A stretch of 64,000 nucleotides of DNA from Blakeslea trispora (taxonomy: Eukaryota > Mucoromycota > Mucoromycetes > Mucorales > Choanephoraceae): the NCBI GenBank assembly GCA_025331445.1, contig JAIWNE010000152.1, positions 1 through 64,000 on the forward strand, in the 5' to 3' direction. Under the pieces are notes generated by a model, which saw only the letters and a program-made list of their open reading frames with translations, did no database searches and was not told where the DNA came from. The position numbers and the translations under genes are program-made. The stretch's first letter is position 1, and each line of letters begins with the position of its first letter. This document shows positions 1-64,000 of this stretch, in pieces.

Positions 1-2543
1 CTCATGACGTGGTCGTCAAGGGACAAAAGCGAGAGAGTCAATGTAGCTCAAACTTACCTTCTGAGCATCTCAAGTTGTCCATGGCTAATCCTGTCATCAG
101 CTCCAAGATCAGCGCACTTCCAGATCGCACCCACGGTGCATCAAAAAGCTTGGCAAATGGAACAAAGTGGAAGGAACATGCCTTATTCCAACCACCACAG
201 ATTACCGTTGGAGGAAAAGATTTCTGGGTAGGAGATGTTGTTCAGGTAGAGACATCCAACCTGCTCTTTCTGATCAAATCCTTCTTCCGCATTAATGGTG
301 TTGATTCAGCTGACGGCTATTATGTTTTGGTGATGCACAACTCTTTTGGTTTCTTGCCAGAAGTCTCTACAATTGCTCAAAGCCAGCTCGTGTCAGTTGT
401 TAACAAGAGCATGATGACTAAAAACAACTGTTGTGCGCTTCTTCCCGGTGCCGATACCATGCCTCGATCTTTGTCAAGTGAACAGAAACACCTCCTGTTC
501 GGACAAAATCCATTGAAAGTGGCAAACACCGAAGGGCCTGGCCAATTCTACAAGATGGTAATTGCCCCTATCATTCTCTTTACGGATGATACATCTGGTG
601 GTTCGTCGAAGCAGCACTTACCGTACGAGAGCTGGTCAATGACATATGCTGCTCTGTCATTGGAGAAACGTGGGTGTCGCGAGAATACTATGTTTATTGG
701 CTGTGCACCAAAGAGTGAAGGACTCAATGCAATGCATTTTGTCCCCTCTCTTGCTGCTGATTTGTTGAAATTGGAAAAGGGTATCCTGTTGTATTCTAGT
801 CACTATGATGAAATGGTATTAGTAAAGACGCCTCTTCTGTTCATCTCTGCTGACAATCCAGCCCACTCTGACATCTGCGGTATCATGCAGCAAACCACCT
901 TGTACTTTTGCCGCAAATGCTACACTTTGAAGCAAAGCAAGAAGAAAAGACAGACACTTTTGGAAAGCAATGTCACTCCCGATGCGCTCAACAAGCCAGG
1001 TCCAAAAAGGTTCAAGTCACATTATGTTTTGGCAGCAACACAAGAAAACAGAAAGGATGTCCGCATAGAAAGTGAGATGCCCGGCTCCACATTGACAGCT
1101 GCTGATTACAGCTATAAAAATACTGGATCGAAAGATCTCTTGCATCTTGAATCGTTTGATCCCGCTCTCGACACACCAGTGGAGGTATTGCATTGCTTGC
1201 CTCTAGGTGTTGTCAAATACTTGGTGACACATCTGGTGAAGGTTACTCTTGCTGGAAAAGGCAATCAAGACCGTTTAGCTCGCTTAACCAAAAGGTTACA
1301 AGACAACAGAAGCAACACCTCTTACAGCAGAAATTTCCGAGGTAACCTTCGACATGTTGGCTCTTTTGTGGGACGCGATTTCAAGCAGTTAATCCAGGTC
1401 TTGCCATTGATTATTAAAGAAGAATTTACTGACAATGAAGCTGATGCTAACGTTCTACTCTTGAACGAACCACTCAAAGGCTTGGCAAAGCTTTGCTCTC
1501 TGGTGTTTATTCGTGAGACAGCAACAAACCTTGAAGAATATGCAATGGTAGTTATAAAAGCAGTTGAAGAGCTTACTCAAGCTCTTTATAATTTCGATGT
1601 CATCACTAACAACGAGACACCATTTTCAACTCGGCCTAAGGTCCATTATCTTCATCATCTTCATGAAGATATCCTTCGCTTTGGATGTGCATTGCAATAC
1701 GAGACAGAAAAAGGTGAAATGTACAACAAGTTTATCAGAGAGCAGTTGTTTCACACCAACAGACACTCTCCCTCAAAAGATGTTGCTGTTCGTTTTGGCA
1801 AGCAAGAAGTGTTACGACACATTATTGACGGTGGCTCTTGGGTGAACAAAGAAGGCAACAGAGTGAAGTATGGTCAAGACATCGAGAGTGTGATTAAGTC
1901 GAATAGAGACGAATTCATGCAGACCATTTTTGGTGTTCGTGGTTTATCTGACCCAGGCTACGATCCAGTTAAGGGCAAACTAGAGCCAAGATTTTCGGGT
2001 GTCTTTGAAGATGAGTACGAAAACCGTTTTGTTGGTGTTGTTAAAGAAGATGGTGTGAGTGTACGAAAGTACACGGTAGCTGCCAGAAGAAGTGAGAGCT
2101 TGTTAGAATGTCAAGCCACAGACGAAGTGTTTGAACTTGTCGCGTTACAACCATTGGGTATCTTGGATACACACTCTGCCTCTCCTACAATCAATTTATA
2201 TGTCAATCTGTTTAAGTTTGGAACTATCACGCTTTTGAATAGCTGTAACATCTACTCTTACCATTAATAAAAAAATTTCATCTGTAAAAGGACCTCTTCA
2301 AAAAAATGTGTCTGGGTAGAAAAGGACTTAGCAAAAAAAAACGAAAAAAATCAGAGGAATAAGAGGACAACCAATCGTATTGCTCAGAACTTAAGCCTCT
2401 GAGCTTGTAAAAGTACTTCTCAATTTTTGAAGTAGCAAAAAGTAAAAATATTCATAAAATAGTCTTTAAAAACGGTTTTCAGCCAATCATAGAGCTTACT
2501 GCAGTATTTTTACCAAATTTAATCGAATTTTTCACCGCGTGTG
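1..2543 (+). mobile_element. Plavaka-type (CMC) DNA transposon, copy 1, left end outside window
   Basis: Right-hand part of a DNA transposon nearly identical to the complete copy at 34293-38252 in the opposite orientation. It ends at 2543 in the same terminal sequence as that copy (AATTTTTCACCGCGTGTG), the inverted repeat of its other end. The sequence just past 2543 is gag of Gypsy-1, so the transposon is inserted in that retrotransposon. The left terminus, the zinc-finger part of the gene and the target duplication lie outside the window. Assignment to Plavaka rests on the transposase motifs. Confidence 0.85.
3..2267 (+). CDS. Plavaka transposase, 5'-partial
   Basis: C-terminal ~755 residues of a CMC-superfamily transposase, open from the window edge to TAA at 2265-2267; the frame enters at position 3. 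Visible motifs: the first acidic block FTDDTSGGSSK, the second acidic site SADNPAHSDICG followed by paired cysteines (FCRKCY), and the family hallmark PVEVLHCLPLGVVKYL. It differs from the complete copy at 34570-37470 at roughly a dozen residues, for example LG versus LR in that hallmark, and has no stop or frameshift, so this is a young copy. A start codon inside the visible part should not be chosen: the complete copy shows about 210 further N-terminal residues. It would cut and paste its element in the nucleus. Confidence 0.85.
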   Translation, partial: HDVVVKGQKRESQCSSNLPSEHLKLSMANPVISSKISALPDRTHGASKSLANGTKWKEHALFQPPQITVGGKDFWVGDVVQVETSNLLFLIKSFFRINGVDSADGYYVLVMHNSFGFLPEVSTIAQSQLVSVVNKSMMTKNNCCALLPGADTMPRSLSSEQKHLLFGQNPLKVANTEGPGQFYKMVIAPIILFTDDTSGGSSKQHLPYESWSMTYAALSLEKRGCRENTMFIGCAPKSEGLNAMHFVPSLAADLLKLEKGILLYSSHYDEMVLVKTPLLFISADNPAHSDICGIMQQTTLYFCRKCYTLKQSKKKRQTLLESNVTPDALNKPGPKRFKSHYVLAATQENRKDVRIESEMPGSTLTAADYSYKNTGSKDLLHLESFDPALDTPVEVLHCLPLGVVKYLVTHLVKVTLAGKGNQDRLARLTKRLQDNRSNTSYSRNFRGNLRHVGSFVGRDFKQLIQVLPLIIKEEFTDNEADANVLLLNEPLKGLAKLCSLVFIRETATNLEEYAMVVIKAVEELTQALYNFDVITNNETPFSTRPKVHYLHHLHEDILRFGCALQYETEKGEMYNKFIREQLFHTNRHSPSKDVAVRFGKQEVLRHIIDGGSWVNKEGNRVKYGQDIESVIKSNRDEFMQTIFGVRGLSDPGYDPVKGKLEPRFSGVFEDEYENRFVGVVKEDGVSVRKYTVAARRSESLLECQATDEVFELVALQPLGILDTHSASPTINLYVNLFKFGTITLLNSCNIYSYH

Positions 2544-2631
2544 AACAGGTTTGGGTTGCCAGTAGAAGTCGATAACCATAGACTACTCCAAGCTCTCAAA
2601 AATTGCAAACAAAAGAACAACGAGTCAATTA

Positions 2632-4270
2632 CAGTGACCCGCAAAACTGTCTAAAAAGAATTAACTTTCACGTTTATCCCCGTTTTCGGGGTCTTAAACT
2701 CGCTTAAACACCCGCTTATTGCATCTCATCTTGTAGCCCTAGCTGTTTACTACATGTTCACAAAGTATGAAGCTGATTGGTCAATTCTGAGCGGAAAACG
2801 AAAACTTCAAAAAAAATAATCTATTTGGACAGTTTTGCGGATGTCCGAAAGAAATAGAATTGAAGGTGGATGTGCACATAAAAGTTGGGTTTTTTCAGGG
2901 GGTAGGCTTGTTTTTCTTTTTTCTTTACTTTTCTACAAGTTTCAAGTAAGTTCACCTCCTTTCTTTTTGACATCTGGTATACTGACATCGCGACATGTAG
3001 CGACATCTTTAGCCTGATCGACAAAATGCCAAGCCACGTAAGTAATGACAAGCGCAATGACGTCAAAGCAATGCTTTTGAATGGTAAAAGTGTTCGTGAC
3101 GTTGCCTCAACATTGGGTATCAGTAAAAGTACCGTTTCGAACATTCGTCGTGAGTGTAATGTCGACATGCCGCAACATCGAGGTGGCCGACCTGCCAAGA
3201 TGAGCAAGTATCTCGAGCGCAAGGTTCTCCAGGGCATCAACACCGGTGCTTTTTCAAATGCAAAAGACGCGCAAAGGTTCCTTGTAGATCAACAAGTGGT
3301 CGTTTCCAATGATACAGTTCGCAGGCTGCTAAAATGCGCCAATTTAGAAGCTGTTCATAAGCCGGACGTGCTTCCTTTGACTCCCAAATGCAAGGAGGAC
3401 CGTTTGACCTGGGCCAAAAGCCACCAAAACTGGACGGTTAATGACTGGAAACGCGTGGTTTTTTCGGACGAGACTAAGATCAACCGCTTAGGCTCTGACG
3501 GTGCTCAATAGGTGTGGAAAGCATCAGGTGAGGAGTTGAAAGACTTTCAACTGAACCATCTTTACAAGCATGGAGGTGGCTCCATCATGGTCTGAGGCTG
3601 TTTCTGCTGGAAGGGTCCTGGTTATCTCACTAAGATTGAAGGCAAGATGAATTCCGATGTGTACATCGAGATCCTCAATGATGAGTTGGTGAAAACCTTA
3701 GAATATTATGGTTATGACGAAGACACCGTTGTCTTTCAACAAGATAACGACCCCAAGCATACTGCCAAAAAAACTGTTAAACATCTAGAGGATTACGGTA
3801 TTGAAGTCTTGAATTGGCCAGCCTATTCACCCGACTTGAACCCCATCGAGAACTTGTGGGGTATACCCAAACGTCGTTTGGCCGCGTATCCCACCCCTCC
3901 CGGCTCTATACATGAGCTATTTTCTCGTGTAACCGAAATTTGGAACAACATTGAGCCAGGCATGTGCGAAAAGCTAATTGAGAGCATGCCTGATCGTGTT
4001 CAACGTGTTATTGATGCAAAAGGCGGCCAAATTGACTATTAATACCAAAAATGAATAAAAGTCGCAAAACTGTCCAAATAGATTATTTTTTTTGAAGTTT
4101 TCGTTTTCCGCCCAGAATTGACCAATCAGCTTCATACTTTGTGAACATGTAGTAAACAGCTAGGGCTACAAGATGAGATGCAATAAGCGGGTGTTTAAGC
4201 GAGTTTAAGACCCCGAAAACGGGGATAAACGTGAAAGTTAATTCTTTTTAGACAGTTTTGCGGGTCACTG
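2632..4270 (+). mobile_element. Tc1/mariner-family transposon Tc1-1 with ~210-bp inverted repeats
   Basis: Bounded by TA at 2630-2631 and TA at 4271-4272, the canonical target duplication. Ends are CAGTGACCCGCAAAACTGTC at 2632 and its complement finishing at 4270. The inverted repeats are long (2632-2843 and about 4060-4270), nearly perfect, and each carries a second inner version of the transposase-site core (the CAAAACTGT block) in opposite orientation, the IR/DR plan known from Tc1 elements with two binding sites per end. The element interrupts gag of Gypsy-1. Confidence 0.93.
3026..4042 (+). pseudogene. Tc1-1 transposase, two in-frame stops
   Basis: DD34E-type transposase of about 338 codons. 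N-terminal helix-turn-helix (residues ~10-40, GKSVRDVASTLGISKSTV), a second DNA-binding helix region, then the catalytic core: FSDETK (first D), QQDNDPKH (second D) and YSPDLNPIENLW (E). The start at 3026 gives the family N-terminus MPSHVSNDK. Two stops interrupt one continuous frame: TAG at 3509-3511 and TGA near 3594. At both places the homologous codon in Tc1-2 is TGG (Trp), so each is a single G-to-A change. All three catalytic residues are still encoded. The closest relative here is the copy at 13000-14016. Confidence 0.92.
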
Positions 4271-7200
4271 TAGGATACACGCATCTAATTGGGAAAAATA
4301 CTCAATCGTATAACAGAAAAGTACACCGAGATTACAAAGATTACTTGCTTCATTCAATTTCTCCATCAGAGAGATATACGATTATCATTAACTTCTTTAG
4401 TTGAAGCAATGAGCTTAGATACAATCTCTAAGGTTATTGATAAGGCAATTGCTCTCGAAGATCGAGCAAAACTGATTGATCAGCCACAAACAACATCCAC
4501 AGAATCTACACCAATGGATATCGACAATATAAACAAACATAATCACAAACAACGTCATCATCAGTCATATCCTAACAAACAAAAGACTATAACTTATCCA
4601 CAAAAAGCCAATCAAAAGACACAATTGAGAGCATATGATAAGAAAGGTCGTCCTATTTGCGACTATTGCCGAGGTTCACACAGAACTATTGACTGCAAAC
4701 AGTATCACAAAGGTCACAAATCAACAAACTAATCGCAATATCTACATCACAACGACAGTAGAACTTGTAAATTCATTCACATGGATAAAAATGACCCAGA
4801 TATGGACAAAGATAAAGAAGTCCAACACGTTTCATCTTTATCTCTAGACATAGCACATATAGCCAAGCAGACCTCTAGTACTACATTACCTCAAAGTGAT
4901 ATCACCATCGGTAGCATATCCTACACAGCTTTATGAGACACCGGTGCTGCCATCACAGGTGTCAGTAGAGAAGCTGCTGAGCAAATCAAAGCTGAAGTCG
5001 ATACTACAGACACCATTCTATACCGAGATGTAAACAATAACGTCAAATCAACAACGGGAAATGTACAACTACAACTTGCCAACACTACAATCAAGGCACA
5101 TGTAATTGATCATTTGTCATATGCAATCATCATAGGTTGGGACACCATAGTCAAGCTTAAAGGAAAAATAGATGCAGACAAAAATACAATTACAATCAAT
5201 GTCAAACAAAAATCAGTGGTTATCTCCACATCGCAGAGTGCAGCTCGCATTGCTACTGTTAAACATCAAGAGACAAAAAGTGATGTTATTCAAACTGTTA
5301 TTCATACAGAATACAGTGATGTAGTTGCACACAATCCTAACAAACCTTCTATAACGAACTTAGTAGAATTTGCTATTGATACTGGGGACTCTCCTCCTGT
5401 CTTCTCTCGGCCACGTACTTTCCATCCCACACTAGAACAAAGGGTTATAGAAAAACTGGAAGAAATGGTGCAAGATGATAGCATGTACAAGGTGCAATTT
5501 TCCAATTGGGCGTCGACAGTTAGACCAGTAGAGAAACCAGATGGGACAATCAGAGCTTGTGGCAGTTATATCGCCCTCAACAAAATTACAAAACCTATTC
5601 AATATCCATTTGTGAACATATATGAAGCATTACAAAGCCTTGGTAATGCAAGGTTCTTTACCAAACTGGACTTAGCTTGCGGATACTATCAAATACCAAT
5701 TAAACAGGAAGATCAGAAAAGATTACTCTGGTAACCAAAAACGGATTTTATGTATTCAAGGTTATGCCTTTTGGTTTGAAGAATACTCCAATGGTTTTTC
5801 AGAACCTGATGGATATGACCTTAGGCTCTTACAAATTCTCTTTTGCTACAGCATACATGGATGACATTATTACTTATTCTACAAGTGAACAAGAACATTT
5901 GAATCACATCAAACTCATTTTACAACGTCTTAGATATGCAAATTTATCCATCAAATTGAGTAAATGTCAATGGATCTTATAACAAGTGGAATATCTCGGT
6001 TTCATCGTCTCAGCAAAAGGCGTCCAGGGCAACCCGGAAAAAATCAAACCTATTGTACATTATCCCAAGCCATCTTGTTTAAAAGAAGTCGAACAATTCC
6101 TGGGAATGGCAGGAGTCTATCAAAGGTTTATATCGCAATATCAAATCAAAGCAGAACCTTTGAGAAGACTGAAGACAAAAGATGTCGACTTTGACTGGAC
6201 AAAAGAACAAGATGATGCATTCCAAGTATTAAAGTCGGATTTGTGTTTGTTACCAACACTACGACAACCAGATTTTAGTAAACCATTTGAACTTCATTGT
6301 GACGCTGCGAGTGAAGCAGGTATTGCTGTTATATTGTGCCAAAGATTTGAAAATACTCCATATCCGTTACCCTTTGCTTCAAGATCCTTGACAATCCATG
6401 AACAAAAATATTTGATCCAAGAACTGGAAGCCTTCGCTGTCATTTTTGGTATCAAGAAACACAGGCAGTTCTTGGAGCAAGGTTTATTCTATATTTTCAC
6501 AGATCACTCGTCATTACAATGGATCATGTCCACCAAGGAAGACAAGCAAGCGAGAATATGGAGATGGAGTATGTTCCTGCAAGCGTATCAATTTGAAGTC
6601 ATTTATGTGCCGGGTAAAACCAATTGTGTTGCAGACGCTCTGTCGAGACACCCGTTACCACCTTCCATTTTGGCCATGGAACAAATTGACTGGATAGCTG
6701 AACAGACTAAGAATGCAAACATAACCAATATCAAACATAATCTAAGCAATCACTCCAATTTTGTAGTTGAACGAGACATACTATATAAGTTACATAAACC
6801 TACTCAAAACTACAGAAAAAGCAGGCTGCTTTTGGTAATTCCAGAACACATGATATCTACGATTATACCGAAGTATCACGACTCTCCATTTGGGGGACAT
6901 TTTGGAGTTAACAAAACAATATCTAAGATTATCATACATGGTACGTGGTGTCAAAACATGATGCAAAAAGTCAAGGATTACTGCCGGACCTGTGAGCTAT
7001 GCCAAAGAACCAAAGGTAGCAAGCAAATCATGGAAGCCACAGGACATACTGCAGGAAGCGAACCATTCCAAAGAATAGCTATTGATTTCTGGGGACCATT
7101 CTTAGAAGATATGAATGGTGCCAAATACATCTTGGTTTGTATTGATACTTTTACCAAATTTGTGGAATTGTACCCTGTAACAAGTACAAGCCAAGAGGAA

Positions 7201-8038
7201 TTGGCAAAAATGTTTTCAACAAATTAGTCTTGAGACATGGTGTGCCCAAAGAAATTCTATCCGATAATGGTCCATCCTTTGGAAGCTTATTCTATACACA
7301 AATCACAAAGACGCTAGGTGCTGAAAACCTTTTCACTCCAGTATATCATCCACAGTCAAACGGTATAGTGGAGAGATTCATAAGCACACTGAGAAGAATG
7401 ATTCTGGGGTACTCAAATCAAAAAGCTATCACTAGTCAATGGTCAAGTTCTTTGAGGTTGATTCAATTTGTTGATAACACAACAACTCACGCTACCACCA
7501 AACACACTCCTTTCTTTCTGGTACATGGTAGACACCCAAGAACTCCTTTGGTACTCATTGAAAACAATCAGCTATATGATCATTACCAATCGCCCGGTCA
7601 AGAATTTGTGTTAAATTTACAAGAAAGATTAAACATTACATTTGATTTGGTTGACTCTATGAATCAGAGTCAAAGAAAAGAAGCACTCAACCACTTCAAA
7701 GTAGGTAATCAAGTCTTGTTATTTGATCAATCACTGTCCACAAAGTCAAAACCAAGAAAACTTAAATTCGATTGGTTAGGTCCTCTTGTGGTAGAAAAAA
7801 TCAAGTTTAACACTACGGTTGATCTGAAGAACTCAAGCAATGGAAAACAAGTTATCAATGTTCATATAACAAGAATCAAAAAATTTCACACCAGATAATT
7901 ATGATACACAATACTCAAGCTTTTCCGCAAAGTGGTTTTTGAAGCGAGTCTAAATACTTTATTCATGTTTATATCTTTATTACTATTATATTATCATCTA
8001 TAGAATTCCTTTATATATACTTTATCACAGCAGTGGGA

Positions 8039-8200
8039 TGTTGAATATAAAAGCATCGGAATTTCAATAAGAATATGTAACACCTCAGCGTGACTTAAAT
8101 TTTCTTTTTTTATATAAATAGCCACCATTTTTCTCTCAATAAAAAGAAGCTTTGTTCTCATCTAAAATCTTCTCATATACTTATCCATTACGGATTTTGT
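8039..8200 (+). repeat. Probable 3' LTR of Gypsy-1 (right limit uncertain)
   Basis: A purine run (AGCAGTGGGA) directly precedes TGTTGAATATAAAAGC at 8039, placed after the integrase stop exactly as the polypurine tract and LTR are placed in Gypsy-2. A TATA-like TATATAAATAG lies near 8110. Without the 5' LTR the end cannot be fixed; Gypsy-2 LTRs are only 96 bp. Confidence 0.55.
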
Positions 8201-8284
8201 CTTCACGACTTTTCCTTTTTTTACATTGAATTTTATCTTTCTTTTTCTTCTTTGTATTTTTCTTATATTTTTCCTTTTCTTATT

Positions 8285-8560
8285 AAAAACTAAACAAGTC
8301 TGACTTACAAGACTAACATAGTTCTCTGAATAAACAAGTCCATTAGGATTATCATATTCATTTTTTCTTATTTACTAAAAACTAAACAAGTCTACCATAT
8401 AAGACTACCATAGTTCATTGAATAAACAAGTCCAACAGAATTATCATATTCTTTTCTTTTTCATACAAAAGCTAAACATGTCTACTATAAGGACTATCAT
8501 AGTTACATTTCATTCATACACATCACAAAGCTATAAGAGACTTTTCTTCAAAATCTTAAA
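8285..8560. repeat. Tandem repeat, ~91-bp unit, about 2.6 copies
   Basis: The block around AAAACTAAACAAGTCT starts near 8285, 8376 and 8467, and a second block (AAGACTA..CATAGTT) repeats with the same spacing, giving a period of about 91 bp. Copies are diverged, the third most. No coding frame is shared. It adjoins the Gypsy-1 3' end and may belong to a longer LTR. Confidence 0.7.
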
Positions 8561-9206
8561 ACTCCTTCATTCGTACAACAACGTTACAAATAAAATCATT
8601 TTTATCTCCTCTTAAAAAACACTTACACTCGCTCATCTTTGCAGTGTGGAATAATGGAAGAAGCCATGACGTTAATAAAAAAGTACAGTGATCTACAAAA
8701 AATTAAATACTTTCTGAATTCCAATCCAAACATCATGTGGAGGGGTGAGCGGTCCAAGTCAGAGACAATAAGATAAAAAAACGAGATACTCGAACCCAGA
8801 ACCATTCGAGTTGTAAGAAAAGAAGAAAGAGACCAACAAAAATGTATAAAATATAAACAAAAATAGTTCCACAAAGAATGCTTAAAAACCATTATTTCAT
8901 TCTGAAGTAGTAAAAACAGTCTGCTCTTTTTCCCATACTTAAATCGAATCCACAAGGTTATAAGATTGCAGTATATCTTTTTTATAGTCAAGGAGAGTTT
9001 AGAAAATAGAATGCGTAGTCAGTCACAAATGTATAAAAGGCCCCATACAACAATCATTATGACCTTTCATCCTTTTCCCTCATGATATTACATAAATGAG
9101 CATTGAGCAACCAAACGATAATAGCAAAATGGAGAGAACATCGTGCTAAAATAGTTTGAGTGGTTTTATGAGCAAAAATATGAAAGTTTTTTAAGGAAAG
9201 AGGGTT
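8561..9206. other. No gene recognised
   Basis: AT-rich intergenic sequence. A 122-codon minus-strand frame at 8623-8991 has no recognisable domain and a composition typical of chance frames here. No inverted repeat or RNA gene is apparent. Confidence 0.5.
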
Positions 9207-10552
9207 TTAGAAATGGGTAAGTTTAACATTATTCCGACACACTTCCTCCATTCTTTGTGGCATATTTTCACAGAGTTTGTTTCATTGAGCTGGAGCAAAC
9301 TCATTCTACACTTTCTTTATGTATGCCTTATGTTCTTCAGGCGAAGAAAAGCGACCTATTCTTTGACGGTGCTTGTGCACAGCCCTCTTCATTTTAACCC
9401 AAAGATTTTCAAAGGGGTTTAAATCAGGCGATTGAGCAGGCCAAGACAAAAGCTCAATACCATAATTTTTTCCATTCTTTCGCAGCACAGGACCGGTGAA
9501 CTAGTGCTTCATCTTCCATCAACACGACATCTTGACGATTGTCAGTAAAATTAATGAGAACACTCTCATACACCGAGGACACAAAGCCCCTTCCCTTCCT
9601 TCCCTCTTCACCCTGGAAAACCAACTCAGACTTACAGCCATGTTGAATGGCTCCCCAAACCATGGTACCAGTCCTACCACTTTAAAACAAATGCGTCAGG
9701 TGGTCCTGATGGTATTTTTCATTCTCTCTGCGTCAGACTAGAATAGCCCATGAGCTCTTACCATTCTCAAAAAAGCTATTGTATCAAGCGTACAACATGG
9801 CATGACTAATGAAATGACTGTATCTTGTTAGATACAAACTATTAGTTATTTCTAATAATCCTTATAATAACGGGACAGTCACCTATTTAGTGAATGATTG
9901 AATAAGTCTCCAATAACAGCCACCACAATAAAATAATAAGGCTAACTTATTTATTTCCTACATACAAGCAAGCCTTGTATAAGATTAACACTTGAATGTT
10001 GACACAGACCTTACTATATGAATACTTTAACTCTTTCGAAAATAGACAGCAATTCTTTATCTGGTTTTAATTCTTTTTGACAGTTGATAAATCAACAGCT
10101 TTCGTTAGTGAGAATGATTCTTTTCCAGTCTTTTACTATCCAAACTGTAACTTTTCGGCAAATGTTAACCGCAGTAGCCTGTGCGTTGTATGCAAGAAGT
10201 GCTTTTTGGCAGCTACACGGCATCTGTACGCCATTAGATACAATGCTCGACAAACGGTATTCTCATGAACATAATCAGAAACCAAGACAGTCAAGTCGGC
10301 CAAGGTAAGCCTTCTGTCGCGTTTTATTGCCCTAAATCAGGCTTTACGACTACGATTGCTAAACTTCGGGAGTGTTCCTGAATCTGGACTTCAAACAACA
10401 GAACCTCCGAGCTTGGACTTTCTTAACATCGTTTATAACGTTTCTAGTTTGATACCAAATCTTCTGGTAATTTCAGCAAGTCTCATGCCAAAATTTTCAA
10501 TGTTGATAATTATTTGTTTCTCTTCTTCAGTTAAATGTATTCTGAAGCTCAT
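9207..10552 (-). pseudogene. Tc1-like transposase, heavily decayed (Tc1-3)
   Basis: Starts at the ATG complement of 10550-10552 with an HTH region (LTEEEKQIIINIENF, RLAEITRRFG) and ends at the stop complement of 9207-9209 after ENMPQRMEEV, which matches the SMPxR tail of the family. Readable pieces are WIVKDWKRIILTNES (first acidic site, D replaced by N), TMVWGAIQHG, the second site region with MEDEALVHR, and AQSPDLNPFENLW (E site). Several stops and frameshifts separate them, and foreign sequence sits at about 9741-10080. It is a different subfamily from Tc1-1 and Tc1-2. No clear terminal repeats were found. Confidence 0.8.
9741..10080. other. Insertion or long intron inside the Tc1-3 pseudogene
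   Basis: Transposase similarity stops near 10080 (after the TNES piece) and resumes near 9740. The intervening ~340 bp are AT-rich and non-coding. Imperfect inverted segments occur (GTATC..GATAC around 9785 and 9835), which would suit a small MITE, but no clean ends or target duplication could be fixed. Confidence 0.35.
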
Positions 10553-10578
10553 ATTTAAATCAAAAAATGTTCATAGTA

Positions 10579-11907
10579 CAATCACTAGAAAAATAACTTG
10601 ATCGGTTTTAAAAAATGCATTAAATTCCTCAATGTAATATTCTTCATTCCTCTTCTACATAACTTTTTCTAAATACAATTAAACATGAGCAATATATCAA
10701 ACGAAAGCTCTAATGCTCGCAAATACGAATATCACAATGATTTCAAGCGAGGAGGTGTTTATTATCTAAGAATGAACGATACAACGTACAGTAGGATTGA
10801 AGCATTGCCAAGACAGCAAGGAACATAGTCAATACAATTGAGAAAAAGGGTACTTTTGAAAAAGGCAAGAGTACTGGCAGAAAGCCGAAGGCAACTGAAG
10901 GCGACATTAGATTGCTAGTTCGTTTTGTACAATAGGATCCGTTTGCTACATATCCTCAGGTTCAAGCATATGCAGCAACATTTGGCTTGATAGTTGACAG
11001 GAAGACTATTGTCAGCTATCTAGCCAAATGTGGCATTCATTCGTTTTAGGCAGCACACAAGCCCACTCTTACTGACCGCCACAAGGAGGCTAGGCTACGT
11101 TGGGCACGTAGACACTCCGGTTGGGATGATGATGAGTGGAAAAGCGCGGTATGGTCAGATGAGGCACGTTTTCGGGTTGAGAACAACGACTGTGCTGCCC
11201 GAGTCATTTGCAAGAAGGGCATTAGGTATGAGGAAAGAAACATCCTCAGTAGCACCAAATGGGGTAATGGATCGGTGATGGTCTGGGCCTGTTTTACTGC
11301 TGTGGGATTTGGTCCTCTTGTGGTTGTAGAAGGCAACATGAGCCAAGATGCTTATGTTGACACTTTGGCCAAGCACTTCCACCATTGGTTCAAGGAATTA
11401 CATGAGAAGCATGGTAGGGAGTTTATACTCCAAGAAGACGGTGCTACCTGCCACACAGGTGCCTATGCTCGTTGGTGGAAGGAGGGCCATCAGATCAGCA
11501 GCTTTGAGTTCTGGCCTGCTCAAAGCCCTGATTTGAACCTTATCGAGCATGTGTGGTAGGAGTTAGAGAAGCGCATTGCAGCCAAGAGACACACAGTCAA
11601 AAATGTTGAAGAACTGAAAGAGCTCGTCTTGCAAGAATGGGATCTAGTAGGCCTTGATTTTGCTTAAACTTTAGTAGAGAGTATGCCCTCAAGATACAAA
11701 GCTGTAATTAAGGCAAAAGGAGGGCATGCCAAATACTAATAGTACTTTTTTTAGTATTTATCGAAAAAAAACATTATATCCTTATATTTTGCAAACTTTG
11801 AAGCCTTTATGATAAGTACAACTCATGCAACCTGATTTTGAAGTTTGAGTGATAATTTGGAATTTAATTTTTTGGAGAAATGGGTCAAGTTATTTTTTTA
11901 AAGACTG
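10579..11907 (+). mobile_element. Tc1-like transposon Tc1-4 with short inverted repeats
   Basis: The left end CAATC..AAAAATAACTTGATC follows TA at 10577-10578. The right end is its imperfect complement, finishing GACTG at 11907 and followed by CA, an eroded TA. The shared core is AAAAATAACTTGA. It encloses a single transposase pseudogene and lies next to the Tc1-3 remnant in opposite orientation. Confidence 0.65.
10685..11739 (+). pseudogene. Tc1-4 transposase, multiple stops and frameshifts
   Basis: ATG at 10685; terminal stop TAA at 11737-11739 after the family-typical tail AKGGHAKY. The N-terminal DNA-binding half is disrupted by frameshifts and at least four stops. The catalytic half is better preserved: VWSDEARFRV (first D), LQEDGATCHTG (second D), AQSPDLNLIEHVW (E), then the SMPSRYKAVIKAKGG tail. 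A TAG follows the E motif where Trp or Gln would be expected, and a TAA lies near 11665. The DGATCH form of the second motif differs from Tc1-1 (DNDPKH), marking a separate subfamily. Confidence 0.85.
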
Positions 11908-12772
11908 CATCTTCATGTTAAAAAGAGACAAACAAAAATTTCAAAACAATTTTTATTAAAATGATCAGCGGAATCTAAAAAAAAGTCTGTAAATTTATCT
12001 GTTTACAAAGAAACCTTTCGCCAATTGTATTGATGCAATTTGCGCCATGCTATAATTAAACTAATAAATTATTAATTTTATTGAAATATATTAGAAAATT
12101 AGTAAATTTATTTAATCAAACGTTAAAACATTAATTAATAAATAAATTTTTTAAACAACATTGACAGCAAAAAGCAACAGTATTAAATTTTTTTTTTATT
12201 TAACAGTATATTTAAATATTTATAAATTTTTTATTGTAGAATTTGGTGGAAAATTTTAACAACTAATTTTGTATTTATTGTGTGCCATTTGACTTTCATT
12301 GATTTTGATTTAATACATTCATGTTGTTAAAGTACTCAATGGTTTTAACAAAAGATGAGTTGATGAGTTGAATTGATTTTTGTGAATACTCTTTGATAAA
12401 ACAAAATAAAAATGAACCATTATATTTCCTGTGTTGTATCGGGAATTTAATACCTTTTTAATAATATAACTATCAATACTCGTACGTTTTCTTGACTATA
12501 ATCCCAAATTCCGTCTCAATATGGAAAACTAGGATTTTGTACAATTAAGGGGATAAAAGGATGATTTATTTGAATGTATATAAAATGAGCTAAATATAAT
12601 GATATAGGATGGTACAAGGTACCATCCTGCTGATTACTACGTTTTAAGCTTTCTTGTACTAGGGAACTCTCACTAGATTTAAAGGTTACCTACTCTTCGA
12701 GAGAGAGCCGTAACTGTCGGTACGGCAGAAATGCCTGACAACACCTGGTAATTTAAGGGATTTAAACACTGT
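11908..12772. other. No gene recognised; perfect short hairpin at 12608-12628
   Basis: Very AT-rich to about 12600. At 12608-12628 GGATGGTAC and GTACCATCC form a 9-bp perfect stem with a 3-nt loop. The following ~130 bp are noticeably richer in G+C (around GAGAGAGAGCCGTAAC and GGTACGGCAG) but match no RNA gene I recognise. Confidence 0.4.
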
Positions 12773-14241
12773 TTGTGGCTTGCAAAACTCTGTTATTAAG
12801 AAAAATGGCTTTAGATTCTGAACAAAATAATTATTATTACGAAGGGAGGGGGGCTAGTGTTCGAAATTAATTTGACGCGCAATTGTTTTTTTCTTCTTCT
12901 CTTTACTTTATAAAGATTTCTGTAAATCTTGGTTGGTTTTGTCAGACCAATTTAATCGACATTGCTCCATCTAATATCATCTACTTGACATCTACCAACA
13001 TGCCCAAACACATTAGCAATGACAAATGAAATGACGCGAAAGCTATGCTTTTCAAAGGGAAAAATGTTCACGAAGTAGTGCGTCAGCTTGGTATCAGTCA
13101 AGGTACCGTTTCAAACGTTCGTAGTTCGATGAACTTGGAGATTCCTCAACATGCGGGTGGCCCACCAGGTAAGATCAGCAAGAATCTCGATGGCAAGGTA
13201 CTTCAGGGTCTATCAACTGGCGTCTTCAAGACCGCAAAAGATGCGCAGCGATTCTTGACTAATTAACAAGTTGTTGTTTCTGAGGATACCGTGCGTAGGT
13301 TTCTCAAAAGCGCCAAAATGACAGCTGTTCATAAGCCAAAGGTCCTTCCTCTAACACCTAAGCGTATGAAAGACCGCTTGGAATGGGCCGAGGCTCACAG
13401 AAGTTGGATTATCAACGATTGGAGGTCCGTGATGTTCTCCGATGAGACCAAAATCAACAGAATTGGCTCGGATGGTGCTCAATGGGTTTGGAAAGCCGAT
13501 GATAAGGAGTTGAAAGCGTTTCAGCTTGACCATCTCTACAAGCATGGAGGTGGTTCCATCATGCTTTGGGGCTGCTTTTGTTGGAAAGGTCCAGACTTTC
13601 TTGCGAAGATCAATGGCAAGATGGACTCTGAGTTGTACACTCAAATCATAGACGATGAGTTGGTCAGATCGCTAGAATTCTATGGTTATACTGAGGATGA
13701 CGCCATATTTCAGCATGATAATGACCCCAAGCATACTTCCAAGCATACCAAACGTCATCTCAAGGAGTGCAACATTCAAGTTCTCGACTGGCCGTCCTTC
13801 TCGCCCGACTTGAATCCCATTGACAACCTTTGGAGTATAGTCAAAAGACGTTTAGCTGCCTTTGACACTGCTCCAGGCTCTATTGCTGAGTTATTTGATC
13901 GTGTAACTCAAATTTGGAACAATATTGATCCTGAAACATGCAACAATCTTGTTGAAAGCATGCCTAATAGAATAGCTGATCTTATTGTCGCTAAAGGTGA
14001 TCAAATCCTCTATTAATAAAAATATAATGCACACCCGCAAAACTGTTCAAAAAAACTTTTTTTTTAAAATAGTGGTTTTCATTTCAAGGTCAACCAATCA
14101 TTGTGCAACCTGGTGAGCATATCGTAAATTAATGGAATTCTCTAACAAGATATGACAAGGGGAGTTTCAAATGTGTTTGGATACCCGATCATAAGGTTCA
14201 GAGTAAAAATAAATCTTTCTAAACAGTTTTGCAGGCCACTG
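12773..14241 (+). mobile_element. Tc1/mariner transposon Tc1-2
   Basis: The right end is clear: GCAGGCCACTG at 14231-14241 followed by TA, the complement of the CAGTG terminus of Tc1-1 with a few changes. The left end is eroded but recognisable as TGGCTTGCAAAACT at about 12776, matching the right end in inverted order and followed, as on the right, by a TCTGAAC block. The TA at the left is not preserved. Sister lineage of Tc1-1 with shorter, more diverged repeats. Confidence 0.75.
13000..14016 (+). pseudogene. Tc1-2 transposase, two stops
   Basis: Same length and layout as the Tc1-1 transposase, without frameshift. The ATG at 13000-13002 gives MPKHISNDK; a TGA follows nine codons later, and a TAA near 13264 replaces the CAA (Gln) present in Tc1-1. 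HTH residues GKNVHEVVRQLGISQGTV, then FSDETK, QHDNDPKH and FSPDLNPIDNLW. In the last motif the catalytic glutamate is Asp (PIDN instead of PIEN), so the triad reads D-D-D. From 13291 to the stop at 14016 the frame is open. Confidence 0.9.
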
Positions 14242-14974
14242 TATATGAATTTATGATCCGAATGTTTATGGTAATGGATATCTTATTAAACACACTGTCA
14301 AATTATGATTTCGAGGTGAAGCCTTATGGATTTTTGAAGTAGGGCTGGGTAATTCTTCATTATCCATAATTAATACTTGACTCACATGTATACCTCTAGA
14401 GAAAAAATAAAGTCATCATCATATCTGGTTGAATCAGGCAAAACATACAAACTACATATTCGGCTTGGTGATGTATCATAAGCTAGATGCATCATTTAAT
14501 CAAGACATTTATTTAAGACACAATCCTACTTTGTGTCACCATGCTCAATTTATATTGACAATCTCATTCTACACTGAATAAAACCCTCCCTCTAATCTTG
14601 TTTAACTCATCTTGACTTAATAAATAAATTACTTGGGATAGCAGTCATTTTTTATTTGATTTTATTAAAAACAATACCTCTACTATCCAGACAATTATAC
14701 CTGGCCGAATTTACACCTGATTTACTCAATAACAATCCTATCAATGACAAAATAAAATTTAAAGATAAAGCTACGAGTAGGAGTGATCAGTTTTAGTCGA
14801 AAGGATTCACCATCATCATCGATATCTTTTTTGGTAATAGATTTAAGTTTATTTGCATATCACCAAAAAGCACTTCGGATGATCAGAAATTCTTTAGAGA
14901 GTATGAAACTATATTGAGAGGTAAGCATGTATGCTGTGAATTGCATTGTAAGCTAATTGGATTTTTTAATTGTG
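14242..14974. other. No gene recognised
   Basis: AT-rich sequence with no open frame above 60 codons and no inverted repeat that I could pair. It separates the Tc1-2 right end from an isolated Tc1-type terminus at 14975. Confidence 0.5.
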
Positions 14975-15885
14975 CAGTGACCGTCAAAACTGTAGTATTT
15001 GGGCATATACAGAAGCCAGAACGACTTATAATCGGAAATTTAATTAATTATTACCAAAGGTTATTTTGACAGATATTGTCAAAATAACAATAAATCAAAT
15101 AATGTTCACAAAGTTGGAAAAGTAAAATCATTTCAGATATTACAAGAGGTAGTCCTGAAATCAAACATCTAACAAGCATTGGTAAAAAGCGATGATATGA
15201 TATATAAAGCGTTCAATGTGCCTAGCTAACACATTGAAAGCAAGATCAGATTTATAGTCATTGACTCTCTTCTCATCAATACTTGAAATAACTATATGAC
15301 ATGACACATGTGATAGCAGGATGGTTGCTTAGGCCTTATAATACCAAGGTAACAGCATCTTACAGAACAAGCAATGATTCCAGAGATTTCATTATAAGAA
15401 AAGACTAAATCATAACTTGGATAAGGATAGTTCTGAGACATAATTACAATGGGCTTGTCTATCATTATCACCTAATCTAAACTGATCTAGACATCCAACG
15501 AAACAAGTGAACAAGTATGAAACAGTTAGGCCTGATATATTGAAACACTTATCAAGATTAAACATATCTTGTCGAGCATAATTATTATCTCTCCAAGATA
15601 TAAATCAAGTGAACAATATATCTCCACCTTATGCAAGGCGGAAGATGAAATCTGGCGATAGCCATCTTTCAATTAAGGTGACCAGTCATCCTAGTAGGAA
15701 AATTGCACATACGGATAAAATTATAACGGAATGATTGATTGAAACCGAGATAGAAATAATGTATAAACACAACATGGACTTGCAGTAGAATTAGTTCACT
15801 CTCTTTCTTTTTAATAAAAAATCGAGTTTCCTCTCATTGAATTTATCTGAGACTGCAAATATCACAAAAACTGTTTAAAAAGATT
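14975..15885 (+). repeat. Isolated Tc1-type terminus split by repeat D1
   Basis: CAGTGACCGTCAAAACTGT at 14975-14993 and TTAAAAAGATTCC from 15875 together match the first ~32 bp of the Tc1-1 inverted repeat. D1 interrupts it with duplication of AAAACTGT. No transposase follows, so this is a solo or internally deleted Tc1 end. Confidence 0.7.
14994..15866 (-). mobile_element. Repeat D, copy 1 (873 bp, 8-bp target duplication)
   Basis: Flanked by AAAACTGT at 14986-14993 and 15867-15874, as shown by the interrupted Tc1 terminus around it. Copy 2 lies inverted at 25932-26803 with nearly the same length. Ends contain a short imperfect inverted repeat (TATTTG core). Near one end both copies carry a hairpin with an 11-bp perfect stem (TTATTTTGACA, 15056-15082 here). 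No intact reading frame. An 8-bp duplication would suit a hAT-type element, but no transposase domain is visible. Confidence 0.75.
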
Positions 15886-15895
15886 CCATTTTTCA

Positions 15896-16075
15896 CACTA
15901 CGGCTCAAGCGGGTGGGCTGATGGCCCAAAATCAAGGCCCTACAGCCCAATTGGTCTATTAAAAAATTGAATGGGCTAAAATTCGTTTAGCCCAATTTAG
16001 TTTTGCAGTAAAATGGGCCATCGGCCCATTGCCGATGGCCCAATTTTGGTACATTGGCTCATTTTTTGACTGCTT
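15896..16075 (+). other. CACTA-type terminus with GGCCC subterminal repeats
   Basis: CACTACGGC at 15896 is preceded by TCA, the same three bases that precede CACTA-B at 62382. The next ~150 bp hold at least six direct or inverted copies of a GGGCC / TGGCCCAA word, including ATCGGCCCATTGCCGATGGC. Clusters of short subterminal repeats are typical transposase-binding arrays of CACTA elements. The matching right end was not identified. Confidence 0.5.
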
Positions 16076-17956
16076 AAAAACATTAGTGTACCGCTATGAA
16101 GGCCAATAATGATTGCTTATATAGTTCAAGTGGAGCTTTAGCATCAAATGAAAACTTAAACAATAAAGAGGTTTAAATGATCAGGTTCTATGTGGATTAA
16201 TAATAAACAAGCAAATAGTTTGTTAGTATTCCTTTAAATAAGCCTAAATGTTACTGGATTATCTAGTACTAGAGGTCAATCGTGTTCGTTACATTGCATC
16301 TTTTTTTAAAATTGTAGGCAAATCAGGCTTCTTTAACTTTTTTGATTTAAATCAAATAAATACTAAATATGGGTTCTTCTTTAGGCACATTTATAGCTCA
16401 GATATCTTTTTTTGTGATCAGAATGCTGTAGTGAGTGTATCCAGATAGATAGGCATGGTTAGCTTTTATATGAAAACCTTTAGGATAATAAGAAGCAGTA
16501 TAAGATGCAGAAATGAGATAATACTAATGAATAGAGCTGTCAGTAAGCTTTGCAGTAGCTGCGCTTGAAAAAAAGATACAGCCTCTACCGAAATTATTTT
16601 TTTTCGTGATTATTTCTTTTTCTTGACAGCCATCTTGAAGCAACATGCAAGGTCATGCGTAACACTAAGTGAGAGATCACTTGTCAACGGTACATACAAG
16701 AGTCAGAAACAACAGAGGAAGACAGTGAATAGCATAGAAAGTCTAAAGATAAAAAAATAAAGATGAGACGCGATCCTTTACACATGTAGTTTGTCATGAG
16801 CATGTTGATTCCGTTATATGCGATTAGGTACCTCATGAGTCCAGTCAACTGTGCGAGCAACAATCAGAAGTAAACAGTTGATAAAGAGAAGTTCATTTGG
16901 TAGGACAGTCAAGTTAAAATAGTCTGGAAGTGGTATTTCACTTGTTACGGAAGAGATTCAAGGTGATGAAGCAACCTCATTTTGAATGGAGCACACATGT
17001 AAGCATAAACAACGACATGAAGACACAAAAAGAAAAAAACCACAAGCAGTAAAGTTGGAAAGAACCCCAAGTTCAATCAAAAAGAGATTCGGCAAGCTTT
17101 GAAAGCACAGACCATAGTAGTGGAAGGAGAATAGGCGGATATAGAGCATTTCTTGAAGATGAGGTAAGGAGATGGCAACATTAGAAGGGACCCAGTTCCT
17201 TGAGCGACGATATATCAGAGAGGAAAAGTATTTCTTTAAGTTAGGACAATGGCCAGTGGCAATAGTTAGAGAGAAAGACCACATGAGCTCACAAGAAAGA
17301 AGGTAGACATGAATACCTCAGACATAGGATGGAAGCATTATGGACAATTGAATGTGTGTTTGTCAAAAGGCTCCAAGGCAATGACTACAAACAGAGCAAG
17401 CTAGTAAATACAATGTGTACAAAATCATTTAGTCATATAAATGGAGAAACTGAAGGACCTTAGGCATGAGTTACTTGAAAAAAGGCATCCATCCAGATAG
17501 GCAGCATTAATAGAGATAAAATTCAGATAAAAGTGAAAGAAGAATAAATTTGAGCTACATGAGATATAGCAGGTAGTTTGGATTAAAAAGCCATGGATGA
17601 GATGGTGAAAATTAATACAGAAGAAGGTGACATGAATAAAGAATTGTCAATTAGAGCTTATGATGAGTATGTATATAAGTGTATTTAATGTTGATGATAA
17701 GCAGATAGATACAGATGCTGGGTTGGAAAATGCTAAGAAATAAGAAGAGAAGGTAATCGAGTTGTTGAAATGTTGTCATCATGAGGTGATATACATGTAA
17801 CTATTGTGAAATAAAAGAGTCAGTGATGTTGATGGATTATAGAAAAAAAATAAAGCAGAGATAAAAGTGCTTACCATTTGCTGTGGATCAAATGTAAAAA
17901 GAGAGAAAAAAGAAAATGAGGGATTGAAAAAAAATAGCCAGTATATATGAGAAATA
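16076..17956. other. No gene recognised
   Basis: Probably the interior of the CACTA-type element that starts at 15896. The longest frame is 108 codons on the minus strand (16958-17284), rich in Phe, Leu, Ser and Cys without recognisable motifs. The lower part is purine-rich on the plus strand. No convincing exon chain was found. Confidence 0.4.
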
Positions 17957-18022
17957 CAGTGCTTCGGATCTTAAACCTGAAAAACCAAAAAATCCGTTCA
18001 AATTTTGACCATCAAAAAAAAA

Positions 18023-18075
18023 TAACTTCAACGGGAATCGAACCTGTGACCCTTCTAATGATTTATGATTTTAGT
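18023..18075 (-). other. tRNA-like 3' half inside the transposon
   Basis: On the minus strand there is a T-arm with GGTTCGATTCCCG (a good B box), a possible anticodon loop reading CAT, and an acceptor-like 3' strand TTGAAGTT. The 5' half (D arm and acceptor 5' strand) is not recognisable, so this is a fragment or a mimic, not a working tRNA gene. It lies between the inverted repeat and the end of the transposase frame. Confidence 0.4.
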
Positions 18076-18141
18076 TACTAAAATGGAAATGGTAGTCTAT
18101 TTATAGCAACTCGAGAGACCAATAAAAGAAAAAATCAAAGT

Positions 18142-20273
18142 TTATTGTTCATTTTCAAGAGAAATATTTGCAGAAGAAAGGGTAAATTTTCTATGAGACA
18201 GATATGTCTTTGTTACAAATTGCTTGACTTGACTGACAACCTCGCGACCGTCTGAACACTTGCTATAGGCTTCAATATAGTCCATACACTTTTGATAATA
18301 CTTTCTTATATGAACTATATTAGCAGCCTTATCAAGATAAGTGTCAATGTTTTTCTCCAAAGACTTGAAGCTATAGTCACAATGAAGACGAGCCTGTCGC
18401 TTTGCATACGACCGATAAAGCTCAATCCAATTACACTCACAGCGATATTTAGGATACAGCTCAAAGATATGACCACTTCCTTCTATGACTTCTTGTAGAG
18501 CTGATTTCTGATTGATGAAGTCAGGTCGGCTTTCAAGGAAGTGACGAGCACAGCAAACAGACTTTCTTTCAGGCACTGGGTCACCGCAGTTAAGCTTCCA
18601 TGCCTTGCCATCCAAATCACATCCGAGCCATTGACCCCTTTCTTCTAAAATCTTTTTTATGCCTTTAAAATATCGGACGATCTTTTCCTTTGCTTTGCCT
18701 TTTCTGTCAACTGTTTGCAAGACCTTGTTGTAGAAGAAGGTTTGGTTTAAAACCTTTCCGTCACTGAGAGTGACAGTAGTGTCACGAAAACTGGTCTTGC
18801 TGTCCTCAGGCCATGGCTTCTCATTCAAAGTCATGCGCTTTGCGACTAAGGCATCGTCGGCAAAAGCAGCGTGATTGGAGCTGTTGTCCAATAGAAAAAC
18901 ACCGATGCAATCCGGATGCAAAGCTTCGAACAAAGGAATTGCATCCGTTACCAGTTGTTCCACCATGTGCTTAGACGTCCACCATCCATCTCGACTATCT
19001 CCAGCTTTGAACACCTTTCTAGATGTCCAGCCCTTGATTCTCATGGTTCCATGGCAGGGACATTGAAACTCTGAAACCATTAAGGAAGAGCCCATAGACT
19101 TCTTCCTTATATGGTTTCACCTTCAAGAAGCCAGAGGTCATCCTTGCCATCATTAGAGTAGAAGGTGCTTTCATCATGTGTGATGAATACCACCTTCTTC
19201 TCTTCATCGCTCAGTTCTGGCTCCAAGACTATCTCCTGAGCTTCACCTTCGTAAAACTCGGCTCTCTTTATATAGCCGAGCATTCTTGATGACCATAAAT
19301 TACGGTAGGCAATTACATCCTCCCTTTCATGGCCATCAAAATAAATGCTCTTCTTATTCTTTCTGTACGAGTAGCCCCACTCGTACAAATAGTTGGCTAC
19401 AGTATCCAAATTTACTGTTTGGCCAGAAGCAACACCAAGAACCTGAGGAACGACCTCTTCTTCAATCACTTTTCTGATGCTTCCTAAGCTTCGTAACTCA
19501 GGCTTCATCTGTCTTATTTTCTCCCATGTGAGTAGCTTCACATCAGAGTCGCTCAAAAAAGACTGTCGCTTGATGTGCTTGCCTTGCTGATGCTCGGAAA
19601 TGCTACCCTCCTCAATGAACTGGGTAGCCCACTGAATAATGGTCGAAGCTCGATAATTTTCATTGTTGTTTGGCCAATAGTAATTGGCTGTTTCTCTTGA
19701 ACTATCACCTTTGTTCATTCCCTGAAGTCTCTTTGTGAAATACAACTTCACAGAAAGATACTGGCAGTATTCGTACCTATGCATAGGATTTCCTTCCTTT
19801 GCCTTATTCATGATAGGTAGAATATGCTTGTCCAGGTTTTGCACAGAGTCCTTGATTCTGATGAGCTCTAACTTCGTATGGCTCATTACAACAGGACGTT
19901 CTACTTCGGATCTCTTGGTGATAGTGATTCCAAAGTTAGTCAATTTCTGCTTCGAATCGATGGCTTCAGCTTCCTTTCTTCTTCTCCACTTCGTAACTTC
20001 CGAGTTTTTTTGATAAACCCTTTTTCTTTTTTGACCTGATCCGAGAGATTGATCAGTTCTCTTTCCAAGTACTTGATCAATTGTCTTAGGCGAGTCGGTA
20101 GATACTTCTACTTCTTCAGAAAGTTGAATCAACGATTCCATATCCAATTGATTCATCTCCCAATCTTCGCGTTGATCAACGGAAGTTGCTGAAGAATCAT
20201 TCTTTATGGAATCTCCTTGTTCAGATCGTTTTTTGTTTAAAGCAGCTTTCTTTCTGTTACTTAATGCAGGCAT
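18142..20273 (-). pseudogene. Large DDE transposase of the IS630-like element, one frameshift
   Basis: Starts at the ATG complement of 20273 and ends at 18142, about 705 residues. The N-terminal half (~390 aa) is Lys/Arg-rich with a DNA-binding region including a paired-helix segment (residues ~190-260). Catalytic motifs: ITHDESTFYSNDG (first D, near residue 365), FLLDNSSNHAAF (second D), and KYRCECNWIELY (E), the counterpart of SPDLNPIE in Tc1. About 160 residues separate the second D and the E, far more than 34. The frame breaks near 19108, where an extra TA (ATATAAGG) creates an immediate stop; the next frame continues with RKKSMGSSLMVSEF. Otherwise uninterrupted, so inactivation is recent. 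Proteins with this organisation are widespread in fungi. Confidence 0.85.
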
Positions 20274-20687
20274 TTTAATAAAAAGTTTTATAAAGAGGTT
20301 CTGTCAAACTGAAAACAATAATTGACTTTATTAGAATGTTAATAAGAAGAATACGATACAATTGGCTAGATTTATGTTACACAGTGAGCTATTTGAAACT
20401 CAACTTCATAGTCCTATATGGGTAGACTGATGACCCCTATAGCCATCTTTCAAATATATGGCCTCCCCATATAACCACAGCCAAAATTTTGAAAAACTGC
20501 TCGACTTTGAAGCCTTTCAGAAAAAAATATCTTTATGTTAATCAAGAAAGTAAATGACAACTTTTGTTTATAAAGGTATGGAAAATGAATGTTATGCGGT
20601 TTTATATGAATCCAATCACTTTTGGTCCCTCTGAAAGATTTCATAGATGGGCTTTTTTTCTTCAGGTTCAAGACCCGAAGCACTGTA

Positions 20688-21833
20688 TGACAGTGATGGG
20701 AAGAAAATATTATTTCATTGACAGATTCAAGCTAAAATCGTACTGAAATGGGAAATGTCTTGGATTTGCATAAAGAGCAATTTTTACTGTAGAATGAATG
20801 GTAATTTTTGTCTATAAAGAGCTAAACACATTTAGCAATGTAATATGATGGTATTTAGTTCTTTTGCCTAAAACAATTCTCCCAAAATAGCCTGACCCCA
20901 ACTTACAAACTAGCATGCTATTTGCATGAAATACTCATTGTTTGTCCCCCATTTTAGCTCATAGCAATTTCGCACTCATACATGACTTTCTTTTTTCTTT
21001 CTTTTTTAATAATTTCTGCTAAAAAGCACCTTGTCTGATATTTTTTTGAGACTTAGAATTTTTTAAAGAAAATTAATGGATGAAAATAGCATGCACTTGG
21101 TCGACCTTTCCAATCTGCTTCAAACTTTTAACAAGACATTCTTAAACTTGAACAAGTATCATGAACTAAAAAAATTGAATTGTTTATACATTAAATCAAT
21201 CAAAATCTGATCTCCAAAACTTATTGTGCGGGCCAAAGTACCACAAATTAAATTTTCTTGCGCTGTAGTGTCACTTTGATTACCTTTTTGAGCAATTCTA
21301 ACTCATTCACAGTCTTTCCACTGCCAATTCGCAGATTCAATGAAAAAAAGTGCGGATTTTTAAAAAATCAATCTGCCAGGTTTTTGAACTTATTTCAACG
21401 AAAATTTGGAAACCAATTCGCGGATAAAAAAACACATTTCACTAAGAGATTTTATTAAAAAAAGAAAAGAGACCCTTATATGGGCTTGTAATTGATTCAG
21501 TTATTGTACTGGTTCTCAAAGTGCTTGATTATATTAAAAACGGAGGTGAATATTTGGCGCACTCCGGTAGAACACTCCGGTGGTTTAAATATTATAGGTA
21601 GTGGCTTATGAGGACGTCTTCATTCTTAGTTATGCTAGTAATAAAATATTTGTGTAACACTCCACTAGACATTGTTGCATAATTATTATGGATTGAAAAT
21701 CCGAAGACAAAAATTTGATTGAAAGTGTGTTGCTAATTTATATGAATAATTATGAGTTAATAAAATAAAGAACAAAAAAAAAGTAAAAGAGAAAGGCTTT
21801 GTCTAATCTAGAAAAAGTACTTCACTATTGCCA
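20688..21833. other. No gene recognised
   Basis: AT-rich, with only short frames. Two near-direct copies of CACTCCGGT lie at about 21560-21582, followed by GTAGTG at 21598-21603, which resembles a CACTA-type right end but could not be paired with a left end. Confidence 0.4.
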
Positions 21834-22556
21834 TTATCTGTCATAAAAATTAATAAAAGGAACTTGCAATTCTAATGGACTCATTTTGTGTGGTGGTCTT
21901 GATATGGGTCGAGCATCACCAACATCGATCACATGTTCAATCCCCGTATCCGGAGGAAGGCCAGGCAAACTGTCTTGAAAGACCATTCCAAACTCACGCA
22001 CTAGTTCATCCCAGTAAGAGGTATCTTGTAGTTGGGGGTTTCTATCAGCTTGGTCACTAGTGGGCTTAATGTAGAGTAGGAAGCTATCAGCACCTTTCTT
22101 AATCGATCGGTTTGCCTGTTTATGTGAGATGAGGTAATTCAATTTAGTATAATCAATATTTTTTGAGTTAACACAAGGTTTCAGTTCAATACTCCCATCT
22201 TTCAAATACCACGTATCAGTGGCCCAATTAAGTGTCGGTTTTGATTGTTTCAACCAGGAGCGACCCAAGATCAAATCAAACTTTGTCGGAAACACATACG
22301 CAGTAACCAAGTCATGACAGCCATTAAGATTCACTTTCATTTGTACCTTATATTTAATTTGAGCTACCGTTTCTCCAGCAGTTTCCACTTGTCGATCTTG
22401 TACAGGAATGAGTTGATTTGAGCCGAGATGTGAAATCACACGAGGTGAAACGTAATTTTCGCTAGCACCAGAGTCAATTAATATCTTGATCATCTTGTCA
22501 CCAAAAGAACCAGAGTACAATGGCAGTGAGATAGAAATCGAATTCAACTCACTCAA
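21834..22556 (-). pseudogene. Gypsy-4 protease and start of RT, truncated
   Basis: Retropepsin-type aspartic protease with active site LIDSGASENYVS (residues ~28-40) and the ILGRSWL flap-side motif. The segment before RT follows (GMVFQDSLPGLPPDTGIEHVI, RPPHKMSPLEL), then similarity ends and a stop follows a few codons later at 21834. RT finger, palm and everything downstream are absent, so this is a deletion remnant. Confidence 0.85.
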
Positions 22557-22768
22557 CTATTTGAGTTCATCGGTCTCTTGTGGGGGATAGATTATAGGTA
22601 GGACTTCAACAGGAGTATCTTTAGTGTAAGAGGACATAGGGAACATTACAGGGAATAATTCATTATCTAAAGGAGCAGTAGAGTATGGATCCAAATCAAT
22701 GAGATTTTTATTTTCAGGAATATTGTTATAGTCATCATGTAGTTGAACTTCCTGGTCTTCAACTACAT

Positions 22769-23706
22769 TTACTGAAAATCCTGGCGTCCTCTCTTTTTGG
22801 CTTGCTGTTCATCCAATCGTCTAATGTCATTTAATCGTTGTTTACAATTTCTCTTCATATGTCCAGTTTTTCCACAGTAATAACATTCACCACTCGTACC
22901 ATTAGAACCATTTCCGAAACGTCTTGCACCAGTGTCACCACGAAAATAACCACTACGACTAGAACCACCAGCCTGAGAGAAACCACCACCACGATTGTAA
23001 CCACCAAAGTTACCCCGACGAGAATCCAAGGCATCCAACTCCATAGGATCGTCCACTACTTTAGAACGAACACCATTCACCGGACGCACAAAGTCTTCTT
23101 CCTGTTGAGCACTGTCATAAGAAAGGGCAGCACGCACAGCATCCTTAAGAGTGTCTGCTTCATATTGGCGAATATGTGCTCGCATACTCTTCAAGGCTAA
23201 ACCTCTAACAAACTTGTCGCAGGCTTCTTCATCTGTCATAGTAGGGATAGCCAACTTGATGTCCATAAAAGCGTTAACGTAATCCACCAAATTTCCAGTC
23301 TGTTTCAAAGCGGCTAACTTGTCACGAGCAATGCGAACAGAGTTGTCTGGTCTGAAAAATCTATCAATAGACGTTTGAATTCTAACCATGTTGAGGGAGT
23401 ATCGTTAGATACTTCCAAAGTGCGATACCATGCGTCAGCTCTGTCTCTTAATAGGGTTGTTGCAAAGAGACAACTTTTTTCAGGTCCCCAACCATGGAAA
23501 TCAGTATATCATTCAATGGAGCGAATCCAGCCATCATTTAGCAAAGCATCGCGGGTACCATCATAAGTATTTGGCTCCTTGATTCTAACTTGCTTGTTTT
23601 CCGATAGGACAGTAGTAAATTGTCTAATTAATTCTGCCATTGAGTCTTTAGAGGTCTCCTCTACTTTGGGCACCTCATCCTTGTTTTCTATTCTTGACAT
23701 TTTCAC
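22769..23706 (-). pseudogene. Gypsy-4 gag (nucleocapsid), frameshifted
   Basis: Starts at 23706 (MKMSRIENKDEV). The capsid-like region with WYRTLEV and FKRLLIDF matches Gypsy-3 gag (EAWFSNQ, FKQLLIIT). A Gly/Arg-rich stretch precedes the nucleic-acid-binding knuckle CYYCGKTGHMKRNC near 22870-22830. Two frameshifts and a stop lie between 23520 and 23360; the remainder to 22769 is open. Confidence 0.82.
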
Positions 23707-23730
23707 TTGTTATTTTCGATCGTTCAATAG

Positions 23731-23743
23731 GAGATGCTACCAG
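23731..23743 (-). other. Primer-binding site of Gypsy-4
   Basis: CTGGTAGCATCTC on the minus strand directly after the LTR, identical to the site in Gypsy-3 (42622-42634). TGGTAGC resembles the start of sites that pair with initiator-Met tRNA in other fungi; the primer identity is inferred. Confidence 0.65.
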
Positions 23744-23744
23744 A

Positions 23745-24203
23745 TATTAGTCTTGTATATAAGTATCAGCAGTATAGATTCAACTCTCTGTGGTTAATCT
23801 AATCAAAGTATAATAGGGATTTTTACAGTAAATAGAAGATAAGATTTATTCATAATATTGAGAGGGGATATTTATACTATTTCTATAATAATGGTAACTA
23901 TACTAAATAAGTGAGTATGATATAATTTGCAAGGCTATTGAATTAGTCTAAGATTAAGAGAGTCTAAAGAAGTTGATTTCTAAAGAAGCATAACCAAATT
24001 AGGTACAGTCTTTGCGTCTCTTGTTTGACGTAATTGGTTTAAACTTCCTTTTCCGTTTGGCTTCCTTTTTTAGACGTATCTCTAACTCTATTGGGATGTC
24101 TGACATTTTTACTTCTACTTGCTGATCTTGTTTCTTATCATCTTCTATGGTTGCATCTTCTACTGCTTCTTCTATTTCTTTGTCAACTTCAATCGGCCTG
24201 ACA
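23745..24203 (-). repeat. LTR-b, copy 3 (5' LTR of Gypsy-4)
   Basis: Begins TGTCAGGCC on the minus strand at 24203 and ends just before the primer site; the expected terminal CTGACA reads CTAATA, two transitions. Like LTR-b at 61496-61914 it opens with coding sequence continuing a pol frame: MSDIPIELEIRLKKE, then AKRKRKFKPITSNKRRK, ending in a stop near 24000. About 459 bp. Confidence 0.8.
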
Positions 24204-24207
24204 CAAG

Positions 24208-25156
24208 TGTCAAGGTATAATGTTGATTATTCAGTCGTAAGTGAAGGTGTTCTTTATTGTGTACGGGTGTGATTTCAAAGGCGTCTTTTATCAGCAACAC
24301 AGAGGCCTGATAACTTTTGTTTAACATAAAGACAATTCATAAGCATTTTGAGGTACTTACAAATTTCGTACAATGGTAAAATAATAAAAAACAGTACAAA
24401 TGTAGAAAGTATAAGAGAATCAAAGTAAAGATAACTAAAAATACACAACTAAATTAACAATTGCTTCACAACTAAGCATCTATCTCAATAACTACCAAAG
24501 TCCTTCCAGGAGCAACCAGTTATATAGATCAAGCAGTAAGCCAAAAGTTCTTGAGTTGTTTTCCAATTTTCAATTTCTTGATTCTTTTTTCTTTTCTTGT
24601 CACCAGAATATCTCAAATTTCTTCTTTAAACCAAGAGTAACCAATTTGATACAATATTCTTACAGTAACCAACTTGCTTTCAAGCGACAGATGTTTTTTT
24701 AAAAGAAAAATAAAATATCAAAGAATAATTGATTATATATTGATCCGATGTGATAGTGATGATAGTATTATTTATTCAAATAAAATGTATGGGTTATTTA
24801 TACTATTTCTTTTGCTATGAGAATATTTTGCTGTTTCCGTTTGTAAATATCTCTAGATAAAATTTGCAATGTGAGAGTAATGGATCAAGTAGGAACGTTT
24901 TCGTATTGTTTTGATGATTTTGATGGCATGTTGAAAATTCGGTAAAAGTTGACATTTGGCTAGAGGACTTTGAAAATGTGAGCAAAACCATTTTGGGTAG
25001 TAGGCGGTGGTCCTGGTGGCCCCTTCATTGTGTACCTTCAAAAATTGAAGATAATATGGCAGGATAATTTGATAGACCACTCTAGTAAAAGGAGTTCCAC
25101 GTGACTTCAGACCCCAAAAGGAAACCAAATTCTGATATTCAACTTTACACGTCTGA
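24208..25156. repeat. LTR-like unit d, copy 2
   Basis: Starts TGTCAAGGTATAATG, the same 15 bases as unit d copy 1 at 59748, and is bounded by CAAG at 24204-24207 and 25157-25160. Length 949 bp versus 960 bp for copy 1. No coding capacity. The right terminus (TCTGA) deviates from the TGTCA of copy 1, so the right limit rests on the CAAG duplication. Confidence 0.6.
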
Positions 25157-25160
25157 CAAG

Positions 25161-27141
25161 TGACAACTTTATAATCAACCCGTATGTTACCTTTGATTCG
25201 AACAAGTGAAAATAACAAATGCAAAGGGAGATAGAAGACTGTAAGAGACTATCGATTATACTAAGGGGAGAAAATAAACAGGAAATAGGCACTTGAACGC
25301 TTTAAAGATAGAATTTAAAGGTAGTATGTAACAGTAGAGATATATTTTCAGAGAGTCAAATAAAAATCAACAATGATAATTATAAGAATATAAAAATTCA
25401 AAAAAGTTCTTAAAGATGAATAACAAAAAAATGTAAAAGAATACAAAAAAAGATATAAGTTAAAAGAAGAGTTCCCATACAAAATAAAATAAGCTAAATA
25501 ATTGATACAATCACAGTGATACCAAATGGAATAGTGATTCAGAGAAATATGATTAAGACATCTTTAGGGATTATTTCCTAAACCAGGAACAACGTGCACA
25601 ATCATTTCACCGACTGTCAACCTGTCACTGCAGAAATTTTGTTGCACCAAAGTTAATCGCTGATCTAATTCAATAGCTTAAATCAAATAAGCTTTTCGCT
25701 GAGAGACCACAACAGACAGATGCATATATCACCGAAATAGAGTAACAGCCCAAGGTACTAGAAATAGAGTTGATAAGCCCTAATAGAGATAATACCGAGG
25801 TCTTGCTGAACTAAATAAGATAATAAATGTATAACAGGCTATAGCACAAATCAATTTCAGTAATACAAAAAAATAAAAAAAAAATAAAGTAAATAAGGTA
25901 AAATAATAAAATAAAATAAAATAATCACAACTGTGATATTTGCAGTCTCAAATAGATTCAATGAGAGGGAACTCGATTTTTTTATTCAAAAGAAAGAGAG
26001 GGAACTAATTCTACTGCAAGTCCATGTTGTGTTTATATATTATTTCTATCTCGGTTTCAATCAATCACTCCGTTATAATTTTATCTGTATGAGCAGTTTT
26101 CCTACTAGGATGACTGGTCACCTTAATTGAAAGATGGCTGTAGCCAGATTTCATCCCCGCCTTGAATAAGGTGGAGATATATTGCTTACTTGATTTATAT
26201 CTTGGAGAGATAATGATTATGCTCGACAAGATATGTTTAATCTTGATTAGTGTTTCAATATATCAGGCATAGCTGTTTCATAATTGTTCACTTGTTTCGT
26301 TGGATGTTGAGATCAGTTTAGATTTGGTGATAAGGATAGACAAACCCTTTGTAATTATGTCTCAGAACTATCCTTATCCAAGTTATGATTTAGTCTTTTC
26401 TTATGATGAAATCTCTAGAATCATTGCTTGATTTGTTAGATGCTGCTACCTTGGTATTATAAGGCCAATGCAACCATCCTGCTATCACATGTGTCATGTC
26501 ATATAGTTATTTCAAGTATTGATGAGAAGAGAGTCAATGACTATAAATCTGATCTTGCTTTCAATGTGTTAGCTAGGCACATTGAACGCTTTATATATCA
26601 TATCATCGCTTTCTACCAATGCTTGTTAGATGTTTGATTTCAGGATTACCTCTGGTAATATCTGAAATGATTTTAGTTTTCTAACTTTGTGAACATTATT
26701 TGATTTATTGTTATTTTGACATTATTTGTCAAAATAACCTTTGATGATGATTAATTGAATTTCCGATTATAAGTCGTTCTGGCTTCTGTATATGCCCAAA
26801 TACGACAACAACAAAAATAAAGATAATAAGAACACAAATCAAGGTTAAGGGGAAAAGAAATCAACAGAACATAACAAGGCTGAATAAAAACAACATTCTT
26901 GCACTCTGGTCAACAACATATACATATATCAACTTGAATGATAAGCAGGCTGAGGTCATACATCAAATTCGAAGGAAAAGATACCATTTGCTACAACTGT
27001 TGCCAGCTATTACCACTTCAGAACCCGGGTAATACAAACCAGACTTGTATCAAAAGATCACTACTTCCAAACAACAACAAAACAAAGAACCACATCAACC
27101 ACACCTAGATATACCAAAGAGCATATACTTCATTACCACCA
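25161..27141 (-). repeat. LTR-like unit Y, copy 3, interrupted
   Basis: Begins TGACAACTTTATAATC after CAAG and contains the Y hallmark GATTCGAACAAGTG followed by GAGATAGAAGACTGTAAGA. Interrupted by repeat D2 (25932-26803) and, on the right, by CACTA-A at 27142, so its TGTCA end is missing. Copies 1, 2 and 4 are at 40870, 51126 and 38528. Non-coding. Contains AAAATAA-type microsatellite near 25890-25922. Confidence 0.65.
25932..26803 (+). mobile_element. Repeat D, copy 2
   Basis: Inverted relative to copy 1 (14994-15866) and 872 bp long, from TGTGATATTTGCAG to TATGCCCAAATAC. Keeps the hairpin TTATTTTGACA/TGTCAAAATAA near 26712-26740. Inserted in unit Y3. The flanking 8-mers (ATCACAAC, ACAACAAC) agree only partly. 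Small frames (65 codons each at 25933 and 26440) show no known domain. Confidence 0.7.
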
Positions 27142-27879
27142 CATTACACCCAAAAGGACGTCCACTGCTGCCAAATTTAGCGGTGGACGTCGGTTATTTG
27201 TACAGCAATTCGGCGTCCGCCGCACAAAAGTGATCGTAAAGTCCTACTGCAAGTCCACTGCAGGTCCACTGTTAGTTGGGACCCGACAATCACTGCTGTG
27301 GACTGGACAGATGAAATGCTTGTCATGTCCTCAGTGGATCATACAGGGCGTCCGTCTTATTTACTTTAGCTTTGTGATTGGATATCTTTTTTGAAGAATC
27401 TTTATTCAATTGGCCAATTTTATAAATATACTCAAAAATTCTCTGTTTAATTGGCTTTACATTTGCTATTTTATTAAAATTGACATTTCTAATTGGATGA
27501 TATGGACTTCTTTACACAGATATACTTCTTTACGATTGGACTGTTTACAACAAATATAGAGGATTAGAGGCTTAAAAAAGTGGCTTTTTATTATAGGAAA
27601 AAACTTCTTTTGATAGAAAATAATGGCTTCTTTATGGGGGAAAATACTAGGGGATTAGGTAAAAAAAAAGCAATAATTCATTGATGTAGAGAATATGACC
27701 AAAAAAAACCGATAGAAATGGCAAATTGCTTCGAGAAAAAGCGATGACAAGAGCGATCAGAGTGCAGACAAGAGCAATTCAAATTGAGACACAAATGCAA
27801 CAGATAGACTATAAAAGCAGATGGAGAGAGACAGCAATTTTACATACAAAAGGCAGAAAACAAACCAAACAAGGAACAA

Positions 27880-28330
27880 CCGGATTTAAACTAAAACAAC
27901 ATCATCATTAGTTAAAGACGAAATAGCACGAAAAGAAATGACAAATGCACTTACAGACAATCCATAGTCAGAGGCTATACGAAAGGCAATTTACCGTGTC
28001 AAAGGAGCATACCAGCATTTGAAAGCCTAAAAAGAAAGCAATAAGTTATACTGAAATCATAGATTCTGATATCTTACTTACGTTTGAAAAAGCCATCAAC
28101 AGGGTCCTTGTAAATAATATCATTATTAAGCACAACTAGGCTCTAAACAAAAGAAGTACGTGAATAAAAAGAATTACAATATAGATGCTTATGAATAATT
28201 ACCTCAAGTTATACAACAAAGTAAACACATATCAATTAAAGACAAGGACTAAGTAGATGGAAGTAGATTATTAGTGGCTTGACCGAAGAAAAAAAAGAAA
28301 AGAAAAAGACTTACCTGTATACTTTAAAAA
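27880..28330 (-). pseudogene. Intron-rich gene remnant in CACTA-A core
   Basis: The minus strand shows a chain of short exons with consensus 55-65 nt introns (GTAAGTAAG..TTTTTAG; GTAATTATT..TTTAG; GTAAGTGC..TTTTAG). One exon encodes SLVVLNNDIIYKDPVDGFFK and joins in phase to RFQMLVCSFDTVN. The same exons exist in CACTA-B at 63165-63415. In copy A a 1-nt insertion in each of two exons breaks the frame, so this copy is dead. I do not recognise the protein; as the only exon chain seen on this strand in the core it may derive from the element's own transposase. Confidence 0.5.
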
Positions 28331-29886
28331 AAAAAGTAATAAAAAAGAGAGAAAAAGAGAAAAGAAAGGAAAAAAGAAAAAATTTCAACTTATTGACAGC
28401 TTCCTATTTGGGTCTTGTCAATAACAAAAAAAAAGAGAGAGAGAGAAAAATTTCACACTGACAGATTTTATTATTGAATCACCGACACAAGAATAAAATA
28501 TCCTGACTTTACTTAACCGTAAAAAATCTATGAAAAGCGACTAAGAGAGCGCTTCAAGTGCATTATAAGCATCCAGTAATATGTCCCTTTGATATAGCTA
28601 CAAACAGACACCTCTTTTCTTTTTTTTTGTGTCGAAAAACCGACATTAGACTTGTCGACATGGGCACGTATGAATACACTTTAAAAAAAATAAAAAATAA
28701 AGAGAAATAGCTCTATTCAATCTCAGCCAAAATCATACACACTTTTTTTTTCCTTTCTCTTAAATTTATTTATTTTTTTATTACAAGTAGCCTTAACTCA
28801 CAGTTTATTTATCTTGTTAAAAGCTGATGAGACTTAGCGAGCTTATGTCATTTCAGCAATGCAGTATATCGGACACAGACATTCCAAGCGTGGACTCTGG
28901 TTTGGAAGTACAACGAAAAGAGAACAGTCAGGAAAGCTTTTAAGCTGCAAGTTGACTTCAACCTAAAAAAAAATACCAGGCTGTTACTTCTTTCTTCTTC
29001 AGTATTAAGCTTGATCCTCATCATACATGCCAAGCAAAAGGTAAGTTACATTGCCGTGTTATGAATTAGCTTTGTCCTTTCTTTTTTTTGGTTTTGAAAA
29101 GAAGTGGACTACTTTATGAACGAGAAGCTATTTTTTATGAATGGAAAACACTTTTTCGCAATAAACAACGACTGCTTACGAGTTATTTTATGGATCACAC
29201 CTTTATTTATTTTTGTCTCAGTACATGAAAGGAAAGAATGTGGGTTTTGGTACAAAATGAGCATATGCAACAGGAAAAAGATGTAAATGGACTGTTGCAA
29301 GTACTTATTTCTTATATTTTGACCTGTTAAGTTTGCAGAAATGGAACAGAAGAAAAGGGGATTTAAAGTGCAGGCTTATCTTGAACGCACTACTGGGTAA
29401 CTTGGGAGATGAGACCGAGATGAGTTTGCATGTTCTTCACAAAACTCTTTTTTTTTGCTTTTAATTTTTACAAGTTGTCTTTTTTCCAAAGGTTTTTTTT
29501 AGTATGTTTATCTTAGTGCGTTTATTTTAATGTGTTTATCTCAGTGTCTTCTGCTTTAGATGCCTTTATTTAAGTGTCTTTTTTTCTTCAAGTTTTTTTG
29601 GCATTTAATTTTTGAGTGTCTCTTTTTTGACTGCTTTAAGTTTTTTATTTCCCATTTTTAAACAATTTTCCCAATTATTTTGTAAGTCTCATTCTCAATT
29701 TATAAATTTCCCGTTTCCAAAATTATACTCCTCTTTTTTTAAGCAGTGATTTTTCAGGTCTTTATATTTTTTGAAGAAAAAATGACAAGACATTTCAAAC
29801 TCCTCAGCATTAAGGAAATCAAGTTGCTTCAAAATCTTAAGCAGAGAAAAAATCACTGCCAAAAAATTCAAAGAGCGAAATTTCTT

Positions 29887-29982
29887 TGTCTGATTATTTC
29901 TATTTCTATTGTCTGAAGTTAAATCTAAATAAAATCATCTTTCTTTCTCCTATTAAATATATCTCTCCCGTCAGATAATACA
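29887..29982 (+). repeat. 5' LTR of Gypsy-2
   Basis: TGTCTGATTATTTC to GATAATACA, 96 bp, with TG..CA ends. Directly followed at 29983 by TGGTGAGGCTACTAACTC, the presumed primer-binding site. Confidence 0.9.
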
Positions 29983-30015
29983 TGGTGAGGCTACTAACTC
30001 GCACCAGAAAGATCA

Positions 30016-33000
30016 ATGACAACACACTCTTCCGACACTAACCTCGTAGAGGTTGAACCTGACCTCGCAGAGGTTGTCCAGGACATGGACCAAAACACTC
30101 ATGACGACAGACTTGCTCGATACTTAAATCGGCAAGCAATCAAAGACATCGTGATGACTCCCTTTACATTTGGGAACAGCATGCGGATGTGGTTGATTGA
30201 ATTCGAACAACAAGCTGATTTTGCCGGTGTAGAAAACCTGATTGATTGTATTAGAATTATAGGGCAATACATGCCACCTACCATCCGGCGATGGTTACCA
30301 ACCGTACCAACAACGGTCAAGCAATCATGGCCACTATTCAAAGAGGCGTTAAACACACAATTTGGAATCGATTCATCAACGGAAATCCGTGAAATCAAAA
30401 CAAAGCTCAAAAAACTGAAACAGAAAAAAGACGAATCAATTCAATTACATAGTGCCAACTGGAAACATCTTATATCTCTTCTTCCTAAGGATGCTCTAGA
30501 TAAATCTGCACAACGGCTGATGTATATCCAATCGCTATATCATGATAGCGTGCGTACCATTTTAGCAAGTGTACCCAGCTTAGAAATTGAAGCACTTATT
30601 CAACAATCCATCAACATTACGGCAAATTCTGGTGTGGAACAAAAGTCTGGATATAAGACCTACAGCTCGCAAACAGACACAGCAGAGGCTCGTGAGGATG
30701 ATCCGATGGATATCGACTTCGTAGGAAAGCACCACTCTCAGAAAAAATGGAACAATCGACGTTTCCATCAAAACAAACATTCAACTACGAAGCCGAATCC
30801 AACACAGCCACCTCGACTATACAACAAACAAGGGAAACCAGTTTGCAGATACTGCCAGCAACTCCATCGCAATGTTGATTGTAAACAACACAAAGATGTT
30901 AGGAAAAGACCACATCAGGTCAATCAAATACAACAAACTCAACATGAGGATGAAGTTGATTTAGAGCAACCTACAACCCACCACATTGATACCTTGGAAG
31001 CAAAAAACATATACAGCCTGCAAATGTATCAATCAGGTGACAATACAACTCCTGTTTCAGACTTGGTCTGCAATGGGCGTAAGGTAACGGTGTTGTGGGA
31101 CACAGGCGCCCAATTAGATTGCATGTCGTTAGCATTGGCAGTCTCGTGGCAGTTGTCGATTAACAAAAACGAGAAAATGGCGTATCGTAATGTAGATAAA
31201 GTCGATAATCTCACGGTTGGAACCGTAAAGCTGAAACTGTTAGGAGTGATCGTAACTTTTCATGTGTTAGAGAAAATGTCATGTCCAATTCTGATAGGCT
31301 CTAAAACCATGCACAACTGGCAAACTGAATGGAACTTCAAGAACTTTACGATAACTTGTACTATCAACAAAGAAAAATTCATCATTAAGTATCGATTTCC
31401 TTCGTCTGCCGGTAGCCATATCAATCTCATCAATATCAAGCCTCAGATTGATCAACTATTAACAAAATACCAAGCGGTAATTGCTAGTAATAACAACCAG
31501 CCGTCCATTACACACCTAATGGAATTCTCTATCGACACTGGAGATCATACACCTATCTACACTCCACCACGACAACATCATCCACAAATACAAAAACAGA
31601 TTGACGACAAGTTCGAAGAACTTGAAAGGAACGGTATAGTCACCAAAATTACCCACACAGAATGGGGTTCACCAGTAACAGCCGTACTCAAACCGGATAA
31701 ATCACTAAGAGTCTGTGGACAATACATTAAACTTAATGCTATCACAGTAACAGTCAAATACCCTTTTGTAAATCTTCATTTTGAATTGCAGTCACTTGGA
31801 AAAGCAATTATATTCTCAAAAATAGATCTCGCATCTGGTTACTATCAAATGAGAATCAAAGAAGAAGACAAGCAAAAGACTGCGTTGGTTACAACCACGG
31901 GTACTTATGTATTTAATGTGATGAGCTTTGGCCTGAAAAACGCTCCAGCATTCTTTCAGAGTTTGATGGATAAAGTCCTTGGTACATTGCGATATAAGTG
32001 TGCAATTGCCTACTTAGACGATATTATCATTTTTTCTACATCTGCAGCACAACACGTGAAGGATGTGGAAAAGGTGCTGAAAGCGCTGAAGTCAGCCAAT
32101 CTATCGATCAACCTGAAAAAATCACAGTTTGGCTTGCCACAAGTGAACTATTTGGGATGCATTGTCTCTGAAGAAGGTCTGCTGCCAGATCAAGAAAAAA
32201 TCAAGCCAATTTTGAACATGAAAGAGCCAACCAACATCAAAGAGTTGGAACAAGTTCTTGGGGTTTTCGGAGTTTACCAACGCTTTATCAGTCAGTATCA
32301 AATACTGATAGAACCGTTACGAAGACTAAAGAAGAAGAACACCACATACACTTGGGATTCTGAGCAAGGACAGGCATTTGAGAACTTGAAAAACAAACTA
32401 GCAAACTTACCTTCTCTAAGACAAGCTGACTTTAACAGACAATTTGAAATACACGTAGATGGTGCTGCGACTGCTGGTATTGGAGTTGTCTTATGCCAAA
32501 GATATGAAGGTCAACCGTACCCACTTTCTTTTGCCTCACGATCGCTGAATATACATGAGCAAAGATATTCTATTCGTGAACTGGAAGCTCTGAGCATAGT
32601 ATGGGGAATCAAGAAGCACAGAGTGTATCTTGAAGCAGGACATTTCTTAGTCTACACAGATCATTCGTCATTGCAGTGGTTGATGAAGACTTCGGAAGAC
32701 AAGCAACCTAGGCTCTGGAGATGGTGTTTATTCCTACAATCATATGACTTTGAAGTTCGATACACACCAGGCAAGTTGAATGTGGTAGCGGACATGCTGT
32801 CCAGACAAGTCGTCAATATGGTCGATACAGATTCTTTTGCGTACAAACCCAACGCAAGGTGGCAACAAAAACAGGAAAAGGACCATGCTTTACAAGCCCA
32901 GGCTGAAGAAAAAGGCTCCAACATGATTCGCAAAGATGGAATCGTATGGCGAGTGAGTGTTAGGCAACGAACACTAAGCAAAAACAACACTTATAAATGT

Positions 33001-34074
33001 GTTCCACAACATCGGGAACAAGAAGCCATCAAATACTATCACGAATCAAAATTCGCCGGGCGCACAGGAGCAAACAAGACCAAGAAGAGAATGCTATAAG
33101 CAGGACTGTGGTTTCCAGAAATGGACAGGAAAATTACCAAGGTGACCAGGGCCTGTCAAATCTGTCAACAGCGCAAAGGAGACAGGACGAAGCAAACCCA
33201 ATTGGTAAACACAGCCAGTGAAGTGCCATTCAAGAAAGTAGCTATTGACTTCTTTGGACCGCTTCCCAAGACCAAGCAAGGAAATGTACATATCTTGGTG
33301 GTAATTAATATGTTCTCAAGATATGTCGAACTGTATCCTGTACCATCGTTAATGCCCATGCAATTAGCAAAAACGATGTACCACAAGTTTATGATGCGAC
33401 ATGGCTTCCCAGAACAAGTCTTTTTGGACAATGCAAGAACTTTCACCGGTGAATTTAACAAACAACTAGCCGAATGTTGTGAAGCTGAACTACAATTTGT
33501 ACCAGCCTACCATCAAGCCTCTAACGGAATGGCTGAAAAGTTCATGAAGACATCAAGACAAATGATCTTACTATATACTAGCCCACAAGACATCGTTGAC
33601 AAATGGGATGAACAGTTGAGAGTTGTTCGCTTTGTGTACAACAACACTTACCATGCTTCCACTCAAACATCACCCTTTGAACTTGTACATGGAAGAACAG
33701 CCAGAACTACCTTGATTGGTCAAGATCAGATCAAATTGCCTGCTCCATACAAGAATAACAAAACGCCCCAAGACCTGTATGCTGAGACTTTAGTCCGTAA
33801 TCTGGATCGAGCCGTAGAAGCCGTGGCGGAAGCACAAAGAGTTTATGCACCTGAAGACATTATTACCTACAAGGAAAATGATAAAGTCATGCTATTCAAC
33901 AATGCTATTTCTACAAGTAAGAAGCCCAGAAAGCTATCGATGGATTGGTCAGGTCCATGGTTAGTTACAAAGCAGTTGTCAGTTACGAGATACAACTTGA
34001 AGCACAGCACATCAAACAAGGTAGCGGCCAACGTACACTCATATCATCTCAAACCATATCATGAAAGACAATAA
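30016..34074 (+). pseudogene. Gypsy-2 gag-pol, one in-frame stop
   Basis: One continuous frame of about 1350 codons broken only by TAA at 33097-33099, in the integrase finger region just before GLWFPEM. Gag (~residues 1-290) ends in the knuckle CRYCQQLHRNVDC; protease LWDTGAQLD near 31093; RT with YLDDIIIFS at 32011-32037; RNase H (HVDGAATAGIG, YTDHSSLQW); integrase with HX..CX2C finger and DDE core (AIDFFGPLP, FLDNARTF, NGMAEKF). No chromodomain and no basic tail: it ends at LKPYHERQ before the polypurine tract. The start at 30016 is the first ATG after the primer site. One point mutation separates it from an intact frame. Confidence 0.93.
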
Positions 34075-34191
34075 TCAGCACCAAGTCAAGCTTTTCCCCA
34101 AGTGGTTTTTAATGCGACATTAAGATTATTTTCGTCACTATTTTTTATATATATCTTTATTTGATTTCTTATATCTAATCACAAGAGGGAA

Positions 34192-34287
34192 TGTCTGATT
34201 ATTTCTATTTCTATTGTCTAAAGTTAAATCTGAATAAAATCATCTTTCTTTCTCCTATTAAATATATCTCTCCCGTCAGATAATACA
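34192..34287 (+). repeat. 3' LTR of Gypsy-2
   Basis: 96 bp matching the 5' LTR except for transitions (GTCTGAAG to GTCTAAAG, CTAAAT to CTGAAT). Preceded by the purine-rich tract CACAAGAGGGAA at 34180-34191. Confidence 0.9.
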
Positions 34288-34569
34288 TCTTTCACACGCG
34301 GTGAAAAATTCGATTAAATTTGGTAAAAATACTGCAGTAAGCTCTATGATTGGCTGAAAACCGTTTTTAAAGACTATTTTATGAATTTTTTTACTTTTTG
34401 CTACTTCAAAAATTGAGAAGTACTTTTACAAGCTCAGAGGCTTAAGTTCTGAGCAATACGATTGGTTGCCCTCTTATTCCTCTGATTTTTTTCGTTTTTT
34501 TTTTGCTAAGTCCTTTTCTACCCAGACACATTTTTTGAAGAAGTCCTTTTACAAATAAAATTTTTTTTA

Positions 34570-37470
34570 TTAATGGTAAGAGTAGATGTTACAGCTATTC
34601 AAAAGCGTGATAGTTCCAAACTTAAACAGATTGACATATAAATTGATTGTAGGAGAGGCAGAGTGTGTATCCAAGATACCCAATGGTTGTAACGCGACAA
34701 GTTCAAACACTTCGTCTGTGGCTTGACATTCTAACAAGCTCTCACTTCTTCTGGCAGCTACCGTGTACTTTCGTACACTCACACCATCTTCTTTAACAAC
34801 ACCAACAAAACGGTTTTCGTACTCATCTTCAAAGACACCCGAAAATCTTGGCTCTAGTTTGCCCTTAACTGGATCGTAGCCTGGGTCAGATAAACCACGA
34901 ACACCAAAAATGGTCTGCATGAATTCGTCTCTATTCGACTTAATCACACTCTCAATGTCTTGACCATACTTCACTCTGTTGCCTTCTTTGTTCACCCAAG
35001 AGCCACCGTCGATAATGTGTCGTAACACTTCTTGCTTGCCAAAACGAACAGCAACATCTTTTGAGGGAGAGTGTCTGTTGGTGTGAAACAACTGCTCTCT
35101 GATAAACTTGTTGTACATTTCACCTTTTTCTGTCTCGTATTGCAATGCACATCCAAAGCGAAGGATATCTGCATGAAGATGATGAAGATAATGGACCTTA
35201 GGCCGAGTTGAAAATGGTGTCTCGTTGTTAGTGATGACATCGAAATTATAAAGAGCTTGAGTAAGCTCTTCAACTGCTTTTATAACTACCATTGCATATT
35301 CTTCAAGGTTTGTTGCTGTCTCACGAATAAACACCAGAGAGCAAAGCTTTGCCAAGCCTTTGAGTGGTTCGTTCAAGAGTAGAACGTTAGCATCAGCTTC
35401 ATTGTCAGTAAATTCTTCTTCAATAATCAATGGCAAGACCTGGATTAACTGCTTGAAATCGCGTCCCACAAAAGAGCCAACATGTCGAAGGTTACCTCGG
35501 AAATTTCTGCTGTAAGAGGTGTTGCCTCTGTTGTCTTGTAACCTTTTGGTTAAGCGAGCTAAACGGTCTTGATTGCCTTTTCCAGCAAGAGTAACCTTCA
35601 CCAGATGTGTCACCAAGTATTTGACAACACGTAGAGGCAAGCAATGCAATACCTCCACTGGTGTGTCGAGAGCGGGATCAAACGATTCAAGATGCAAGAG
35701 ATCTTTCGATCCAGTATTTTTATAGCTGTAATCAGCAGCTGTCAATGTGGAGCCGGGCATCTCACTTTCTATGCGGACATCCTTTCTGTTTTCTTGTGTT
35801 GCTGCCACAACATAATGTGACTTGAACCTTTTTGGACCTGGCTTGTTGAGCGCATCGGGAGTGACATTGCTTTCCAAAAGTGTCTGTCTTTTCTTCTTGC
35901 TTTGCTTCAAAGTGTAGCATTTGCGGCAGAAGTACAAGGTGGTTTGCTGCATGATACCGCAGATGTCAGAGTGGGCTGGATTGTCAGCAGAGATGAACAG
36001 AAGAGGCGCCCTTACTAATACCATTTCATCATAGTGACTAGAATACAACAGGATACCCTTTTCCAATTTCAACAAATCAGCAGCAAGAGAGGGGACAAAA
36101 TGCATTGCATTGAGCCCTTTACTCTTTGGTGCACAGCCAATAAACATAGTGTTCTCGCGACACCCACGTTTCTCCAATGACAGAGCAGCATATGTCATTG
36201 ACCAGCTCTCGTACGGTAAGTGCTGCTTCGACGAACCACCAGATGTATCATCCGTAAAGAGAATGATAGGGGCAATTACCATCTTGTAGAATTGGCCAGG
36301 CCCTTCGGTGTTTGCCACTTTCAATGGATTTTGTCCGAACAGGAGGTGTTTCTGTTCACCTGACAAAGATCGAGGCATGGTATCGGCACCGGGAAGAAGC
36401 GCACAACAGTTGTTTTCAGTCATCATGCTCTTGTTAACAATTGAAACGAGCTGGCTTTGAGCAATCGTAGAGACTTCTGGCAAGAAACCAAAAGAGTTGT
36501 GCATCACCAGAACATAATAGCTGTCAGCTGAATCAACACCATTAATGCGGAAGAAGGATTTGATCAGAAAGAGCAGGTTGGATCTCTCTACCTGAACAAC
36601 ATCTCCTACCCAGAAATCTTTTCCTCCAACGGTAATCTGTGGTGGTTGGAATAAGGCATGTTCCTTCCACTTTGTTCCATTTGCCAAGCTTTTTGATGCA
36701 CCGTGGGTGCGATCTGGAAGTGCGCTGATCTTGGAGCTGATGACAGGATTAGCCATGGACAACTTGAGATGCTCAGAAGGTAAGTTTGAGCTACATTGAC
36801 TCTCTCGCTTTTGTCCCTTGACGACCACGTCATGAGAAGTAGTTGTAGTAGTAATTGAAGGGCCACTGAACTTTTTGTTTGCATCTCCTCTCATGATCAT
36901 GTTGGCCTTTGGCATCTTGAACACCCTTCCTTCTTTTGTTTCTTGGACAGCAATTTCAACTATCTTCTGGACGCCATACAAAAAAGTCTTCAGCTGACTT
37001 CTGGACATCATGCCTACATAGCCATTATAGAGGCACATCATGATCATTGTTTGAGCGTTTCGGAAGGGGCTTCCTCCTGAAACATCATGGTCCCACTCGG
37101 CTTGGCGCTCGGCCATGATCTCGTCCAAGCTGTTTCTGACATCTGTCATATCTTCCTCATCATCTTCGAAATCACTATCTTCTGCACTATCCTCATCCTC
37201 TTCTTCATCAACTTGTGCTTCTTCTGAATCACGTTCGTAATCTCCTTCGTACTCTGCATCAATGGTAGGCGTTTCATCAAAAGAAAAAGAAACGCCACTC
37301 ATGGGTTGAATGTCGTCCTCAGTGCTGTTTCCTTTGTGGGTTTTCTTGATGTGCAAAGTGAGTCTGTGGTTCATGGTATACGACTTTTTGCAACCAAGGT
37401 AAGTACAATCAAATCTTTTACTGGTCTTATGTTTGAGAACAGTGTAGGGTCTGTCGATTGATTTTCCCAT
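34570..37470 (-). CDS. Plavaka transposase, intact, 966 aa
   Basis: Begins at 37470 (MGKSIDRPYT) and runs to 34570 with no stop, frameshift or intron. Domains: C2H2 finger at residues 22-45 (C-X4-C-X12-H-X4-H), an acidic stretch at ~72-110 (many Glu/Asp), then the transposase region with FTDDTSGGSSK at ~405, SADNPAHSDICG at ~494, cysteine pair FCRKCY, and PVEVLHCLPLRVVKYL at ~620. These are hallmark positions of Plavaka within the CACTA/Mirage/Chapaev superfamily. Intact frame, near-perfect terminal repeats and a near-identical second copy at 1-2543 suggest recent activity. It should bind the CACACGCGG termini. Confidence 0.9.
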   Translation of the reverse strand: MGKSIDRPYTVLKHKTSKRFDCTYLGCKKSYTMNHRLTLHIKKTHKGNSTEDDIQPMSGVSFSFDETPTIDAEYEGDYERDSEEAQVDEEEDEDSAEDSDFEDDEEDMTDVRNSLDEIMAERQAEWDHDVSGGSPFRNAQTMIMMCLYNGYVGMMSRSQLKTFLYGVQKIVEIAVQETKEGRVFKMPKANMIMRGDANKKFSGPSITTTTTSHDVVVKGQKRESQCSSNLPSEHLKLSMANPVISSKISALPDRTHGASKSLANGTKWKEHALFQPPQITVGGKDFWVGDVVQVERSNLLFLIKSFFRINGVDSADSYYVLVMHNSFGFLPEVSTIAQSQLVSIVNKSMMTENNCCALLPGADTMPRSLSGEQKHLLFGQNPLKVANTEGPGQFYKMVIAPIILFTDDTSGGSSKQHLPYESWSMTYAALSLEKRGCRENTMFIGCAPKSKGLNAMHFVPSLAADLLKLEKGILLYSSHYDEMVLVRAPLLFISADNPAHSDICGIMQQTTLYFCRKCYTLKQSKKKRQTLLESNVTPDALNKPGPKRFKSHYVVAATQENRKDVRIESEMPGSTLTAADYSYKNTGSKDLLHLESFDPALDTPVEVLHCLPLRVVKYLVTHLVKVTLAGKGNQDRLARLTKRLQDNRGNTSYSRNFRGNLRHVGSFVGRDFKQLIQVLPLIIEEEFTDNEADANVLLLNEPLKGLAKLCSLVFIRETATNLEEYAMVVIKAVEELTQALYNFDVITNNETPFSTRPKVHYLHHLHADILRFGCALQYETEKGEMYNKFIREQLFHTNRHSPSKDVAVRFGKQEVLRHIIDGGSWVNKEGNRVKYGQDIESVIKSNRDEFMQTIFGVRGLSDPGYDPVKGKLEPRFSGVFEDEYENRFVGVVKEDGVSVRKYTVAARRSESLLECQATDEVFELVALQPLGILDTHSASPTINLYVNLFKFGTITLLNSCNIYSYH

Positions 37471-37599
37471 TTTTGAAACTAATTAAGTGAAAAATGTGGT
37501 TGTCAAGTTTCAGAAAGTAAATTCTTTTTATGGTAAGCAGCCGTAAACAAAGCATTTATTTCGTTTTTTGGACTGTCTTTCTAATCCATAATATTTTGT

Positions 37600-37985
37600 T
37601 AGTTGAAGTAGTATCTTTGTAGTTCTACATAATTGCTATTTCAAAACCAAAGGTAAGCTAAATCAAGTAGAATTGCAACGATTTGACATGCTTATTAATT
37701 AAAACAGGATCAATAGATATGCATCCCAATGTCTAGTTGTAGTCCTTCGCGATTGTTATGGAAGGTAAGCTTCTTTTTCTATGCTGAAGCAATTTCGTTT
37801 GACTAATGATTTCAATTATATTAGAATACAATGCAAGCTTGAAAAGAAAGTTCGTCCTCGTAAGGTAATCTCAAATTGCATTATATTCTGAAGAACATGT
37901 TTTAACAATGTATCTATTTAGTTCATGTCTTTTGTTTCAAGTATTGTCGTAGAAGCTACTATCTGCAAATCTATGGTTCATCAAA
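37600..37985 (+). other. Divergent spliced-gene structure in Plavaka 5' region
   Basis: Upstream of, and divergent from, the transposase there are three well-formed introns on the plus strand: 37653-37707, 37765-37824 and 37865-37921 (55, 60, 57 nt; GTAAGC or GTAATC donors, AAACAG, ATTAG or TTTAG acceptors). Splicing them gives one frame of about 56 codons without stop (INRYASQCLVVVLRDCYG, then KLEKKVRPRKFMSF), ending at TAA near 37993. No ATG was found in the first exon, so the start is unresolved. Function unknown; no known domain. Confidence 0.45.
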
Positions 37986-38477
37986 AGGCATAAGTCAGAT
38001 TAGGCTTAGTTGGCAATTGCAAAGATCGAATTGGTCAAGCAAACGCTATTAGCTCATTCTGGTGCCTGAGAATGATACCCTAGGCTGTAGGTAAGCTATC
38101 AAATCCTGAACTTTTTTAAACCAATAAAATATCTTGTATTTCGTCCAATCAAAATAGTCCTTTAAGTAGTTTTCATATATGGTATAAATATGACTCCAAA
38201 ATTTTGCTGGCACTTTTCTTCAAAAAAATCAAGAAATTTTTCACCGCGTGTGTTAAGCAGTGAAATGATAGAAGAAATGTAAATGGTAATAACTTTATGA
38301 ATATACATCCAATTTTAATTTTGTAAAAAGTTTTGGAAGGTTAGAAAATACATCTAAATATCTGCCAAAAAAACAGCAACTTTCATAGTCAAAATCAAAA
38401 GTTGGAAATTTGACAGCGGTGGACGGCCAGTCCAACCCGGGCGTCCACTGTACAGCGGACCGGCATTTGGTGTAGTG

Positions 38478-38523
38478 TTTTGCTATGTCTTCAATTGCTT
38501 CATCAATATTAATGGGCCTGACC
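38478..38523 (-). repeat. LTR-b fragment (copy 2), cut by CACTA-A
   Basis: Minus strand begins TGTCAGGCC-like (here GGTCA at the tip) and encodes VRPINIDEAIED, matching VRPVKVD and VRPIEVD at the start of LTR-b copies 1 and 3. The remainder is lost at the CACTA-A boundary. AAAT follows at 38524-38527. Confidence 0.65.
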
Positions 38524-38527
38524 AAAT

Positions 38528-39275
38528 TGTCAACACTCAATCCCTTCCTTGTGTTTACCTTGAATGAAATTAATACACTGAGATAGATAGATATATAGGC
38601 AATAGAAGACTGTAAAGACTATTAAATATATATAAAAACAACAAAGAGGTAGAGGTAAAAGCTTTAGGACTTGTTCTTTCAAAAGACAGTGAAATGTATA
38701 TATGAAAAATTAAGAGAGAAAAGATTGTATATTTTTATTACTATATTCAAACAACTACTTTTATAGCTTATTTCTACTAAGCAACCTAACCGACAACAAC
38801 CGTTATGATAGAAATAATAATGTAAAATAATAAAATAATAAAATAATAAAATAATAAAATAATAAAATAATAAAATAATAAAATAATAAAATAATAAAAT
38901 AATAAAATAATAAAATAATAAAATAATAAAATACAGACAACAGTTTAGACAATTGATACAAATAAATTTAAAGATCTAAAAGATCAGATCAGACAAGAAA
39001 AATAGCTAAAATACAGGATCAATAATGAAAAAGGAAAGAACAACACGTTGACAGGATCGGAACACAGAAAGAATAACAACAATTGTCTTGAATCACGAAT
39101 TTACAAGCTCAGACACTTGACAGACCCAAAATGGCAAACCTGAAGTAGAAGCATTCTATCGTACACCCAACAGCATCAACTTCACTACTTCCACAGACAA
39201 GAAGCAAACCACTTCCATACCACTATCCTTTGAGAACGACAAAGCGAGCACCAAAACAAACATAGACATGTGTCA
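38528..39275 (-). repeat. LTR-like unit Y, copy 4
   Basis: TGTCAACACTC..ACATGTGTCA, 748 bp, with AAAT on the left and GAA(T) on the right. Contains the Y landmark AGAAGACTGTAAAGACTAT at ~38605 and a TAAAATAA microsatellite (38823-38932, about 14 units). No gene. Confidence 0.65.
38823..38932. repeat. Microsatellite, 8-bp unit TAAAATAA
   Basis: About 14 near-perfect tandem copies inside unit Y4. A shorter related tract lies in Y3 near 25900. Confidence 0.9.
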
Positions 39276-39278
39276 GAA

Positions 39279-39776
39279 TGTCGCAGCTATCAGCAAAAAT
39301 GAACATAAACAGCCAATAGAGGTTGAGTTTAACCTTCCTCAAATGTACAATCCAAACAAGAAAAGGTTCAAACCGAAAATAGTTAACAAACGAAGAAAGA
39401 AGATGAAGTTGAACTTGTTACGTATAAGGAAGTTGCCTTTAGTAAAAGTCAGCTCTTCATTGTATTCGTCAAGACATAAGAATCAATCAGATCGAAGCAT
39501 ATAATTAATAGTTGCTTTATTCGAGATAGTATAGATGTTTAGTATAGAATAGAATAGATATAAAAAGGCCGTATTTTGGATAATTATAAGCTCTTTATCA
39601 AAGACTTATTATAAAAATACAGGTAAAAGAAAAATAAGAAAATAAATAAAGATCAAAGACTTATTATCAAAATACAGTTGACTACGTCAAGCTTTTCCAG
39701 TGATCTTATTGACTCAAAAGCTCTACTTTAGTCACGTGACCGCGTTTATAAAACATAACAAAATATCAAGACGACA
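39279..39776 (+). repeat. LTR-c, copy 2 (solo LTR, AGAA duplication)
   Basis: 498 bp from TGTCGCAGC to ACGACA, flanked by AGAA at 39275-39278 and 39777-39780. The first ~225 bp are coding in frame with upstream sequence: QPIEVEFNLPQMYNPNKKRF, then KPKIVNKRRKK, stop at 39502-39504. After the stop there are a TATA-like region and a direct repeat (ATCAAAGACTTATTAT..ATACAG) bracketing a GTAA..CAG segment. Copy 1 is at 61919. Confidence 0.8.
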
Positions 39777-39780
39777 AGAA

Positions 39781-40133
39781 TGTCATGGCGATGAATAGGC
39801 ATTACCGTAGCAACGAAATAATTTTGGATTTCGCTGACACTAAGGAAATACCTTTGTTTCTACGCAATTGGAATATCAATAAGAAGCGCAGGTTCAAACC
39901 AAATGCTAGCAGTAATAGACCGGCCAAGAGACAGTGCCGGCCCGGACCAGATAATCTCTGATAAAATATAAATAAGCTGTAATGTTAAGATATGATAGAT
40001 CTTCATCTCTTTAAAATCTTAATATTACAGGTAATAATCTTATTCATCATTTTAAATAAAGTACATCTCTTTAATATTTTAATATTACAGAATCAACAAA
40101 GTAATAAGCTCACTTTCCGACAAGTAGTTGACA
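39781..40133 (+). repeat. LTR-a, copy 2 (solo LTR, AGAA duplication)
   Basis: 353 bp related to the LTRs of Gypsy-3 and flanked by AGAA (39777-39780, 40134-40137). The opening coding segment is uninterrupted, MAMNRHYRSNEIILDF to RNWNINKKRRFKPNASS, stop TGA at ~39959, although the DNA is well diverged from Gypsy-3. The internal direct repeat ending ATTACAG is also kept. Confidence 0.85.
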
Positions 40134-40138
40134 AGAAT

Positions 40139-40868
40139 TGAAAAGTCTAAGATAGTATTTTGAGGGTTTTTATCGGTTTGATAAATGTGGGCGGAATTGA
40201 ATGGGTAAAGGAATGACAGAAGATGAAAGACACCGCCTAAATACAGTAGCAAGAAAAGGACAGCGTATACAACTTCTACCAAGCCTTCTCTTCCTAGCAT
40301 AGTCATATCTACAACTAGTATCCTAAAGAGAGCTTTACACAACGGCAACAACGAACAATTCTTCTATCTTCTGGATCAATCTTCCAAACTACACACCAAT
40401 TATTTAAGAGAAGGAAAAGACTCCGATTTTATTATGATAATTAATTAACTTTTATACTACTTCTAAAGAATTTCTATCTAAGTAATGTTGGAATATAATA
40501 AATAAAGTAAGGTGAAATCTAATATCAGTTTGGTCTAAAATGAATAAAATGGAAGAAGGTGTAATTATCAAACGTAGAAACAGAAGTAAATAAATAATAT
40601 GGAGTGAATTGAAATAGTAACAAAAGTGAGATAGATAATTGAAGGGAAATAGACAACAGAAGGGAACAATAGATATCAGGAATGTAAGCAAAGCCAAAGG
40701 ATATTGAGAGTCAGATAGGTCAGAGCAAAAAGGGTCTTCAGGAACTTCAGGATCTTTCTTACTAATAAAAAGTGACGTAGACAGATAATCCGATTCGCAC
40801 AACTGCCGGAATTGCACCGGACAAAAGAAACTTGGCTTTAGACGATACTATCACTTCTCTACATTTCA
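40139..40868 (-). repeat. LTR-like unit X, copy 1
   Basis: 730 bp, TGAAAAGTC to ACATTTCA, with GAAT at 40135-40138; the right-hand GAAT is split by later insertions. About 95% identical to X2 (50393-51122, also 730 bp) and diverged from X3. On the minus strand two short conserved frames occur: a tail IPAVVRIGLSVYVTFY entering from the start and, further on, MTMLGREGLVEVVYAVLF followed by NSAHIYQTDKNPQ. It has the layout of an LTR carrying the end of a pol frame. Confidence 0.7.
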
Positions 40869-40869
40869 G

Positions 40870-42229
40870 TGACAAAATTATATCCCTTTTGTATGTTTAC
40901 CTTCGATTCGAACAAGTGAAAGAAGATAAAGAACAAACAAAAGTAATGAGATAGAAGACTGTAAGAACTATTACACACAGGGAGAGATACAATAATAATG
41001 ATACGGAATTAACTAGGCACTTGTAAGCTTCGAAAACAGAATTCCAAAGTATAGTTGTGAACAAAATTTAATGTATTAACAGAGAGATAAAAGATTATGG
41101 TCTTTAAAATCAAAAAATATAAAATATAAAAGAAAAATAAAGATATCAACAGTAATCTAAAAATATCCATCTTCTCTTCGAGGGTTAGATCCTCTCGAGA
41201 TCTTAATAAAAAATTTTTAAGTAGATCAATTGGTAAACACCAATAATCGACCAACATCAGCAAATTAAACTTCATCTTCTAACCGAGTCTTGATATAAAT
41301 ATAACTATTTAATTTATCATTTCTAAACTAGGCACAACCTGGGCAATGGACCTGATCTTCTGAAATTAAACAATAAAAATAATTTCCTGTAGTACAACCG
41401 ATCAAAATTTTCCAAGCACAGACCATAGATCTCCGTCAGCTATTAAAAATAATATACCCCAAAATATAACAATAGCATCCAACAATATGGAATACTAACT
41501 TGTCAACCATATTTAGAGTAATACCAAAGCACCATATACCAAGTAACTTCAACCATCCACAACCGGATAAACAACCAAGAAACCAAGGCATAATACATCA
41601 TAACCAATTTAGCAACAGGACAACCGTGAATTAATCACCAACAGAAAAGAACAACCAATAGATAACCAGGTATCAACAACAAGAGAGAATTAACACAATA
41701 ATAGTAATACAACACCGTTTGATGCAATTGAAAGAAACAACAATCAATTCGATAACATAATCATAATAAAGTCAAATAATTAAAATAATGAGAACAACAA
41801 TTACTCAAAACAGAGTAGGAGTTATAGAGGACTAGCCTCTATATCAATATATTACGATAATAAAAGTAAAGTTAAAAGTAATAAAAGATAAAAGTTAAGT
41901 GTAAGAAAAATAAAAAAAAAAGTGTGGAGAAAGTGAAAGAAAAGTATCTATATCCTCTAATAGTAGTAGCCAAGCTTCAGAAAAAATATATACATTTCAA
42001 AAATAAGGTTGCTTGAGGTTTTCAAGGACTGAGTTGCTTGTCAAAAGAGCCTTGCAACTGTAACTGCGATTACATATAATCCCTAATCAATACAGCTCAG
42101 ACTTGCACCAAAATACCTGCTCTATATACACCATGACAAGCACCAAAACAAAGTCTACCCAAGAGTCACATAATTCTATATATGCACATAGAGTACCAAA
42201 AAGCACACAAACAAACCAAACACATGTCA
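40870..42229 (-). repeat. LTR-like unit Y, copy 1 (TCAG duplication)
   Basis: 1360 bp, TGACAAAATTATATCC to ACACATGTCA, flanked by TCAG at 40866-40869 and 42230-42233. Opposite orientation to Y2. Non-coding, AT-rich. Shares GATTCGAACAAGTG and GATAGAAGACTGTAAGA blocks with Y2, Y3 and Y4. Confidence 0.72.
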
Positions 42230-42235
42230 TCAGAA

Positions 42236-42620
42236 TGTCATGGAGACAAATAGGCATTACCATAGCAACCAAATAAGTTTGGATTTTGCCAATACCGAAG
42301 AGATACCTGCGTTTCTACGCAACTGGAATGTGAACAAGAAGCGCATGTTCAAACCCAGACTCAGCAGCAGTAGCCCGGCCAAGAGGCAGCGCCGAACCGG
42401 ACCAGACTTTGCCCCTTAATATAAATAGACTGTAATGTGAGATATTAATGATACCTTATCTTTTAATATCTCCACATTACAGGTAATATCATAGAATTAT
42501 TCTCCATTATAAATAAAGAACATCTTTTAATATCTCCACATTACAGTGATCATATTATATATCAGTTTCACAGGCGTAATAGCTGAATCATAAAAGTCTC
42601 ATACCTACGTGAAACTGACA
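42236..42620 (+). repeat. 5' LTR of Gypsy-3 (LTR-a)
   Basis: TGTCATGGAGACAAATAGG to GAAACTGACA. The first ~184 bp equal the coding end of gag-pol as read in the 3' LTR. TATAAATAG at ~42420 follows that stop and is a plausible promoter TATA. Two copies of TCTTTTAATATCTCCACATT ending in ACAG lie at about 42456-42482 and 42520-42546. Confidence 0.92.
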
Positions 42621-42621
42621 A

Positions 42622-42634
42622 CTGGTAGCATCTC
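42622..42634 (+). other. Primer-binding site of Gypsy-3
   Basis: CTGGTAGCATCTC one base after the LTR, the same as in Gypsy-4. TGGTAGC suggests an initiator-Met-type tRNA primer by comparison with yeast Ty elements. Confidence 0.65.
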
Positions 42635-42834
42635 TGCTTTTTTTTTTCTCTGTCCTCCTCTCTTCTACTCTCCATTTACTGGTTATTGCAAGTCCTTACA
42701 TCTGTGTCAATCTACTTTATCTGACAACGAAAAATTACCGATCATCGTCATCACAAATTTTTCTCTCTTTCTCTCTGTCTCTGTTCTACATCTGTCTTCT
42801 GTCCTATTCTCTGAACTCTGAACTTCTCTCTTAG

Positions 42835-45800
42835 ATGGATAATACGCATCAATCTACCCAAGATTCTACCGTCCATCCTGCTGTTATCGACTTTGTAACT
42901 CAGTTGACCAGGGTGCTCCAATCGCAGACCTCTGATTCGTCCCAAAATACTATCGCTAAGCCTCCATCTATTCAACTCCAACGACCTGAATCTTATGATG
43001 GTAGCCGTAACGTCTGGAAGCTGGATGGTTGGCTTAGGTCAATCGAACGACTAAAGGAATACTACTCTTGGGATGAAGTCCAAACCTTTCGTTTTGCACG
43101 CACGCTTCTCTCTGGTCGCGCAGAGGCATGGTTTTCCAATCAAGAAACGAATGGCACAGGCCCCACTGATTGGTCCTCTTTTAAACAATTGCTAATCATC
43201 ACCTTTCGACCTGCTAATGCAGAGGACATGGTGCGTGATCGTCTGTACAACACTCGCCAAACATCATCAATCAAAGTGTATGTCGATACGTTTATGGACA
43301 TTTCTATGTTGCTCACCTCGTCTGGTCAAACCGCTCAACAAGTAATGGACCGATTCCTGTCTGATATTTTCTTTCGTGGTCTTCGTGACGTGGAACTTGT
43401 TCAACGTATCAGGGGCATAAGTATTGAAAATCGTACTATGGAACGTGTACTCCGTGAAGCCCTTGATTTCGAAGCCTCTCACCACCCATCTCTGCGTTCA
43501 AATTCCCAGAGTCCTACCTATGCTGTCCACACTGGTCGTCCTTCTGGTACTGCTGGTACACTTGTTGAGTCACCCCAAACTGTTGATGATCCGATGGACT
43601 GCGATGTCCTCCATTCACGTCGTCACCAACAAGGTTCTCTCGCTCGTAGTGGAAAAGATACTCGTGCTTCGCGTGGTTCTTCCTTTAACGGTGCATGCCA
43701 TTACTGCTCGCGCAAAGGTCATAAGATTAGTGACTGTCGTACGCGTGCCAAGGACCTGGCAAACTATGAATCAAGAATGAAAGACCGTTATCGTAAGAAT
43801 CAAGGTAACAATCGTGGTTCTTCAGGTGCTGGTCCCAAGTCTTCCTCCTTGAATGCTATTGACTCTCCTATTTCTGAAGTTGATTGTGAGAACACTCATT
43901 CATCTAAGTCTATCTCTCAGAATAAAATAGCTCATTCATCATCTTATTCTACCCCTGTTTAATCGAAATGTCTGAATGATGAAGTCATTCTGACTAAGTC
44001 TGAGCCTAAGCTAAGCTGTGAAAATCAGTTGAAACCTCCGTTTTCTCCTTCTTCTTCTTCTGCGGCTAAAGTGATAGGTTCTGTGAAAGATGTGAAGCAT
44101 CTACCAATTGAACTCAAACCTATTGAGGTGGCAGGTATTCCTTTAGACAAGGATGCGATCGACCACGATCATAATCTGAACCATTTGTCTCTTGCATTAG
44201 ATGCAGTCCATCTTTCGAACTTGAACACGGTTGTGTCGTGTAATCTTCCGCTTTATCATGGTGTAGTCATGTCGTCTTGTGGTTCTCCGTTGGACATACA
44301 TGTACTAATCGACAACGGCGCTAGTGAGAATTATATCTCACCACAAATATCAAAGCTAATAGAAGGTACGCATCAGAATGTTTGTGGACGTGAGGTGGAA
44401 ACTGCTGGAGGTGATACCGCCCCTATTACTGAACGAGTGGTGTTCAACCTCGACTTGCAAGGACACTCCAGTTCAATGTCTGCCTTCGTGTTTGAAACCA
44501 AGTTTGACATCATCTTAGGTCGTTCTTGGCTGAAAGAGCATAAGCCAAAGGTAAACTGGTTAGACGATTCTTGGTCTGTGTCTTGCTGTCTTGACATTGG
44601 TGCTAGCGGTGTCATCTTACCCATTCATGATCACTTGAGTAATGAAATAAAAGCCGATGAGACACCTACTAGTCTTAACTATCTCATATCCAAGAGTCAA
44701 GCCAAGAAGGCGGTGAAAAAAGAGGGTGCCGAGGCCTGTTTTCTTTTCCTGGTTGATGATGCGTCTCTTTCTTCCTCATCTGAAAATGACGATTCATCTT
44801 TTTAGTTTCACTTGCAAAAAAAGTTTCCCTCTGTGTTTTTAGATGCCCTTCCTGGCCTTCCACCTGAAAGAGGTGTACAACATGTTATTAACACAGGCGA
44901 TGCAAAACCACTGAATCGGATGCCGTTTCGTATGAGTCCTGCTGAACTTAATGAACTCAATAAACAATTGAATGAGCTCTTGTCGTTGGGTCTAATACGT
45001 CGTAGTAGTTCTCCGTGGGGGTCACCAGTATTACTTGTAAAAAAGAAGGATGGGTCAATGCGCATGTGCATAGACTATCGCGCTATCAATAGTCTGACCA
45101 AAAGAAACGTCACCCCACTACCCAGGACAGACGAGTGCTTAGACCACCTTCAGGGAGCTTCGTTTTTCACTACATTAGACCTCAAATCTGGTTATCATCA
45201 GATCAGAGTGCAAGATTCAGATATACCTAAAACTGCATTTAACACGCGGTATGGGAAGTTTTAGTTTCTGGTACTCCCTTTTGGCCTGAGCAATGCCCCT
45301 CCTACGTTCCAGTCAATGATGAATCAGGTGCTAGAGGGCTGTATCGATCGTTTCGCCTTGGTATACCTCGATGATATACTGATCTTCAGTAAGACTGAGG
45401 AAGACCATAAGCGTCATGTTGTTGAGGTGTTGAAACGTTTGGAAGATGCAAAACTTATACTCAATGTTAAGAAGTGTACGTTCGCCGCTCGTGAACTTGA
45501 GTTTCTCGGGTTTAAGATTAGTGCCCAGGGTATCTTACCGTCTGACTCTAAGGTAAAAGCTATCCATAACTGGCCTCGTCCCACCAATGTCCAGGAAGTA
45601 AGACAGTTCTTGGGTTTAGCTCAGCATTACCGTAGGTTCTGTCCGAACTTTAGTTCCATAGCGACACCACTAACAGAGCTGACGCATGGTACGGGTGCAA
45701 AGAAGCGCGCTATAATTTGGAATAATAGATGTGAAGAGAGTTTTGCTAAACTTAAGACCTTGCTTACCTCACCTCCTGTTCTTCGTCTGCCGAATCTAGA

Positions 45801-48800
45801 GCTACCCTTTCGCATTGAAACAGATGCCAGTGACTTTGGTGTGGGTGCTGTTTTGCTTCAGCCGGATAATAAGACCAATACTTGGGCTCCAATTGCATAT
45901 GAGTCGCGTAAGCTGTCTAGTGCCGAGCAGAAATTCCCAGCACAAGAGCGTGAACTGATTGCGATCATACATGCCTTACGTACTTGGCGGTGCTTAGTGG
46001 ATGGTTGCAAAGCAGGTTACACTATTCTGTGTGATCATAAGCCTTTGCTGTATTTCCAATCACAGACGAAATCAACTAGCAGGCTTGTGAGGTGGATCGC
46101 TGAGTATGAGCTTTACTCTCCTACTGTGCAGTACAAACCAGGTAAAGAGAACGCAGTGGCCGACGCTTTGTCACGTAGTGCTGAACTGGCGGATCATCCT
46201 CTTGTTGACTCCTTGGAGCCTGAGTTCTTGTATGCCACATGGGATCAATTATCTCCAGAACTTAAAGCAGACTGGCCCTTGTTGTATTTGAAAGAGGAAA
46301 ACATAGACAAGCTGAAATCAAAACAACTAAAAGATCATCTGAAAGCCCAGCGACCTCACTTCTCTGTTCGGCATAATCGAGTATACCGTAAGGTAACTCT
46401 GAAGAGGGGGGAAAAGGACAGTCAAACAACTGAAGTCAAGGAAGTAAAGTTTGTACCCTTCGAAGATAAAGCTGATTGGGTTGAAAAATATCATGTTGGA
46501 TTTGGACATGCTGGTGTGAAAACGATGATACACATGATGGAGTCTCGCTACTGGTGGCCATCTATGAAGAAAGACATTCAAGAATGGTTGAAAACATGTC
46601 CGCAATGTCAAGTGAACAGTCGTCGTACCAAAGCTCACCAAGACGTGATGCATCCGCTGCCGGTTCCGAAAGCCTTTGAACGTTGGCATCTGGACTTTGT
46701 GGGAGAGCTGCCCACCACTATCAATGGAAACAAGTGGTTGCTTACCGCGGTGGATTCGCTCACCAATTGGCCGATAGCCAAAGCAGTACCCGTTGCCTCT
46801 CAAGAGGCAGTTGCAGACTTCATATGCGAAGAGATAGTGATGAGATTCGGTTGCCCTGCTGAAATAGTCACTGACCGTGGCGCAAATTTTACCAGCGGTA
46901 TGGTAGAGGCTTACATGAGACGCGTTGGTGTCAACCACAAGTTGACGTCAGCTTTCCATCCCCGTACTAACAGCAAGGTGGAACGTTACAATGGAACGAT
47001 AAAACAGATGCTAAGAAAGTATGCTAATGGAGCCATCCATAGATGGGATGACTTCGTTCAGGCTGCTTTGTGGGCCACTCGGGTTCGTAAGCACAGTACG
47101 ACTGGTTATTTATCATTTTATTTGGTCTACGGTCGGGAGCCACGCCTTCCAGGAGACGAAGTACAGCCGTGCTTGGATAGATCAGCTAAAGCAGATCCTC
47201 GCACCATCGCTGACTTGACTTCGCGTGAGCTTAAAGAACTAGGCCAGCATAGAGCAGCTGCAGAATTTAGGTTAAAGGCCATTGCTGATAAAGACAAAGA
47301 AAGATGGGACGCTCACATCAAAAAAGTCTCGTTTGAGCTAGGTGACATGGTGATGTTGTCGCACGAAGGTCGATACGGTCTTGAACCTAGGTTCAAAGGG
47401 CCATATATGGTTGTTGCTCATTACCCGGAATATGGTACTTATCGGTTGGAAACAATGTCTGGAGAGCCCCTAAACTCTCTGGTACATGATGACAGACTTA
47501 AGCCAGCGGAAGGTCAAAAGCCTAGTGAGCCATGGTATAATCCCACTGCCTCTCGCCGCATAGTAAGAGAAGCATCCAAGGACTATAGTATACAAGCAGA
47601 TCATATAGACCCAGTTATTCCTACGTACACGTCTATTTCAGATATCAGTGGTTCTACTTTTCTGCCTATGCCTCGCCAAGCCAGCCTATCTCCCCCTCCT
47701 ATCAGTATGCCACCACCACCATTAATAGACCCTGCGACTATTATTACTTCATTACCTTCATCACAAGCTGAGCAGGTCGATTATAGTCATCTACCAGTAC
47801 CACCTGTTCATGAAAATGATGCATTATCAATTTGTAGCAGTCATAATGACATTTTGTCATTACCGGATGAAGACATGGTCTCGTTGTGTTAAAGTGTTGC
47901 AAATGAGGATGATCAACAAGAAGTAAATAATCATGACAAGCAGGACCAAGAAGATAGCATCAAAGACGATGAGAGTTTTCACAGTGCTGCTAGTGATATA
48001 ACCTCTGAACTAAAACAGGTTGCAAGACACACCACTACAGGTACTTCCACTGAAGTCCCGTCGTCTCATCATCTTGAGGTTTGCAATTTACCACCTACAA
48101 ATATTATTGAAATATCCAGCGACAGCAGTTCAACCACGAACGAACAAAATAGTGACCAATTTAGTTCGAGTGATGAAAGCGTACCACCACCCAGTTCCTC
48201 ATCATTAAGTTCAACAACATCGGGTGTAGTATCACCCATGTCAATCTCTCCTACATCTGAAACCAATGAACAAGAATCATTTGTGCTTCTGGATGAACGT
48301 ATCGACATTGCTGACTTTGCACATGATACGGACATTCAAGAGGCGTCTGCAACCAGTGAAATGGAACAAGTGGACCAAAATGATATAGAAGAACAAACAA
48401 ATATGTCTCCATCCATTCCAACACTGCCAACAATTAATATTGTAGGCTCAAATAATCAGGTTGTCCTCATCCAAGGCCAAAGTCAGGCTATAGCTCTCGT
48501 ACAGTCCGACAACCAAGTACACCCTAATGTACCCCCTGCCACAGCTGTGCCGTAGACCAACCCCTCATCTTCTCTTGGCTTGCGTGAGTCAAACTCTGAT
48601 GTCCCAGTTGAAGTGATCGATGTCACCCCAATATCGAGTGCACCACCTCCACCTGCACTATCAGTAACATATTCAAGCCCGCTACTATTGAATGCCTCAC
48701 CTGCCAGTGATGTTTGCTCTCCTCCACCCCCTACACCATCCTTAGGACTTTCTGGTTCTTCTACAGTTGTTCAGAGACGAACAAGCGTTCAAGAGGGGGA

Positions 48801-48987
48801 TAATGTCATGGAGACAAATAGGCATTACCATAGCAACCAAATAAGTTTGGATTTTGCCAATACCGAAGAGATACCTGCGTTTCTACGCAACTGGAATGTG
48901 AACAAGAAGCGCATGTTCAAACCCAGACTCAGCAGCAGTAGTCCGGCCAAGAGGCAGCGCCGAACTGGACCAGACTTTGCCCCTTAA
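42835..48987 (+). pseudogene. Gypsy-3 gag-pol, one frame with five stops, running into the 3' LTR
   Basis: A single frame of 2050 codons without frameshift. Stops at 43960 (TAA), 44803 (TAG), 45262 (TAG, within YGKF.F where Glu is usual), 47890 (TAA) and 48553 (TAG). Gag with knuckle CHYCSRKGHKISDC; protease with LIDNGASENYIS (Asn where Gypsy-4 has Ser); RT with VYLDDILIFS at ~45361; RNase H (ETDASDFGVGAVL); integrase finger (HVGFGHAG..CPQC) and core (HLDFVGELP, TDRGANF, NSKVERYNG), then a GPY/F-like module (KGPYMVVAHYPEYGTYRL). After it comes an unusual ~450-residue Pro/Ser/Thr-rich extension ending in a basic tail, NVNKKRMFKPRLSSSSPAK, encoded inside the 3' LTR; final TAA 48985-48987. ATG at 42835 follows a pyrimidine-rich leader ending CTTAG. 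Confidence 0.92.
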
Positions 48988-50387
48988 TATAAATAGACTG
49001 TAATGTGAGATATTAATGATACCTTATCTTTTAATATCTTCACATTACAGGTAATATCATAGAATTATTCTTCATTTATATAATTAAAAACATAGAGTCG
49101 TTTGTAACTTTTTTTACACGCTTTCTAGTTTCTCAGTCACAAATTAAATTTGAATCTCAGAAAACTGATTAGCCTTAGACAGCAACAACTTACGAGCGTT
49201 AAACCTGCTGGGGGAGGGTCGTCCCTCCCCCAAGCGCGAAGCCATCATTAGTCAGGATCAGTAGAGTAAGCCTTAGCCATCTGGGAGGGGGTTTAAGGGG
49301 GAGGGTTGTCCCTCCCCCTCACGCGAAGCGAGTATGATCCTCTCAACACTCAGTATACTAGAAACATCGCAAGAAAATTGAGTAATGAATCTTCTATGAG
49401 GAATGATTGCGGTTAAATGAGATGTATTTGCTATCATTGTGTTGCTTTGATGTGGATTAGGGGAAGATTTTTTGGCAGTATTAAAACTTAAACTGTGTTA
49501 TTGTAAGGATAAATCAATGCTAAGTCCTTTGCAACTAGAACCTTTATATCTTGCAAATCTTCTTAGGCGAGCGCTAACCCTTCCAAAGAGTTTCAAAGTG
49601 TATTGGAACATACATTTAATATTTGAGCTTCACTTCAGTTATTGCAAACCTTGATCGTACTTTGCTATTAATTAAATTGGTTCCTACACTTTCCAAAATC
49701 AGGACAGTCCATATCATTCGATTGATCTGCTATTTCCTTAGATAATTCGAGTCTTAAGTTTAGATGAGTTTTTATTTTTGAAAGCAAGCATGGATTGTTG
49801 CTTTTGAAAGACTCACTCATATTTGATCCCATCTGACTTAGTTATGAACTAATTATTAGGATAAGCTCAAGTCTTTTTCGCTGCCCGGGATATATGTTTT
49901 TCTTACCAAAGCGACGGTTTAAAATACACGAAGCGCAGCGAAGGGGTTATTTTATACCATAGCGAAGGTTCAAAAATAATATGGGTGGGGCCCCCACATT
50001 GATATTCTCATCGGATTAGTTGGCTTGCGGCAGCACGAGCATGTTTCAAAGCGAAGCGTTCTAAACCATAATGAAGGTAAAGAAAATTAACCAAAGCGCA
50101 GCGGAGGTGCTAATTTTATTACCGCAATGGAGGTTTAGATTGCAAAATGCTTCAAACTAGCAAACATTTATTACGTTTAAGCTGCTGGGTTGGTGGGTGG
50201 TGGGGGTGAGTTGGGGGGATGGTTTGGGGGGGTAAAGCCGCCCTCCGTTTTGCGAAGCAAAACCGGCGGCTGGTTATAAATAAAGAACATCTTTTAATAT
50301 CTCCACATTACAGTGATCATATTATATATCAGTTTCATAGGTAAAATAGCTGAATTATAAAAGTCTCATACCTACGTGAAACTGACA
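48804..50387 (+). repeat. 3' LTR of Gypsy-3, interrupted
   Basis: 48804-49074 (271 bp) plus 50274-50387 (114 bp) add to exactly 385 bp, the 5' LTR length. Polypurine tract AAGAGGGGGATAA immediately precedes. Differences from the 5' LTR are nearly all transitions. Confidence 0.92.
49075..50273 (+). mobile_element. Helitron-like non-autonomous insertion with GC-rich hairpins
   Basis: 1199 bp inserted between A (49074) and T (50274) of the LTR without target duplication. It ends in CTGG immediately after a strong hairpin (GCCGCC..GGCGGC enclosing GTTTTGC-GAA-GCAAAAC, 50237-50270); hairpin plus CTRR end and A/T insertion are Helitron traits. The 5' end (TTTATATAATT) is not the usual TC. Inside are two GGGGGAGGG/CCCTCCCCC hairpins (~49211, ~49299) and several GCGAAGC words. 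No gene apart from a 60-codon frame without known domain. Confidence 0.55.
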
Positions 50388-50392
50388 AGAAT

Positions 50393-51122
50393 TGAAAGGT
50401 TTAGTAAAGGCTTTTGAGGGTTTTTATCGGTTTGATAAATGTGGGCGGAATTGAATGTGTAAAGGAATGACAGAAGATGAAAGACACCGCCTAAACACAG
50501 TAGCAAGAAAAGGACAGCGTATACAACTTCTACCAAGCCTTCTCTTCCTAGCATAGTCATATCTACAACTAGTATCCTAAAGAGAGCTTCACACAGTAAC
50601 AACAACGAACAATTCTACTATCTTCTGGATCAATCTTCCAAACTACACACCAATTATTTAAGAGAAGGAAAAGACTCCGATTTTATTATGATAATTAATT
50701 AACTTTTATACTACTTCTAAAGAATTTCTATCTAAGTAATGTTGGAATATAATAAATAAAGTAAGGTGAAATCTAATATCAGTTTGGTCTAAAACGAATA
50801 AAATGGGAGAAGATGTAATTATCAAACGTAGAAACAGAAGTAAATAAATAATATGGAGTGAATTGAAATAGTAACAAGAGTGAGATAGATAATTGAAGGG
50901 AAATAGACAACAGAAGGGAACAATAGATATCAGGAATGTAAGCAAAGCCAAAGGATATTGAGAGTCAGATAGGTCAGAGCAAAAAGGGTCTTCAGGAACT
51001 TCAGGATCTTTCTTACTAATAAAAAATGACGTAGACAGATAATCCGATTCGCACAACTGCCGGAATTACACCGGACAAAAGAAACTTGGCTTTAGACGAT
51101 ATTATTACTACTCTACATTTCA
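50393..51122 (-). repeat. LTR-like unit X, copy 2 (GAAT duplication)
   Basis: 730 bp, TGAAAGGTT to ACATTTCA, flanked by GAAT at 50389-50392 and GAA(T) from 51123, where the T was displaced by the Y2 insertion. Same length as X1. The conserved minus-strand frames of X1 are present (GREGLVEVVYAVLF; IPAVVRIGLSVYV). Confidence 0.75.
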
Positions 51123-51125
51123 GAA

Positions 51126-52229
51126 TGACGTGTGTCTGATTTGTTGTTGTGTCGCTTTTCGGTACTCTTAAGGTGTCAAGATGCTTGGTATTGTTGGTAT
51201 GATTATGAGAAGGTGTAGAAGTTGATCTGTTGTTATGATGAAGAGTAGCTGTCTTTTGGTGCAAGTCTGGATTGTGTTACTTTGGTTGATAAAGTAATAG
51301 CTAGCTACAGTTGTCGCTGTTTGAAGTGCTCAAGTTGATATCGGTGTTCTGATCTCTCTCTCCTTTGTCTATAATTGTTATATACTCTACATTTTGTTGT
51401 CTTTGAATTGGTAACACACTCTGTCATTGTTTTCGTTCCGTACTTCCTGGTTGTCCTGATTGTACTTTGTTTCTTATTTTTTTTATTGTTTATCTTTATT
51501 TTATTTTTTATTCTGTATTTTATTTATTTTGTATGTTCTCTATATTTTTTTTATTCTTTATTTTCTTTGTTATCTTTAGCTCTGTTGATTATTGTACTAT
51601 CTATATTGGTGTTCCTGATGTTCTGTGGCTATTTTTGTTATTTGAAGTTGGTGTCACTACTAGGTTGATTAGTATCTATTGTTCTCTGATTTACTGGTGT
51701 TACTCTCTTTTTTTGGTCTGATCTGTTGTCAAGAAATTAATTTATGCTTTGAAGTGGCGACCTATTATTTTTGTTATTATGCCAATTGACAGCTTAGTCT
51801 CTATACTTTGGTTACTTCTGTTCACGTTGTCTCTTACTTTGGAAATGCTCTCAAGAAAGTCTGTTAGATCGATGGATCTATTGTTGAAATCACTATTGGA
51901 ATTTATTTTATTGGTGTTTTGTAGAAATTATTGGATTGACTAAGTAATTAGCTGTCTCTTTAAATAGAGTGCTTCGTGCCTCAATTATTAGAATATTTAT
52001 CTTTCATAGATATAACTTTTTCCCAAGTTTTAAAATATACTTACTGTTACCTACTACCTTTAAATTCTGTCTTTAAAGCGTACAAGTGCCTATTGTCTCT
52101 ATATTTTCTTATTGTTCTCCCTGTTGTAATTGATAGTCTTTACAGTCTTCTATCTCCCTTTGTATTTCTTTTTGTTGTTTCACTTGTTCGAATCAAAGGT
52201 AAACATACAGGAGGATAATAAAGTTGTCA
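51126..52229 (+). repeat. LTR-like unit Y, copy 2 (AGAA duplication), nearest to the tRNA
   Basis: 1104 bp, TGACGTGTGTCTG to AAAGTTGTCA, flanked by AGAA at 51122-51125 and 52230-52233. The right AGAA is 5 bp from the tRNA-Asp 5' end at 52239. Very T-rich on the plus strand; short frames there (97 and 84 codons) are Phe/Leu-rich artefacts of this composition. Confidence 0.8.
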
Positions 52230-52238
52230 AGAATGAAG

Positions 52239-52253
52239 TCTTCGGTAGTATAG
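52239..52253 (+). other. Duplicated first 15 nt of tRNA-Asp (LINE target duplication, left copy)
   Basis: TCTTCGGTAGTATAG is identical to the first 15 nt of the tRNA at 53107-53121. The sequence diverges immediately on both sides, as expected for a target duplication made by the LINE between them. Confidence 0.88.
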
Positions 52254-53106
52254 GCAAAAGAGTTTATTTAATAATGACTTGTAAGACTGATCCCCATGGG
52301 GCAAGTGTCTAATCATAAGGGCAAGCTAAAATAAGGATTATTCTAACTGGATCAAAAGGAACAAAAAAATAAACTAGCAAAATAGAAAAAAAGGAAAAAG
52401 AAACCAAGAGAGACAATAAAAAATAAATAGAGAGAGAGCAAAAAAGGGAATCAGACTACACTAAGGTAGTTGTAAAGAGTAGAAGTAACAGGAGGAGCAA
52501 CTTGTTTGTAAAAGACAGGAAGCAACCATTCCAAGAGAGTGAGACCACGGATATCCTGAGAACAGGGACTGAACTCGACATCGGGTAGGCAGATCATGTC
52601 CATGTCCAGCATAATTGAGCAGATGGTAGGCCACCAAGTGGACCAACGCAAAAGAGAGACAGAATGACGCTGGTCATTGGGAGAAGGAGCGGAGGGAAGT
52701 CGAGAGAGTTGGTTCAGCACAAAATCCAAAGGATTTGGCTGAGCATCAACAGCAACACCAAGACGAGAAGCAACAGAGAGACAAGAGAGCAAATGGTTCC
52801 GTGAGGCATGTGGATGACCACAACGACAGGGAACAGGACGAGCAGGTAACCAACCCATCTTCCAACGAAGAAGACGACTACGTTCCCAAACGGACATTGG
52901 CAGCACCAGGGTGGGATCAACACCCAGCACAGGACGACAAGCACGCAAGAGAACCAGACCATCAGGTTTGGCCAAAAGGCCAGCCAGGTAAGCACGACGA
53001 TAACGCCTAATGACAGGCTTGGGATCACCACCAGAGGTAGCAATCCACTGCTGCAAGGAAGAGAAGCGAGGCACAGAGGGAGAGACAAAAGAGTGACAGA
53101 CCAGTT
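52254..53106 (-). mobile_element. 5'-truncated LINE inserted in tRNA-Asp gene
   Basis: 853 bp bounded by the 15-bp duplication. The element reads on the minus strand: its 5' truncation abuts the tRNA at 53106 and its 3' end (AATAAACTCTTTTGC) abuts the left duplication. No poly(A) tail. The 3' untranslated part includes a CCCCATGGGG palindrome at ~52297. Insertion at tRNA position 15/16 left the downstream tRNA copy whole. Confidence 0.85.
52451..53106 (-). pseudogene. LINE ORF2 C-terminal fragment
   Basis: The last ~215 codons of a non-LTR retrotransposon protein, the part after reverse transcriptase. Diagnostic: RLLRWKMGWLPARPVPCRC followed by GHPHASRNHLLSC, that is the RW-x-GWLP box and a C-X-C-X8-H-X4-C zinc finger common near the C-terminus of LINE ORF2 proteins. 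The frame is open to its stop at 52451 and its start is lost by 5' truncation, so no initiation codon should be assigned. Endonuclease and RT domains are absent. A longer antisense frame across it is a shadow. Confidence 0.8.
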
Positions 53107-53178
53107 TCTTCGGTAGTATAGTGGTGAGTATCCCCGCCTGTCACGCGGGAGACCGGGGTTCAATTCCCCGCCGGAGAG
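53107..53178 (+). tRNA. tRNA-Asp (anticodon GTC)
   Basis: A 72-nt cloverleaf: acceptor TCTTCGG pairs with CCGGAGA (one G-U), discriminator G, D arm with A box TAGTATAGTGG (53114-53124), anticodon stem CCCGC/GCGGG with loop CTGTCAC giving GTC at 53140-53142, and T arm with B box GGTTCAATTCC (53157-53167). It closely matches the conserved eukaryotic tRNA-Asp. No intron. CCA is not encoded. A TTTT Pol III terminator follows. It is the only probable host gene here and appears intact although the original 5' flank was displaced by a LINE. Confidence 0.96.
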
Positions 53179-53182
53179 TTTT
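53179..53182 (+). terminator. Pol III terminator of tRNA-Asp
   Basis: TTTT immediately after the discriminator base. Confidence 0.85.
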
Positions 53183-53232
53183 ATAGTTGTCACTTGGTTT
53201 CTTCTTTTTAGTCCACTTGTTAGGCTACAAAG

Positions 53233-53833
53233 TGTTACAGGACAAAGGATAGTTTTTGCAGTAACTTGAGAAAGAGAACAAATAGATATAACAGAGCAAT
53301 CAGGCAGCAAGGTTATAAGTAATGAGCACCAGGTTTTAAGTCGTCCGACTAGAGATATAATGTAAAGTAAAGAGAATAGAATAATATAAAAGAAGAGATG
53401 TAATAAATGAATACAATGATCTGTAATAAGTATCAAGGGAACCAATAGCAATATGTGGATTTAGGTAGTGAATATGTCAAACTACAACCAAGCGTAAAGT
53501 AAATAAGAGAAATGTAAGTTGAGTTTATTAATAAGAGAAGATTAAAGAGTTTATATACTATTCTAAAAGAAGTCATGTTGGACTTGCAAACTAATAATTT
53601 AAACAGTCAAGTTAATGAGTCATCATGTATGGATTATTAATACATGTCTAAAAGTTCTATTCATTATGATATGGAAAGTCAGAGAAGGATTTAAATAAAG
53701 TTGTTGTGTAATAAGAGATAAAGAGGAGCTGTCAAATAAGTAAAATACCAATTAGGAAATACAGAGTTGGATTCAAAGCAGCGAAAAGAAGTCAGAAAAT
53801 AATTGAGTACTAGGAAAATTCCTGTGCGTAACA
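53233..53833 (-). repeat. Probable LTR of another retrotransposon (minus strand)
   Basis: 601 bp with TGTTAC..GTAACA ends. On the minus strand a purine tract CCCGGAGGAGA (53834-53844) precedes TGTTACGC, as a polypurine tract precedes a 3' LTR. The second LTR and internal genes are not visible, so family (Copia-like by its TGTTA end) is a guess. Confidence 0.45.
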
Positions 53834-53844
53834 TCTCCTCCGGG

Positions 53845-54911
53845 TTGGAAGAAGATCATGACCCATGATCGTCAAAAGGATTCAAGTAAGAGTCAGTCTT
53901 ACACCAATATACTGCACTCTTGAGACCAGCAACAGTGGTTCGCACAAACAGTTGGAAGTAATGAATAAGCATTCTCTTTATAAACAATTTTTTGAGCGAC
54001 AGCATATGTTTAAATCATTTTTTTTTCTTTCAAACAACTCAAAGCTATTCAAGACATTAGCATATATTACAGTTTTTATCAGAGCCTTTTCTAATTGTTA
54101 GTTGACATCTTCAAATAAAAAATAGTTTACCTATTACATGACTACAGTAATTCCTCTCTCTTTTTTTATTTTTTTATTAATCTCTTTTTTTCAGTGGTAT
54201 CGAGCTTCTCTTTTTTTTCGTTATTCAGCATGAACTTTTCGATACCTCTTCTTCATTTAGTGAAAATAACAACGACATCACTACTCTTTCTTCGACATGT
54301 ACAAAATAACTAGCATCACTCTTCTTTAAGCAGTGTTTTTATTTTATTTTTTTTTTATAAAAAGAGAATAATGAGCTCATGAGCCACTGTTTCGATTAAC
54401 TATTCGCAAAATCCCTTTCCTAATAGAACAGTTATTCTTTTGCAGCACTACGAACTACTCACTGCCTCTTCATGTGCAGCATTGCAACATGCACCAGCAA
54501 CATTAGCATACTGCATAGTTTCTTTACGCTTTAGAAAAAAATAGACTGCTCTAGCCAATCATATTGATGGATTCATTTTGCAGTGAATTGATTTTTAGCA
54601 GAGGAAAATTTGGCAGAGGTAAAAACCGGTCTTTTAAACTCTTTGAAATTAATTTATTATTTTTTTTTACAAGTTAAAGAATACTAGAAATTAAACAGCT
54701 ATAAAACAATGAATACTTGCTATAAAGGTCTCAATTTTTTTGCAAAAATGTATTTTAGATAGTTAAAGATATACTCATACCAAGTCTCAGCTCATTTTGA
54801 CCATTTTTCATCGAGTTATAAATTTGCTGCAAAATAACCCTTTATAACAACCCCTATAACTCATGTTTTCGGCCATGAGTTACGGGCCGAAAAACCCAAT
54901 TTTCTGTAGTG
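53845..54911. other. No gene; ends in another CACTA-type right terminus
   Basis: AT-rich with CTCTTTTTTTCAGT-like blocks resembling the right half of the CACTA cores. CGGCC..GGCCG and ACTCATG..CATGAGT inverted words lie at 54860-54895, then TTCTGTAGTG ends at 54911, the complement of CACTACAGAA. It therefore looks like the right end of a further CACTA relative; its left end was not found. Confidence 0.4.
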
Positions 54912-56057
54912 CTGCACTACACATAAAGGGTCGTCGTGCGCACGCCAATTTCTGCGGTTAACTTGCCTGTTACGCACGTTCCAGGCAAGTTATCCGCACG
55001 GCGCACGCCGTCATGTGTTTTCGCATTGGGACGACACAGCGGAACACTGTCATGTGTCAACGCATTGGAAGGCAGGGCAGAGCAACGTCTTGTGTTTTCA
55101 CATGAGAGTTTGAGTGAACCTCTTTGTCTTTCGCTTCCATCAAAACGACCTGATTGGATTGTTTGTTCATGACGTCTCCATTCAATTGGCTTCTTTGACG
55201 AAATATACAATCATTAATTCGTTTTAATTGGCTTCATACTCGGTAACTTTATTAAATGTGTGCTTTTAATTGGACAAAATGGACTTCTTTACGTCAATAC
55301 ACTTCTTTCTGGTTGGGTCAAATAGGTCAAATATAGAGGATTATAGGTCTAAAAATAGTGCTTTTTATTATAAAAAATGGTATATATTGGCTAATAATAA
55401 TAGCTTATACAGGGGGAAAATATCAGGGGTTCTATAGGAATCCAGGTAGAATGACCAGGCAGAAATCCAGCCAAAATGGTAGGCAAAATGATGGGCAAAA
55501 TACGGCCAAAAAGCAGGCAAAAGAGCAAAATCAGTTATCACGAAATGTTAAAAAAACCTTAGCAAAATGACTATTAAAATGCGAAAACAGTTAGTTATAA
55601 AGCAAGCAGAAAATAATGTCATTTACTTACTTTAAAAGTCTCAAACAGCCATCCGGAAAGTAAAGGGCGATGCGCTAAAGCGATAGAAGCTCAACAACAG
55701 AAAAGAAACTATAAAAACTGAATAAGTTAAACCGAAATAGGATAATTTAATTATTTACTTACATGCTAAAGCATCATAGCATCTCAGGTTATAGCCAGAT
55801 ATAACTACGAGTGCCTAAGGAAGCTAAATAGAACAGTTAGAGAGGTCTTGAATCATATTCTATGACTTTACTTACTTTTATACCAAGTTTCTCGAGAAAA
55901 GACAAAACTACGTGACTAATCCTAAGAAAAAAAAGGATGGTAAGTAAACAGCAATATACTTGTTTGTCAAATTGTACCTTAAACTATGTATCAGTCTTCA
56001 TAAGCTCTAAAGATAACATGCCTACATGGAGAATAGTATTCAATAAACTGTTGCTTA

Positions 56058-57011
56058 GAGGGTTAAACAATAACAATAAACTAATTATGGCTAAATGATT
56101 TCTAGTTGAACAGCAGTTTTTGTGTATCACTATAAGAACAGATATTTATATTGTTAACATGATATTTTATGTTTTATATATAATCTTGAAATAAATGTAA
56201 AAATATTTTAATAATTCATGAATATGTATTTTGTAAAAACTATAAATATTAAATAACAATAAAAATATTAACAAGTAAACATGATATAATATGATAAACA
56301 ATTTTCTATTGCCAGTTCTGTCTTAGTAATATTTTAATTTACTTTCAAATTCATAGGGCATGTGTTCAATGTATCTGTTTTCCTATTATGTCTATATATT
56401 GAATTTGTATAATATGCTTTATTATATATCTTTGAAAAGATTATTTTTGTTTAATATTAGATAACGTTAAATAATTACTATATTTCTATTGAGGTTTTCT
56501 GTTTCAAATTTATCAATATATCTTAATGTTATTTGTAAAAATTATTAACACGGTTTATATTAATTGCAAAGTGTTCAGGTCTAGTGTTTTAATATATCAA
56601 TTATTAGATTCCATATCTTTCTACTGTTTTCTTATATACTATTTAATCTAAATCTGCAAAAACCAAAATTATGTTGTCAAATTGAAATATTTCGAACACC
56701 TATATTTCCCGATATAGTTAAGGTGTATTTACATTTATACATATATTGCATAATATCATCTTTTTATTGTTTATCATATTATATCATGTTTACTTGTTAA
56801 TATTTTTATTGTTATTTAATATTTATAGTTTTTACAAAATACATATTCATGAATTATTAAAATATTTTTTACATTTATTTCAAGATTATATATAAAACAT
56901 AAAATATCATGTTAACAATATAAATATCTGTTCTTATAGTGATACACAAAAACTGCTGTTCAACTAGAAATCATTTAGCCATAATTAGTTTATTGTTATT
57001 GTTTAACCCTC
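56058..57011. mobile_element. Foldback element 1 inside CACTA-C
   Basis: Arms of ~245 bp (56058-56302; 56766-57011) are near-perfect inverted copies starting GAGGGTTAAACAATAAC, with ~460 bp of AT-rich spacer. No gene. The A and B copies of the core lack it. A target duplication could not be fixed. Confidence 0.8.
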
Positions 57012-57079
57012 TTTATTAAAATGAGAAAAAACATTGTTATTTTATTCCTAGAATACATCATATTCCGTATAGCTGATAG

Positions 57080-57941
57080 AAGCAGACTAAACAATATGTA
57101 TAAATAAATGTGAAAACAAATAATTGTATTTAAACAGTTGATATAAATAATACATAACAAAAAAGGGCGTACTAGTCTTACATTTTTATTTCTTTATATA
57201 TATATATCTTAAAAACATTTAATAAATTAAATTTAAAAAAATGTAATAATAAAGTTCTGCAGGGCTCCTAAGTCTTTTGTTGGAAAAGTCTTGCTTACCT
57301 GCACGCCAATGTACGTTGAAATTTTTATACTTACGACATAAGATTGTTCATTTGTTGAAAACACAAAATATTTTATCCGATTGTTGAAAATTGAGGACTG
57401 CAGCAAGTGGTATCCATGGATACTTAATAGTATATTGTTAATTCATTTTTATATAATTAAGTAGAAAATAAAAAATATAATTTAATAATCAGGATGATAC
57501 AACAGAAGGTTGTCCTTTTTCAACACAAAAAGGTATTAAATTATATTTTTTATTTTCTACTTAATTATATAAAAATGAATTAACAATATACTATTAAGTA
57601 TCCATGGATACCACTTGCTGCAGTCCTCAATTTTCAACAATCGGATAAAATATTTTGTGTTTTCAACAAATGAACAATCTTATGTCGTAAGTATAAAAAT
57701 TTCAACGTACATTGGCGTGCAGGTAAGCAAGACTTTTCCAACAAAAGACTTAGGAGCCCTGCAGAACTTTATTATTACATTTTTTTAAATTTAATTTATT
57801 AAATGTTTTTAAGATATAGATATATAAAGAAATAAAAATGTAAGACTAGTACGCCCTTTTTTATTATGTATTATTTATATCAACTGTTTAAATACGATTA
57901 TTTGTTTTCACATTTATTTATACATATTGTTTAGTCTGCTT
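57080..57941. mobile_element. Foldback element 2 inside CACTA-C
   Basis: Arms of ~400 bp (57080-57483 and 57541-57941), almost perfect, from AAGCAGACTAAACAATATG to its complement, enclosing ~57 bp (includes ACAACAGAAGGTTGT). It would extrude as a very large hairpin. A few base differences between arms (e.g. AATTGTA versus AATCGTA). Non-coding. Confidence 0.85.
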
Positions 57942-59697
57942 AGGTATGGGAAAGTACTTACATGTTTTATTTCAAAATATAAAAAAAGCAAAAGAAATGG
58001 AAGAGAAAAGAATAAAAAAAATAGGAAAAAGTATGTCTAAATAAAATGACATATTGACAAATTTCTATTTTCGTGATAAAAAATGAATCGAAAACAAAAA
58101 AAGATCTGTAAAAATACGATCCGTAGAAAATTAGATGAACAGAGACTGAAGATAGATGATTTTTCTCTCTCATCAGTAACACAAAGAATATCTGTTAACA
58201 TTGTACTTTACATGAGATCTTGCTAATCAGCTTAATAGTGTAAATATCCATAAGCCATATAATTCAACTTAACAGATAGTCAAGATGGTTTAATTAGATT
58301 GCCACAGCAAGCCATTTAAAATAGATAATGTTAGCATTAAATGAGGGCTTTTTTTTAAAAAAATAGTAGTTTTTCTGAGGTATTTTTTTTCCCAGACAGT
58401 TTTTTTCTCTTTCCTTCTATTTCTTTTTTTTTTATTAATAAATGAACTTTTACTCACTACTTGTATATTTTTAACCAAGTTGATGAGCCTCAACAAACTC
58501 CCGTCATCACAACAAAGCAACGCAATGCAAGTGCGCAATCAACAATCTTACAAGAGTTTAGAAGTTTAGAGCAAAAAACACGTAAACAAAACTAGAATGA
58601 CTTTGACTGTGTTTACAAAAAAAAAAGAGCTATCGCTAGCAAACGTGTAAGATCCTCTCATTTCAGCATCACTGTTTTTCTACACCCAAGTTTTAGTTAT
58701 TGTCAGTACACAATTATTGAAATCTACTGTTGAACGCTTTATTACTAACCAGGTAAAAGGTAAGTAATACTTTTGGTTTGGATTGTAAACGGCTCTTTAT
58801 TGGAACGGACTGCATCACGAACAGTGACCTTGAATATTTGGTTGAAGAATTGTATTGAAGCTATAAAAAAACAACATCTATCTTGTCAATTTATTACTTT
58901 ACTTGTATTTACGGTTATGTTATTCTGGGATGATATGTATTGAAACGAGTATAAGGGAATCGAATACGATAAAAAGGGCTGTTAGCATAGAATAGTGTGT
59001 GATAATGACTTTGGCTTTACCTTATCTATCAAATATAAAAGGGATTAGCGTCTTTGTGTTGTATTTCAAAAACAAACCTTTGATACGAGTAACTTTGACA
59101 AGATCTAGTATAAGGATTAAATTATGTTTGTATGTTGCTTACGTCTTTATTTTGACAGCTTTTGACTTTTCGAACTACCCATCTTTTAGCAATCGTTTAA
59201 GTGATTTTTAAGAGTCTCTTTTTTTCAGTGCTTTAAGTTTTTTATTTCCCATTTTTAAATAATTTTCCCAATTATTGTGTGAGTCTCATTCTCAATTTTT
59301 AAATTTCTAGTTTCCGAAAGTATTTTCCAATTATTTAAGCAGTGATTTTTCAGGTCTTTATATTTTTTGAAGAAAAAATGACAAAACATTTCAAACTCCT
59401 CAGCATTAAGAAAATCAAGTTGCTTCAAAATCTTGGGCAGAGAAAAAATCACTGCCAAAAAGTTTAAAGAGCGAAATTTCTTTAAGCAGTGAAATAATAT
59501 AAGAAATGTACATGGTAATAACTTTATAAAAATACATCCAATTTTAAATCTGTAAAAAGTTTTGGAAGGTTAGAAGATACATCTACATTTCTATCAAAAA
59601 AATTAGCAACTTCTATAGTCAAAATCAAAAGTTGAAAAAATAAGCCCATGTTAGCCGCACGTATCCGACGCACGTCGGACACGGGTTAGGTGTAGTG

Positions 59698-59743
59698 CTG
59701 AGAGTTGAATTTATACTGGCCTTATGCACATACGGAACTGACA
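59698..59743 (+). repeat. LTR-b end fragment (copy 4)
   Basis: CTGAGAGTTGAATTTATACT to GGAACTGACA matches the last ~46 bp of LTR-b (complement of 61496-61541). The rest of the LTR is not present left of CACTA-C. AAAG follows at 59744-59747. Confidence 0.75.
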
Positions 59744-59747
59744 AAAG

Positions 59748-60707
59748 TGTCAAGGTATAATGATGAATGTCTGAGCAATTTGAAGAAGGTTTATTTCTTG
59801 AGTTTCCAATTGAGCACAGATCAGAGACGAACAACAACAATAGAATGCAAATAGATGAGAGTGAACAACAGGAGTTTCGATAATCAAAGATAAAGAGCAA
59901 ATAGGAGGATAGTAGGGAAGCAAATGCGTGCAACAAATCAAAAATAACAATAAAATAGACAACAAGTACAAAGAAAGATCAAAATCACAACGACTAACCA
60001 AGTCTTTTCCAAAAAGAACAAATTTATCCTGAGACCAGATTAGAGCCAAAAGTTTTTCTTGTATTTTCTTCGTTGTGTTTTCCTTTAGATCACTTATTTC
60101 TTGAATCAATTCTTCAAAACCAAGAATGTCCGATTCAATCCTGAGATAAGCTTCTTGTACACAGCAAAATAAACGTCAGAGTTTTTCCTTTGGGTCTTGA
60201 ATTTAGACTGAAAATGTGTTCTTAAAAAGAAAGATTCTCGTAAAGATAAAACTAAAACTAAAGGTAAAGATAATGATAAAGATGATAATTTATTCTTCGA
60301 AATAGCAATGATATTTATATACTTCTTTTTTACTGAATTTTTTTGTTATGGATACGATGAGGGATAAATAATAGAGATAAAAATAAATATTTGTAATTCA
60401 CGATGGACCTCATGAGAGACAAACAGTAGTAAATAAAAAATATTTGTGGCAACAAATACGATAGGAGGTGTTTGATAACAGTTGAGACGAAAGATACAGA
60501 AATGGAAACTGGATGTTTTGGGAACACAGTGGATAATGAGGGCAGACTGACTTCTTTTCTCAATACTGTTCTGCTTCACCGGAAGTTGACTTGTCCTTGA
60601 TACGACAACTTCGTTGTCAAACCAGCTTCCTTTATTCAAGGCATTCAAGATACTATATCCCCCGAGTCTCCAAGACAACAATTCGTCCTTCATATCACCT
60701 CTTGTCA
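59748..60707. repeat. LTR-like unit d, copy 1 (AAAG duplication)
   Basis: 960 bp, TGTCAAGGTATAATGATG to CTCTTGTCA, flanked by AAAG at 59744-59747 and 60708-60711. No recognised gene; minus-strand frames of 103 and 119 codons are Ser/Leu/Cys-rich and not shared with copy 2. Confidence 0.78.
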
Positions 60708-60711
60708 AAAG

Positions 60712-61491
60712 TGTGAAGTCTAATGTAGGCCTCTGAGGGTATTTATCGGTTTGATAAAATTGGGCGGAATTGAGTAAGTAAAGGAATTGACTAGAGGAAT
60801 TAACAGTACCAATACATGAGAAAAAGAAAAGTACAATGTTAATAACCTTTGTCAACCCTTCTCTTCCTAACAGCTTCATACCTAGTAACTGATAACTGAA
60901 TTGTAGACGTATAACAATTTTAACACACTTGTTACAATCAATCCAAACTACTACTCCAAAATTAAAAATAAGAAAAGCGACCTTGATTTTTATTACAACA
61001 AATATCTAGTTTTTATACTGAAATCGAAGAATGTAATTTCTGCAAGTTATCAAGAGTGAAGTAGGAATAATTAATAAAGAATGAAAATAATAAAGTGAGA
61101 ATATAAAATAAATAAAATAAAGCAAAAGGATAATAGAGAGAATAATATCTAAAAAGTTGGAATAAAATGCATAGCGATGAATACAGGAAATAGAAGATAT
61201 GCGCATAGATGTTTGTAAACTGAAGGTAAAGTAGGCTGCAGGTCAAAGTCAACAATATTCTAAATTTGGATCGAGTAGGATGTCAACAGAGAGAAACAGA
61301 AATCGTAGGCGGAGAACAAAATGAGGCAAAGGAAAATACTTTAGGCGGTAAGAAGGGTCTTAAGGGACTTTGAGGGTTCTCTTAGTCAGGAAAAGTGACG
61401 TAGACAGTAAGTTCGGCTTGCACAGACACCGGAATTTTGTCGGACAGCGGTTAAACTTTTTGAGCCGACAACAATCCTATACTATATTTCA
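60712..61491 (-). repeat. LTR-like unit X, copy 3 (AAAG duplication)
   Basis: 780 bp, TGTGAAGTC to ATATTTCA, flanked by AAAG (60708-60711, 61492-61495). Diverged from X1 and X2 but keeps LLGREGLTKV, NSAQFYQTDKYPQ and LTVYVTF on the minus strand, so amino-acid similarity has outlasted nucleotide similarity. Confidence 0.75.
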
Positions 61492-61495
61492 AAAG

Positions 61496-61914
61496 TGTCA
61501 GTTCAGTTTATGGGGTTAAGCGTATAGATTCAACTCTCAGTGGTTAATCTCAGACAATAATATTATAAGAATTTAATAGTAGTAAGAAGATGCCGTTTAT
61601 TTAATTCATACATTTGGAATATTTATACTAAAGACTAATTGGAGTGTTCTATACTAAATATATATATATGATATAATATGTGGTTGTTATCGAACTAAAG
61701 AAGTGCATATCTATAGAGCATAACCAATTTAGGTATGATTCTTTCTTCTCTTGCTTGACGTAATAGGCTTGAATTTCCTTTTCCGTTTTGCTTCTTTCCT
61801 TAATCGTAATTCTACTTCTACTGGCACTTCTGACATGTCTACTTCTTGCTGCTTATGTTCTCGCTCTTCTGCTGTATGGTTCTTATCTGTACTATCAACT
61901 TTCACGGGCCTGAC
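61496..61914 (-). repeat. LTR-b, copy 1 (AAAG duplication)
   Basis: 419 bp, TGTCA..TGACA, flanked by AAAG (61492-61495, 61915-61918). On the minus strand it opens with a pol-tail frame: MSEVPVEVELRLRKE, then AKRKRKFKPITSSKRRK, stop at ~61729. Homologous to the 5' LTR of Gypsy-4. Confidence 0.85.
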
Positions 61915-61918
61915 AAAA

Positions 61919-62381
61919 GTGTCGCTGACGTTGATGTTGTTAAGCCAAAGCAGCCGATCGAGGTTGAGTACAACCTTCCCCAAAGGTATAACCCAAATAA
62001 GCGAAGATTTAAACCTCAGATATTGCATAAGAAAAGAAAGAAGATCAGACCAAACTTGATACGCATAAGGAAGTTGCCTTTTGAGAAGTTCGGAGTACAG
62101 TTGCACTCGTCTAAACATAAGGATCAATCAAATCAAAGTATATAATTAATTGTTACTTTATTTGAAATAGAGTAAATATTTAGTACAGAATAGAAAGCAT
62201 ATAAATACCGTGTCGTTTGATATTTATGAGTTCTTTATCAAAGACTTATAATAACAAACACAGGTAAACTTAAAAGAAAAGAAAAATAAATAAAATGATC
62301 AAAGACTTATAATATCAAACACAGTTGTCTACGTCAAGCTTTTCCAGTAACCTTATTGCCTCAAAAGCTCGACTATACTCA
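61919..62381 (+). repeat. LTR-c, copy 1, cut by CACTA-B
   Basis: Starts TGTCGCTGACG after AAAG and encodes QPIEVEYNLPQ, then YNPNKRRFKPQILHKKRKK, stop TAA at 62143-62145. Direct repeat ATCAAAGACTTATAATA..CACAG is present twice (62238-62263; 62299-62324) with GTAAAC between. The end is lost at CACTA-B. Confidence 0.82.
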
Positions 62382-64000
62382 CACTACACCGAAGAGGTTG
62401 GCAAACGAACCATGATTTTTACGGAACACACGTCTGCTTCGTACGGAACCTACTTGGCACTCCCAATTTATTTGCCGTCGTGGAAACCTGGGTTCGAAAC
62501 ACATCTGTTTCACACGACGGCAAATAAATTTCAATTAATGCATTCGTTACCACGACGGCAAATGAACCACGGTTACTGCCCCATTTCCACGACGGCAAAC
62601 AGATTACGAGAACTGCCTCGTTTCCAACGTGTGTTCCGTATCCATTGGAGCGACCTGATTGGATTACATTGTTGAAATAGTTCTTTCAATTGGCTTCTTT
62701 TCGCAAAAATACGTTCAATATTTCGTTCTGATTGGGTTCATACCGGTATTTTTATTAAAATAGATGATTGCAATTGGATAGAATAGGCTTCTTTACGCAA
62801 ATATACTTCTTTACAATTGGACTGTTTACAGCAAATATAGAGGATTAGAGGCTTAAAAAGTGGCTTTTTATTATAGAAAAACTTTTTTTGATTGAAAATA
62901 GTGGCTTCTTTTAGGGGGAAAATACTAGGGGATTAGGTAAAAAAAAAGTAATAATTCATAATGTAGAGAATATGACCAGAAAAAAACCGATAGAAATGGC
63001 AAATTGCTTCGAGAAAACGATGACAAGAGCGATCAGATACAGACAAGAGCAATTAGAATTGAGACACAAACGCAACAGACAGACCATAAAAGCAGATGGA
63101 GAGAGACAGCAATTTTACATATAAAAGGCAGAAAGCAAACCAAACAAGGAACAACCGGATTGAAACTAAAACAACATCATCATTAGTTAAAAGCAAAATA
63201 ACACAAAAAGAAATGACAAATGTACTTACAGACAATCCATGGTTAGGGCAATAAGAAAGCCAGTTTACCGTGTCAAAGGAGCATACCAGCATTTGAAAGC
63301 CTAAAAAGAAAGCAATAAGTTATACTGAAATCATAGATTCTGATATCTTACTTACTTTAAGAAAGCCATCAACAGGGTCCCTGTAAATAATATCATTATT
63401 AAGCACAACTAGACTCTAAACGAAAGAAGTACGTGAATAAAAAGAATTACAACATAGATGTTTATGAATAATTACCTCAACTTATACAACAAAGAAACAC
63501 ATATCAATTAAAGACAAGGACTAAGTAAAGGAAGTAGACTATTGGTGGCTTGACCGAAGAAAAAAAAAGAAAAAGACTTACCTGTATACTTTAAAAAAAA
63601 GTAACAAAAAAGAGAGAAAAGAGAGAAAAGAGAAAAGAAAGAAAAAAGAAAAAATTTTGACTTATTGACAGCTTCCTATTTGGGTCTTGTCAATAACAAA
63701 AAAAAGAGAGAGAGAAAAATATCACACTGACAGTTTTATTATTGAATCACCGACACAAGAATAAAATATCCTGACTTTACTTAACCGTTAAAAAATCTAT
63801 GAAAAGCGACTAAGAGAGCGCTTCAAGTGCACTATAAGCATTCAGTAATATGTCCCTTTCATATAGCTACAAACAGGCACCCCTTTTCTTTTTTTGTGTC
63901 GAAAAAACGACATTAGACTTGTCGACATGGGCACGTATGAGTACATTTTAAAAAATAAAAAAATAAAGAGAAATAGCTCTATTCAATCTCAGCCGAAATC
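62382..64000. mobile_element. CACTA-type element B, left part (continues past window)
   Basis: CACTACACC at 62382 preceded by TCA. The next 270 bp hold at least four direct or inverted copies of a CACGACGGCAAA word, a subterminal array different from those in A and C. From ~62770 it is strongly similar to CACTA-A (27500-28740) to the window edge. Confidence 0.8.
63053..63415 (-). CDS. Exons of an unidentified intron-rich gene in CACTA-B
   Basis: Minus-strand exons 63356-63415 and 63230-63300 plus one starting at 63165, separated by introns 63301-63355 and 63166-63229 (55 and 64 nt, GTAAGT donors, TTTAG acceptors). Joined translation includes LVVLNNDIIYRDPVDGF and RFQMLVCSFDTVNWLSYCPN. Unlike copy A, these exons have no frame damage. 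The gene extends both ways and its ends are not determined; I do not recognise the family. A stop (TAA) appears before a GTAATT donor in the next upstream exon unless an earlier donor is used. Confidence 0.45.

Follow-up and report, generated by a model that had tools for sequence, protein, structure and literature searches.

The window, a 64,000-bp stretch of Blakeslea trispora DNA, holds a single tRNA found by ARAGORN and Rfam (53106/53107-53178/9), a tRNA-Asp(GUC) gene with a layered 5' flank (Table 1). Immediately upstream of the gene lies an 853-854-bp LINE fragment that is antisense to it, preceded by a copy of the first 14-15 nt of the tRNA (TCTTCGGTAGTATA[G]) and by seven units with TG...CA ends that, read at base level, stand end to end across 39279-52229 (c2, a2, X1, Y1, Gypsy-3, X2 and Y2). 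An earlier note on this DNA had placed the 5' end of tRNA-Asp at 52239, but this position belongs to the partial copy, and the LINE fragment that separates it from the intact gene had been missed. Base 52253 is assigned to LINE-A because in a tRNA-Gln copy the LINE-A 3' end starts with GG.

Table 1. Features of the layered 5' flank of tRNA-Asp(GUC) in the window
Feature	Position	Strand	Description
Y4	38528..39275	+	Outermost Y-family unit; left end uncertain, TG start chosen by eye
c2	39279..39776	+	c-family LTR, 498 bp; duplication AGAA
a2	39781..40133	+	Family a solo LTR, 353 bp; duplication AGAA
X1	40139..40868	+	730-bp unit of family X, TGAAA...TTTCA; duplication GAAT, the right copy interrupted by Y1
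Y1	40870..42229	+	1360-bp unit of family Y; duplication TCAG (TCA belongs to the end of X1)
Gypsy-3	42236..50387	+	Ty3-like element; duplication AGAA
X2	50393..51122	+	X-family unit; duplication GAAT
Y2	51126..52229	-	Y-family unit, 1104 bp; duplication AGAA; final LTR-type insertion
AGAATGAAG	52230..52238	+	9-bp leftover of the original tRNA 5' flank; target for LTR insertions
tRNA-Asp nt 1-14	52239..52252	+	LINE-A target-site duplication, left copy; no gene
LINE-A	52253..53106	-	853-854-bp copy, 5'-truncated and antisense to the tRNA; coding remnant of the RT C-terminus
tRNA-Asp(GUC)	53107..53178	+	Intact gene rebuilt by the LINE-A duplication; ARAGORN, Rfam RF00005 60.2 bits

The left and right 4-bp duplications are directly identical in six of the seven stacked units (AGAA at c2, a2, Gypsy-3 and Y2, GAAT at X2, TCAG at Y1); at X1 the right GAAT copy is cut by Y1, with G before Y1 and AAT after it, exactly the kind of split that had been claimed for a nested insertion. 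The order of insertion is known from the nesting of the units, each of which entered between the previous insert and the tRNA. The earlier proposal of end-to-end units and at least seven successive insertions is thereby confirmed for seven nested units, not eight, with Y4 excluded: Y4 had been started at 38519 and counted in the series, but its likely TG start lies further right and it has no exact duplication (AAAT flanks it on the left, and GAAT is expected on the right). The proposal that every duplication is a window of the string preceding the tRNA stands except for TCAG, to which AGAATGAAG contributes only G, TCA being the final bases of X1. The order had also been read as an age series; relative order does follow from the nesting, but a molecular age series is not supported: identity to the nearest copy (c2 99%, a2 96%, X 97%, Y2 99%) does not drop with distance. 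An LTR pair is present in only one unit of the stack.

It is hardly credible that the block arose as a tandem or segmental duplication of one LTR-tRNA unit, without repeated insertion. X1 and X2 are 97% identical and share an orientation, as such an origin would predict, but their neighbours are unlike (X1 lies between a2 and Y1, X2 between Gypsy-3 and Y2) and come from different families, every unit owns a 4-bp duplication, the duplications nest, the same families stand beside other tRNA genes, and the long homology across unit borders that would be needed was not seen when the stack was compared.

Gypsy-3 was the unit of the stack whose domains were tested against the Ty3/gypsy (Metaviridae) order, and a domain search found pieces of gag, protease, RVT_1, RNase H, H2C2 and rve in that sequence, which agrees with the order protease - RT - RNase H - integrase between LTRs. 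The best solved-structure match of its RT-RNase H-integrase region is Ty3 in 7q5b (E 1.5e-87); no chromodomain was found in the Gypsy-3 (family G) polymerase. The 5' LTR occupies 42236-42620, the 3' LTR (48804-49093 and 50274-50387) is interrupted at 49094-50273, and the coding frame contains four internal in-frame stops. The solo LTR a2 is 77% identical to the Gypsy-3 LTR and about 96% identical to paired LTRs on contigs C97 and C141. Family c is identified as an LTR from 3 of 20 fetched 3' ends that continue into Gypsy-3-like TGGTAGCATCTC primer-site sequence, and in copies of families a and c the junctions of LTR and primer site resemble those of family G. Families X and Y have TG...CA ends and 4-bp duplications, and from these ends they are probably LTRs of Ty3-like elements; no internal region was found for either. 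Repeated insertion of the stack units a few bp upstream of the tRNA, with at least Gypsy-3 being Ty3-like, is supported.

For the genome-wide check proposed in the earlier note, the four families X, G/a, c and Y were mapped in the 37.2-Mb assembly, among whose listed matches c2 has at least 50 and X1 at least 37. The comparison with tRNA genes used partial lists of 167 LTR matches and 57 tRNAs (RF00005 covariance model). A match to one of these families lies within 100 bp upstream of 9 of the 57 listed tRNAs (48 have none) and within 100 bp downstream of 0, with 0.026 expected. Among 97 outer LTR ends, which are not independent because both sides of one junction may count, 19 have a tRNA-like 5' end at a distance of 9-12 bp, 59 adjoin an LTR-like TG end at +3 to +6 (controls 9.7-10.7%), 2 belong to both groups and 21 to neither, about seven of these last resembling decayed or shifted abutting ends by eye. 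Where LTRs adjoin tRNA genes, they precede the mature tRNA 5' end by 8-12 bp, which falls inside the roughly 1-20 bp expected of Ty3-like targeting, at more than ten isotypes: Asp, Val, Gln, Met, His, Glu, Cys, Thr, Ala, Leu, Arg, Gly, Ile and Pro (for Val, Gly, Ile and Pro the isotype was judged by eye). LTRs near tRNA genes occur in both orientations, and a tRNA-Asp on C7 carries a second stack. The search for 5S genes gave two, both on C144, where none of the 167 LTR matches lies. On these partial lists the proposed check was passed: with the same placement of four families at other tRNA genes, the Ty3-like targeting of Pol III starts that had been suggested from the stack is well supported for tRNA genes.

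Two explanations of this placement without Pol III targeting were considered. Selection in a compact genome might have removed LTRs from everywhere except the neighbourhood of tRNA genes, after insertion at random; the small size of the genome and the predominance of solo or degenerate copies in the stack agree with this, but neither a spacing of 9-12 bp nor the count of 9 listed tRNAs with an LTR match upstream against 0 downstream is explained by selection, nor is the LTR at tRNA-Cys on C278, one of a pair without a difference in 318 aligned bp, so we regard survival without targeting as very improbable. It is also quite improbable that the integrases read a short DNA motif such as AGAAT and not the Pol III complex: the same few bases are reused inside the stack, but the flanks differ at other tRNAs (AATC at tRNA-Asp on C7, elsewhere AAAA, AAAT or CGAA), and the feature that is kept is the distance to the gene. 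The likely cause of the LTR placement, judging from position and homology, would be tethering of integrase to TFIIIB/Pol III, as for Ty3.

The newer result is that LINE-A and a second family, LINE-B, enter the A box of tRNA genes after nt 14, duplicate nt 1-14 and rebuild the gene. LINE-A is about 5.35 kb long, and its reverse transcriptase was recognized as RVT_1 (E 2.2e-21) on a 717-aa piece of L062. Its 3' junctions fall at nt 14 of a tRNA or tRNA-like 5' end, inside the A box, in 17 of 21 readable cases; targeting is termed preferential because the other four (on C213, C278, C27 and C239) do not. Both junctions could be read in six LINE-A copies, five of which duplicate nt 1-14 (one of the five ambiguous by a few A); the duplication at the C73 copy is one base longer. 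LINE-A copies on C60, C73 and C213 are 5'-truncated, and the duplications read in this family measure 14-15 bp. For LINE-B, whose length of about 4.75 kb was taken from the distance to the tRNA, all 18 CTCAG junctions extend to TRGCTCAG, an agreement that covers only the three added letters because the search pattern already contained CTCAG. A same-strand tRNA lies 4.6-5.3 kb from the junction in 5 of the 18, and in 13 there is none at the expected distance among the 57 tRNAs of the partial list; the LINE-B target-site duplication was read in one copy, on C275. The flanks of the copies on C188 and C69 do not differ, so these two may represent one event.

Both LINE families carry an AP-type endonuclease domain at a near-constant offset from their 3' junctions: PF14529 lies at about 3.1 kb in 13 of 22 LINE-A copies and 2.8-3.8 kb inward of the junction in 15 of 18 LINE-B copies (comparison with 42 of 85 domain matches and the 57 listed tRNAs). 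Several close homologues bear PF14529 or PF03372. The cut after nt 14 raises the question of whether the endonuclease reads the A box or the bound Pol III machinery. Cutting by DNA sequence alone, after TRTA and before R for LINE-A and after CTCA and before G for LINE-B, with no Pol III factor and with tRNA genes hit because their A box contains the site, is a real possibility, slightly the less probable one in our judgement. Each family favours one A-box spelling, and the off-target LINE-A junctions end in TGTA, TATA or ATAG, as sequence-only cutting would have it; judged by eye, however, three of the four off-target sites still have a tRNA or an LTR-like end as neighbour, and a motif of four to five bases occurs far too often in 37 Mb to account for 17 of 21 junctions at nt 14 of tRNA-type sequences, so that additional sequence or a bound factor must supply specificity.

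Taken as a whole, tRNA loci in this genome very probably serve as layered landing sites for two classes of retrotransposon, LTR families upstream and LINEs in the A box. The LTR class, with at least four families (G/a, c, X and Y), would integrate at the upstream spacing given above with a 4-bp stagger; the last few bp beside the tRNA are kept at each insertion, so the next insert enters between them and the previous one, and stacks result, as seen here. LINE-A and LINE-B would insert, in antisense orientation, after nt 14 of various tRNA genes, presumably by target-primed reverse transcription, the junctions themselves being observed; since nt 1-14 are duplicated, an intact tRNA is rebuilt downstream and the LINE 5' end becomes its new 5' flank. 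LTR elements may reuse such a flank: a family-a LTR on C271 stands 12 bp upstream of tRNA-Met, inside an apparent LINE-B 5' end. In its more specific form, we consider it likely that sibling AP-endonuclease LINEs cut after A14, duplicate nt 1-14 and divide the tRNAs between them by spelling (TRTA versus CTCA), that at least four LTR families, Ty3-like where tested, load just upstream, and that the loci are self-renewing stratified records from which the order of LINE and LTR layers can be read. Repeated stacking provides a relative chronology for each locus.

As described in the available portions of the sources cited here, insertion at the Pol III start of tRNA genes or a little upstream of it is common to these elements and to Ty3/gypsy-type elements such as Ty3 of Saccharomyces cerevisiae, Tj1 of Schizosaccharomyces japonicus, Tyl3, Tyl6 and Ylt1 of Yarrowia, and Beta and Tca8 of Candida (PMC5911963). 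Tj1 sites precede the mature 5' end by 5-11 bp (PMC4600332), a spacing like that found here, although Tj1 makes a 5-bp duplication and inserts in one orientation, whereas 4-bp duplications and both orientations occur in this genome; in contrast to the Ty3 group as described, one site is used by at least four LTR families, which stack there repeatedly, and the host belongs to the Mucorales. The earlier note knew of no equivalent in early-diverging fungi, yet Ty3/gypsy-like LTR elements of Rhizopus oryzae, also of the Mucorales, are reported to have strong insertion-site preference and frequent co-localisation with tRNA genes (Ma et al. 2009, PMC2699053). That report, in its available part, gives co-localisation, to which spacing, duplications, stacking and LINEs are added here. 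Co-localisation in Mucorales thus becomes a base-pair rule far from yeast, a few bp off the Pol III start and for several LTR families; a LINE strategy is added that acts within the Pol III promoter and keeps its target gene intact.

Within the sources available in part, the closest counterpart of an LTR and LINE pair in one group of organisms comes from dictyostelids, where the LTR element DGLT-A inserts about 15 bp and the non-LTR element NLTR-A 2-6 bp upstream of tRNA genes (PMC5006619). NLTR-A lands outside the gene, and its RT is followed by an RNase H domain, whereas LINE-A and LINE-B enter the A box; the TRE5/NLTR-A type, outside the tRNA coding sequence, does not fit the 17 of 21 LINE-A junctions that lie within it. 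Non-LTR families specific to tRNA genes are also described near the NeSL clade (NeSL-1_TV in tRNA-Pro, LIN15_SM in tRNA-Arg and LIN25_SM in tRNA-Glu; PMC4640811), but these are kin of a clade with restriction-like endonuclease and use one tRNA each, while LINE-A and LINE-B use several tRNA types at one position and, having an AP-type domain, do not belong to the NeSL type. Dewa, a zebrafish non-LTR element named in PMC3706591, is likewise tied to tRNA loci, in the tRNA-Leu spacer as opposed to within the gene. Dada DNA transposons integrate within tRNA genes, and for several families the site falls in the A box, at nt 8-13 (for example TAGCTC, followed by AG; PMC3706591, PMC8869645), close to the LINE site; these are DDE transposons with duplications of 6-7 bp, as distinct from the retrotransposons LINE-A and LINE-B.

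Positions 38400-42500 and 49900-52700 were read and unit ends tested on contig C60 of the 37.2-Mb, 285-contig assembly, and TG...CA ends were confirmed for all seven LTR-type units that lie end to end upstream of tRNA-Asp: c2, a2, X1, Y1, Gypsy-3, X2 and Y2. In six of the seven, the 4-bp duplication on the left is matched directly by the one on the right; the exception is X1, whose right-hand GAAT is interrupted by Y1 in precisely the way expected from nesting. The nested stack described in the earlier note is thereby upheld, and the duplications and nesting together give the insertion order c2, a2, X1, Y1, Gypsy-3, X2, Y2, each unit on the tRNA side of its predecessor. Tandem duplication as the origin of the stack is rejected, since neighbouring units differ and each has its own duplication. 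The duplications span about -11 to -5 from the first tRNA nucleotide, and the empty site before insertion would read AGAATGAAG directly before tRNA-Asp. TCAG, previously taken for a window of the string preceding the tRNA, consists of three bases of X1 and only one flank base, and Y4, a Y-family unit, retains its outermost place in the series and has no exact duplication. The expected fall of LTR-pair age toward the tRNA, and with it a molecular age gradient along the stack, is not borne out: Gypsy-3 has the only LTR pair in the stack (97% identity over 288 bp, 96% over 115 bp), and identities to the nearest copies are not monotonic. A repeat at 38253-38480 recurs at ten further places among the fetched loci (L055, L012, L003, L032, L069, L063/L085, L049, L041, L013 and L009; 91-96% identity over 156-229 bp) and may be a further small element gathering at tRNA loci.

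Features of the window, with their positions on the forward strand
Feature	Positions	Description
Inverted repeat	1-2350 and 34487-36836	2.35 kb, 98% complementary, arms 32 kb apart
Second Ty3-like frame	29998-33099	1033 aa; protease, RT and RNase H matches
Open frame	34570-37482	970 aa; partly overlaps one inverted-repeat arm; no Pfam match
Repeat	38253-38480	up to ~228 bp
Y4	38528-39275	outermost Y-family unit; left end uncertain
Seven-unit LTR stack	39279-52229	c2 to Y2
Insertion	49094-50273	1.18 kb; interrupts Gypsy-3 3' LTR
Truncated LINE	52254-53106	853 bp, minus strand
tRNA-Asp	53106/53107-53178/9	ARAGORN, Rfam
Hairpin	57080-57941	near-perfect; 408-bp arms, 99% complementary, 46-bp spacer
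LTR pieces	60716-62382	diverged X-like and c-like, near each other; perhaps a second, older stack

The tRNA-Asp gene, the single tRNA that ARAGORN and Rfam detect in the window, does not begin at 52239, where the earlier note had placed it: the sequence there matches only the first 14-15 nt of tRNA-Asp and is followed by a stretch whose minus strand codes for the C terminus of a LINE protein. No Pfam match was obtained for this piece alone; RVT_1 is contained in a longer open piece from the family, at locus L062. Because the tRNA 5' end flanks the stretch on either side, it is a 5'-truncated LINE whose target-site duplication rebuilt an intact gene. As the 14-nt remnant stands downstream of the LTR units, the LINE insertion most likely closed the series.

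The genome was queried with X1 (at least 37 rows), the Gypsy-3 LTR (at least 37), Y2 (at least 45) and c2 (at least 50), representing the families X, G/a, Y and c. For comparison with tRNA genes, 167 of the 169 rows were used, some being pieces of one copy; two weak Gypsy-3 rows were omitted. The comparison proposed in the earlier note came out in its favour: an LTR match lies at most 100 bp upstream of 9 tRNA genes in an incomplete list of 57 (63 of 1905 candidates scored), against a random expectation of 0.026, and downstream of none. The gap is 10-12 bp in seven of the nine, and larger on C145 (20 bp) and C32 (54 bp) because the matches stop short of the LTR end.

Outer LTR ends with readable flanks number 97: 69 in loci (12 of them in the window) after removal of 15 inner ends, and 28 from fetched flanks after removal of three. 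The fetched flanks comprise 20 of the 23 complete c-family 3' ends without a locus and 11 flanks of seven Y copies; a twelfth Y region (L121) lies inside a unit and was excluded. A tRNA-like 5' end is found 9-12 bp from 19 of the 97, and 59 have an LTR-like TG end abutting them at +3 to +6. The ends are not independent, because a junction can be counted from both of its sides; the former count, moreover, used tRNA 5' strings from sequences read beforehand, the independent test being the 57-gene comparison. Two ends belong to both groups, one of them the end of Y2 in the window, where the TG is flank sequence, and 21 to neither. Outside the window, 36 of the 57 ends in loci abut in this way; the pattern occurs at 9.7-10.7% of control positions. 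A B-box pattern (269 matches versus 127 in the backward control; places given for the first 100) was left out of the counts, and an A-box pattern, not enriched over its control (36 versus 51), was used only to locate two tRNA-Asp genes (C7 and C19), both of which were then read.

By eye, X units were placed 10 bp from a tRNA-Ala and 8 bp from four tRNA-Leu genes, and a family-a unit 10 bp from a tRNA-Arg (LTR end inferred). At C182:1184-2152 (L019/L021), two divergent tRNA-Leu genes each have an X-like unit about 8 bp upstream. A second stack, at the tRNA-Asp on C7, consists of a c-like unit, three X units and a Gypsy element; AATC stands on both sides of two of the X units and also opens the flank beside this tRNA. 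Both orientations of LTRs relative to the tRNA occur. No targeting of 5S genes was found for the two identified, both on C144, a contig without any of the 167 LTR rows. The LTR stack is best explained by Ty3-like targeting of Pol III starts, in which integrase would be guided by TFIIIB/Pol III as for Ty3, and is a well-resolved new case of known behaviour.

The open pieces of Gypsy-3 encode gag, aspartic protease, RT, RNase H, H2C2 and integrase core in the Ty3/gypsy order, with four internal stops; no chromodomain was found in it. Its best match among solved structures is Ty3 in 7q5b (E 1.5e-87), and the named relatives high in the list of polymerase matches are Mucorales (Choanephora, Mucor, Rhizopus, Absidia, Lichtheimia and Circinella), which makes a host from this order the most likely. 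One Mucorales-like Ty3 polymerase (P0004) carries the label of a Leuconostoc mesenteroides MAG, probably through contamination. A primer site of the Gypsy-3 kind follows 3 of 20 c-family ends, and families X and Y were found as solo units only. In seven other elements the LTR pairs are 98.4-100% identical over the stretch aligned; three (C97, C278 and C18) are identical over 275-355 bp, indicating that some members were active recently. The least alike pairs are those of C7 and C60, the two in stacks with a known tRNA, too few for an age test.

Searched with the window fragment, the LINE family (here LINE-A) yielded 25 rows, with a readable 3' junction in 21 copies. Seventeen of these copies are flanked by nt 1-14 of a tRNA or of a sequence resembling one: Asp in four, Val-type in 11, Gln in one and, in one, a tRNA-like sequence on C73 without an ARAGORN call. 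The Val reading rests on C25, whose downstream gene was partly read; over the first 14 nt, the other Val-type copies differ from it at no more than one position. The flanks of the copies on C188 and C69 are identical, and a single event may account for both. Full-length LINE-A is about 5.35 kb, and at that distance a tRNA-Asp is found on C7 and C19, a tRNA-Gln on C277 and a tRNA-Val on C25. Where both junctions are available, the duplication is tRNA nt 1-14 in five of six copies (C60, C7, C19, C25 and, with an ambiguity of a few A, C277); on C73 it has one extra base. In 13 of 22 copies, a PF14529 endonuclease domain is located about 3.1 kb away from the 3' end, and six matches at LINE-A positions (C112, C149, C190, C277, C25 and C270) fall within a 1230-aa open frame. 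Of the four 3' junctions without such a tRNA flank, one lies just upstream of tRNA-His (C213), two lie 8-9 bp beyond an LTR-like end (C278 and C27), and one belongs to an 86% copy (C239). TRTA is kept at three of these four off-target sites, which favours a sequence component in recognition by the LINE endonuclease, an enzyme that may act on DNA by itself or with guidance from Pol III machinery.

A second family, LINE-B, was first seen in two c-family flanks (L095 and L108) that close with a tRNA A box and then pass into a different tail. Genome-wide, the pattern of this junction, CTCAG/GTNAAAGATTT, has 18 matches and none when read backward; the A-box sequence TRGCTCAG is present at all 18. 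An opposite-strand endonuclease domain lies 2.8-3.8 kb inward at 15 of them (42 of 85 domain rows used), and a listed same-strand tRNA lies 4.6-5.3 kb away at five. On C275, where both junctions were read, the duplication is tRNA nt 1-14, possibly with one base more at either side. The two LINEs are probably related, because their tails begin alike, with GG(C/T)AAAAGA if an ambiguous G is assigned to the LINE. Both enter after nt 14, which we take to be A14 in standard tRNA numbering; T8 and A14 are conserved tRNA positions. Entry would proceed by target-primed reverse transcription, with one putative nick between nt 14 and 15 of the tRNA-sense strand and a second, on the opposite strand, at the mature 5' end.

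Earlier papers describe Ty3-like tRNA targeting in several yeasts and dictyostelids (PMC5911963, PMC5006619, PMC4600332), and co-localisation of Ty3-like elements with tRNA genes is reported for Rhizopus oryzae (PMC2699053), so that the previous statement that early-diverging fungi have no described equivalent was too strong. Other work describes tRNA-specific non-LTR elements (NeSL-1_TV, LIN15_SM and LIN25_SM; PMC4640811) and A-box-specific DNA transposons, Dada (PMC3706591, PMC8869645). Among the literature matches listed, with subscription journals mostly outside, none concerned an AP-endonuclease LINE that inserts into the A boxes of several tRNAs, and none dealt with LINEs in fungal tRNA A boxes. 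The LINE pair, a target-specific non-LTR retrotransposon variant, is more novel than the LTR stack.

The two kinds of element appear to have arrived in either order. On C60, C19, C112 and C49 the LTR most likely preceded the LINE, since the tRNA fragment stands downstream of the LTR. On C271, the spacer before tRNA-Met is identical to the LINE-B 5' end at C275 and C239 and contains a family-a LTR, 12 bp upstream of the gene; there the LTR came after the LINE, and thus a LINE insertion can renew the LTR target.
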